NCBI RefSeq assembly: GCF_017306585.1
Contig: NZ_JAFKIC010000157.1
Location: 1-37,099 of the forward strand
Source of the DNA: Mesorhizobium sp.
Lineage (GTDB): Bacteria > Pseudomonadota > Alphaproteobacteria > Rhizobiales > Rhizobiaceae
DNA: 37,099 nt
Direction: 5' to 3'
In this document: one piece after another, positions 1 through 37,099 of the stretch
Position numbering within the stretch: the stretch's first letter is position 1
Layout: every line of letters begins with the position of its first letter
Program-made: the position numbers and the translations under genes
Notes under the pieces: model-generated
Seen by the model: only the letters and a program-made list of their open reading frames with translations
The model's database searches: none
What the model was told of the DNA's origin: nothing

Positions 1-161
1 GCGTCGAGATGCGCGACGATCAGCGACCGCATGCGCGGATCCCAGAACTTCTCCAGATGATCGGCAATGGCGGCGGCCTGATCGATCTTGCGCTGCGGCG
101 CGAAGAACTTGCCGATCTGGTTTGCCATCATCACCAGGCGGTCGACGGTTTCCCCACTCAT
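1..161 (-). CDS. fdsD: Formate dehydrogenase delta subunit, partial (runs off left edge)
   Basis: The minus strand from an ATG at 161 gives 53 residues before the window ends. They contain MANQIGKFF, then a KIDQAAA stretch, then ADHLEKFWDPRM, the conserved layout of the small FdsD subunit (about 70 residues) of soluble NAD-dependent molybdenum formate dehydrogenases. FdsD assists assembly or activity of the FdsABG complex that oxidises formate to CO2 in the cytoplasm. The ATG overlaps the stop of the M20 gene by ATGA. In the usual operon fdsD follows fdsC/fdhD; here its upstream neighbour is a shortened M20 gene, which is odd and may mark a rearrangement. The C-terminal part is outside the window. 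Family assignment is from remembered motifs. Confidence 0.8.
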   Translation of the reverse strand, partial: MSGETVDRLVMMANQIGKFFAPQRKIDQAAAIADHLEKFWDPRMRSLIVAHLD

Positions 162-1012
162 TCGGCGGCATCCGCGGCAATGCGCGCCGCGGCGTCGCGA
201 AGCCGGCCGAGAATGACGATCGCGTCGTCCGCCGCGACGTTGCGGATTTCGAAATCGACCTGGCACAGGTTCGGCACGATGTTGAGTGCGATACCGGCAT
301 TTATCTTGCCGACATGCACGGTGGTGTAGGGAATGTCGTAATCGCCGTCGCGGGCGCCGTCGCGAGCCAGACGGTCCTGCTCGTCGCGCAAGGCGCGCAC
401 GAAATCACAGCCGAGATGGATCGCGTTGAGCGCCAGCGGCGCCAGGGCGGAATGGCCTTCACGTCCCCTGCAGATGGCGCGCGCGGCGAGCTTGCCCTTG
501 TGTCCCGTCGCCACCTGCATCCCGGTCGGTTCGCCGACAATGCACAGCAGCGGGCGTTGCGGTGCGGCGACCAGCATCTCGATCAGGTCGCGTACGCCGA
601 GACATCCGACTTCCTCGTCGTATGAGAGCGCCAGATGCAAGGGCGTCCGAAGCGTCATCCTCGACGCTTTGAGACAGGCCGCGAGCGCCGAGGCGACAAA
701 GCCCTTCATGTCGGCCGCGCCGCGGCCGTAAAGCTTGCCGTCCCGCTCGGTCATCGCAAAGGCAGGCAGCGTCCAGTTCTGGCCGTCGACCGGAACCACG
801 TCGGTGTGGCCGGACAGCATGACGCCCGGCCTGTCGGCGGGTCCGATGGTGGCAAAGAGGTTGGCCTTGTGACCGTCGGCGCTATGGATGAGGCGGCAGG
901 CGATGCCGCTGGCCTCCAGCAGTTCCGTTGCATAGCCGATGAGGTCGAGGTTCGAGTCGCGGCTCACCGTCGGGAACGCGATCAGCCGGTCGAGAATCTT
1001 GATGCTGTCCAT
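158..1012 (-). CDS. M20 family deacylase (ArgE/acetylornithine deacetylase-like), C-terminally short
   Basis: The 284-residue product starts like ArgE/DapE-type M20 metallopeptidases, which hydrolyse N-acyl amino acids with two zinc ions. Visible metal or catalytic residues are H69 and D71 in GHTDVVP, D101 in GAADMKG, the glutamate pair E133-E134 in YDEEVG and E161 in GEPTG. The lid/dimerisation domain follows (GHSALAP, then NIVPNLCQVDFEIR). The protein then stops after ARIAADAAE, while family members are about 380 residues. The returning part of the catalytic domain, with the last metal-binding histidine, is absent, and the DNA beyond encodes FdsD in another frame. It is therefore either a decayed gene or the product of a deletion joining it to fdsD. 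ArgE versus a more general amino-acid amidohydrolase cannot be decided. Confidence 0.75.
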   Translation of the reverse strand: MDSIKILDRLIAFPTVSRDSNLDLIGYATELLEASGIACRLIHSADGHKANLFATIGPADRPGVMLSGHTDVVPVDGQNWTLPAFAMTERDGKLYGRGAADMKGFVASALAACLKASRMTLRTPLHLALSYDEEVGCLGVRDLIEMLVAAPQRPLLCIVGEPTGMQVATGHKGKLAARAICRGREGHSALAPLALNAIHLGCDFVRALRDEQDRLARDGARDGDYDIPYTTVHVGKINAGIALNIVPNLCQVDFEIRNVAADDAIVILGRLRDAAARIAADAAE

Positions 1013-1100
1013 GTCTGAAATCCGTTGAGCTGCAGGCGGTTTAGCACCGTCGCGCAGCGCCGCTGAAGTCGCATTTGGCTCCGCTTCGTTTCACCGCAGA

Positions 1101-1124
1101 CTAACTCGCGAAACGCGCGATTAG
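1101..1124. promoter_or_regulatory. Imperfect inverted repeat in the divergent M20/flavoprotein intergenic region
   Basis: The 218-bp gap 1013-1230 separates two divergent genes. It holds an imperfect palindrome with arms CTAACTCGCG and CGCGATTAG around an A-rich centre. This could be an operator for either gene. No convincing -35/-10 pair was found and no regulator gene is adjacent, so the role is a guess from position only. Confidence 0.25.
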
Positions 1125-1230
1125 GCCGGTCCTAACCCGCACGGAAGAAATCCATAGTTTTCCCGCGCCCGCTCCAACTTATGAGTAATCTCCAAAGCAC
1201 CGGCAGCGCCACGCCATGGGAAGGAAAGAC

Positions 1231-3357
1231 ATGCGCGACCCACGCTACGACATCCTGTTCGAACCGATGAAGATCGGTCCGGTTACCGCCAAGAACCGCT
1301 TCTATCAGGTTCCGCATTGCAATGGCGGCGGTTATCGCGATCCGTCGGCCGCCGCCGAGATGCGCCGCATGAAGTCGGAAGGCGGCTGGGGCGTCATCTT
1401 CACCGAGCAGACGGAGATGCACCACACTTCGGAGATCACGCCCTTCATCGAGCTCAGGCTGTGGGACGATGCCGACATCCCGGCGCTGGCCAGGATGGCC
1501 GACGCCATGCACGAATATGGCGCGCTGGCCGGCATCCAGCTTGCCTATTCCGGCATCAATGGTCCCAACCTCTACACCAAGGAGGTTCCGCGCGGGCCGT
1601 CGGCGTTGCCGATCCGCACCTTCACCAACGATCCCGTCCAGGCGCGCGCCATGGACAAGCAGGACATACGCGACCTGCGGCGCTGGCACCGCAATGCGTT
1701 CAAGCGTGCAAAGCAGGCTGGCTTCGATCTCGTGTGCCTCTACGGCGCGCATGGCTTCGGCATCATCCAGCACTTTTTGTCCACGGCCACCAACCAGCGC
1801 GGCGATGAATATGGTGGCTCGCTGGAAAACCGCTCGCGGCTGATGCGCGAGCTGATCGAGGAAGGACGCGACGCGATCGGCGAGACCTGCGGGCTGACGC
1901 TGAGGCTGTCGCTCGACGAGATGATCGGCGAGCTTGGTTTCGCCAATTCGGAAGTCCGCGACATGATCGAGATGCATGCCGATCTGCCCGATCTCTGGGA
2001 TCTCGCCCATGGTGCGTGGGAAGACTGCTCAGGGCCGTCCCGCTTCAAGGAGGAGGCGGCGCAGGAAAGCCTGGTCTCCGGCATCAAGAAACTGACCTCC
2101 AGGCCGGTCGTCGGTGTCGGCCGCTTCACCTCGCCTGATGTGATGGTGAGGATGATCAAGTCCGGCACGCTCGACTTCATCGGCTGCGCCCGCCCGTCCA
2201 TCGCCGATCCCTTCCTGCCCAGGAAGGTCGAGGAGGGCCGCATCGAGGATATCCGCGAATGCATAGGCTGCAACATCTGCATCACGGGCGACATGACCAT
2301 GTCGATCTCGCGCTGCACGCAGAACCCGACCTTCATGGAGGAATGGCGCAAGGGCTGGCATCCCGAGCGCATGCAGGCCAAGGGCGACAGCGACAGCGTG
2401 CTGATCGTCGGCGCCGGACCCGCCGGGCTTGAGGCAGCCCGCGCGCTCGGCCTGCGCGGCTATCAGGTGGCCATTGCCGAAGCGGGCACCGAACTCGGCG
2501 GCCGCGTGGCGCGCGAGAGCAAGCTTCCGGGCCTGTCCGCATGGGGCAGGGTGCGCGACTATCGTCAGTATCAGCTCAGCCAGATGCCGAATGTCGACAT
2601 CTATTTTAAAAGCCGGCTGTCAGCGGACGACATCCTGTCCTTCGGCTTCCAGAACGTCGCCATCGCCACCGGATCGATATGGCGGCGGGACGGGGTGGCG
2701 CGCGCCCATGTCGTGCCGATGCCGATCGATGCCGCGATGCCGGTCTACACGCCCGACGACCTGATGGCCGGCAAGCTGCCTTCCGGCAATGTCGTGCTGT
2801 TCGACGACGACCACTACTACATGGGCGGCAAGCTGCCTTCCGGCAATGTCGTGCTGTTCGACGACGACCACTACTACATGGGCGGCGTGCTGGCCGAGCT
2901 GATGGCGCGGCAGGGCGCCAGGGTGACCCTGGTGACGCCGTCGGCCTATGTGTCGGACTGGACCCGCAACACGCTGGAGCAGGGCACCATCCATCGCCGC
3001 CTGGCGGAGCTCGGCGTCGACATCGTGCTCAACCGGACTGTCGCCAGCGTCGCCGCCGGCGGTGTCGTGACGGCTTGCGTCTATACCGGTCAGCGACGGG
3101 ATTTGACGGCCGACGCCGTCGTTCTCGTCACCTCGCGCAGCCAGGACGACACAGTGTGGCGCGAACTCAAGGCGCGTTCACATGACTGGGTCGGCAGCGG
3201 CATCCGTTCAGTGAAGGTCATCGGCGACGCGGAAGCGCCGGGCCCCATCGCCTGGGCAACCTATGCCGGGCACCGCTTCGCCCGCGAACTGGATGAACCC
3301 GACATCGGCGACGCATTGCCGTTCCGGCGAGAGGTGACGGCGCTGGCCTCGATATAG
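1231..3357 (+). CDS. Trimethylamine/dimethylamine/histamine dehydrogenase-like iron-sulfur flavoprotein
   Basis: This 708-residue protein belongs to the 2,4-dienoyl-CoA reductase/TMADH family: an FMN TIM barrel, a 4Fe-4S site and an ADP/FAD-like half. Start ATG 1231 is chosen over 1216 because GGAAGGAAAG lies just upstream and it puts the cysteine of QVPHCNG at residue 30, matching the FMN-linking Cys30 of trimethylamine dehydrogenase. Further motifs are YGAHGFGIIQHFL with NQRGDEYGGSLENR (active-site/FMN region), CIGCNIC plus a later C before TQNP (cluster ligands) and GAGPAGLEAARA (dinucleotide fold). Relatives oxidatively demethylate methylamines or dimethylglycine to formaldehyde, or deaminate histamine; the substrate is undetermined. 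A perfect 19-residue tandem duplication occupies residues 514-551 and is unlike the family. Confidence 0.85.
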   Translation: MRDPRYDILFEPMKIGPVTAKNRFYQVPHCNGGGYRDPSAAAEMRRMKSEGGWGVIFTEQTEMHHTSEITPFIELRLWDDADIPALARMADAMHEYGALAGIQLAYSGINGPNLYTKEVPRGPSALPIRTFTNDPVQARAMDKQDIRDLRRWHRNAFKRAKQAGFDLVCLYGAHGFGIIQHFLSTATNQRGDEYGGSLENRSRLMRELIEEGRDAIGETCGLTLRLSLDEMIGELGFANSEVRDMIEMHADLPDLWDLAHGAWEDCSGPSRFKEEAAQESLVSGIKKLTSRPVVGVGRFTSPDVMVRMIKSGTLDFIGCARPSIADPFLPRKVEEGRIEDIRECIGCNICITGDMTMSISRCTQNPTFMEEWRKGWHPERMQAKGDSDSVLIVGAGPAGLEAARALGLRGYQVAIAEAGTELGGRVARESKLPGLSAWGRVRDYRQYQLSQMPNVDIYFKSRLSADDILSFGFQNVAIATGSIWRRDGVARAHVVPMPIDAAMPVYTPDDLMAGKLPSGNVVLFDDDHYYMGGKLPSGNVVLFDDDHYYMGGVLAELMARQGARVTLVTPSAYVSDWTRNTLEQGTIHRRLAELGVDIVLNRTVASVAAGGVVTACVYTGQRRDLTADAVVLVTSRSQDDTVWRELKARSHDWVGSGIRSVKVIGDAEAPGPIAWATYAGHRFARELDEPDIGDALPFRREVTALASI
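2770..2883 (+). repeat. Perfect in-frame 57-bp tandem duplication inside the TMADH-like gene
   Basis: Bases 2770-2826 and 2827-2883 are identical. Each encodes 19 residues beginning GKLPSGNVV and ending DDDHYYMG. In remembered family members this strand-turn segment (FDDDHYYMGG) occurs once, directly before VLAELLA. The lack of any synonymous difference between copies points to a recent duplication. The reading frame stays open, so the product would carry a 19-residue insertion in the dinucleotide-binding half. Confidence 0.97.
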
Positions 3358-3418
3358 GCTCACAGTCGCCTTGGCTGGGAGGTCAGCCGGTGGGCAAGAC
3401 GAGGCATCCACGTCGTGT

Positions 3419-4717
3419 CTAACGCTCCAGCCGGTCGCGCAACAGGCTCCATGGAAGCATCGCGTTCGGCGCGTAGCGCACCATGGCGTGGAACGGGATC
3501 GGCGACGGCGGCGCGAACGGCAGCGGCAAATCCCGCGCATCGGCCCCGCTTGCCCAGTCCGCCAGAACCTTGCCCATGGCCGTGGTCATCGCAATGCCGC
3601 GTCCGTTGCAGGCAAAGCCGGCGATCAGTCCAGGCCCGAGATCGACGAGGCGCGGCAGGAAGTCCGGCTCGATCGCCGCTAGGCCTGACCAGCTGAATTG
3701 CAGCGGCGGCGGGTCTTTGAGTTCGAGTTCCCTGGCGAGCCGCCGCCAGATCGCCAATGGCACCCGGTGTTCCGCACCGATGCCGACGATATGCATGCCG
3801 CCGCTGATCAGCCTGTTCTCCTTGTCGAGACGCAGGGTGAACAGATTGCGCCTTGTGTCGCCGAAGCCTTGCCCACCCGGAAGAAACCTTGCACGCGTCT
3901 CACGCGGCAGCGGCGCGGTGGCGATCTGGAATACCTTCAGCGGCACGTAGGTCCGCGCCAGTGTGCGGTTCAGTGCTCCGCCATAGGCGTTGGTGGCGAC
4001 CAGCACCTTGCCCGCGCTCACCTCACCCGATACTGTCTTCAACAGCCATTCGTCCCCAATGCGGCCGATCGAACTGACACGCGTATGCTCGAAAATACGC
4101 GCGCCTGCTGTCTCCGCCGCATCGGCCAGGCCGCGTGCGTACTCGACCGGATTGAGGACGCCGCCCGACCGGTCCATCCAGCCACCGGCATAGCCGCGAA
4201 CGCCGGTCAGTTCCGTAACCGATTTGTCATCCAGCGCGACTGCTGGCCTACCGCGGCTCGCCCATTGCGTAGCACGGGATTTGGTCTTCTCGAGCGCCGC
4301 GGGGGAGTGCGCCGGCTGAATCCAGCCATTCCGCACAGCGTCGCACTCGATGCCATGACGCTTGATCAGGCCGAAGACGAGGTCGGCGCTGCCGGCGGCG
4401 AAATCGACAAGCCGCTCGCCCCGGTCGGGTCCGAGCTGTGCGACGATATCATTCGGATCCCGCTTGGCGAAATTGGGCACCACGAAGCCGGCATTGCGCC
4501 CGGTCGCGCCCCAGGCGACCTGTTCTGCCTCGAGAACCGCGACCGAGAGCCCCTTCTCGGCCGTGTGCAGCGCCGTCGAAAGGCCGGTGAAACCCGCACC
4601 GATGATCGCGAGGTCCACGCAGATCCCGCCATGCAGTGCCGGCCAGTCACGACCGTTGCTGCTGATGGCTTGCCAGAGCGAAATGCCATGCCCTTCCTGC
4701 CGGGGCGAGGCATTCAT
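3419..4717 (-). CDS. FAD-dependent amine/amino-acid oxidoreductase (DadA/OrdL-like)
   Basis: The 432-residue protein begins with a short leader, then the FAD Rossmann motif IIGAGFTGLSTALH, the GWGATGRNAGF-type segment (here AWGATGRNAGF) and a C-terminal GFACNGRGIAM flavin-contact motif, the DAO-fold pattern of OrdL/gamma-glutamylputrescine oxidase, sarcosine oxidase and DadA proteins. Such cytoplasmic enzymes oxidise secondary amines or amino acids, releasing an aldehyde or oxo acid. The ATG at 4717 overlaps the livM stop (ATGA), so it is the last gene of the liv operon and probably oxidises what that transporter imports. It converges on the TMADH-like gene with only 61 bp between them. A homologue lies at 26280-27563. 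Longer in-frame upstream extension exists but runs through livM and is not real. Confidence 0.85.
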   Translation of the reverse strand: MNASPRQEGHGISLWQAISSNGRDWPALHGGICVDLAIIGAGFTGLSTALHTAEKGLSVAVLEAEQVAWGATGRNAGFVVPNFAKRDPNDIVAQLGPDRGERLVDFAAGSADLVFGLIKRHGIECDAVRNGWIQPAHSPAALEKTKSRATQWASRGRPAVALDDKSVTELTGVRGYAGGWMDRSGGVLNPVEYARGLADAAETAGARIFEHTRVSSIGRIGDEWLLKTVSGEVSAGKVLVATNAYGGALNRTLARTYVPLKVFQIATAPLPRETRARFLPGGQGFGDTRRNLFTLRLDKENRLISGGMHIVGIGAEHRVPLAIWRRLARELELKDPPPLQFSWSGLAAIEPDFLPRLVDLGPGLIAGFACNGRGIAMTTAMGKVLADWASGADARDLPLPFAPPSPIPFHAMVRYAPNAMLPWSLLRDRLER

Positions 4718-5697
4718 GGACCCGGCCTGCTTTTGGTCGTGGCGATTTCCGCGCCCTTGCCTGGGCGCGCCCGCCGCGGCCTGTCGCCGAACAGTCCGTT
4801 TGGCCGGACGAGCAGGATAATGCAGAGCATCACGCCGATGGCGACGATCTGCAGCGAGGCGGCACGAGCCTGTTGCTCGGGCGCAAACAGCACGCTGGTC
4901 AGCGTTCCCGATCCCGCCCATATCGCCCAGACCAGTATGCTGCCGATGGCCGCGCCGAGATTGCTGCCCGAACCGCCGACGATCAGCATCACCCAGACCT
5001 GGAAGGTCAGGATGGGCAGGTAATTGTCTGGCGCGATGAAGCCGGTGAAATGCGCCTGCAAGGCCCCGGCGAGCGCCATGATGGCGCCGCCGACGGCGAA
5101 AGCCTGGATGCGGTAGAAGCGCGCGCTCTTGCCGAGCGAAATCGCCGCCCGCTCGTCCTCGCGCAATGCCTTCAGCACGCGCCCCCACGGGCTGCGCGAG
5201 AGATGCTCCAGCGCCAGATAGGTGATCAGCGCCACAGCCGACACGATGGCGAGATTGGACAGGTTGAACAGCAGCGGCGTCTCGGCGAGGCTGCCGAAAG
5301 GACGCGGAATGAAGCCGACCCCGAACGGACCGCCGGTCAGTTTCTGGGCGTTGAGCGCGACGAGTTGCACCACCACGGCAACCCCGAATGTGGTGATGGC
5401 GAGATAGTCGGACCGAAGGCGCAGCGTGGCGATGCCGGTCAGGGCGGCGGCCAGGCCGCCTACGGTCATGGCCCCCGCCCAGCCCACCAGGATTGGCAGG
5501 CCGAAGCCGCCCAGACGAGCGGGGTCGTCCGGAGTCGTCAGCAGTGCCGATGTATAGGCGCCGATGGCGACGAAACCGGCGAGGCCGACATTGAACAGTC
5601 CGGTCAGCCCCCATTGCAGGTTGAGTCCCAGCGTCACCAGCGAGAAGATCAGCGCCGTGGTCAGGAAGAAGGCGCCGTAGCCGATGAGGTCGATCAT
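4714..5697 (-). CDS. livM: Branched-chain amino acid-type ABC transporter permease (LivM)
   Basis: A 327-residue polytopic membrane protein of the BPD_transp_2 family. The N-terminus has hydrophobic segments with FNVGLAGFVAIGAY, the middle holds the cytoplasmic coupling region ALREDERAAISLG, and VMLIVGGSGSNLGAAIGS is the usual LivM late signature. It pairs with LivH to form the channel of a HAAT-type importer. ATG 5697 has GGGAAAG just upstream and overlaps the livH stop; its own stop overlaps the FAD oxidase start. The basic C-terminal tail (RPRRARPGKGA) is ordinary for the family. Substrate class cannot be read from the permease. Confidence 0.9.
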   Translation of the reverse strand: MIDLIGYGAFFLTTALIFSLVTLGLNLQWGLTGLFNVGLAGFVAIGAYTSALLTTPDDPARLGGFGLPILVGWAGAMTVGGLAAALTGIATLRLRSDYLAITTFGVAVVVQLVALNAQKLTGGPFGVGFIPRPFGSLAETPLLFNLSNLAIVSAVALITYLALEHLSRSPWGRVLKALREDERAAISLGKSARFYRIQAFAVGGAIMALAGALQAHFTGFIAPDNYLPILTFQVWVMLIVGGSGSNLGAAIGSILVWAIWAGSGTLTSVLFAPEQQARAASLQIVAIGVMLCIILLVRPNGLFGDRPRRARPGKGAEIATTKSRPGP

Positions 5698-6602
5698 CTT
5701 TCCCGAACTCCGAAAAGGCCGATCGGCCTCACGAACAGCACCGCCATCAGGATGATGAAGGAGACGGCGGCGCGCCATTCGGCGCCGATCAATTGCACCG
5801 CGCTGGCTTCCGCGAGCCCGATGATCAGACCGCCGAGCACCGCGCCCGGTATGCTGCCGATGCCGCCGAGGATGGCCGCCGCGAACATCGGCAGCAGCAT
5901 GTCGAAGCCCATGAAGGGACGGATCTGCACCAGAATGCCGATCATGACGCCGGCCACGCAGGCGAGTGCCGCGCCGACGATCCAGGTGACGCGCACCACG
6001 CGGGCGACGTCGATGCCGACGATGCGGGCGAGCGCCGGATTCTGGCTGAGCGCCTGCATGGAACGGCCGGTCTGCGTGCGTGTCATCAACAGATGCACGC
6101 CGATCACGAGCGCGGCGGTCAGCAGCAGCAAGGCGATCTGGTCCGCGGTGATGCGAATGCCGAAGCCGACCGGCATGGCGATCTGGATCGCGCGGCTGAA
6201 ATAGGTCGGCCGCGAGGTGAAAGTGAATTCGAGCAGGCTGCGCAGCGCCATGGAGGCGCCGAAGCTCGCCATCACCACGATAATCGCCTGGCCCTGCGAG
6301 CGCAGCCGCGAAAACAGCACCTTGTCGAGCAGCAATGCCAGCAAGGCGGTGAAGGCCATGCCGGCGACCAGCGCAACCAGCAGCGGCCAGCCGAAGGACA
6401 GCGGTCCGATCGGCGCCACCTTGCCGAAGATCGCGCCAATGGCGCCGACGATGGTCAACGTCGCATAGGTGCCCCAGGCCATGAAGTCGCCATGGGCGAA
6501 GTTCGAGAAGCGCAGAATCGAATAGGTCAGCGTCACCCCGATGGCGCCGAGGCCGATCATCGAGCCGGTTAGCAAACCGTCGACGACAAATTGCAGGCTC
6601 AT
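5694..6602 (-). CDS. livH: Branched-chain amino acid-type ABC transporter permease (LivH)
   Basis: A 302-residue integral membrane permease. The N-terminal GLLTGSMIGLGAIGVTLTYS and SNFAHGDFMAWGTY motifs are typical of LivH, as is the late GGIGSIPGAVLGGLIIG segment. It forms the heterodimeric inner-membrane channel with LivM. Start and stop overlap livF and livM by ATGA, showing translational coupling. Length is normal. Confidence 0.92.
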   Translation of the reverse strand: MSLQFVVDGLLTGSMIGLGAIGVTLTYSILRFSNFAHGDFMAWGTYATLTIVGAIGAIFGKVAPIGPLSFGWPLLVALVAGMAFTALLALLLDKVLFSRLRSQGQAIIVVMASFGASMALRSLLEFTFTSRPTYFSRAIQIAMPVGFGIRITADQIALLLLTAALVIGVHLLMTRTQTGRSMQALSQNPALARIVGIDVARVVRVTWIVGAALACVAGVMIGILVQIRPFMGFDMLLPMFAAAILGGIGSIPGAVLGGLIIGLAEASAVQLIGAEWRAAVSFIILMAVLFVRPIGLFGVRER

Positions 6603-7366
6603 GCCGCGCCCCCGTTGCCGGTGTGTGGCGTCTTTTCCGCGCTGAGCGGGCGCTGGCCAAGATAAAGTTCGGCCACCACCGGGTCGTTCCAGAGTTCGGA
6701 GGCGACGCCCTCGTGCCTGTCCTTACCCTCGACCAGAACATAGGCTCGGTCGCCGATCGCGAGCGCTGCCTTGGCATTCTGTTCGACCAGCAGGATGGTG
6801 ACGCCGGATTTTCGGATGCCGGCCAGCATCTCGAACACCATGGCAACGAATTTGGGTGACAGGCCGGCCGACGGCTCGTCGAGCACGAGCACCTTGGGAT
6901 GGACGATCAGTGCCCGCGCCACGGCAAGCATCTGCCGCTGTCCGCCCGACAGATTGCCGGCGGCGGTGCGGCGCTGGCGGACAAGATCGGGAAACGCCGC
7001 GTACATTTCCTCGATGCGGGCGGGAATATCGCGACGTTCGAGAATGCCGCAGGCGACCCTGAGATTGTCCTCGACCGACATCAGCGGAAAGATGTTTTCG
7101 GTCTGCGGCACGAAGGCGAGACCGAGCCGCACCATGGTGTAGGCCGGCGCTGACGTGATGTCCCTGCCGTCCAGTGTTACCGTGCCGCCGGTGATCGGAA
7201 CGAGGCCGGCGATCGCCTTGATGAAGCTCGACTTGCCGGCGCCGTTCGGCCCGAGGACGACGACGATTTCACCCTTTCCGACGGTGATCGAGGCGCCGCG
7301 CACGATCGGCACGCCAGGCTCGTAGCCGGCTTCGAGATCGCGGACGTCGAGCACGGTCTCGCTCAT
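6599..7366 (-). CDS. livF: ABC transporter ATP-binding protein (LivF)
   Basis: A 255-residue ATPase. It has Walker A GPNGAGKSS near residues 39-47, signature LSGGQRQMLAVARAL, Walker B VLVLDEPSAGLS and the switch histidine replaced by the LivF-typical VEQNAKAAL region. The start at 7366 overlaps the livG stop (ATGA). With LivG it powers the importer. A longer open frame extends upstream to 7771 but crosses livG and lacks homology, so 7366 is used. Confidence 0.93.
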   Translation of the reverse strand: MSETVLDVRDLEAGYEPGVPIVRGASITVGKGEIVVVLGPNGAGKSSFIKAIAGLVPITGGTVTLDGRDITSAPAYTMVRLGLAFVPQTENIFPLMSVEDNLRVACGILERRDIPARIEEMYAAFPDLVRQRRTAAGNLSGGQRQMLAVARALIVHPKVLVLDEPSAGLSPKFVAMVFEMLAGIRKSGVTILLVEQNAKAALAIGDRAYVLVEGKDRHEGVASELWNDPVVAELYLGQRPLSAEKTPHTGNGGAA

Positions 7367-8157
7367 GCCGCACCCCCGAGATAGGCCTCGATGACGCGCG
7401 GGTCGCGCGCAACTTCCTCGGCCGTGCCTTCGCTCAGCAACTGGCCGCCGGCCATGACGAGGACGCGGTGGCAGAGCCGCGTCACCATGTCGATATTGTG
7501 CTCGATCAGCAGGAAGGTGATGCCGCGCGCATTGATGTCGCGGATCCGGTCGATGATGACTTCCAGCAGCGTCGCGTTGACGCCGGCCGCCGGTTCGTCG
7601 AGCAGGATGATCGCCGGATCGGCCATCATGACGCGGGCGAGTTCGAGCAGCTTGCGCTGGCCGCCGGAGAGCACGCGCGCCGGCTCGTGGGCGAGGCGGG
7701 TGAGGGTGACCAGTTCCAGCAAGTCGAGCGCCTTTGCCCGGGCGGCTTTCTCCTGCGCCGCCACCCGCCATGGCGTGACGAAGTTCGCGAGCAGTCTCTC
7801 GCCGGCCTGGCCCTGTGCCGCCAGCATGATGTTTTCGATCAGTGTCAGATTGGGCAGCGGGCGCGGGATCTGGAAGGTACGGCCGAGGCCACGGCCTATG
7901 CGCAGGTGAGCGGCTTCGCCCGAGACGCGCGTGCCGTTGAGCAGGATATCGCCGCTGGTCGGCAAGATACTGCCGGCAAGAAGATCGAACATGGTCGTCT
8001 TACCGGCGCCGTTCGGTCCGATCAGGCCGAGGATTTCGCCCGCCGCGACATCGAACGAGACATCGTTTACCGCGACAAGGCCGCCGAAGCGCCGCACGAC
8101 ATTCCGCGCCGCCAGAACCGGCGCGCGGTGTTCTTGCCGCTTGGCTGCCTCACTCAT
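7363..8157 (-). CDS. livG: ABC transporter ATP-binding protein (LivG), first gene of the liv operon
   Basis: A 264-residue ATPase with Walker [10 protein letters not shown] near residue 47, signature [15 protein letters not shown], Walker [13 protein letters not shown] and the LivG C-terminal tail ending in EAYLGG. ATG 8157 follows AGAGGG. It is the promoter-proximal gene of livG-livF-livH-livM-FAD oxidase, all joined by ATGA overlaps. The cognate binding protein is not in this operon; the best candidate is encoded divergently at 11381-12640. Confidence 0.92.
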
Positions 8158-8205
8158 CGAACCCTCTGGCCGAGACGGCCATTGCCATCTTCTGATTTTT
8201 GATTT

Positions 8206-8228
8206 GTGATCACACTTGCGTTGATCAC
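8206..8228. promoter_or_regulatory. Paired TGATCAC sites in the livG/gntR divergent region, possible GntR operator
   Basis: GTGATCAC (8206-8213) and TTGATCAC (8221-8228) are near-identical palindrome-cored sites spaced 15 bp start to start in the 126-bp region between divergent livG and gntR. FadR-subfamily GntR proteins bind short inverted repeats near their own gene, so this is a plausible site controlling both operons. The assignment is positional. Confidence 0.4.
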
Positions 8229-8283
8229 GCTATTCGGCTTTAATTTCGACCGCAAGCCGAAATCAGGCCAAGAGCGGAATTCC

Positions 8284-9018
8284 ATGCAAAAGGCTGCCGC
8301 CGAACGGAACAACGAGGTCATCGCCGCGCAACTCGCGCCGGTCGGCCGCGAGACGGTTCAGGACCGTGTCTACTCCGAACTGCGCCGCGCCCTGATCGGC
8401 GGCCTGTTCGAGCCGAGCCAGGTGCTGACCATCCGGGGCCTGGCCGATGCGCTGGTCACATCGACCATGCCGGTGCGCGAGGCGCTCGGCCGGCTGATCA
8501 CGGAAAAGGCGCTGGAGGCGCTGCCCAACCGTTCGGTGCGGGTGCCGCCGATCACGCTCGAACGCCTCGATGATCTCTTGCGCGCCCGCATCCTGATCGA
8601 GGGCGAGGCGATAGCGCTGGCCGCGCCGCGCATGAGCACGCGTCAGATCGCCGCCATCGAAACCATTCTGGGCGAATGGGACGAGATGCGGGCGTTGAAA
8701 CACAAGAAGGATGTCGACCGCGAGGTGACGCTCAACCAGAGCTTCCATTTCGAGATTTATCGCGCCTGCGGCTCGGCAGTGCTGATCCCGATGATCGAGA
8801 GCCTATGGCTGCAGTCGGGACCTTGCATCCGTGTGGCGATCTACGCGTTCTCGGAGGCCGGCGAGGTCGACACCGCCCAGTATCACCGCGGCATCGTCAC
8901 GGCGCTCGCCACGCAGGATGCGCAGGCCGCGCGCGATGCGCTCGTCGCCGACATCAGCCGGCCCTTCACATTCCTGCGCAGCAAGCTGCAATCGGCCGCC
9001 GGGAAGGGTCTGATATGA
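8284..9018 (+). CDS. GntR family transcriptional regulator, FadR/FCD subfamily
   Basis: A 244-residue regulator. The N-terminal winged helix covers about residues 20-85 (VQDRVYSELRRALIGG, then SQVLTIRGLADALVTS and PVREALGRL). The all-helical FCD ligand domain follows, with the metal/ligand-type residues of RARILIEGEAIALAA, NQSFHFEIYRACGS and YHRGIVTALATQD. Start ATG 8284 is preferred over an in-frame GTG at 8206 because it has AGAGCGG upstream and the extra residues lack homology. Its stop overlaps the DUF3830 start (ATGA), so it heads an operon with the genes to its right and diverges from liv. Likely a metabolite-released repressor of both operons. Confidence 0.88.
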   Translation: MQKAAAERNNEVIAAQLAPVGRETVQDRVYSELRRALIGGLFEPSQVLTIRGLADALVTSTMPVREALGRLITEKALEALPNRSVRVPPITLERLDDLLRARILIEGEAIALAAPRMSTRQIAAIETILGEWDEMRALKHKKDVDREVTLNQSFHFEIYRACGSAVLIPMIESLWLQSGPCIRVAIYAFSEAGEVDTAQYHRGIVTALATQDAQAARDALVADISRPFTFLRSKLQSAAGKGLI

Positions 9019-9497
9019 CCGCCATCGGCATCACCGAGCCGCGCTCCGGTCTTTCCGTAAAGGCGGTGTTGCTGCCGGAGAAGGCGCCGGAAAACGTCGC
9101 CTTCCTCAAGGCATACCTCGCCACGCCACGTGTGGTGCCCGGCATCCACGCGATGTGGACGGGACCGGAAATCTCCTGCCCGGTTCCCGCTGCTGATCTC
9201 GACGGCCAGTCCTATGCGAGACCCTTGCCGGCGGAAAACGCGACGCTGACGCCGCAGCCCGGCGACATCGTGCTGTCCTACGTGCCGCCGCGCATGTGGA
9301 GTGGCAATCCCAATGCGATCTTCGACATCGGCCTGTTCTACGGGCAGGGGGCGCGGCTTCTGTTCCCGATCGGCTGGCTCGCCGGCAGTGTGGTTGCGCA
9401 GCTGCCCGTCGGGGAGCGTGATGGTTTCGCCGCCGCCTGCGGCATCATCCGCCGCAATGGTGCCTGCGAAATCACCTTCAGCCTGGCGGAGGCCTGA
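9015..9497 (+). CDS. DUF3830 family protein (cyclophilin-like fold)
   Basis: The 160-residue protein shows the pattern I associate with DUF3830: an N-terminal strand plus helix (PENVAFLKAYLATP), the HAMWTGPEISCPVP strand, ENATLTPQPGDIVL, and a GLFYGQGARLLFP segment followed by GWLAGSVVAQL. Proteins of this family are predicted to have a cyclophilin-like barrel. Their biochemical function is not known to me, but they often sit in catabolic operons. It overlaps gntR by ATGA and abuts the next gene with no gap, so it is co-expressed with them. No signal peptide or membrane segment is seen. Confidence 0.7.
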   Translation: MTAIGITEPRSGLSVKAVLLPEKAPENVAFLKAYLATPRVVPGIHAMWTGPEISCPVPAADLDGQSYARPLPAENATLTPQPGDIVLSYVPPRMWSGNPNAIFDIGLFYGQGARLLFPIGWLAGSVVAQLPVGERDGFAAACGIIRRNGACEITFSLAEA

Positions 9498-9851
9498 ATG
9501 GCGGACGACAGTTTCGAGCTCTTCGATCTTCGCGTCGAGGCTGTAGTCCCGGAGGGTAAGCCGATCTATTGTGGCGCCAGGGCTGGCGACTATTTCGAGC
9601 TCAAGGGCGAAATGCTGTCGATGCCGGCCGGGCAGGGATTCTCCATCTATTCGCTCGCCGCCGTCCTGCCGCTGCTGGCGGCAAAACAGCGCCCGACCCA
9701 CGCCAATGACTGGATGACCTCGGACGCCGAGATCGCCTGTCCCGATCCCAACTGTGCCAGCCGGCTGCGGATCGTCAGGGTGGGCAGGCGGCGGTTCAGC
9801 CACGCCGAAACCACGGCCGTGCCGCTCCCGAAGGAGAACGACCCGACATGA
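9498..9851 (+). CDS. TIGR04076-like small protein
   Basis: A 117-residue protein resembling the TIGR04076 family: an N-terminal beta strand (FDLRVEAVVPEG), a PIYCGARAGDYFELKG turn, and a C-terminal DAEIACPDPNCASRLRIVRV strand. The three cysteines (one in PIYCG, two in CPDPNC) are conspicuous and could bind a metal. Function is unknown. The start codon immediately follows the DUF3830 stop and the end overlaps the aldo/keto reductase by ATGA. It is slightly longer at the C-terminus than I expect for the family. Confidence 0.6.
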   Translation: MADDSFELFDLRVEAVVPEGKPIYCGARAGDYFELKGEMLSMPAGQGFSIYSLAAVLPLLAAKQRPTHANDWMTSDAEIACPDPNCASRLRIVRVGRRRFSHAETTAVPLPKENDPT

Positions 9852-10903
9852 GCGCCAGGACCTTCGAGCTCAGCTCCGGCTACACCATCTCGCGCGTCAT
9901 TCGCGGCGGTTGGCAATTGGCCGGCGGCCATGGTGCCATCGATCGCCAGCAGGCGGTGAGCGACCTGATCGCCACCTTCGATGCGGGCATCTGGACCTAT
10001 GATTGCGCCGACATCTACACCGGCGTCGAGGAATTGATCGGCGCCGCCCGGCTGCGGCTGGCCAGTGAGCGCGGTCTGGACGTCGCCGCCAGGATGAAGG
10101 TGCACACCAAGCTGGTGCCCGATCTCGAACGGCTGGCCGCCATCAGCCGCGACTACATCAGGGGCATCGTCGATCAGTCATTGCGCCGGCTGAAGACCGA
10201 GCGGCTCGATCTCGTGCAGTTCCACTGGTGGGACTACGCGCAGCCCCGCTATATCGAGGCGATGGGCTGGCTCGACGAATTGCGGCGCGAGGGCAAGGTG
10301 CGGGATCTCGGCACCACCAATTTCGATACGCCGCGGCTCGCCGAAATCCTGGCCGCCGGCATTCCGCTGGTCAGCCAGCAACTGCAATATTCCGTGCTCG
10401 ACCAGCGGGCGGCGGCAAGCCTTGCCGCGCTCGCAGCGAACAACGGCGTCAGCTTCCTTTGCTACGGTTCGGTGGCCGGCGGCTTCCTCAGCGAGAAGTG
10501 GCTGGGTGTCGCCGAGCCTTCGATGCCGCTCGAGAACCGGTCTCTGGTCAAATACAAGCTGATCATCGACGATTTCGGTGGCTGGGACCTTTTTCAATCC
10601 CTGCTCGGGACGCTGAAGGCGGTCGGAGATCGCCATGGCGTGGACATCGCGACGATCGCCAGCGCCTGGGTGCTCGGCCAGCCATGTGTGGCGGCCGTCA
10701 TCGTCGGTGCCCGCAACCAGGCGCATGCGGTTGCCAACGCCGGCATCATGGATGTCAGCCTGTCGGCGCAGGACCGGGCAGCCATCGATGCCGTGATCGC
10801 TGAACGCAGGGGGCCGGAAGGCGACGTCTATACGCTGGAGCGCGACCGCCACGGCCGCCACGGCTCGATCATGCATTACAATCTGAACGCAGGCCGCACA
10901 TGA
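9848..10903 (+). CDS. Aldo/keto reductase
   Basis: A 351-residue NAD(P)H-dependent oxidoreductase of the AKR superfamily. The catalytic tetrad can be read as Asp and Tyr in YDCADIYTGVEELIG, Lys in ARMKVHTKL and His in LVQFHWWDY. Later barrel segments GKVRDLGTTNF and VIVGARNQAH (cofactor phosphate/adenine contact) are present. AAGGAG lies upstream of the ATG. It overlaps genes on both sides by ATGA, so it acts in the same pathway, probably reducing an aldehyde or ketone formed from the imported compound. The carbonyl substrate is unknown. Confidence 0.88.
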   Translation: MSARTFELSSGYTISRVIRGGWQLAGGHGAIDRQQAVSDLIATFDAGIWTYDCADIYTGVEELIGAARLRLASERGLDVAARMKVHTKLVPDLERLAAISRDYIRGIVDQSLRRLKTERLDLVQFHWWDYAQPRYIEAMGWLDELRREGKVRDLGTTNFDTPRLAEILAAGIPLVSQQLQYSVLDQRAAASLAALAANNGVSFLCYGSVAGGFLSEKWLGVAEPSMPLENRSLVKYKLIIDDFGGWDLFQSLLGTLKAVGDRHGVDIATIASAWVLGQPCVAAVIVGARNQAHAVANAGIMDVSLSAQDRAAIDAVIAERRGPEGDVYTLERDRHGRHGSIMHYNLNAGRT

Positions 10904-11331
10904 GCGCCATCCAGGCCACGCTGTTCGCCAGGGCCAGCGCCGAGATCGTCGACCTGCATCGCTTCTTCGTCGACTGGTTCGTCGCCGCGCGCGCCGAAAG
11001 GGTGGACTTCGGCCGCTTCGAGGCAGCCATGGGGGAAGGCTTCTGCATGATCGCACCGAGCGGCGCGGTCCTCGATCGCGACGCGGTCCTCGACCATGTC
11101 AGGCAAAGTCGCGCGACTTGCGATGACGGCTTCGCCATCTCGATCGAGGATATCCGGCCCGGTTGGCAAGCCGACGGCATGATCGTCATCCTCTACATCG
11201 AGGCGCAACTGCGTGGCGGCAAGCGCAGCCGCCGCCAGTCGAGCGCTGTCTTCACCACCAGTTCATCGGCGCCCAACGGCGTCCAATGGCGGCATCTGCA
11301 TGAGACCTGGCTGCAGGTGCCAGAAGGCTGA
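10900..11331 (+). CDS. SnoaL-like/NTF2-fold protein
   Basis: A 143-residue protein with the helix-strand pattern of small NTF2-like domains (DUF4440/SnoaL): an N-terminal helix (IVDLHRFFVDWFVAAR), GEGFCMIAPSGAVLDRDAVLDH, then strands ending in WRHLHETWLQVPEG. Such folds serve as small enzymes or ligand-binding subunits; no catalytic residues can be assigned. It overlaps the aldo/keto reductase by ATGA and lies 49 bp before the binding-protein gene. Confidence 0.6.
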   Translation: MSAIQATLFARASAEIVDLHRFFVDWFVAARAERVDFGRFEAAMGEGFCMIAPSGAVLDRDAVLDHVRQSRATCDDGFAISIEDIRPGWQADGMIVILYIEAQLRGGKRSRRQSSAVFTTSSSAPNGVQWRHLHETWLQVPEG

Positions 11332-11380
11332 ACAGGCTTCAGAGATCAAACTCCAGTCGGATAACTCAAGGGGAACAACA

Positions 11381-12640
11381 ATGAGGAACACGATACTGAA
11401 ATTCACAACAGCACTGGCTCTCGTCACGATGGCAGGCGCCGCGCAGGCGGCCGATTGCAAGATCACGGTAGGCCTCGTCATGGAACTGACCGGTCCGGCC
11501 GGCGAATATGGTCAGGCCGGCGCCAAGTCTGTCGAAATGGCCTTTCGCGACATCAACGCCGCCGGCGGGGTTCGCGGCTGCGACCTCGCGACCGACACGC
11601 GCGACAGCCAGAGCCAGGGCAACATCGCGGTCGACGCCGCGACCCAACTCGTGCAGGTCAAGAAGGTGCCGGTCATCATCGGTGGCATCATCTCCTCGGT
11701 GTCGATCCCGATCCTGACCTCGGTCACCGCCCCGGCCAAGATCGTTCAGGTGTCGCCCGCATCTTCCTCGCCGACGCTGACCGCGCTTGGCCGTGATGGC
11801 AAGACCAACGGCATCTTCTTCCGCACCATCACCTCGGATGCGCTGCAAGGCGTCGCCGCCGCCAAATATGCGGTCGACAAGGGCTTCAAGAAGCTGTCGA
11901 TCATCCACGTCAACAACGATTTCGGCGTCAACATGGTGGCGGAATTCTCGCGTGCCTACAAAGCGCTCGGCGGCACCATCGTTTCGGACACGCCCTACAA
12001 CGAGAAGCAGTCGAGCTATGCTTCGGAAGTGACGGCGGCGATGGGAGGCGAGCCGGACGGGCTCTACCTCGTCAGCACGCCGGTCGACGGCGCCACGATC
12101 GCCCGCACCTGGATTTCGCAGGGCGGCGTGCAGAAGTTCCTGCTTAACGACGGCATGAACAGCCCGGACTTCATCGAGTCCGTCGGCGCCGACTATCTGA
12201 AGGAGGCCTATGGCACCTCTTCCGGCACCAGCCCGACCGCGTCGACCGACTATTTCATGAAGAACTACAAGGAATTCTCGGGCATCGAACCGTCCAACCC
12301 GGCGGCCGACCGCTCCTACGATGCCGGCGCCATCGTTGGGCTGGCGATCGCCATCGCCGGCTCCGAGGATCCGGCCAAGATCAAGGATGCAATGTACAAG
12401 GCGGTCGACCCGGCGGGCACGCCGATCTATGCCGGCAAGGACGAATTCGCCAAGGCGCTCGGCCTGATCAAGGATGGCAAGCCGATCCGCTACGAAGGCG
12501 TCATCGGTCCTGTCGCCTTCGACAAGTATGGCGACATCACCGGTCCGTTCCGGCTCTGGAAGATCGTCGACGGCAAGGTGACGACCGACGGCGAGATGAC
12601 CACCGACGACGTCAACGCCCTGCAGGCGAAATTACAATAG
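11381..12640 (+). CDS. Periplasmic substrate-binding protein of a branched-chain amino acid-type (HAAT) ABC importer
   Basis: A 419-residue protein with a clear Sec signal peptide (MRNTILKF, hydrophobic core, cleavage after AAQA) and the LivJ-type type I fold: ITVGLVMELTGPAGEYGQAG, then AAGGVRGCDL and VIIGGIISSVSIPI. ATG 11381 is chosen over an in-frame extension to 11213 because AAGGGGAA precedes it and the signal peptide begins there. It is the only HAAT-type binding protein in the window and is the probable partner of LivGFHM, although encoded on the opposite strand after the gntR operon. The family spans amino acids, amides, urea and aromatics, so the ligand is open. Confidence 0.9.
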   Translation: MRNTILKFTTALALVTMAGAAQAADCKITVGLVMELTGPAGEYGQAGAKSVEMAFRDINAAGGVRGCDLATDTRDSQSQGNIAVDAATQLVQVKKVPVIIGGIISSVSIPILTSVTAPAKIVQVSPASSSPTLTALGRDGKTNGIFFRTITSDALQGVAAAKYAVDKGFKKLSIIHVNNDFGVNMVAEFSRAYKALGGTIVSDTPYNEKQSSYASEVTAAMGGEPDGLYLVSTPVDGATIARTWISQGGVQKFLLNDGMNSPDFIESVGADYLKEAYGTSSGTSPTASTDYFMKNYKEFSGIEPSNPAADRSYDAGAIVGLAIAIAGSEDPAKIKDAMYKAVDPAGTPIYAGKDEFAKALGLIKDGKPIRYEGVIGPVAFDKYGDITGPFRLWKIVDGKVTTDGEMTTDDVNALQAKLQ

Positions 12641-12654
12641 GCGTATTCCGCCTC

Positions 12655-12691
12655 TCCGGCGCGCTACCGTTTCGTCGCGGGTCGCGCCGGA
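12655..12691 (+). terminator. Stem-loop after the binding-protein gene
   Basis: A perfect 9-bp inverted repeat (TCCGGCGCG at 12655-12663 and CGCGCCGGA at 12683-12691) begins 15 nt after the stop, and a small AGGCG/CGCCT hairpin precedes it. The loop is 19 nt and there is no T-run, so it may be a weak terminator or a 3'-end stabilising structure. Confidence 0.4.
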
Positions 12692-12796
12692 CATCAAGCC
12701 TGGCTGATCCAGAAGTCCTTCACGGTTGCCCTGATCCCGGCCAATGCCGTAGACAGGCGGCCGCGAACAGGATTCCAGCAGGCGGAGAAGAACCAT

Positions 12797-13645
12797 ATGT
12801 CGGACCGGATGAAGACCATCTCCACATCCAAATCGCATGGCGGCGTGCAGGGCGTTTATTCCCACGCCTCGGATGCCTGCGCCTGCGACATGGTTTTTGC
12901 CGTCTTCGTGCCGCCGCAGGCCCGTGAAAGACCTTGCCCTGTCGTCTGGTACCTCTCCGGCCTCACCTGCACCCATGCCAATGTCATGGACAAGGGCGAA
13001 TACAGGCGCATGGCCGCCGAGCTTGGCCTGATCGTCGTCTGCCCTGACACCAGCCCGCGCGGCGCCGATGTTCCCGACGAGAAGGACAATTGGCAGTTCG
13101 GTTGCGGCGCCGGCTTCTATCTCGACGCGACGCAGCAGCCCTATGCGAAGAACTATCGCATGTATTCCTATGTCACCGAGGAACTGCCGGCGCTGATTGC
13201 CGCTGAATTTCCTGTCGACATGACGCGCCAGGCGATCTTTGGCCACTCGATGGGCGGCCATGGCGCGCTAACGATTGCGCTGAAAAATCCGCAACGGTTC
13301 AGGAGCTGCTCGGCCTTCGCGCCGATCGTGCAGCCCAGCACCTCGGGCTGGTCGAAGCCGGCGCTCGAAAAATATCTCGGTGCGGATCAGACGGCATGGC
13401 GCGGCTACGATGCCACGCTGCTCATTGAGGATGGCAATCGCTTGCCCGAACTTCTCGTTGATCAAGGGACAGCCGACGGCTTTCTCAAAGACGGGCTGAA
13501 ACCCTGGCTGCTCGAAGAGGCCTGCGCCAAGGCCGGCATGACGCTGAGGCTGCGCATGCAGGAGGGCTACGACCACTCCTACTTTTTCATCTCGACGTTC
13601 ATGGAAGACCATCTGAGATGGCACGCGGAACGTCTGTCCGCGTAA
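12797..13645 (+). CDS. fghA: S-formylglutathione hydrolase
   Basis: This 282-residue alpha/beta hydrolase matches the esterase D/FghA family in length and motifs: KTISTSKSHGGVQGVYSH at the start, WYLSGLTCTHAN, the nucleophile serine in GHSMGGHGAL, the aspartate in DQGTADGFL and the histidine in YDHSYFF. It hydrolyses S-formylglutathione to formate and glutathione, the last step of glutathione-dependent formaldehyde oxidation in the cytoplasm. GGAGAAG precedes ATG 12797. It may be transcribed with, or separately from, the binding protein 156 bp upstream. The glutathione-dependent formaldehyde dehydrogenase is not in the window. Its position fits the demethylase-type flavoprotein and fdsD nearby. 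Confidence 0.93.
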   Translation: MSDRMKTISTSKSHGGVQGVYSHASDACACDMVFAVFVPPQARERPCPVVWYLSGLTCTHANVMDKGEYRRMAAELGLIVVCPDTSPRGADVPDEKDNWQFGCGAGFYLDATQQPYAKNYRMYSYVTEELPALIAAEFPVDMTRQAIFGHSMGGHGALTIALKNPQRFRSCSAFAPIVQPSTSGWSKPALEKYLGADQTAWRGYDATLLIEDGNRLPELLVDQGTADGFLKDGLKPWLLEEACAKAGMTLRLRMQEGYDHSYFFISTFMEDHLRWHAERLSA

Positions 13646-13661
13646 GTGCATAGGATAGGCA

Positions 13662-13679
13662 GCCCGGCAATCGCCGGGC
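13662..13679. terminator. Hairpin between convergent fghA and nucleoside hydrolase
   Basis: GCCCGGC and GCCGGGC form a perfect 7-bp stem with a four-base AATC loop in the 58-bp gap between two convergent genes. Placement suggests a bidirectional terminator; the flanks have no strong T-run. Confidence 0.5.
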
Positions 13680-13703
13680 CGCGTGTCTCGCGCTCTTTGC
13701 GGT

Positions 13704-14636
13704 TTAGTCCCGCAAGAGGTCGAACATCAACTTGAAGAACCGGTCCGCGTCGACCTCGTGGGCGATACGGGCATTATCCTTCTCGCCGCGCTCGCCCCAG
13801 AAATCGGCGACCGTCGCGCCGAAAGCGTAGGTGCCGGACAGGTCGACGCCGATATGGGCGGGGCGCGTACGCACCAGTGTCGGGTCGATGGCCAGCGCCA
13901 GCGCCAGCGGATCGTGCATGGCGCCGCCGACGCCCATCGAGTTGCGGTGCAGCTTCTCGTAGAACAACAGCCAGTCGTTGACGAGCTTGCCGAGTGGTGT
14001 GTCGATAGTAGCGAGTTCGGCATATTGCGGCGCCTCGATCAGCACCTGCATGGTGACGTCGAGCCCGACCATCAGGATCGGCACGCCGCTGTCGAGCACG
14101 ATCTTCAACGCTTCAGGGTCGCAGAAGGCGTTGAACTCCGTCGGCGTGATGATCTCGCTCTTGCGGTAGAAGACACCGCCCATCCAGATCAGTTCCTTGA
14201 TCTTGGGCAGCACGTCGCGATGCTTGAGGATCAGGAGGCCGATGTTCGACAGCGGACCGGTGGCGACGACCAGGATCGGTTCGGGCGCCGCGCGCAGCTT
14301 GTCGGCCAGGAAATCGACCGCGTGCTGGTCGACAGGCTTGATGGTTGCCTGCGGCAGATAGGGCGAGCCTTCGAGGCCGCTCGGGCCATCGGCGGTGCCC
14401 AGCACCAGCGGGCGGGCGAGGGGACGGTGGCATCCTTGCGCGACGGGTACGTCGCCGGCGCCGATATATTCCAGGATGCGCAAGGCGTTGGCGGTGGTCT
14501 TTTCGACTTCGGCGTTGCCGCATGTCGTGGTGACGCCGAGAAGCTCGATGGCCGGCGAGCGGTGCGCCATGACAAGCGCGATGGCATCGTCATGGCCTGG
14601 GTCGCAGTCGAACAGGATTGGAGTTGCTGTGGTCAT
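13704..14636 (-). CDS. Inosine-uridine preferring nucleoside hydrolase (IUNH)
   Basis: A 310-residue nucleoside N-ribohydrolase. The calcium-binding loop DCDPGHDDA is canonical near residue 10, and the C-terminal HDPLALAL carries the catalytic-type histidine and the last calcium ligand. VVATGPLSNIGLL and IKELIWMGGVF are also typical. The enzyme splits a nucleoside into free base and ribose. ATG 14636 has GAGGACC upstream; an in-frame GTG at 14651 overlaps the previous stop and is an alternative start. It is the last gene of the BMP-transporter operon, so imported nucleosides are the likely substrates. Confidence 0.88.
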   Translation of the reverse strand: MTTATPILFDCDPGHDDAIALVMAHRSPAIELLGVTTTCGNAEVEKTTANALRILEYIGAGDVPVAQGCHRPLARPLVLGTADGPSGLEGSPYLPQATIKPVDQHAVDFLADKLRAAPEPILVVATGPLSNIGLLILKHRDVLPKIKELIWMGGVFYRKSEIITPTEFNAFCDPEALKIVLDSGVPILMVGLDVTMQVLIEAPQYAELATIDTPLGKLVNDWLLFYEKLHRNSMGVGGAMHDPLALALAIDPTLVRTRPAHIGVDLSGTYAFGATVADFWGERGEKDNARIAHEVDADRFFKLMFDLLRD

Positions 14637-14647
14637 TTTTTCGGTCC

Positions 14648-15661
14648 TCACGCCGCTTGTTCGTAGCGCGCGATGGTTTGCTTGAAGATGTTCAGGAAGC
14701 GGCGCCCATCCAGATCGGTGCAGATGCGCGTCGTCTTCGGCCCGCCGCCAGGCAGCAACTGCCGGCCGCGATGCGCGACCGTCTGGCCGCGCGCCAGTCG
14801 CCCGTCGAGCACGACGTCGGCGAAGAGGGGTTCGGTCATCGTTGCAAGGCTGGGGTCGAAAGCCAGCGCGACGGTGATCACGTCATCCATCGGGAAGCCG
14901 ACGAGATCGAAGAATTCACGCCAGATGTCGATGTAGATCGGGAAGGAGTCGGCGATCATGTCGAAGACGGGATTGTTCTTCGCGTCCGCCTGCATGTCGG
15001 CGATATCGTCGCGCGTCAGCATGGAGTCAGCGACGCGGTTGTCCTCGCAAATGTCGAGCGGCACCAGGATCTTGTCGACCTCGGCGTTGAGCACGATGCG
15101 CGAAGCCTCCGGATCGGCCCAGATGTTGTATTCCGAGAGCGGCGTGATGTTGCCGGGTGTCTGAAAATTGCCGCCGAGCACGAGCAGCCGCTTGAGCGCG
15201 CCTGTCAGCCGAGGCTCCTGCAGCAGCGCCATCGCCGCATTGGTCAGCGGGCCGGTGGTCACCAGCGTGATCTCTCCGGGATTGGACATGACCGTGTCGA
15301 TGATGAAGTCGACGGCATGTCCCGGCGTTGCCGGTCGGGATGGCGTCGGTGCTGGCGGATTGAACTTCTTCAACCGGTCTCCGAAGCGGGCGACGAGCCG
15401 CTTTTCGAAATGCACCGGCGCTTCCATGTCGGCCTTGGAATTGCCGACGATCGGGCGCCATGCCCCGGCATGGACCGGTATGTCGTCGCGCCCGGCAAGT
15501 GTGAGCGTGTTGAGCACGACATTGGTGACCTGCTCGATCGGACCTGCCGCGCCGGTTACCGTGGTGACGCCTTCGAGCCGGACATTCGGGTGCGCGGCTG
15601 CGAACAGCACGGCCAGAATGTCGTCGCCGGCAGAATCCACGTCGAGGATTATGCGTTCCAT
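14648..15661 (-). CDS. Divergent nucleoside hydrolase-like protein (IUNH family)
   Basis: A 337-residue IUNH homologue. It keeps the aspartates of the calcium loop but reads DVDSAGDD rather than DxDPGxDD, and at the C-terminal site it has MDDVITVAL where the active enzymes have HDPLAVA, so the usual catalytic histidine is not obvious. LVTTGPLTNAAMAL and KRLLVLGGNF identify the family. ATG 15661 follows AAGGAA; an upstream open extension to 15808 lies in the permease gene and is not used. The divergence suggests another base specificity, another ribosyl-like substrate or a regulatory role beside the canonical paralogue directly downstream. Confidence 0.82.
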   Translation of the reverse strand: MERIILDVDSAGDDILAVLFAAAHPNVRLEGVTTVTGAAGPIEQVTNVVLNTLTLAGRDDIPVHAGAWRPIVGNSKADMEAPVHFEKRLVARFGDRLKKFNPPAPTPSRPATPGHAVDFIIDTVMSNPGEITLVTTGPLTNAAMALLQEPRLTGALKRLLVLGGNFQTPGNITPLSEYNIWADPEASRIVLNAEVDKILVPLDICEDNRVADSMLTRDDIADMQADAKNNPVFDMIADSFPIYIDIWREFFDLVGFPMDDVITVALAFDPSLATMTEPLFADVVLDGRLARGQTVAHRGRQLLPGGGPKTTRICTDLDGRRFLNIFKQTIARYEQAA

Positions 15662-15671
15662 GTGAGTTCCT

Positions 15672-16658
15672 TCATTGCGGATTTTTGTCTGCGGGTACGC
15701 TGTTCCGGTCGGTCGAAAGCAGTTTCTGCATCGATGCCAGCGTCTCCTTGATGATTTTCGGCCGCGCCCGGTAGGACAGCGCGAACAGGGCCGTGAGCGC
15801 CACGACATAGGGTACGGTCAGAACCAGGTAGGACGGAAAACCGAACGTCTGCAGACGCAGCGAGAAGGCGTCGGCGAAGCCGAACAGCAGGCAGCCGGCC
15901 AGCACCTTCAACGGGTCGCCATTGGAGAAGATCAGGATCGCCACCGCCATGAAGCCGCGGCCCGACGACATGTTCTCCGTGAACATGGTGATGTAGCCGA
16001 GCGACAGATGCGCACCGGCCAGCCCCGCCAGCAATCCGCACAGCAGCGAGGCGATGTAGCGCACGCGCGTGATCGAGATGCCGAGCGCCTCGGCGGCCTC
16101 GGGCTTTTCGCCGACGACGCGGATGTAGAGGCCGAGCCGGGTGCGGTTGTAGAACAGCACCAGAAGCGGCACCGCGATGAACGCGACATAGACGATCGGC
16201 GTGAAGCCCGAGACCAGCGGGGCCCACGAGCCGAGCAGCGCCTGCGCACCTGGTATCTGCACCTTTGGCAGGCCGACGATGCCGTGGCCGACGATCGATC
16301 CGCGTGTGCCGAAGATCGCCTTCATCAGCGAGATCGTCATGCCGCCAGCTAGGATGTTGAGCGCGAGACCGACCACCACTTCATTGGCACGGAACGTCAC
16401 CACCAGCACGGCGAAGGCGAGTGCGAAGGCCAGCGCGGCCGCCACGCCGCAGGCAACGCCAGCGAAGGCCGATCCTGTCCAGATCGAGCCGAGGACGGCA
16501 AAGAACGCGCCGGCCAGCATCTGGCCCTCGAGACCGATGTTGAAGATGCCTGCCTTGGTGGTGAACGATCCGCCGAGCGCCACCAGCAGGATGGGCGCGG
16601 TGGTGCGCAGCGTGGCCGCGATGAGCGCGATGTTGATGAGCTTGTCTAGAATTTCCAT
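15672..16658 (-). CDS. Nucleoside-type ABC transporter permease (NupQ/YufQ-like)
   Basis: A 328-residue membrane protein of the BPD_transp_2 family with the segments TAPILLVALGGSFTTKAGIFNIGLEGQMLAGAF (start and middle seen as TTKAGIFNIGLEGQ), GLALNILAGG and GRGFMAVAILIFSNGDP. These are typical of the second permease of BMP-type (BmpA-NupOPQ) nucleoside importers. It overlaps the preceding permease by 13 bp and is followed by the nucleoside hydrolases. Confidence 0.87.
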   Translation of the reverse strand: MEILDKLINIALIAATLRTTAPILLVALGGSFTTKAGIFNIGLEGQMLAGAFFAVLGSIWTGSAFAGVACGVAAALAFALAFAVLVVTFRANEVVVGLALNILAGGMTISLMKAIFGTRGSIVGHGIVGLPKVQIPGAQALLGSWAPLVSGFTPIVYVAFIAVPLLVLFYNRTRLGLYIRVVGEKPEAAEALGISITRVRYIASLLCGLLAGLAGAHLSLGYITMFTENMSSGRGFMAVAILIFSNGDPLKVLAGCLLFGFADAFSLRLQTFGFPSYLVLTVPYVVALTALFALSYRARPKIIKETLASMQKLLSTDRNSVPADKNPQ

Positions 16659-17686
16659 CGACGCTCTCCCGCCTGGCTGTCGCCACGGCGTCTGACCAGA
16701 ACCTGCGCCGACACGCTGAGGATGATCAGCGCCTGGATCACGGTGATGATTTCACGTGAGGCGGTGGTGTCGACCTCGAGCAGCAGCGATCCGCTGCGCA
16801 GCGCGCCAAAGAACAGCGCCGTCACGATGGTGGCGACCGGCGAGCCATTGGCGAGCAGGGCGGCGATGAGCCCGTCGAAGCCGAAGCCGGGAGCGAAGCC
16901 CTCCATGAAGCGGTGATGCACGCCAAGCGTCTCGACGCCTCCCGCCAGTCCGCCGACGGCGCCTGAAAGCAGCAGCACCACAAAACCCTGCCGTTTCACG
17001 TTGACGCCGCCATACTCGGCGAATTTCGGCGCCGAGCCGACCATCGTCACGCCATAGCCCCAGCTGGTGTAGCGGAAGACCAGCGCCACGCCGACGGCCA
17101 GCAGCAGGCCGATAAACAGCCCCCAGTTCAGCCGCGAGAACGCGAAGATCTCCGGCAGGTAGGCTGTCGCCAGGATCGGCGGCGTCTCCGACCAGCCGCC
17201 GGGCCGCTTGAACAGGAAGATGGTGAAATAGGAGGTGAGCAGCACGGCGATGTAGTTCGACAGGATCGTCGAGACGACTTCGTTGGTGTTGTAGCGGGCG
17301 CGGAAATAGGCGGGGATGGCAACCCAGGCAGCGCCCGCGGCGACCGCGAGCGCCAGTGCCGCCAGCGTATGGATGCCCGTGGGCAGGGAGAAGGTGAAGC
17401 CGACCCAGGCAGCGGCAAACCCGCCGAGGAACAGCTGGCCCTCGATGCCGACATTGAACATGCCGCCGCGAAGGCCGATGCAGGCGGCGACCCCGCAGAT
17501 CAGGATCGGCGTCGTCTGCAGCAGGGTCCCGGCGATCTTTTCCTGATCGCCGAAGGCGCCGCGGAGCAACGTCATGAAGACATGGACCGGGCTTTCGCCG
17601 ACCATCAGGATGATGATCGCGCCCATCAGCAAGGCAACACCCAGGGCGATGACCTGGCCGGAAACGGCGCGCAAACGCTCACTCAT
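16646..17686 (-). CDS. Nucleoside-type ABC transporter permease (NupP/YufP-like)
   Basis: A 346-residue polytopic permease. LQTTPILICGVAACIGLRGG, MFNVGIEGQLFLGGF, NTNEVVSTILSNYIA and a late GFGFDGLIAALLANGSP segment are family signatures. It forms the channel with the 328-residue permease. The start overlaps the ATPase stop by ATGA. Confidence 0.88.
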   Translation of the reverse strand: MSERLRAVSGQVIALGVALLMGAIIILMVGESPVHVFMTLLRGAFGDQEKIAGTLLQTTPILICGVAACIGLRGGMFNVGIEGQLFLGGFAAAWVGFTFSLPTGIHTLAALALAVAAGAAWVAIPAYFRARYNTNEVVSTILSNYIAVLLTSYFTIFLFKRPGGWSETPPILATAYLPEIFAFSRLNWGLFIGLLLAVGVALVFRYTSWGYGVTMVGSAPKFAEYGGVNVKRQGFVVLLLSGAVGGLAGGVETLGVHHRFMEGFAPGFGFDGLIAALLANGSPVATIVTALFFGALRSGSLLLEVDTTASREIITVIQALIILSVSAQVLVRRRGDSQAGERRWKF

Positions 17687-19257
17687 GACAAGGGCTCCGC
17701 CACAGGTTCGGGCAATACGCCGGCCATCATCATGCCGATGCGGTCCTCATCGGCATTGTCGCCGGAAACCTCGCCCATGATACGTCCGTTGAACATCACC
17801 AGGATACGATCGGCGAGCGCCGCCAGTTCATCGAGCTGCACTGATATCAGCAGGATCGCCCGGCCGGCCGCGCGCTGGCGCATGATCTCGCTGTGAATGG
17901 CTTCCTGTGCCCCGATGTCGACGCCGCGCGTTGGCTGGTCGATCAGCAGGAAATCGGCGCCATTGGTGAATTCGCGCGCCAGCACCACCTTCTGGATATT
18001 GCCGCCAGACAGCCGCTTGACGGGGTCGGCCGCGCCTTGCGCGCGGATATCGAAACTCTTGATCAGCGCGCCGGCATTCCCGGCGATCGCCTTCCAGTCG
18101 AGCACGCCGCTGCGGCTCCAGGGCGCGCGATGCTGGCGGCCCATCAGCGTGTTCGCCGCGATCGACGCATTGCGATCGACTCCGCGCACCATGCGGTCGC
18201 CCGGCACATGGGCAAAACCCGCCTCGCGTATGGCGGCAGGCGTGAGTGTGGTGAGATCGCGGCCCTTGAGCCATGCCTCGCCATGGCTGGCCGGCCGCAG
18301 GCCCGAAAGCACCTCCGCCAGTTCGGTCTGCCCATTGCCGGCGACGCCCGCAATGCCCACCACCTCACCGGCGCGGACGCTGAAACTGGCGCCGCGAACA
18401 GCCGGCAGCCGCCGGTCGTCGCGCGCCCACAAGTCCTTCACATCAAGCACGACATCGCCGTGCAGGGCAGCGCGCGGACGCCGGTCGAAACTGACCTCGC
18501 GGCCCACCATCATGCGCACCAGCTCATCCTTGCTGAGTTCACTCGTCGGGCGGGTGGCGACCTTGCGGCCGTTGCGCAGCACCGTCACCGTATCTGACAC
18601 CTCCATCACCTCTTCGAGGTGGTGCGAGATGAAGATCACCGTCATGCCCTCGGCCACGAAGCTGCGCAGCGTCTGGAACAGTTCGCGGCTTTCTTGCGGC
18701 GTCAGCACGGCGGTCGGTTCGTCAAGGATGATGGTGCGGGCGCCGCGCACCAGCACCTTGAGGATCTCGATGCGCTGCTCGATGCCGACCGAGAGCAGGC
18801 CGACGCGCTCGGTGGGGTCGACATGCAATCCGAAGCGTTTCGACAGCTCGTGCGTGCGTGCGACCTGCGCGGCATGGTCGATCAGCCCATGCCGGCGGAT
18901 CTCCATGCCGAGAAAGACATTGTCGGCGACCGAGAGCGATGGCACCAGCTTGAAGTGCTGGTGCACCATGCCGAGCCCGGCCTTGATAGCGACGGCCGGG
19001 TCGGCCACCACGGTCGCCTCGCCGTTTAGCCGGATCGACCCTTCATCCGGCTGGAGCAGGCCGAACAGTATGTTCATCAGCGTCGTCTTGCCGGCGCCGT
19101 TCTCGCCGATGATGGCGTGGATCTCGCCCCGGCGCACGGCAAGCTCGATGCCGTCATTGGCGGTGAAAGCGCCAAAACGCTTGGTGATGCCTGTCAGTTC
19201 GACGGCCATTCCGGCAGTGTTTTGAGGGGTCGGCGACCCCGGCGCGTTCGACACCAT
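17683..19257 (-). CDS. Nucleoside-type ABC transporter ATPase, two nucleotide-binding domains (NupO/YufO-like)
   Basis: About 524 residues with two fused ATPase domains, as in NupO/RbsA/MglA proteins. Domain 1 has Walker A GENGAGKTT, signature-region LLSVGIEQRIEILKVL and Walker B TIILDEPTAVLTP. Domain 2 has the degenerate Walker A GVAGNGQTE, signature LSGGNIQKVVLA and LLIDQPTRGVD, with Q where the catalytic glutamate usually sits, which is common for this subfamily. ATG 19257 is chosen; GTG 19266 and ATG 19209 are alternatives. It energises the adjacent permeases. Confidence 0.9.
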   Translation of the reverse strand: MVSNAPGSPTPQNTAGMAVELTGITKRFGAFTANDGIELAVRRGEIHAIIGENGAGKTTLMNILFGLLQPDEGSIRLNGEATVVADPAVAIKAGLGMVHQHFKLVPSLSVADNVFLGMEIRRHGLIDHAAQVARTHELSKRFGLHVDPTERVGLLSVGIEQRIEILKVLVRGARTIILDEPTAVLTPQESRELFQTLRSFVAEGMTVIFISHHLEEVMEVSDTVTVLRNGRKVATRPTSELSKDELVRMMVGREVSFDRRPRAALHGDVVLDVKDLWARDDRRLPAVRGASFSVRAGEVVGIAGVAGNGQTELAEVLSGLRPASHGEAWLKGRDLTTLTPAAIREAGFAHVPGDRMVRGVDRNASIAANTLMGRQHRAPWSRSGVLDWKAIAGNAGALIKSFDIRAQGAADPVKRLSGGNIQKVVLAREFTNGADFLLIDQPTRGVDIGAQEAIHSEIMRQRAAGRAILLISVQLDELAALADRILVMFNGRIMGEVSGDNADEDRIGMMMAGVLPEPVAEPLS

Positions 19258-19344
19258 GGCTCTCACGTATTGAAACCGACCCGTCGCGGCGGGCCGCGGC
19301 GGATCAGTCTAGCGCGTTCTTGGGAGGGATGCGCTGTTGCCGGC

Positions 19345-20349
19345 TTACTTCGCCTTGGCGATTGTGATCTTGCCGTCGACGATCTCCTTCTTGATCTCGT
19401 CCAGCTTGGTGGTCACGTCAGCCGGGAGCTTGGGGGCGATATCGTCGCAGACCTTGACCTCGACGCCGCCGGAGGCGAGGTCGAACGTGCGGGTGCCGGC
19501 GGTAACCTTGCGGCCCTCGACCTCGTCCTTGATCAGCGTGTAGACGGCAATGTCGCCGCGCTTCAGCATGCTGGCCAGAACGTTTCCGGGCGCCGAGCCG
19601 CACATGTCGATGTCGACGCCGATCGAATATTTGTCGACAGCAGCACTTGCCTGCATCACGCCTTCACCGGTCGGGCCGGCGACGTTGTAGACGATGTCGT
19701 TGCCCTGGCCATAAAGCGCCTGGGCGAGTTCGCTGCCCTTGGCCGGATCGTCGAAGGTTCCGGCGAACACGGAGTTCACCTTCACGTCAGGCGCGGCGTA
19801 TTTGGCGCCCTGCTCGTAGCCGCCGAGGAAGTTGCGGATCACCGGGATATCGCGGCCGCCGACGAAGCCGATCGCCTTGCCGTCGCCGATCTTGGGGAAT
19901 TCGCTGCCCTTGGCCTCGATCATGCCGGCCAGCGCGCCGGCGACGAAGGAGCCCTGTTCCTCGGCGAAGTTGGCGTAGATCATCTTGGGATTGTCGAGCA
20001 CGCCGTCGATGAAGACGAAGCGCTGGTCGGGATATTCCTTGCTCACCTTCTGCAGAGAATCCACCAGCTCCCAACCCATCACGAAGATCAGGTCGTACTG
20101 CTTGCCCTTGGCCAGGTTTTCGAACTGCTCCTGATAGTCCAGGGCGCGATTGCCGGTGTCGACCAGCTTGAGGTCGATGCCGAAATCGGTCTTGGCCTTG
20201 TTGAGGCCGTTGACGATCGAAACACCGAAGCCCTGTGCGAAATATCCGGAGATCGCCGCCACGGAAACCTTGGCCTGTGCGGCGGCCGAACCCAACGAAA
20301 CGGCCAGCATCGTGCCAGCCAGGAATAAACTCTTGAGCGCCCTTTTCAT
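19345..20349 (-). CDS. BMP family periplasmic nucleoside-binding lipoprotein-like/substrate-binding protein
   Basis: A 334-residue protein with a Sec signal peptide (basic start, hydrophobic core, cleavage near SAAAQA) and the BMP/Med fold: ISGYFAQGFGVSIVNGL, FENLAKGKQYDLIFVMGWEL, AGALAGMIEA and a GTFDDPAKGSELAQAL stretch. No lipobox cysteine is visible, so it is probably a soluble periplasmic protein. BMP proteins bind nucleosides such as guanosine or adenosine. GAAGGGGA precedes the ATG. It is the first gene of the transporter-hydrolase operon, 87 bp before the ATPase gene; the 255-bp region upstream (20350-20604) is shared with the divergent AA_synth pair. Confidence 0.9.
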   Translation of the reverse strand: MKRALKSLFLAGTMLAVSLGSAAAQAKVSVAAISGYFAQGFGVSIVNGLNKAKTDFGIDLKLVDTGNRALDYQEQFENLAKGKQYDLIFVMGWELVDSLQKVSKEYPDQRFVFIDGVLDNPKMIYANFAEEQGSFVAGALAGMIEAKGSEFPKIGDGKAIGFVGGRDIPVIRNFLGGYEQGAKYAAPDVKVNSVFAGTFDDPAKGSELAQALYGQGNDIVYNVAGPTGEGVMQASAAVDKYSIGVDIDMCGSAPGNVLASMLKRGDIAVYTLIKDEVEGRKVTAGTRTFDLASGGVEVKVCDDIAPKLPADVTTKLDEIKKEIVDGKITIAKAK

Positions 20350-20550
20350 GTCATTCCCCTTCAGCTTTTTTCAGCTTTTCAAGCCACGCCTTGACCATCC
20401 CCCACATGTCGCCGCAACAGCGGCGAGTTCGTTGATGGTCATATGAGTTTAGGAGCGGCCCGACAGGCTGTCAATCGTCATCGAGCACGGTTTTCTCAGC
20501 TCTTCGGTCGCGTCTCTCACCTCGGCGCTTGACAAACTTCGGCGATGCAT

Positions 20551-20570
20551 AATTGTTGATACTCTAACGA
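20551..20570 (+). promoter_or_regulatory. Motif related to the 24.3-24.5 kb inverted pair, upstream of the AA_synth genes
   Basis: The sequence around GTTGATACTC (20555-20564) matches GTTGATGCTC of the motif at 24310-24329 at 9 of 10 positions and continues with partial similarity. It lies 35-54 bp before the AA_synth start. A TTGACA hexamer sits at 20529-20534, without a good -10 at standard spacing. It is a candidate third operator of the MarR-type regulator in this block. Confidence 0.4.
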
Positions 20571-20604
20571 GTTACCATGCGTGACGGGACGAAGGATACA
20601 AACA

Positions 20605-21189
20605 ATGCCAGCTGTGGTGGTCAGGAAATTTCTGGTCCAGGTCGAAGAGATATTCCATGAGGGAGGGCCGCCTGCGGCGCGCCCGCCCAAGCGCGGCGCG
20701 ATCGTTGCCGTCATCGCCAACCCCTTCGCCGGACGCTACGTGGAGGAGATCACCGGGTTCATGGAAGACCTGAAGCCGCTCGGCCTTGAGATGGCGCGGC
20801 GCCTGATCGATGCAATGGGTGAGGGGGCCGCCGCGATCGAAGGTTACGGCAAGGGTGCCATTGTCGGCGCTGCCGGCGAGCTCGAACATGGCGCGCTCTG
20901 GCACAATCCGGGCGGCTACGCGATGCGCGAACTTCTCGGCAACGCCAAGGCCATCGTGCCCTCGACCAAGAAGGTCGGCGGTCCGGGAACGCGCATCGAC
21001 ATCCCGATCACCCACATCAACGCCTCCTATGTGCGCAGCCATTTCGATGCGATCGAGATCGGTGTGAATGATGCGCCGCGCAGCGACGAGATGGCGGTCA
21101 TCCTGGCCATGACCACGGGCGCGCGCATTCACGCCCGCGTCGGCGGTCTGGCGGCGGCGGACATCAAGGGCGAGGACGGTTTGCGATGA
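20605..21189 (+). CDS. AA_synth (DUF1185) family protein, first copy
   Basis: A 194-residue protein of the amino acid synthesis family PF06684: KRGAIVAVIANPFAGRYVEE, GYGKGAIVGAAGELEHGALW, AIVPSTKKVGGPGTRIDIP, VRSHFDAIEI and a late RIHARVGGL. The known structure of a family member has a YjgF-like fold, but the reaction is not established; the family name is historical. Start ATG 20605 follows GAAGGAT. It overlaps the second copy by ATGA. The pairing with an enamidase-like hydrolase suggests a role in heterocycle or cyclic amide catabolism rather than in biosynthesis, which is inference. Confidence 0.82.
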   Translation: MPAVVVRKFLVQVEEIFHEGGPPAARPPKRGAIVAVIANPFAGRYVEEITGFMEDLKPLGLEMARRLIDAMGEGAAAIEGYGKGAIVGAAGELEHGALWHNPGGYAMRELLGNAKAIVPSTKKVGGPGTRIDIPITHINASYVRSHFDAIEIGVNDAPRSDEMAVILAMTTGARIHARVGGLAAADIKGEDGLR

Positions 21190-21770
21190 GTGTGGAAATC
21201 CGCCGCATCATCACCGTCGTCGAGGAAACCCGGATCGAAGGCGGCCGTCCCGTCGATCCGCCGACCCGTCGAGCCGCCGCCATTGCCGTGATCCGCAATC
21301 CTTATGCCGGCACGTTTGTCGAGGACCTGTCGGCACTGAGCGACATCGGCGAAGCGCTGGGCGATATCCTGCCCAGGCGGGCCATTGCCGCTCTCGGCAT
21401 CTCCGGCGATCAGGTCGAAAGTTTCGGCAAGGCTGCCGCGGTCGGCGCCGATGGTGAGCTCGAACACGCCGCCGCCATCCTTCATCCAAAGCTGGGCGCC
21501 CCGTTCCGTGACGTGCTGGGCAAGGGCGCGGCGCTCATCCCGTCGTCGAAGAAACGTGGTGGTCTCGGCGTGCCGCTCGACATTCCGCTCGGCCACAAGG
21601 ATGCGGCGCGGGTGCGCAGCCATTTCGACGGCATGGAGGTTCGCGTTCCCGATGCGCCGCGCGCCGACGAGATCGTCGTCGCCATTGCCGTCACCGATTC
21701 AGGCCGACCGCATCCGCGTGTCGGCGGGCTGACCAAGGACAAGATCGTCGGCAAGGATGGCGTGAGCTAG
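21186..21770 (+). CDS. AA_synth (DUF1185) family protein, second copy
   Basis: The same length (194 residues) and layout as the preceding gene: RAAAIAVIRNPYAGTFVED, GADGELEHAAAILHPK, ALIPSSKKRGG, VRSHFDGMEVRVPDAPRADE and RPHPRVGGL. The copies are clearly homologous but diverged, so the duplication is old. Differences concentrate in the middle (HNPGG versus ILHPK) and the PITHINAS versus PLGHKDAA segment, suggesting subfunctionalisation or a heteromer. Translationally coupled to the first copy. It converges on the enamidase-like gene. Confidence 0.85.
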   Translation: MSVEIRRIITVVEETRIEGGRPVDPPTRRAAAIAVIRNPYAGTFVEDLSALSDIGEALGDILPRRAIAALGISGDQVESFGKAAAVGADGELEHAAAILHPKLGAPFRDVLGKGAALIPSSKKRGGLGVPLDIPLGHKDAARVRSHFDGMEVRVPDAPRADEIVVAIAVTDSGRPHPRVGGLTKDKIVGKDGVS

Positions 21771-21810
21771 CGGGACTGCGGTCGCGCCCGCAATCTCGCT
21801 GGCACTTCGA

Positions 21811-21828
21811 GGCCGCCGTCAGGCGGCC
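21811..21828. terminator. Hairpin at the convergent end of AA_synth and amidohydrolase genes
   Basis: GGCCGCC and GGCGGCC form a perfect 7-bp stem with a GTCA loop that overlaps the amidohydrolase stop codon, 41 nt after the AA_synth stop. Likely a terminator for the plus-strand operon; no clear T-run. Confidence 0.4.
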
Positions 21829-23012
21829 TTGACTTCCGGAACCCGCATCGCCGGCGGGGTGTTGCGGCTGCGGCCGGTGCGCACTTCGCCGTCGATGACC
21901 ACCATGCCGATGCCAGGCAGATTGCCGAGCGATACGCTGTCGAGCAGCCCGTCGCCGGCGCCGCCGATCGCCTGGTCGATGAAGATGAGGTCGGCGGCGC
22001 GCCCGATCTCGATGATGCCGCGGTCGGCCAGCCCGCGCACCCGCGCGGTGTTGCCGCTGGCAAAGCAGAACGCCACTTCCGGTGCGACGCCGCCCAGCGA
22101 AGCAAGCATGGTCAGCGTCCTCAGGATGCCGAGTGGCTGCACGCCCGATCCGGCAGGGCTGTCTGTGCCGAGAATGATGCGGGAAAGTTCGTCGCGCTGC
22201 CTTGCCAGCTCGAGCACGAACAGGCCGGTGCGCAGATTGCCGTTGTGGACGATTTCAAGCGCCCGCGAACCGTTCTCGCAGATCTGCCGGATTTCGGCTT
22301 CGGGCAGCGCCGTCGGTCCACCATTGACGTGGGCGACGATGTCGGCGTCGACCTCCAGCACCACATCCGCGCCGATGCGGCCGGAGCCGGGCAGGGAAGG
22401 GCCGCCGGTGTGGGTCATCGAGGTCATGCCGTATTTGCGTGCCCAGGCGATCATCTGCCGGCCGGTCGGCCCGTCCTTGACACCGCCAAGCCCGACCTCG
22501 CCGACAAGCGTCACGCCGGCTTCGGCCAGGGACCGGAAGTCATCCTCGACCAAGCCGTGTTCCAGGATGGGCGCTCCGGCAACAATCTTCATGCCGTTGG
22601 GGCGGAAGTTGGAGAAGGTGCGCTGCGCCGCGATCGCCAGCGCCTTCAACCCGACCAGGTCGCGTGGCCGGCCTGGCGTGTGGACCTCCCCCGCCGAAAT
22701 CATCGACGTGACGCCGCCATGGACGGTCGAATCCATCCAGCCGATCTGGTTTTGCCTCGGCGTCCAGTCGCCCGCCACCGGGTGAACATGGTTGTCGATC
22801 AGCCCCGGCGCCACCGCGCAGCCCATTGCGTCGATGACCGTCGCGGCGTGACCGGCATCGACATCGCCGGCCTTGCCGATGCCGGTGATACGTCCGTCCG
22901 CCACCACGATGGTGTCGGCATCGAGGATCGGCCGGTCGAGGTCACCGCTCAACATGAGGCCGATATTGCGGACGACGAGCGTGTTGGCAGACGACTTGGG
23001 GTCGGACGACAT
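21819..23012 (-). CDS. Amidohydrolase resembling enamidase
   Basis: A 397-residue metal-dependent hydrolase. Motifs in order: GLIDNHVHPVAGDW (metal HxH), STVHGGVTSMISAGEVHTPGRP, LVGEVGLGGVKD, TSMTHTGGPSLPGS, AHVNGGPTALPEAE, IILGTDSPAGSG and IDGEVRTGRSRNTPPA. This series closely parallels enamidase of anaerobic nicotinate fermenters as I remember it, which opens 1,4,5,6-tetrahydro-6-oxonicotinate to 2-formylglutarate. A hydrolase for a cyclic amide or enamide is therefore likely; the exact substrate is inference. It is followed upstream, 39 bp away, by the MarR gene on the same strand. Start ATG 23012 has a weak AGAAG site. Confidence 0.8.
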   Translation of the reverse strand: MSSDPKSSANTLVVRNIGLMLSGDLDRPILDADTIVVADGRITGIGKAGDVDAGHAATVIDAMGCAVAPGLIDNHVHPVAGDWTPRQNQIGWMDSTVHGGVTSMISAGEVHTPGRPRDLVGLKALAIAAQRTFSNFRPNGMKIVAGAPILEHGLVEDDFRSLAEAGVTLVGEVGLGGVKDGPTGRQMIAWARKYGMTSMTHTGGPSLPGSGRIGADVVLEVDADIVAHVNGGPTALPEAEIRQICENGSRALEIVHNGNLRTGLFVLELARQRDELSRIILGTDSPAGSGVQPLGILRTLTMLASLGGVAPEVAFCFASGNTARVRGLADRGIIEIGRAADLIFIDQAIGGAGDGLLDSVSLGNLPGIGMVVIDGEVRTGRSRNTPPAMRVPEVKAA

Positions 23013-23051
23013 CGGTTCTCACTTCTGCTGGTATGAAAATCTGGACGCGGC

Positions 23052-23600
23052 CTATTTGCCGCTGTCCCCATTCGACGGATCGTCGTCATTGATGCGCTTG
23101 AGCAGGCGAAGCAGCGTGGCTTGCTCCGAGGGGGAAAGCGGCGACAGGAACCGCCTGCCGACCTCGACGCTGCGTGCCAGCCGCTCGAGCGTGTACTGGG
23201 TGCCTTTCTCGGTCAGCGCGATCATCGACAGGCGCTGGTCGGTCTCCGAAGCGCTGCGCGTGATCAACTCGTGCTTGAGCAGTTTGCGCATGACGATGCT
23301 GATGGTCGACGGGTCCATCGCCGTCAGCCGTCCGAGATGGTTCTGCGAGACTTCGCCGTGTTTGAGGATAGTGGCCAGGGCCGCGTACTGGGTTGGCGAG
23401 AGATCTTCTCCTGCCATGACCTGCTGGAAGCGCAGCGTCGCGCGCTGATGCGCCTTGCGGATCATGTGCGCCGGGTGGCGATCCAGTTCGTACCCGGTCC
23501 GCGCGTATTCTTCGAGCACCTGCTCGCGGTTGAGAGGCGCCGCCTCGCCGCCTTGCCGTTTCGAGGCCTCGTTCTTTCCGGATTTCTTTTCGGTCGTCAA
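23052..23600 (-). CDS. MarR family transcriptional regulator
   Basis: A 182-residue MarR-type winged-helix protein: a long N-terminal helix (HPAHMIRKAHQRATLRFQQV), LSPTQYAALATILKHG, recognition region NHLGRLTAMDPSTISIVMRKL, and the wing DQRLSMIALTEKG. The start is TTG 23600, supported by AGGAG seven bases upstream; no ATG or GTG precedes the conserved domain. The lysine/glutamate-rich leader is probably disordered. MarR proteins such as NicR control aromatic or heterocycle catabolism. It lies between the enamidase-like and isochorismatase-type genes on the same strand and is the likely reader of the motif at 24310-24488. Confidence 0.88.
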   Translation of the reverse strand: MTTEKKSGKNEASKRQGGEAAPLNREQVLEEYARTGYELDRHPAHMIRKAHQRATLRFQQVMAGEDLSPTQYAALATILKHGEVSQNHLGRLTAMDPSTISIVMRKLLKHELITRSASETDQRLSMIALTEKGTQYTLERLARSVEVGRRFLSPLSPSEQATLLRLLKRINDDDPSNGDSGK

Positions 23601-23646
23601 ACCGGACTCCTGTTGTCTGCCTCGGATGCCGATTGCACTTTATGGT

Positions 23647-24291
23647 TCAGGCCGCGACGCTGGCCGGCTGCAGCGCCGTCCCGTCCAGAACCGCCGCCAC
23701 GACATCGGCCGAATTGCTGACCACGCCGAAATGCGTCGCAATGTCGTAAAGCGAGCTTTCCTGTTCGCGTGGTCCCGTGGCCGCGCAGCAATCGCTCGGC
23801 ACCACCACCTCGTAGCCCTGGAAAAAGGCGTCATGGACGGTCGATCGCACGCAGATGTTGGTGACCACGCCGAAGATGATCAACTGATCGACCTGCATAT
23901 CCTTGAGCGTCAGGTCGAGGTCGGTCTGGAAGAAGGCCGAGTAGCGCCGCTTGATGACATGGATCTCGTCGTCGCGGGCTCCGAGATCCTCGATGATTTC
24001 GGGTCCCCAGCTTCCTTCCACGCAATGCGGCGTGCGCTTCACCCATTCGCGTTCGCGGCGCATGCCCGGCCGGTGCGCGTCATGGACCCAGATCACCGGG
24101 ACGCCACTTGCCCGCGCGGCGTCGATCACGGCCAGTTGCGGCCCGACCAGTGCCTCATATCCGGGCAGCACCATGGCCCCGCCGGGCTTGCAGAATTCAT
24201 TGACCATATCGATGACGATAACAGCGGCGCGTCGCGGATCGAGGCGCACCGCATCGTCGTGCCGATGTGAGGAAAAAACGTCCACGGCCAT
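23647..24291 (-). CDS. Isochorismatase-type cysteine hydrolase
   Basis: A 214-residue protein of the isochorismatase-like hydrolase family. The catalytic triad can be read as D in VIVIDMVNEF, K in VIKRRYSAFF and C in GVVTNICVRST; the cis-peptide region precedes the cysteine as usual. Members with the Cys nucleophile hydrolyse amides such as maleamate, N-carbamoylsarcosine, ureidoacrylate or nicotinamide. ATG 24291 is chosen over 24324 because AAAGGAGA precedes it. It lies with marR and the enamidase-like gene on one strand and could release ammonia from a ring-opened amide. The substrate is not determined. Confidence 0.87.
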   Translation of the reverse strand: MAVDVFSSHRHDDAVRLDPRRAAVIVIDMVNEFCKPGGAMVLPGYEALVGPQLAVIDAARASGVPVIWVHDAHRPGMRREREWVKRTPHCVEGSWGPEIIEDLGARDDEIHVIKRRYSAFFQTDLDLTLKDMQVDQLIIFGVVTNICVRSTVHDAFFQGYEVVVPSDCCAATGPREQESSLYDIATHFGVVSNSADVVAAVLDGTALQPASVAA

Positions 24292-24309
24292 GGCGGTCTC
24301 CTTTGGTCG

Positions 24310-24329
24310 ATCGTTGATGCTCATACAAA
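24310..24329 (-). promoter_or_regulatory. 20-bp motif before the isochorismatase-type gene (left copy of inverted pair)
   Basis: The plus-strand sequence ATCGTTGATGCTCATACAAA is the reverse complement, with one mismatch, of 24469-24488. It lies 19-38 bp before the hydrolase start, directly behind the ribosome-binding site region, where a repressor would block initiation. Confidence 0.6.
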
Positions 24330-24468
24330 AAACCCTGGCGGGTGCCAAGTCAATCCCGTTCGACGCAAAGCTGCGATCACCGGCCTTGCGCACGCGGTTC
24401 GCACAAGCGTATGCGCTATTTGTCCTGCGCGATATAAGCTTGACAAGGGTCGGCAATCATGTGCTCGA

Positions 24469-24488
24469 TTTGTATGACCATCAACGAT
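24469..24488 (+). promoter_or_regulatory. 20-bp motif before the epimerase gene (right copy of inverted pair)
   Basis: TTTGTATGACCATCAACGAT lies 38-57 bp before the epimerase start. The match to the left copy at 19 of 20 positions in opposite orientation in a 234-bp divergent region is far above chance for unconstrained DNA. Each copy points toward the gene it precedes, so a shared regulator, most simply the local MarR protein, is likely. Confidence 0.6.
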
Positions 24489-24525
24489 AATCAAGCCGCT
24501 GAGCTTGCGCAGCCGAGGCCCTGAT

Positions 24526-25377
24526 ATGAAGACCATCGTCACCGGAGCCAGTGGCCTTCTCGGCCGCCATGTGGCCGAGGCTCTGCTTGCCGCCGGCCAT
24601 GATGTGCTGGGCATCGATACGGTGGCGCCGGTCGGGGATGGATGGCGGCACGCCATTGCCGACCTGACTGATTTGGGATCAACCGTGCAGCTCGTGCGCG
24701 ATTGCGATGCCGTCGTGCATATCGCGGCCATCCCGCGGCCGACCGGCCGGGCCGGCGGCGAGGTGTTCAGGACCAACATCGCGACCGCCTACAATGTCGT
24801 CGAAGCCGCTGCCCTGGCCGGCATCGGGCGCTTCGTCTATGCCTCATCCTTCAGCGTCTTCGGTTATCCCTTTTTCGAGAAACCGGTCATTCCACCCTAT
24901 CTGCCGGTCGACATGAACCAGCCGGTCGGCGCGCAGGATCCCTACGGCCTGTCGAAATGGCTGGGCGAGGAAATCGTCGATGCGGCGGTGCGGCGCGGCG
25001 CCTTTTCGGCCGTCAGCATCCGCATGCCATGGATCCAGACCCCGCAATCCTTCTTCGCCGGCGTCGGTCCGCGCCGCGCCACGGCCGAAAGCGCCCGCGA
25101 CCTTTGGGCCTACCTCGACGCGCGCGATGCCGGCCAGGGGTTCCTGCGCGCACTCGAATGGCAAGGCGAGGGCCATCTGCGCGTCCTGCTCAGTGCCGAA
25201 GATACGTTCATGGAAGAGGAGACCGAGGCGCTGGTGCGCCGGGTCTATCCAGGTGTTGCCCTGTCGCGGCCGATCGCGGGTTTCGGGTCCGTGCTCGATA
25301 CATCGCATGCGCGTGAAACGATCGGCTTCGAGCCACGGCATTCCTGGCGGTCCTATTCGAAGCTGGAGAGCGAATGA
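24526..25377 (+). CDS. NAD-dependent epimerase/dehydratase family protein (extended SDR)
   Basis: A 283-residue extended-SDR protein: TGASGLLGRHVAEAL for nucleotide binding, DAVVHIAAIPRPTG, the serine in FVYASSFSVFGYP and the YxxxK pair in DPYGLSKWLGEE. These enzymes oxidise, epimerise or dehydrate sugar-like or uronate substrates with NAD. ATG 24526 has GAGG upstream. It overlaps the SDR downstream by ATGA. A uronate/ribose-derived or other hydroxy-acid substrate is possible; the nearby nucleoside hydrolases would release ribose, but no direct link is shown. Confidence 0.85.
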   Translation: MKTIVTGASGLLGRHVAEALLAAGHDVLGIDTVAPVGDGWRHAIADLTDLGSTVQLVRDCDAVVHIAAIPRPTGRAGGEVFRTNIATAYNVVEAAALAGIGRFVYASSFSVFGYPFFEKPVIPPYLPVDMNQPVGAQDPYGLSKWLGEEIVDAAVRRGAFSAVSIRMPWIQTPQSFFAGVGPRRATAESARDLWAYLDARDAGQGFLRALEWQGEGHLRVLLSAEDTFMEEETEALVRRVYPGVALSRPIAGFGSVLDTSHARETIGFEPRHSWRSYSKLESE

Positions 25378-26183
25378 TGAAACGGTTCGACCAGAAAAAG
25401 GTTCTCGTCACCGGCGGCGCGGGCGCCATAGGCGGCGCCGCGGTCCGGCGCTTCCTCGATGAGGGAGCCCGGGTCGCCATCGTCGACCGCAACGGCGCCG
25501 CAGCCCGGCAACTGGCCGGCTCTCTCGGTGAAAACGCCATCGCCATCGAAGCCGACGTCACCGACGAGAAGAATGTGCGCAGCGCCGTCGAGGAGACCGT
25601 CCAGGCATTCGGCGGACTGGACGTGGTGTTCAATAACGCCGGAATATCGGGCGTCGTCGCGCCCGTGCATGAACTGCCGGTCGAGGACTGGGACGCGATT
25701 ATCCGCATCAATCTGCGTGGCATCTTCCTGGTACTGCAGGCCTCGCTCCAGGCAATGATCAAGGCCGGCGCCGGTGGATCGATCGTCAATATGGGGTCGT
25801 CCATGGCGGGATGGGACGTGCTTTCGGGCGGCGCCGGCTATGTCGCGTCGAAGCATGGCGTGGTCGGACTGACCCGTGTCGCGGCACTCGATGCCGCGCC
25901 CTATGGCATACGCGTCAATGCCATCTGCCCCGGTGTCATCGAGACGACGCTCGGCGTGCCGGCTTCCGGCGACGGCGATTTCAAAAGCAGCGTCCAGCAT
26001 TTCGCCGATCGCATCCCGTTGCGCCGCATCGGCCAGCCGGACGATGTCGCGGCCGCCGTGGCTTTCCTTGCTTCGGAGGAGGCAAGACATGTTACCGGCG
26101 TCGACTGGCTGATCGACGGCGGCCAGACCTTGCAGAGCTGGGCCAACGCGCCGGCCGGCGACGTGTTTCCGAAATACCGCTAG
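25374..26183 (+). CDS. Short-chain dehydrogenase/reductase
   Basis: A 269-residue classical SDR: TGGAGAIGGAAV (cofactor), NNAGISG, catalytic serine in VNMGSSMAGWD, YVASKHG (Tyr and Lys) and ICPGVIETTLG. An acidic residue after the second strand (AIVDRNGAAA) suggests NAD preference. The start overlaps the epimerase gene. Role: oxidation or reduction of a hydroxy/keto intermediate in the same pathway. Confidence 0.9.
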   Translation: MMKRFDQKKVLVTGGAGAIGGAAVRRFLDEGARVAIVDRNGAAARQLAGSLGENAIAIEADVTDEKNVRSAVEETVQAFGGLDVVFNNAGISGVVAPVHELPVEDWDAIIRINLRGIFLVLQASLQAMIKAGAGGSIVNMGSSMAGWDVLSGGAGYVASKHGVVGLTRVAALDAAPYGIRVNAICPGVIETTLGVPASGDGDFKSSVQHFADRIPLRRIGQPDDVAAAVAFLASEEARHVTGVDWLIDGGQTLQSWANAPAGDVFPKYR

Positions 26184-26185
26184 CG

Positions 26186-26212
26186 GTTCGCCGTTTCCGT
26201 GAAACGGTGAAC
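26186..26212. terminator. Strong hairpin at convergent ends, possibly a rhizobial intergenic palindrome
   Basis: GTTC-G-CCGTTTC, loop CGT, GAAACGG-T-GAAC makes a 12-bp stem (one G:T pair) starting three bases after the SDR stop. The tail ACTGCTCTAG follows. It sits in the 96-bp gap between convergent genes and should end transcription in at least one direction. Similar palindromes recur between genes in Mesorhizobium and relatives as I remember, so it could be a copy of a dispersed element. Confidence 0.5.
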
Positions 26213-26279
26213 TGCTCTAGTCCAGGCAGGTTCCCGAGGGTCGTCACGATCGCGCGAAGGGATTTGCTCGCGGCGGTCC

Positions 26280-27563
26280 TCAGAGACCCAGCCGGTCCTT
26301 CACTCGTCCTGAAAGGATCGCCGCCTTCACGCCCACCGGCCAGAAGCGGTGGAAGCGGATCGGCTTGAGCGGCGAGATCGGCATCGGAAAGGGCGGCGTC
26401 TCGTCGTCCCGCAGGCGCTGCGCCAGAGCCGCACCCATCGCCGAAGCCATGGCAACGCCACGGCCGTTATAGCCGAGGCAGATCAGGATGCCGTCTTCCG
26501 GCTCGTGAATGTGCGGAAGGTGGTCCTTGGTGATCGCGACCCGGCCATTCCAGCCGTGGGTCCAGCGTGTCCCCGCAAGCGCTGGCCAGAGCCGCAGCGC
26601 ATAGTCGGTGAGGTAGCGGATGGCGGCGGCATCGTCGATGGATTTCATCGGCCCCCGGCCGCCCATCAGAAGGCGGTTCTGCGCGTCGACGCGGTAGTAG
26701 ACGGTTATGTTGCCGGCCTCGTAGAGAACGGGCCGTTCCGGCAGGATCGTGGCCGCCACCGCCGACGGCAACGGCTCGCTCGCCGCAATCGCGCTGAATA
26801 CCGGAACCAACGATTGCTCCAGGCCTGGCCAAAGGCCGCCTGTATATCCGTTGGTTGCGATGAGGACCTTTTCGGCGCTGACGGAACCCCTGGCGGTCTT
26901 GAGCAGCCATCCGCCCGCCTCGCGGCGCAGCGAAAGGACCTCGCTATCGCCGAATATCCGCGCACCGGCGCCTTGAGCGGCGGCTGCCAGGCCAAGGGTG
27001 TATTTCAGCGGATGGAGGTCGCCGCCACGGGCGTCGAACAGGCCGGATATATATCTGTCCGTCCCGGTGCGCTCCGCCATCACCTTTGCGTCCAGCATGC
27101 CGACCGGCATCCCCCGGCGCTGGCATTGCGCCGCCGTGGCGCGCACGGCGGCTTCCGGCTTCGGCCTTATGGCGGCGCGTAAGGTGCCGTGCTGCCTTGC
27201 ATCGCAGGCGATGGACAGGCGCTTTATCAGGCCAAAGGTGAAATCCGGCGCGGCGTAGGAGAAGTCGACCATCCGTGGCCCGAGGTCAGGCCCGAACATC
27301 GCCTCGATCGTGTCGGGATCGTATTTGAGGCCGGGATTGACCTGGCCGCCATTTCGTCCCGAGGCGCCCCAGCCCGGCTGATGCGCTTCGAGCACGGCTA
27401 CGTCGTCACCGGCCTCCGCCAGATGCAAGGCCGCCGACAGGCCGGTGAAGCCCCCGCCGACAATGGCGACCCGCGCCCGTCGCGCGCCGGCAAGGGCAGC
27501 GTAGTCGCCGGTGCCGCCTGCCGTGTCGCGGTAGAGGCTCCTGGGCGGGCTGCGTTCGGACAT
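26280..27563 (-). CDS. FAD-dependent amine/amino-acid oxidoreductase (DadA/OrdL-like)
   Basis: A 427-residue DAO-fold flavoprotein: IVGGGFTGLSAALHLAEAG, GWGASGRNGGQVNPGLKYD, GLFDARGGDLHPLKYT, IATNGYTGGLWP and CLGYNGRGVAMASAMG. It is homologous to the oxidase at 3419-4717 with the same C-terminal layout. Ribosome-binding signal is weak (AAGAG, rather far upstream). It lies 133 bp after the HisC-like gene on the same strand, so it may share its transcript. Expected activity: oxidation of a secondary or primary amine to aldehyde plus ammonia or amine and hydrogen peroxide or reduced quinone. Substrate unknown. Confidence 0.85.
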   Translation of the reverse strand: MSERSPPRSLYRDTAGGTGDYAALAGARRARVAIVGGGFTGLSAALHLAEAGDDVAVLEAHQPGWGASGRNGGQVNPGLKYDPDTIEAMFGPDLGPRMVDFSYAAPDFTFGLIKRLSIACDARQHGTLRAAIRPKPEAAVRATAAQCQRRGMPVGMLDAKVMAERTGTDRYISGLFDARGGDLHPLKYTLGLAAAAQGAGARIFGDSEVLSLRREAGGWLLKTARGSVSAEKVLIATNGYTGGLWPGLEQSLVPVFSAIAASEPLPSAVAATILPERPVLYEAGNITVYYRVDAQNRLLMGGRGPMKSIDDAAAIRYLTDYALRLWPALAGTRWTHGWNGRVAITKDHLPHIHEPEDGILICLGYNGRGVAMASAMGAALAQRLRDDETPPFPMPISPLKPIRFHRFWPVGVKAAILSGRVKDRLGL

Positions 27564-27696
27564 GTGGCAAGGCTCTTACGATAAGCGGCTCGGATGTGGC
27601 GTGACCGTGCATACCGCGAGAAAGTTCATGCGGAGCGGCTGGCCTTCGGGACATCGTGGGAGAAGCCCGAGGCAATTCTGCATGGCTTTCCCGAAA

Positions 27697-28800
27697 TCAC
27701 AACAGCCGCGATAGGGCGGCCATGAAATGATCGTTCTCCGACGGTGAGCCGATGCTGACCCGCACATAGGTGTCGAAGCCTTCCTGCTTCCACGGTTTGA
27801 CGATGACGCCATCGCGCAACAGGCCTTCGACAAAGGCAGAGGCATTTTGCCGGCAGTCGAAGAAGAGGAAGTTTCCTCGCGAAGGGGCGACCTTGAGCCC
27901 TTTGTTTCGCAGGAAACTCTCGACACGTGCCCGCTCCGCCCGGGCCAGCGCGACGACGTGAGCGAGGTGCTCGTCATCGGCGAGCGCCGTAAGCGCGGCG
28001 GCCTGGGCCATGCCGTTGACGTTGAAAGGCGTGCGCACCCTGTCGAGCAATCCGCGCAACTGCGGGTCGCCGGCAATGCCGAAGCCGATCCTGAGCCCTG
28101 CAAGGCCGAACGCCTTGGAAAATGTCCTGAGCACGATCCACGGCCGGTCGCTTTTGGCCAGCAGGGGCAGGGCGGAGGCGTAGTCTTCCCCCTCGGCATA
28201 TTCGGCGTAGGCTTCATCCACGACGACAAGCGTTTCGTCGCCGGCCGCGCCCAGCACCTTCGACAGATCGTCCCTCGACAGCCAACTGCCGACCGGGTTC
28301 ATCGGGTTCGAGAACAGGAGCATCCGAGGGCTTCCGCGCACCGCCTCGGTCAGGGCGTCCACGTCGATGGTGAGATCGCTTTTGGGGCCAACGCGTTTGA
28401 CACTCGCGCCCATCAGCGTCGCATAGTCCTCATGCAGCGGGAACGACGGGTAAAGCGTGACGACGCTATCCCCGGGCCGCAGGACGGCACGACTGATGAC
28501 GGACAGAAGGTCCTCCGAGCCATTGCCGAGGATGACCTGATCCTCGGTGACCGCGTATTTGGCCGCGATGGCCTGGCGCAGTTCGCGTCCGGCCGGGTCC
28601 GGATACAGCCGGAACATTTCGGCGCTGCCCTGCATCATTCCAGCCAGCATCGGGCTCGGCCCAAGAGGGTTTTCGTTCGAGCCCAGCTTGGCGATCCTGG
28701 CCGGAGCATATCGCTGCATGACCTCGGCGATGGTCAGCCCGGAATTGTAGGGCGACAGGCGTGTGACTTCGGCGCGGACCATATCCAGGGCTTTCGACAC
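27697..28800 (-). CDS. HisC-like aminotransferase (fold type I PLP enzyme)
   Basis: A 367-residue aminotransferase of the histidinol-phosphate aminotransferase group: KLGSNENPLGPSP, LYPDPAGRELRQAIA, GNGSEDLLSVISRAV, NPMNPVGSWLS (normally NPNNPTG), VVVDEAYAEYA and PLP lysine in RTFSKAFGLAGLRIGFG. Length is standard. The start is GTG 28800 with AAGGAG eight bases upstream. The context is catabolic (HisD-like, HutC-like, dehydrogenases), not histidine biosynthesis, so it probably transaminates a related amino-alcohol or amino-acid derivative. It is transcribed away from the SDR operon, with a shared operator-bearing region between them. Confidence 0.85.
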   Translation of the reverse strand: MSKALDMVRAEVTRLSPYNSGLTIAEVMQRYAPARIAKLGSNENPLGPSPMLAGMMQGSAEMFRLYPDPAGRELRQAIAAKYAVTEDQVILGNGSEDLLSVISRAVLRPGDSVVTLYPSFPLHEDYATLMGASVKRVGPKSDLTIDVDALTEAVRGSPRMLLFSNPMNPVGSWLSRDDLSKVLGAAGDETLVVVDEAYAEYAEGEDYASALPLLAKSDRPWIVLRTFSKAFGLAGLRIGFGIAGDPQLRGLLDRVRTPFNVNGMAQAAALTALADDEHLAHVVALARAERARVESFLRNKGLKVAPSRGNFLFFDCRQNASAFVEGLLRDGVIVKPWKQEGFDTYVRVSIGSPSENDHFMAALSRLL

Positions 28801-28942
28801 GGGGCGGGCTCCTTCTTCACCGGCCGACGGACTGGGTTGTCGTCCGGCTTTTCAAACTCCGGGTCCCGCTGCATCCTGCCCGGGCTGGCCGGTCGCCGAT
28901 GGATGCGGCGGGGAATGCCACAAATAGCCTAGCCGAAATAAT

Positions 28943-28962
28943 TTGTATATGCTTGTATATGT
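28943..28962. promoter_or_regulatory. Tandem decamer operator candidate, HisC-like/SDR divergent promoter
   Basis: TTGTATATGC directly followed by TTGTATATGT, 9 of 10 identical, in a 216-bp divergent region (28801-29016). The first decamer recurs exactly at 34461-34470. TGTATATAC-like sites are typical for HutC-subfamily GntR proteins, and such a regulator is encoded at 32269-33000. Confidence 0.6.
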
Positions 28963-29016
28963 AACCTGATCTGTTAGTCTCGACCTGATGGGGCCGAGGC
29001 TGCCAAGGAGGATTAC

Positions 29017-29790
29017 ATGCGCAACGCCGCTCTCTTTGACCTCACAGGCCGGAAGGCGCTTGTCACCGGCGCTAGCCGCGGCATCGGGCGCAGCATCGCC
29101 GAGGCGCTGAGCGCCGCCGGCGCCGAGGTCGCTGTGACCGCGCGCAGCCTGGCTTCCCTCGAAGAAACGACAGCAGCCATCCGTGCGGCTGGTGGCGTTG
29201 CGCATGCCGTCGCCCTCGATGTCACCGATGTCGTCGGATGCCGGACAGCCACCGCCGAGGCTGTGCGCCTGCTTGGCGGTCTCGATATCCTCGTCAACAA
29301 TGCAGGGATGGAAGAGGTCCGCCCCTCGCTCGATGTGGACGAGGCTCTGTGGGACCGGATCGTCGACACCAATCTCAAGGGCGCCTTCTTCTGCGCGCAG
29401 GCGGCGGCGCGGCACATGCGCGACGCCCGGCGTCCCGGCGCCATCATCAATCTGTGCTCGCTGACGTCGGAAGTAGGCATTCCCACGGCAGTGCCGTACG
29501 GCTCCTCGAAGTCGGGCCTGCTCGGCATGACCCGGGCGCTCGCGGCGGAGTGGGCGGAACTGGGCATTCGGGTCAACGCCATCGCTCCGGGCTATTTCAG
29601 GACGGCGATGACGGATGTGTTCTACAGCAACGAGGCATGGCAGCAGTCCATGCTGGCCAAGATACCGCAGCACCGTTTCGGCGATCTCCGCGACCTGCAC
29701 GGCGTCGCCGTGTTCCTGGCATCGGATGCGGCGGCCTACATCACCGGCCAGTCCATTCCGGTGGATGGCGGATTTCTGGCATCGATCTGA
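29017..29790 (+). CDS. Short-chain dehydrogenase/reductase
   Basis: A 257-residue classical SDR: TGASRGIGRSIAEAL, NNAGMEEVRPS, catalytic serine in LCSLTSEVG, YGSSKSG (Tyr, Lys) and APGYFRTAMTD. An arginine after the second strand (TARSLASLEE) suggests NADP may be accepted. AAGGAGGA gives a strong ribosome-binding site. First gene of SDR-HisD-like-MDR, downstream of the tandem decamer at 28943. With the next two genes it gives the enzyme classes of the HpsO/HpsN/HpsP set for dihydroxypropanesulfonate, one of two substrate hypotheses. Confidence 0.9.
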   Translation: MRNAALFDLTGRKALVTGASRGIGRSIAEALSAAGAEVAVTARSLASLEETTAAIRAAGGVAHAVALDVTDVVGCRTATAEAVRLLGGLDILVNNAGMEEVRPSLDVDEALWDRIVDTNLKGAFFCAQAAARHMRDARRPGAIINLCSLTSEVGIPTAVPYGSSKSGLLGMTRALAAEWAELGIRVNAIAPGYFRTAMTDVFYSNEAWQQSMLAKIPQHRFGDLRDLHGVAVFLASDAAAYITGQSIPVDGGFLASI

Positions 29791-29872
29791 GGGCGGCTCG
29801 TCGATGTCTCGAATTGAACGTGTTTCGCGGATGTGGCCGGCTGGCGCATCGCTCTGAACAGAAGGAAAATCC

Positions 29873-31195
29873 ATGTCCGACATCAGCTTCCACGATCTGT
29901 CGTCCCTCGACGCCACCCGGCGGGCCGGCCTGCTCAAGCGCGCCGAGAGCGATCTGTCGGTCTTCGTCGAAAAGGTCCGCCCGATCATCCAGGCCGTCAG
30001 GGACGAGGGTGACGCCGCCCTGGTCCGTTTCGCCCGGGAGCTCGACAAGGCCAACATTGCCGAGGGCGGACTGAAGGTCACGGAAGCCGAGTTCGACGCG
30101 GCGTTCGACAAGGTCGAGAAGGACGTCGTGGAGAGCATCGGCTTCGGCATCGAGAACATCAGGCATTTCCATGAGGAGCAGAAGCCCGAGACGATGTGGC
30201 TGAAGGAAGTCCGTCCCGGAGCCTATGCCGGCGACCGCTACACGCCGATCGCCTCGGTCGCGCTTTACGTGCCGCGCGGCAAGGGCGCCTTTCCGTCGGT
30301 TACGATGATGACCTCGGTTCCGGCCGTCATCGCCGGCGTGCCGCAGATCGCCATCGTGACGCCGCCGACGGCGGATGGTTCGGTGGATGCGGCCACGCTG
30401 GTCGCCGCCCGCCTCGCCGGGGTGAACACCGTCTACAAATGCGGCGGCGCCCAGGCCGTTGCGGCCGTGGCCTATGGCACCGAGACCGTCAAGCCGGCGC
30501 TCAAGATCGTCGGCCCCGGCAGTCCCTGGGTGGTGGCGGCCAAGAGCGTGCTGTCGTCGATCATCGACACCGGTCTGCCCGCCGGCCCGTCGGAAGCCGT
30601 CATCTTTGCCGATGACAGCGTCGATGGCGGCCTTGCCGCGCTCGACCTTTTGATCGAGGCCGAGCATGGCCCGGATTCCTCCGCCTATCTCGTCACGCAC
30701 AGCCGCAAGGTCGCCGAAGCCGCGCTGGCGGCGATCCCTCAGCACTGGTCGCGCATGACCGAGCAGCGCGTGGAGTTTTCGCGCGCGGTGCTGACCGGCA
30801 AGCGCGGCGGCATCGTGCTGACCGCATCGCTGGAGGACAGCTATCGCTTCATCAACGACTATGCGCCCGAGCATCTGGAAATCCTGTCCAAGGAACCGTT
30901 CGCGCATCTCGGGCACATCACCGAAGCGGCCGAAATCCTGATGGGCCCGCACACGCCGGTGACCCTTGCAAACTTCGTCCTCGGGCCCAATGCCGTGCTG
31001 CCGACCAGCCGTTGGGCGCGGACCTATGGGCCGCTTTCGGTGACGGATTTCGTCAAGCGCTCGTCGGTCGGCTATGTCACCTCCGCCGCCTATCCGGAAC
31101 TGGCGAAACATGCCCGCAGGCTCGCCCGCTACGAGGGCTTCAGCTCCCATGAAAACGCGGTCTCTGAAATCCGCGACGGCTACCTCGCCGGCTGA
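29873..31195 (+). CDS. Histidinol dehydrogenase-like oxidoreductase (HisD paralogue)
   Basis: A 440-residue member of the HisD superfamily, which oxidises an alcohol to a carboxylate in two NAD-dependent steps. Conserved parts: YVPRGKGAFPSVTMM, CGGAQAVAAVAYGT, LPAGPSEAV, LIEAEHGPDSSAYLVT, DYAPEHLEI with the catalytic Glu-His pair, and YEGFSSHENAV with the late His. Unlike biosynthetic HisD, GPGN is GPGSPW, the residue three before the first zinc-binding His is E not Q, and the GDYASGTNHVLPT segment is replaced by LANFVLGPNAVLPT, losing an Asp ligand and a His. A non-histidinol substrate is likely. AAGGAAA precedes the ATG. Confidence 0.87.
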   Translation: MSDISFHDLSSLDATRRAGLLKRAESDLSVFVEKVRPIIQAVRDEGDAALVRFARELDKANIAEGGLKVTEAEFDAAFDKVEKDVVESIGFGIENIRHFHEEQKPETMWLKEVRPGAYAGDRYTPIASVALYVPRGKGAFPSVTMMTSVPAVIAGVPQIAIVTPPTADGSVDAATLVAARLAGVNTVYKCGGAQAVAAVAYGTETVKPALKIVGPGSPWVVAAKSVLSSIIDTGLPAGPSEAVIFADDSVDGGLAALDLLIEAEHGPDSSAYLVTHSRKVAEAALAAIPQHWSRMTEQRVEFSRAVLTGKRGGIVLTASLEDSYRFINDYAPEHLEILSKEPFAHLGHITEAAEILMGPHTPVTLANFVLGPNAVLPTSRWARTYGPLSVTDFVKRSSVGYVTSAAYPELAKHARRLARYEGFSSHENAVSEIRDGYLAG

Positions 31196-31210
31196 GCGGA
31201 GACGATGGCG

Positions 31211-32236
31211 ATGAAGGCGGCACGGCTCTATGGTCCCGGCGACCTGCGGGTGGAGGATATCGCCCCTCCGGGCATTCCGGACACCGGCTGGGTGAAACTC
31301 AGGATCGACGCCGCCGGCATCTGCGGCTCGGATCTGCACAATTTCCGGACCGGCCAATGGATAAGCCGGTCGCCTTCGACGGCGGGCCATGAGCTGACAG
31401 GCACGGTCATCGCGCTTGGCGATGGCGTCGACACCATTGCGATCGGCGACAGGGTGGTTGCCGATTCACGTTTCTGGTGCGGAGACTGCGCGCAGTGCCA
31501 TGCCGGCAGGCGTCACCTCTGCGCTTCTCTGGGCTTCGTCGGTGAGATCTGCGACGGCGGCTTCGCCGAACAGGCCGTGCTGCCCGCGCGCCTGCTGCAT
31601 GTCATAGATGCCGATGTCGACGAGCGGGTCGCCGCCATGGCCGAACCGCTCGCCGTGGCACTGCACGCGGTGCGGCGCCTGCCGAAGACGGCAGGCTCGG
31701 TGCTTGTGGTCGGTTGCGGGCCGATCGGTGGTCTCGCCGCGCTGCTGCTCACTCGAACCTTTGCCGGCACGGTTCTCGTCGCCGACCGCAACCACGCGCG
31801 CTGCGCCCGCGTGGCGCGGGTGACCGGCGCCACGATTGTCGATCTGAACCGTGATGCCATTGCGGCCGCAACGGCCAATGCTCCGTTGCTGGCGGCCGTC
31901 GAGGCGACCGGCAGTATCGCAGCACTCAATCAACTGCTTGGTGTTCTCGATTCCGGCGGCACCGTCGCCATGGTCGGCATCTTTCATGGCCGTCTCGACA
32001 TCGATCCCAATCTTCTGGTGGAGCGCGAGATCGCATTGCTGGGATGCCATGCCTTTGCCGATGAACTGCCCGACGCCGTGGGGATGCTGGCTGAGTTGAG
32101 CGAACCGCTGCTGGCCCTGACCGATCGCGAAATCGGTCTGGACGACGTTCCGGCCGCCTATGAGCGGCTTTTGGCCGGCAAAAGCGATGGCTTGAAAACA
32201 ATCATACGCATGCGGCAACCTGTTGAGCCGGCGTGA
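31211..32236 (+). CDS. Zinc-dependent medium-chain alcohol dehydrogenase
   Basis: A 341-residue MDR dehydrogenase. Catalytic zinc residues are in GICGSDLHN and GHE; the structural zinc lobe FWCGDCAQCHAGRRHLC has four cysteines; the NAD fold is VLVVGCGPIGGLAA. ATG 31211 is chosen because GGAG lies nine bases upstream; ATG 31205 would be only three bases from it. Such enzymes oxidise polyols or secondary alcohols (sorbitol/threonine/L-idonate-type). It lies 15 bp after the HisD-like gene and 32 bp before the GntR gene, so it belongs to one transcript. Confidence 0.9.
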   Translation: MKAARLYGPGDLRVEDIAPPGIPDTGWVKLRIDAAGICGSDLHNFRTGQWISRSPSTAGHELTGTVIALGDGVDTIAIGDRVVADSRFWCGDCAQCHAGRRHLCASLGFVGEICDGGFAEQAVLPARLLHVIDADVDERVAAMAEPLAVALHAVRRLPKTAGSVLVVGCGPIGGLAALLLTRTFAGTVLVADRNHARCARVARVTGATIVDLNRDAIAAATANAPLLAAVEATGSIAALNQLLGVLDSGGTVAMVGIFHGRLDIDPNLLVEREIALLGCHAFADELPDAVGMLAELSEPLLALTDREIGLDDVPAAYERLLAGKSDGLKTIIRMRQPVEPA

Positions 32237-32268
32237 TTTCCGATAGCTTGCCGGAAAGGATTTTTGAG

Positions 32269-33000
32269 ATGATCGATCTGCCCGATACGGCGAGCCCCCT
32301 CTACGAGAAGGTGAAGGACTACATCCTGACCAACATCGGGACGGGCCGGTGGGGCAAGGATCGCAAGCTTCCGTCCGAGAATGAGCTGGTGGTCTCGCTT
32401 GGTGTCTCTCGCATGACGGTGCACAGGGCCTTGCGGGAACTGACCGCGGCCGGCTTCCTGATCCGGCTGCAGGGTGTCGGCACATTCATCGCGCCGCCTC
32501 GGCCGCAATCGACGCTGATCGAGATCAACAACATCGCGGCGGAGATCGTCGAGCGCGGCAACAGGCACCGTTCCGAAGTTCTGGTCCTGGAAACGATCAC
32601 GCCGACGAAGGAGCTTGCCTTGTCCTTCGAATTTGCAAAGCGGGCCTCGATCTATCATTCGGTCGTCGTCAATTTTGAGAACGACCTGCCGGTGCAACTG
32701 GAAGAGCGCTTCGTCAATCCTGCGCTGATACCCGATTACGACAAGCAGGATTTTTCCAAGACGGCGACTTACGACTACCTCATGCAGAAGACGCCGGTGA
32801 CCGAGGTCGAGCATATCATCTCCGCCATCCCGGCCGATGCCGAGACGGCCAGGCATCTGAACATCGATGTCGGCAGCTGCTGCCTGTTCCTGCACCGCCG
32901 GACCTGGACTGGCGCGGTCGTGGCCACCATCAGCAAGCTGACCTATGCCGGCAGCCGCTACTCGCTCGGCAGCCGGTATTCTCCTTCCAGAACAAGCTGA
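32269..33000 (+). CDS. GntR family regulator, HutC/UTRA subfamily, HutC-like
   Basis: A 243-residue regulator. Winged helix at about residues 8-75 (SPLYEKVKDYIL, KLPSENELVVSLGVSRMTVH, GFLIRLQGVGTFI), then a UTRA domain with LPVQLEERFVNPALIPDY, TYDYLMQKTPVTEVEH, LFLHRRTWTG and AGSRYSLGSRY. These segments closely follow HutC, the urocanate-responsive histidine-utilisation repressor, more than other UTRA proteins I know. ATG 32269 is used since GGAAAGGA precedes it; an in-frame GTG at 32233 overlaps the previous stop. It probably controls this cluster through the TGTAT-rich tandem sites. The effector may be an imidazole compound or a different acid. Confidence 0.87.
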   Translation: MIDLPDTASPLYEKVKDYILTNIGTGRWGKDRKLPSENELVVSLGVSRMTVHRALRELTAAGFLIRLQGVGTFIAPPRPQSTLIEINNIAAEIVERGNRHRSEVLVLETITPTKELALSFEFAKRASIYHSVVVNFENDLPVQLEERFVNPALIPDYDKQDFSKTATYDYLMQKTPVTEVEHIISAIPADAETARHLNIDVGSCCLFLHRRTWTGAVVATISKLTYAGSRYSLGSRYSPSRTS

Positions 33001-33039
33001 CACGGACGGGCAAGGCGAGACGCAGAGGTTTCACTATAG

Positions 33040-33059
33040 ATGTATGTACATGTATTTAT
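33040..33059. promoter_or_regulatory. Tandem decamer operator candidate before the kinase-like gene
   Basis: ATGTATGTAC directly followed by ATGTATTTAT, with a central ATGTACAT palindrome, in the 107-bp gap after the GntR gene. It shares the TGTAT core and 10-bp phase with 28943-28962 and 34461-34480. Confidence 0.5.
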
Positions 33060-33107
33060 GATGGCGAATTCGGCTTTGGCGCACTGTCTGGCCGGAGAGG
33101 ACGGCAT

Positions 33108-34400
33108 ATGACGCCGACATCGAGCCGAACGGCGCGCATCCGGGCTCTCGCGCAGCATGACGTTGCCGAAGCGCAGCGCGGGCTGTGCATGCTGCTGAGC
33201 GACCTGTTCGGAATGAACCCCGACAACGTCCGCATCAATTTCGACAAATACAGCCTCAACTCGCTGAACGGCTTCTTCGACAGCGACGGCAACGCCTACT
33301 TCTTCAAGTTCCATCAGGAGGAGCGGGAAGAGGCGATGGCGGGCGAGTACTACCGGGCCGAAATCCTCTCGCGCGCCGGCCTGCCGGTGGATCAGCCCGT
33401 CCATATGTCCACCGAGCCTGGTGAGCAGATCCTCGTCTATCACCGCCGCACGGATCCGAGGTTTTCGGATGTGCTGGTCGCGCTGGATGCCGAGGACGAT
33501 CCCGAAAAGCGGCGCGAAGCGGTGCAGGCCGAGCGCGATCTCAGCGCCAGGCTGCTCGAGGTCTATCGCGAGACGCTACATCCGGTGACCATCGCTGAGG
33601 TGTCGGCGGAGCCGATCCACAGGCTCTTCCATGAGCGGCTGATCGATGCCGGTACGCGCTTGTCGCCCGGCGGGCGTCTCGCCGATTTCTACATCGGCAA
33701 ACCATTCGTCTTTCCGGGCCTCGAACTCGACTGGGACCGTTTCTCGCGGTTGAAATTCGTCATCAATGGCCGGCCCTACCGTCGCAGCATCGGCGAGCTT
33801 TTCGACGCTGCAGCGGCGCGGCTGCGGCCGGACAGGCTTGCCGATGCCGGCGGCGTGGTCGCGCATGGCGACGCCCACAATGCCAATGTCTGGTACACCG
33901 AGAAGGCGGGGAGGGCGCAACTATCCTTCTTCGATCCCGCCTTTGCCGGCTCGCATATCCCGACGCTGCTGGCCGAGGTGAAGGCGACGTTCCACAACAT
34001 CTTTGCTCATCCCTTCTGGCTCTACGATCCGGTTGCGGCGACGCAGGCTTTTCATGCGTACGCTCGGCTGGAGGGAAACCTTCTTCACATCGACACGGAC
34101 TGGGACCTCAGCCCTGTCCGTCGCGACCTGCTGGAGGTCAAGGCGACGGCGCTGTGGCAGCCCTTGCTGCTGGAGCTCAAACGGCGCGGCATGCTGCCGG
34201 CCGATTGGCGCACGGTGCTGCGATTGGGGCTGTTCCTGTCGCCCACCCTGGTCATGAATCTGCGGGCCGGCGCCCGCAGTCATACGCCGGTCTCTTCCCT
34301 CATTGCATTTGCGGTCGCGGTCATGGTCGGCAGCGAGCCCGATGGCGGTGCCGACCGGGTGACCGCTTTTCTCGACCGGATCGATCCTGACAAAGCGTGA
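33108..34400 (+). CDS. APH-fold phosphotransferase-like protein
   Basis: A 430-residue protein with the aminoglycoside/choline-kinase fold. The catalytic loop is VAHGDAHNANVW, the metal-binding aspartate lies in LSFFDPAFAG, and the N-lobe holds a nucleotide-binding lysine candidate in AYFFKFHQEER. GGAGAGG precedes ATG 33108. Relatives phosphorylate small hydroxyl or amino compounds (choline, homoserine, methylthioribose, aminoglycosides). The catabolic context and own operator argue for a metabolic kinase acting on the imported compound, not drug resistance. Substrate unknown. The protein is longer than most APH enzymes because of a helical C-terminus. Confidence 0.75.
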   Translation: MTPTSSRTARIRALAQHDVAEAQRGLCMLLSDLFGMNPDNVRINFDKYSLNSLNGFFDSDGNAYFFKFHQEEREEAMAGEYYRAEILSRAGLPVDQPVHMSTEPGEQILVYHRRTDPRFSDVLVALDAEDDPEKRREAVQAERDLSARLLEVYRETLHPVTIAEVSAEPIHRLFHERLIDAGTRLSPGGRLADFYIGKPFVFPGLELDWDRFSRLKFVINGRPYRRSIGELFDAAAARLRPDRLADAGGVVAHGDAHNANVWYTEKAGRAQLSFFDPAFAGSHIPTLLAEVKATFHNIFAHPFWLYDPVAATQAFHAYARLEGNLLHIDTDWDLSPVRRDLLEVKATALWQPLLLELKRRGMLPADWRTVLRLGLFLSPTLVMNLRAGARSHTPVSSLIAFAVAVMVGSEPDGGADRVTAFLDRIDPDKA

Positions 34401-34460
34401 ACTCACATTGAGGAGGGCTGGTGGATGCTCACGGTCGAACCAAAATCAGGTCACCCCAAC

Positions 34461-34480
34461 TTGTATATGCATGTATGTAT
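34461..34480 (+). promoter_or_regulatory. Tandem decamer operator candidate upstream of the ABC transporter
   Basis: TTGTATATGC followed by ATGTATGTAT. The first decamer is identical to the one at 28943. It ends seven bases before a TTGACA hexamer, so binding would abut or overlap RNA polymerase. Confidence 0.6.
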
Positions 34481-34487
34481 TTTAGCC

Positions 34488-34516
34488 TTGACATCGGCTC
34501 CCGCTGACGCTGAAAT
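34488..34516 (+). promoter_or_regulatory. Predicted sigma70-type promoter of the ABC transporter
   Basis: A consensus TTGACA (34488-34493) is followed after 17 bases by TGAAAT (34511-34516), four of six matches to TATAAT. It lies in the 245-bp gap before the binding-protein gene and just downstream of the tandem decamer. Confidence 0.5.
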
Positions 34517-34645
34517 ATCCCTGCATTTCACCATGAAGTGGCGGAGAAGAAGCCGAGGCACAGTGCCGCAAGAGCTGAAACCCGCAGTCTCACCAGACCG
34601 GATGCCTGGGTAAAAAAGCGGTCTGATCATCAAGGGGAACTAAAG

Positions 34646-35656
34646 ATGATGCGTAACCTGACAGGACAATTCCGCGCGTTCGTAATGGCTGCCGCCATCG
34701 GGCTCGCCGCCGCCCCGGCAGCCCGTGCAGCCGATGCGGCCATTCCCACCACGCCCGAGGCCGGGTCGTTCAAGATCGGCATCGAGCCCTGGCTCGGATA
34801 TGGCCAGTGGCACGTCGCCGACGCCAAGGGGCTGTTCAAGGCCAACGGCCTTTCGGACGTGCAGATCGTCAATTTCGCCGAGGACAAGGACCTCAACGCC
34901 GCGCTCGCCAGCGGCCAGCTCGACGCCGCCAACATCGCGACCCATACCGCGATGGGCATGGTCGCGGCCGGCCTGCCGGTGAAGATCGTGCTGCTGCTCG
35001 ATGTCTCGATGACGGCCGATGCCATCATCGCCGGCAAGGATGTCACCTCCATCGCCGACCTCAAGGGCAAGCAGGTCGCCTTCGAGGAAGGCACGACCAG
35101 CGACATCCTGCTCAAATACGCGCTGGCGAAAAACGGCATGTCGGTCGCCGATGTCCAGCCGGTTCCGATGCCGGCCGCCGATGCGGGCGGCGCGCTGATC
35201 GCCGGCCGTGTGCCGGTGGCGGTCACTTACGAACCCTATCTGACCGTCGCGATGGCGCAGAACAAGGACGTCAAGCTGCTGTTCACCGCTGGCGAGGACC
35301 CCGGCCTGATCAGCGACGTGCTGGTGGTGCGTGACGACGTGATCAAGTCGAAGCCCGGCCAGGTGCTCGCCATGATCAAGAGCTGGGACGCCGCGCTGAA
35401 GGACTATAACGCCGACACCGCAGGCGGTCGCGCCATCATCGCCAAGGCGGTCGGCTCCGACGTCAAGGACCTCAACACCGCTTTCGACGGCGTGCGCTAT
35501 TATTCACTCGCCGAGAACAAGACGGCGCTCACCGGTGACTTTGCCACCAAGACATTCGCCGATGTCGAAGCCGCCGCCAAGAACGCCAAGCTGCTTCAGA
35601 CCGACGTCACGCCGGATCAGATGATCGACCCGTCTTTCGTCAAGGCGGCGCAATGA
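34646..35656 (+). CDS. Periplasmic binding protein of a NitT/TauT-type ABC importer
   Basis: A 336-residue protein with a Sec signal peptide (MMRNLTGQ, hydrophobic core, cleavage around ARAADA) and the SsuA/TauA/NMT1 type II fold: FKIGIEPWLGYGQWHVADAKG, ALASGQLDAANIATHTAMG, DLKGKQVAFEEGTTSDILL and VAVTYEPYLTVA. AAGGGGAA precedes the tandem ATGs; in-frame sequence to 34538 lacks a signal peptide start and is not used. Ligands in this family include sulfonates, nitrate, pyrimidine precursors and others. Its promoter carries the HutC-like operator, tying it to the dehydrogenase cluster. Confidence 0.9.
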   Translation: MMRNLTGQFRAFVMAAAIGLAAAPAARAADAAIPTTPEAGSFKIGIEPWLGYGQWHVADAKGLFKANGLSDVQIVNFAEDKDLNAALASGQLDAANIATHTAMGMVAAGLPVKIVLLLDVSMTADAIIAGKDVTSIADLKGKQVAFEEGTTSDILLKYALAKNGMSVADVQPVPMPAADAGGALIAGRVPVAVTYEPYLTVAMAQNKDVKLLFTAGEDPGLISDVLVVRDDVIKSKPGQVLAMIKSWDAALKDYNADTAGGRAIIAKAVGSDVKDLNTAFDGVRYYSLAENKTALTGDFATKTFADVEAAAKNAKLLQTDVTPDQMIDPSFVKAAQ

Positions 35657-35683
35657 CGAAGCCGGATCGCGGGGGTAACGCAG

Positions 35684-36547
35684 ATGTCCGCTGAGCCTCC
35701 CGCGAAAGCCGGTCCGCCGCCTGCTTCATCGAAGCCGGCGGCGGGCAAGCCGATACGCCGCCGATCCTCCGGGATCGGCGTGCCCATCGCCAGGTCCCGC
35801 TTCCTGATGATCGCCGTGGCTGTCTTTGTCGGGCTCGGCCTTGCCTGGTGGGCGGCGACCGGGCTCGAATGGGTAAAACCCATCTTCCTGCCGTCGCCGG
35901 GCAGCGTCGCCACCCAGATCGCCAAGCTGGCGACCGACGGCACTTTGCTGCTGGATCTCCAGGCCTCGATCTACCGGATATCCATAGGCTTCCTCCTCGC
36001 ATCGGCGCTGTCGATACCGATCGGCGTGCTGATCGGCAGCTTTCGCTCCTGGGAGGCCGCCATCGAGCCGCTGGTGGATTTCATCCGCTACATGCCGGTC
36101 GTCGCTTTCGTGCCGCTCTCCATCCTGTGGGCCGGCACCGGCGACACGCAGAAATTCCTCATCATCTTCATCGGCACCTTCTTCCAGCAGGTGCTGATGA
36201 TCATGGACAATGTCAAACGGGTTCCCACCGATTTCATCGGCCTTGGCCGCACGCTCGGCCTGCCGGACCGCAAGATCCTGACCCGTATCGTTGTGCCCAG
36301 CGCCTTGCCGGGCATATGGGATACGCTGCGCATCAGCCTCGGCTGGGCATGGACCTGGCTGGTGCTGGCCGAGCTTGTCGCGGCGACATCCGGACTCGGC
36401 TATCGTATCACCGTGTCGCAGCGTTATTTCCAGACCAACACCATCATCGGCTACATCCTGCTCTTGGGCGTCCTCGGTCTCATCACCGACCAGGTGATGA
36501 AGGCGCTGGAAAAGGTGCTCTTCCGGCAGGACGGCCACTCGCAATGA
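35684..36547 (+). CDS. NitT/TauT-type ABC transporter permease
   Basis: A 287-residue inner-membrane permease with a proline/alanine-rich, basic cytoplasmic N-terminus (about 40 residues) and then about six hydrophobic segments. FLPSPGSVATQIAKL, FIRYMPVVAFVPLSILWAGTGD and the coupling motif LGRTLGLPDRKILTRIVVPSALP are typical of SsuC/TauC proteins. It follows the binding protein by 27 bp and precedes the ATPase by 10 bp. Confidence 0.92.
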   Translation: MSAEPPAKAGPPPASSKPAAGKPIRRRSSGIGVPIARSRFLMIAVAVFVGLGLAWWAATGLEWVKPIFLPSPGSVATQIAKLATDGTLLLDLQASIYRISIGFLLASALSIPIGVLIGSFRSWEAAIEPLVDFIRYMPVVAFVPLSILWAGTGDTQKFLIIFIGTFFQQVLMIMDNVKRVPTDFIGLGRTLGLPDRKILTRIVVPSALPGIWDTLRISLGWAWTWLVLAELVAATSGLGYRITVSQRYFQTNTIIGYILLLGVLGLITDQVMKALEKVLFRQDGHSQ

Positions 36548-36557
36548 GGACCAGCCG

Positions 36558-37099
36558 ATGAACGCTCCCAAGCTGCGCATCGCCGGCCTCCACAAGAGCT
36601 TCGGCACGGGAGAGCGTCGCACGGAAGTGCTGCGCGACATCAACCTCGATCTCGCCGACAATGAGTTCGTCTCGCTTGTCGGCACATCCGGCTGCGGCAA
36701 GAGCACACTCTTGTCGATCGTCGCTGGACTGCAGGATTTCGACGCTGGCGAACTCAGCATCGACGGCGCGCCGATCCTGCAGCCGGGCCTCGATCGTGGC
36801 GTCGTGTTCCAGTCCTACACGCTGCTTCCCTGGCTGACGGCGCGGCAGAATATCGAGTTCGCCCTCAAGGCCGCCGGCTACGATCGCTCGGCCTGCCGCG
36901 AGATCGCGCTCGAGCATCTCGACCTCGTCAAGCTGTCGCACAGCGCCGACCGCTTTCCATCAGAACTTTCGGGTGGCATGAAGCAGCGCGTCGCCATCGC
37001 GCGTGCGCTTTCCTACCGTCCCAAGATGCTCCTGATGTACGAGCCCTTCGGCGCGCTCGATGCCCTGACCCGGCACCAGATGCAGGAACTGCTGACCCA
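36558..37099 (+). CDS. NitT/TauT-type ABC transporter ATPase, partial, Walker B aspartate replaced by tyrosine
   Basis: The frame from ATG 36558 is open to the window end (about 180 residues). Walker A GTSGCGKST (residues 42-50), Q-loop VVFQSYTLLPW, signature LSGGMKQRVAIARAL and the D-loop FGALDALTRHQ are all normal for SsuB/TauB ATPases. At residue 161 the Walker B run reads LLMYEPFGALD instead of LLMDEPFGALD, from TAC in place of GAC (37038-37040). The lost aspartate normally coordinates magnesium, so ATP hydrolysis should be impaired unless this is a sequencing error. The C-terminus is outside the window. Confidence 0.92.
   Translation, partial: MNAPKLRIAGLHKSFGTGERRTEVLRDINLDLADNEFVSLVGTSGCGKSTLLSIVAGLQDFDAGELSIDGAPILQPGLDRGVVFQSYTLLPWLTARQNIEFALKAAGYDRSACREIALEHLDLVKLSHSADRFPSELSGGMKQRVAIARALSYRPKMLLMYEPFGALDALTRHQMQELLT

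What the first reader, a model, noticed from the sequence alone, without database searches (positions are those of the whole stretch)
26280..37099. Candidate undescribed catabolic system: HisC-like, HisD-like, HutC-like, kinase-like and TauT-type transporter
Catabolic relatives of three histidine-metabolism proteins are combined with an SDR, a zinc dehydrogenase, an APH-fold kinase, an FAD oxidase and a dedicated importer. SDR + HisD-like + MDR also equals the enzyme classes of the HpsO/N/P route for dihydroxypropanesulfonate, but the aminotransferase and kinase do not belong to that route. I know of no described pathway with this set.
Basis: partly seen in the sequence, partly recalled or inferred. 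Interest (0 to 1): 0.7.

Follow-up and report, generated by a model that had tools for sequence, protein, structure and literature searches.

The report
Hut-linked histidinol-type catabolic operon
A cluster of bacterial genes of unknown purpose, found in many root-associated bacteria including Sinorhizobium meliloti, looks like an undescribed front end of the histidine-degradation pathway that feeds some histidine-like (imidazole) alcohol into it.

Summary
The gene set is real and conserved. The core is SDR + HisD-like + MDR + an APH-fold kinase without a curated family; a HutC-type regulator, HisC-like aminotransferase, alpha-hydroxy-acid oxidase and one of two unrelated importers are frequent extras. 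HisD lies within 5 kb of the kinase in 77 of 80 named loci; the FAD oxidase is not core (9 of 80). The DHPS (HpsO/N/P) analogy fails on motif and clade. Best reading: an accessory branch of histidine utilisation. A HutC-type operator pattern occurs at two places in the host's 7.09 Mb genome, the hut promoter and this operon, and in several other genera the operon adjoins hut genes. The HisD-like protein has Glu and Asn where HisD has Gln and Asp; the same variant is the only HisD-family gene in some genomes and lies with hisF, hisA, hisH and hisB in one, so it is probably a second type of histidinol dehydrogenase used here catabolically. Substrate, product and the kinase's step are inferred. 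Ten searches of an open-licence library found no description of this set.

The parts
27697..28800 (-). HisC-like aminotransferase, divergent from the SDR
   Evidence: PRK05166 586 bits over cut-off 540; at >=55% identity in 38 of 80 kinase loci
28942..28962 (.). Imperfect HutC-type repeat TTTGTATATGCTTGTATATGT in the HisC/SDR divergent promoter
   Evidence: Read, seen in Mesorhizobium loci; 40 of 53 non-Mesorhizobium loci have TGTANN[TG]ACA within 260 bp upstream of the SDR
29017..29790 (+). Short-chain dehydrogenase (SDR)
   Evidence: PF13561/PF00106; at >=60% identity in 72 of 80 loci
29873..31195 (+). HisD-like dehydrogenase with the RGKGAF motif and Glu262/Asn367 at two metal-ligand positions (His265 and His426 retained; catalytic Glu333/His334)
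   Evidence: PF00815 451 bits; alignment with HpsN and HisD; signature in 77 of 77 kinase-linked HisD segments
31205..32236 (+). Zinc-type alcohol dehydrogenase (MDR)
   Evidence: PF08240/PF00107; at >=50% identity in 75 of 80 loci
32233..33000 (+). HutC-type GntR/UTRA regulator (an internal ATG at 32269 is a possible start)
   Evidence: TIGR02018 275 bits over cut-off 220; second-best of 47 matches to that family in the genome
33040..33051 (.). HutC-type operator ATGTATGTACAT upstream of the kinase gene
   Evidence: One of two places with WTGTATRKACAW in the 7.09 Mb genome, the other being the hut promoter
33108..34400 (+). APH-fold kinase without a curated family
   Evidence: Invariant K67, E80, HGDAHNAN 253-260 and D276 in 28 sequences; model pLDDT 92.5; Foldseek hits to APH(3'), methylthioribose kinase, ethanolamine kinase
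34460..34481 (.). Imperfect HutC-type repeat CTTGTATATGCATGTATGTATT upstream of the binding protein
   Evidence: Read; same site in Mesorhizobium loci
34646..35656 (+). Periplasmic binding protein, NMT1/SsuA-like (ORF opens at 34538)
   Evidence: PF09084, PF13379; below the sulfonate and taurine cut-offs
35684..36547 (+). ABC permease
   Evidence: PF00528
36558..37099 (+). ABC ATPase, cut by the contig end
   Evidence: PF00005; open at the 3' end
26280..27563 (-). FAD-dependent amine oxidoreductase; peripheral, not core
   Evidence: PF01266; at >=60% identity in 9 of 80 loci, all Mesorhizobium

Best explanation
This is a HutC-controlled accessory branch of histidine utilisation. A dedicated importer brings in a histidine-related imidazole compound, most likely an imidazole alcohol of the histidinol / imidazole-acetol / imidazolyl-propanediol type. 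The operon's dehydrogenases, kinase and HisC-like aminotransferase turn it into L-histidine, with the HisD-like protein (a metal-site variant of histidinol dehydrogenase) making the final CH2OH to COOH oxidation. Histidine is then degraded by the ordinary hut enzymes for nitrogen and carbon. Shown: the gene set, its conservation, the operator shared with hut, hut linkage in relatives, the HisD type and its being the only HisD-family gene elsewhere. Inferred: that the regulator acts on these sites, the substrate class, the product and the order of steps. Preferred order (a guess): SDR/MDR oxidise a C2 hydroxyl to imidazole-acetol; the kinase makes imidazole-acetol phosphate; the HisC-like enzyme makes histidinol phosphate; a housekeeping phosphatase makes histidinol; HisD makes histidine. 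The alpha-hydroxy-acid oxidase of some relatives would handle imidazole-lactate through imidazole-pyruvate.
For: (1) Operator. WTGTATRKACAW matches two places in the 7.09 Mb genome, the hut promoter (C136:2193) and window 33040; reversed control 0. In six relatives it gives 19 sites: in five genomes all 15 lie at this operon or near hut genes; in Ancylobacter G565 1 of 4 is near hut, none at the operon (positions). TGTANN[TG]ACA lies within 260 bp upstream of the SDR in 40 of 72 loci (0 of 19 Mesorhizobium, 40 of 53 others) against 1.7% of random 260-bp stretches. TTGTATATACAA with up to 2 mismatches: 2 in the window, both at this operon, 0.02 expected. Pantoea has TTGTATATACAT just before its binding-protein gene. 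The published Phut consensus is TGTA-N2-TACA (PMC12977541, passages). (2) Linkage. hutU lies within 25 kb of the kinase in 5 of 39 carrier genomes, 0.34 expected, and in Aureimonas L055. Devosia has hutU-G-H-I-[box]-hutF-hutC-hisC-[box]-SDR; Ciceribacter the same order; in Pleomorphomonas hutI-hutH is divergent from the SDR with one box between. (3) 38 of 39 carriers have hutU. (4) HisD type. PRGKG[AS]FP + Glu + Asn in 77 of 77 segments. The same type is the only HisD-family gene in G237, G261, G034 (apart from a fragment) and G165, which have hisB; in G237 it lies with hisF, hisA, hisH and hisB. (5) Regulator over the HutC cut-off. (6) S. meliloti carries the operon on pSymA; hisC3, hisD2, the ABC genes and the GntR gene fall together with hutU/G/H in a tolC mutant (PMC2912261, table passages). 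(7) Alpha-hydroxy-acid oxidase in 18 of 80 loci, usually the gene after the kinase, also in Pacificitalea, and upstream of the importer in a Klebsiella plasmid operon.
Against: No substrate, product or regulator binding was tested. The operator pattern was written after seeing the sites, so it favours them. In the window alone TGTANNTACA with up to 1 mismatch is not above chance (2 found, 0.97 expected), and the one exact box precedes the kinase only; the SDR/HisC and importer promoters carry imperfect repeats. The reversed-pattern control gave 6 hits in G570 and 1 in G564 (0 in the other four). Pacificitalea has a HutC-type gene but no such box in its region; Ancylobacter loci have neither box nor a close HutC gene at the operon. 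The host's operon is on another contig than hut, and most carriers do not have the two adjacent. Histidinol itself needs only HisD, so the kinase, SDR and MDR demand a less obvious substrate. HutC-type regulators can change ligand. In the tolC array many nitrogen genes fall with hut, so common NtrC control could explain it. G112, G084 and G199 have this HisD type but no hisB match (81, 94 and 94% complete). L061 has the kinase without HisD. HisD without the kinase also exists (G148, L145: 61% identity beside a Pot-type importer).
Confidence: 0.62

Rival explanations
1. A sulfonate (DHPS or cysteinolate-like) pathway: SDR, HisD-like and MDR act as HpsO, HpsN and HpsP, with a TauT-type importer.
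For: The three enzyme classes match those beside hpsN in Cupriavidus pinatubonensis, and the binding protein is distantly SsuA-like.
Against: The HpsN motif GRY[A/S]H with His126 (PMC11382572, passages) is replaced by GKGAF; two metal-ligand residues differ; the HpsN rows form a separate clade, 100/100, and HpsN is 29.9% identical. Sulfonate and taurine cut-offs are not reached. It does not explain HisC, the kinase or the hut link.
Confidence: 0.05
2. A polyol or amino-polyol pathway unrelated to histidine; the HutC-type regulator was recruited and has a new ligand, and the hut linkage is a shared nitrogen-source neighbourhood.
For: SDR and MDR score best against sugar- and threonine-dehydrogenase models; two unrelated importer types serve the operon; the Pantoea and Klebsiella plasmid stretches show no annotated hutH, hutU or hutI, and the Pantoea GntR gene is far below the HutC cut-off; the kinase has no imidazole precedent known to me.
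Against: Operator shared with hut, also in 12 of 21 loci without the operon's own HutC-type gene, five of which have a hut-type hutC beside the operon; junction with hut in several genera; HisD type that is the only HisD-family gene beside hisB elsewhere. The Klebsiella stretch does hold an N-formylglutamate amidohydrolase gene about 9 kb away, whose role is open.
Confidence: 0.2
3. Simple L- or D-histidinol utilisation: HisD alone makes histidine; the other genes handle stereoisomers or side products.
For: This HisD type is the only HisD-family gene, presumably biosynthetic, elsewhere.
Against: Does not account for the kinase, which lies within 5 kb of HisD in 77 of the 80 loci that were found with it.
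Confidence: 0.13

Closest known systems
hut (histidine utilisation) operon and HutC regulon
   Same: HutC-family regulator over the curated cut-off, the same operator pattern, and physical junction with hutF-hutC or hutI-hutH in several genera
   Different: None of the operon's enzymes is a described hut enzyme; the HutC section of PMC5343134 (that section read) names hut enzymes and transporters, among them an ABC transporter HisXYZ predicted in Rhizobiales that could be this importer (not checked); its main text has no hisD or hisC
hpsN-hpsO operon of Cupriavidus pinatubonensis (DHPS)
   Same: HisD-family, SDR and MDR enzymes in one operon
   Different: HisD subgroup, motif and metal-ligand residues differ; the window set adds a kinase and HisC and has a different importer and regulator
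Sinorhizobium meliloti pSymA hisC3 - SMa0391/0392/0394/0396 - hisD2 - SMa0402 region
   Same: Same operon, 209035-221073 of NC_003037.1
   Different: PotD-type importer in place of the NMT1/TauT type, plus an alpha-hydroxy-acid oxidase. Seen in print only as array, RNA-target or binding-site entries (passages). The record carries no gene table here, so SMa names are matched from those papers by order and coordinates
Biosynthetic HisC and HisD
   Same: Same families; this HisD type is the only HisD-family gene in some alphaproteobacteria
   Different: Different genomic use; Glu/Asn in place of Gln/Asp at two metal-ligand positions; the HisC Arg322 position reads Lys in 33 of 40 segments, 7 not matched by my pattern (residue role recalled)

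Membership tests
HpsO/HpsN/HpsP (DHPS) route | HpsN motif GRY[A/S]H with the sulfonate-binding His126 | tested here: not met
   Window reads GKGAF, Phe140 at the His126 position (motif from PMC11382572, passages)
HpsO/HpsN/HpsP (DHPS) route | Protein falls in the HpsN clade | tested here: not met
   The window's 23-row clade has 100/99, the 3 HpsN-like rows 100/100; the tool warns that long branches meet
HpsO/HpsN/HpsP (DHPS) route | SDR and MDR partners in the same operon | tested here: met
   class level only
HpsO/HpsN/HpsP (DHPS) route | Sulfolactate lyase or another desulfonating enzyme nearby | not tested
   No explicit search was made
HutC regulon | HutC-family regulator | tested here: met
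   TIGR02018 275 bits, cut-off 220
HutC regulon | TGTA-N2-TACA operator shared with hut | tested here: met
   Two places genome-wide: hut promoter and 33040; pattern chosen after seeing the sites
HutC regulon | Regulator binds the operator and responds to urocanate or a relative | not testable with these tools
   Needs a binding assay
Histidinol dehydrogenase | Catalytic Glu-His pair | tested here: met
   E333/H334 align with Glu318/His319 of CpHpsN
Histidinol dehydrogenase | Canonical Gln, His, Asp, His metal ligands (recalled for E. coli HisD) | tested here: not met
   Glu262, His265, Asn367, His426; but the same variant is the only HisD-family gene in four genomes that have hisB
Histidinol dehydrogenase | Oxidises L-histidinol to L-histidine | not testable with these tools
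   Needs an enzyme assay
APH/choline-kinase superfamily | HGDxHxxN catalytic loop, Lys/Glu pair, metal-binding Asp | tested here: met
   Invariant in 28 sequences; residue roles recalled
APH/choline-kinase superfamily | Match to PF01636 | tested here: inconclusive
   13 of 23 members match, best 9.5e-6; the window protein itself has no match at E 1
TauT/SsuA sulfonate importer | Binding protein over a sulfonate or taurine cut-off | tested here: not met
   142.8 against 163.5; 50.4 against 304.25

The most novel reading that the evidence does not exclude
Bacteria have recruited the last steps of histidine biosynthesis, with a dedicated kinase, a HisC paralogue and a metal-site-swapped second type of histidinol dehydrogenase, into an upper catabolic pathway. 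It phosphorylates an imidazole ketone or polyol taken from the environment (such as imidazole-acetol, imidazolyl-propanediol or imidazole-glycerol) and channels it through histidinol phosphate and histidinol to histidine and the hut pathway.
Probability: 0.27. Interest if true: 0.78.

Novelty: new variant of a known kind. Interest (0 to 1): 0.6.

Why it matters
It gives a testable function to an operon carried by many rhizobia, including the model S. meliloti, that appears in print only as hisC3/hisD2, ABC transporter and GntR entries. If right, it points to an unrecognised imidazole nutrient of the root zone, a kinase family with no name, and a type of histidinol dehydrogenase with changed metal-ligand residues that also is the only HisD-family gene of some alphaproteobacteria. 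Second hisD genes in genome annotations may be misread.

Tried and rejected
DHPS/HpsN reading: rejected on motif, metal-ligand residues and clade. FAD oxidase as a member: rejected, 9 of 80 loci. Serinol/rhizobitoxine-type and Amadori (fructosamine kinase) ideas: considered from knowledge only, dropped because they explain neither HutC nor HisD. Literature: 10 searches (I saw listings and abstract openings) showed no description of a pathway with this set; the library is open-licence only, and the S. meliloti transportome paper of Mauchline 2006 is not held, so an inducer of the PotD-type importer may already be in print. The hut-proximity test used a 25 kb limit chosen after seeing the distances, and 39 of the 80 loci, picked by me for diversity (40 given, L055 not held); two of the five positives are both Rhizobium, and with four events P is 4e-4 instead of 2e-5; counting two HutU-like genes per genome gives 6e-4 for five. 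The 12 genomes were picked by me, 11 of them because one search had shown a close HisD. Two frames that I took for hisG in G034 and G261, and one taken for hisE in G237, had no NCBIfam hit at E 1e-40. HisD loci without the kinase gave no substrate clue. The HisC residue check is weak. Tree: the kinase-linked HisDs are not resolved as one group apart from the two sister rows.
Full report
WHAT IS THERE. The window is the whole 37,099-base contig C200 of a 7.09 Mb genome. The closest named relatives of its kinase gene that were returned are from Mesorhizobium, up to 90% identity. The ATPase is cut by the contig end.

CONSERVATION. A search with the kinase-like protein found 242 related places in named genomes, of which the best 80 were kept. 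In those 80 loci, at the identity limits stated: HisD 77, MDR 75, SDR 72, HutC-type regulator 55, HisC-like 38, NMT1/TauT-type binding protein 35, PotD-type binding protein 34, alpha-hydroxy-acid oxidase 18, FAD oxidase 9. Two of the three loci without HisD are short contigs (L014, L065); the third, L061, has full flanks and a lone kinase. Of 66 loci with full flanks none has both importers and 8 have neither at those limits. In a 289-genome class sample 9 have the kinase and all 9 have a HisD relative at E <= 1e-110, against 17 of 289. It is an accessory trait: 6 of 299 genomes in the phylum sample, and 3 of the 8 other same-genus genomes listed there. Plasmid copies occur in Klebsiella and Pantoea as binding protein-permease-ATPase-HisD-kinase-MDR-SDR. 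By tblastn with the window's genes, distant relatives may lack the MDR (L112-L116, L119), and in two small genomes only HisD and kinase of this set were found (L117, L118).

KINASE. No curated family hit at E 1e-5 and no PDB sequence hit for the window protein. The APH family is hit by 13 of 23 relatives, best E 9.5e-6. The model (pLDDT 92.5, pTM 0.91) matches aminoglycoside phosphotransferases, methylthioribose kinase and ethanolamine kinase; among the 50 rows shown query-normalised TM is 0.25-0.43 and identity 9-18%. The kinase residues are invariant in all 28 sequences. It is best called an active kinase of an unnamed family; its substrate cannot be read from this.

HISD TYPE. Positions were fixed on the HpsN of Cupriavidus pinatubonensis HN-2, whose numbering reproduces His126, Glu318, His319, Asp352 and His411 of the CpHpsN in PMC11382572 (passages). 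The window protein keeps the catalytic pair and two histidines but has Glu for the Gln and Asn for the Asp, and RGKGAF in the substrate loop. All 77 kinase-linked HisD segments share PRGKG[AS]FP with Glu and Asn. Two other host genes of this type (C96, C48) have RGKGFF. That Gln and Asp are metal ligands in E. coli HisD is recalled; the role of Asp352 and His411 in CpHpsN comes from the paper's passages. In a tree of 30 rows the type forms one group at 100/99, apart from the HpsN group at 100/100; the tool warns of long branches.

This type is not only catabolic. In 12 genomes scanned for PF00815, seven have a single HisD-family gene (G237, G261, G112, G165, G199, G084, and G034 apart from a fragment), and it is of this type. 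Of these, G237, G261, G034 and G165 have hisB; G112, G199 and G084 show none. In G237 the gene lies with hisF, hisA, hisH and hisB, all over a cut-off; in G034 and G261 it lies about 2 and 4 kb from hisB. The simplest reading is that this type is a working histidinol dehydrogenase. That is inference from gene content.

LINK TO HUT. The host's hut operon is on contig C136 (hutC, hutF, hutI, hutH, hutG, hutU; hutC), with ATGTATATACAT before hutI. WTGTATRKACAW occurs at two places in the genome, that one and window 33040, with 0 for the reversed pattern. The pattern was written after sites had been seen. In six relatives, Devosia G590, Pleomorphomonas G586, AFS002495 G591, Shinella G564 and S. 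psoraleae G570 have 3 sites each, all at this operon or near hut genes; Ancylobacter G565 has 4, one of them 3.7 kb from hutU and none at the operon. Reversed-pattern hits: 6 in G570, 1 in G564, 0 in the other four. Upstream of the SDR a TGTANN[TG]ACA site is found in 40 of 72 loci; none of the 19 Mesorhizobium loci has it there, and 1.7% of random stretches do. It is present in 12 of 21 loci without the operon's own HutC-type gene; five of these 12 have a hut-type hutC beside the operon (L055, L062, L064, L066, L074), and the other seven would need control in trans. Inside the window alone, TGTANNTACA with one mismatch is not above chance (2 against 0.97), while TTGTATATACAA with two mismatches is (2 against 0.02). 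Pacificitalea has no exact box. Gene order: Devosia hutU-G-H-I-[box]-hutF-hutC-hisC-[box]-SDR-[box]; Ciceribacter the same order up to the SDR; AFS002495 has the hut operon straight after the ATPase; Aureimonas has hut genes after the alpha-hydroxy-acid oxidase; R. subbaraonis has hutC beside hisC and the rest of hut some 8 kb further; Pleomorphomonas has hutI-hutH divergent from the SDR. hutU within 25 kb: 5 of 39 genomes, 0.34 expected (caveats in Tried and rejected).

EXPRESSION. S. meliloti 1021 carries the operon at pSymA 209035-221073 with a PotD-type importer and an alpha-hydroxy-acid oxidase. In a tolC mutant array hisC3 -11.4, SMa0391 -15.6, SMa0392 -8.3/-23.5, SMa0394 -10.5, SMa0396 -10.1, hisD2 -10.6 and SMa0402 -8.4 fall together with hutU -10.3, hutG -11.5, hutH -7.7, ntrB, ntrC and nitrate genes (PMC2912261, passages). 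This fits use as a nitrogen source but may only reflect NtrC control. SMa0392 is also a target of the AbcR1/2 small RNAs (PMC8844928, passages), and a PhaR site is listed for hisD2 (PMC12542648, passages). S. meliloti uses an inositol-monophosphatase-family protein as histidinol phosphatase (PMC5929573, passages), so a phosphatase for the proposed route exists outside the operon.

HOW IT MAY WORK. SDR, kinase and HisD plus HisC can be laid on the end of histidine biosynthesis: alcohol to imidazole-acetol, to its phosphate, to histidinol phosphate, to histidinol, to histidine. Relatives without a local HisC could use the biosynthetic one. The alpha-hydroxy-acid oxidase fits imidazole-lactate to imidazole-pyruvate. 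Every substrate in this paragraph is inferred.

AGAINST. See the Against line. The main weaknesses are that no substrate is shown, that adjacency to hut is a minority arrangement, that the operator pattern was chosen with the sites in view, and that in the window the exact box precedes the kinase gene only.

VERDICT. Real, conserved and, within the searches made, undescribed; best placed as an accessory branch of the hut regulon. The DHPS analogy is set aside.

Noticed in passing
   Followed up: partly
G000 contigs C96 (L121), C48 (L122) and C118 (L124): Further RGKGFF-type HisD genes beside NMT1/TauT-like importer genes (C96, C48), with two SDR-like genes on C48 and no kinase found; C48 and C118 each hold part of a HisD gene at or near an end.
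   Followed up: partly
carrier genomes: 23 of 39 have a second, weaker urocanase-like gene (about 674-703 bits against about 950-985), on another contig than the kinase gene; possibly for a modified urocanate.
   Followed up: no
window 16646-19266 (-): ABC ATPase and permease resembling the putative B6 ABC transporter models, below their cut-offs.
   Followed up: no
window 23052-26183: MarR-type, isochorismatase-like, NAD-epimerase and SDR genes (named by eye) kept in order next to the FAD oxidase in two Mesorhizobium loci, L024 and L027; the amidohydrolase at 21819 would lie outside the fetched flank.
   Followed up: partly
window 3419-5614 (-): 731-aa frame whose C-terminal part matches pipecolate oxidase AmaA below cut-off, as does the FAD oxidase at 26280.
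   Followed up: no
L117 and L118 (unnamed 2 Mb genomes G084, G199): HisD and kinase genes near a class I glutamine amidotransferase-like gene and a threonine-dehydratase-like gene (by eye), with no hisB match in either genome.
   Followed up: partly
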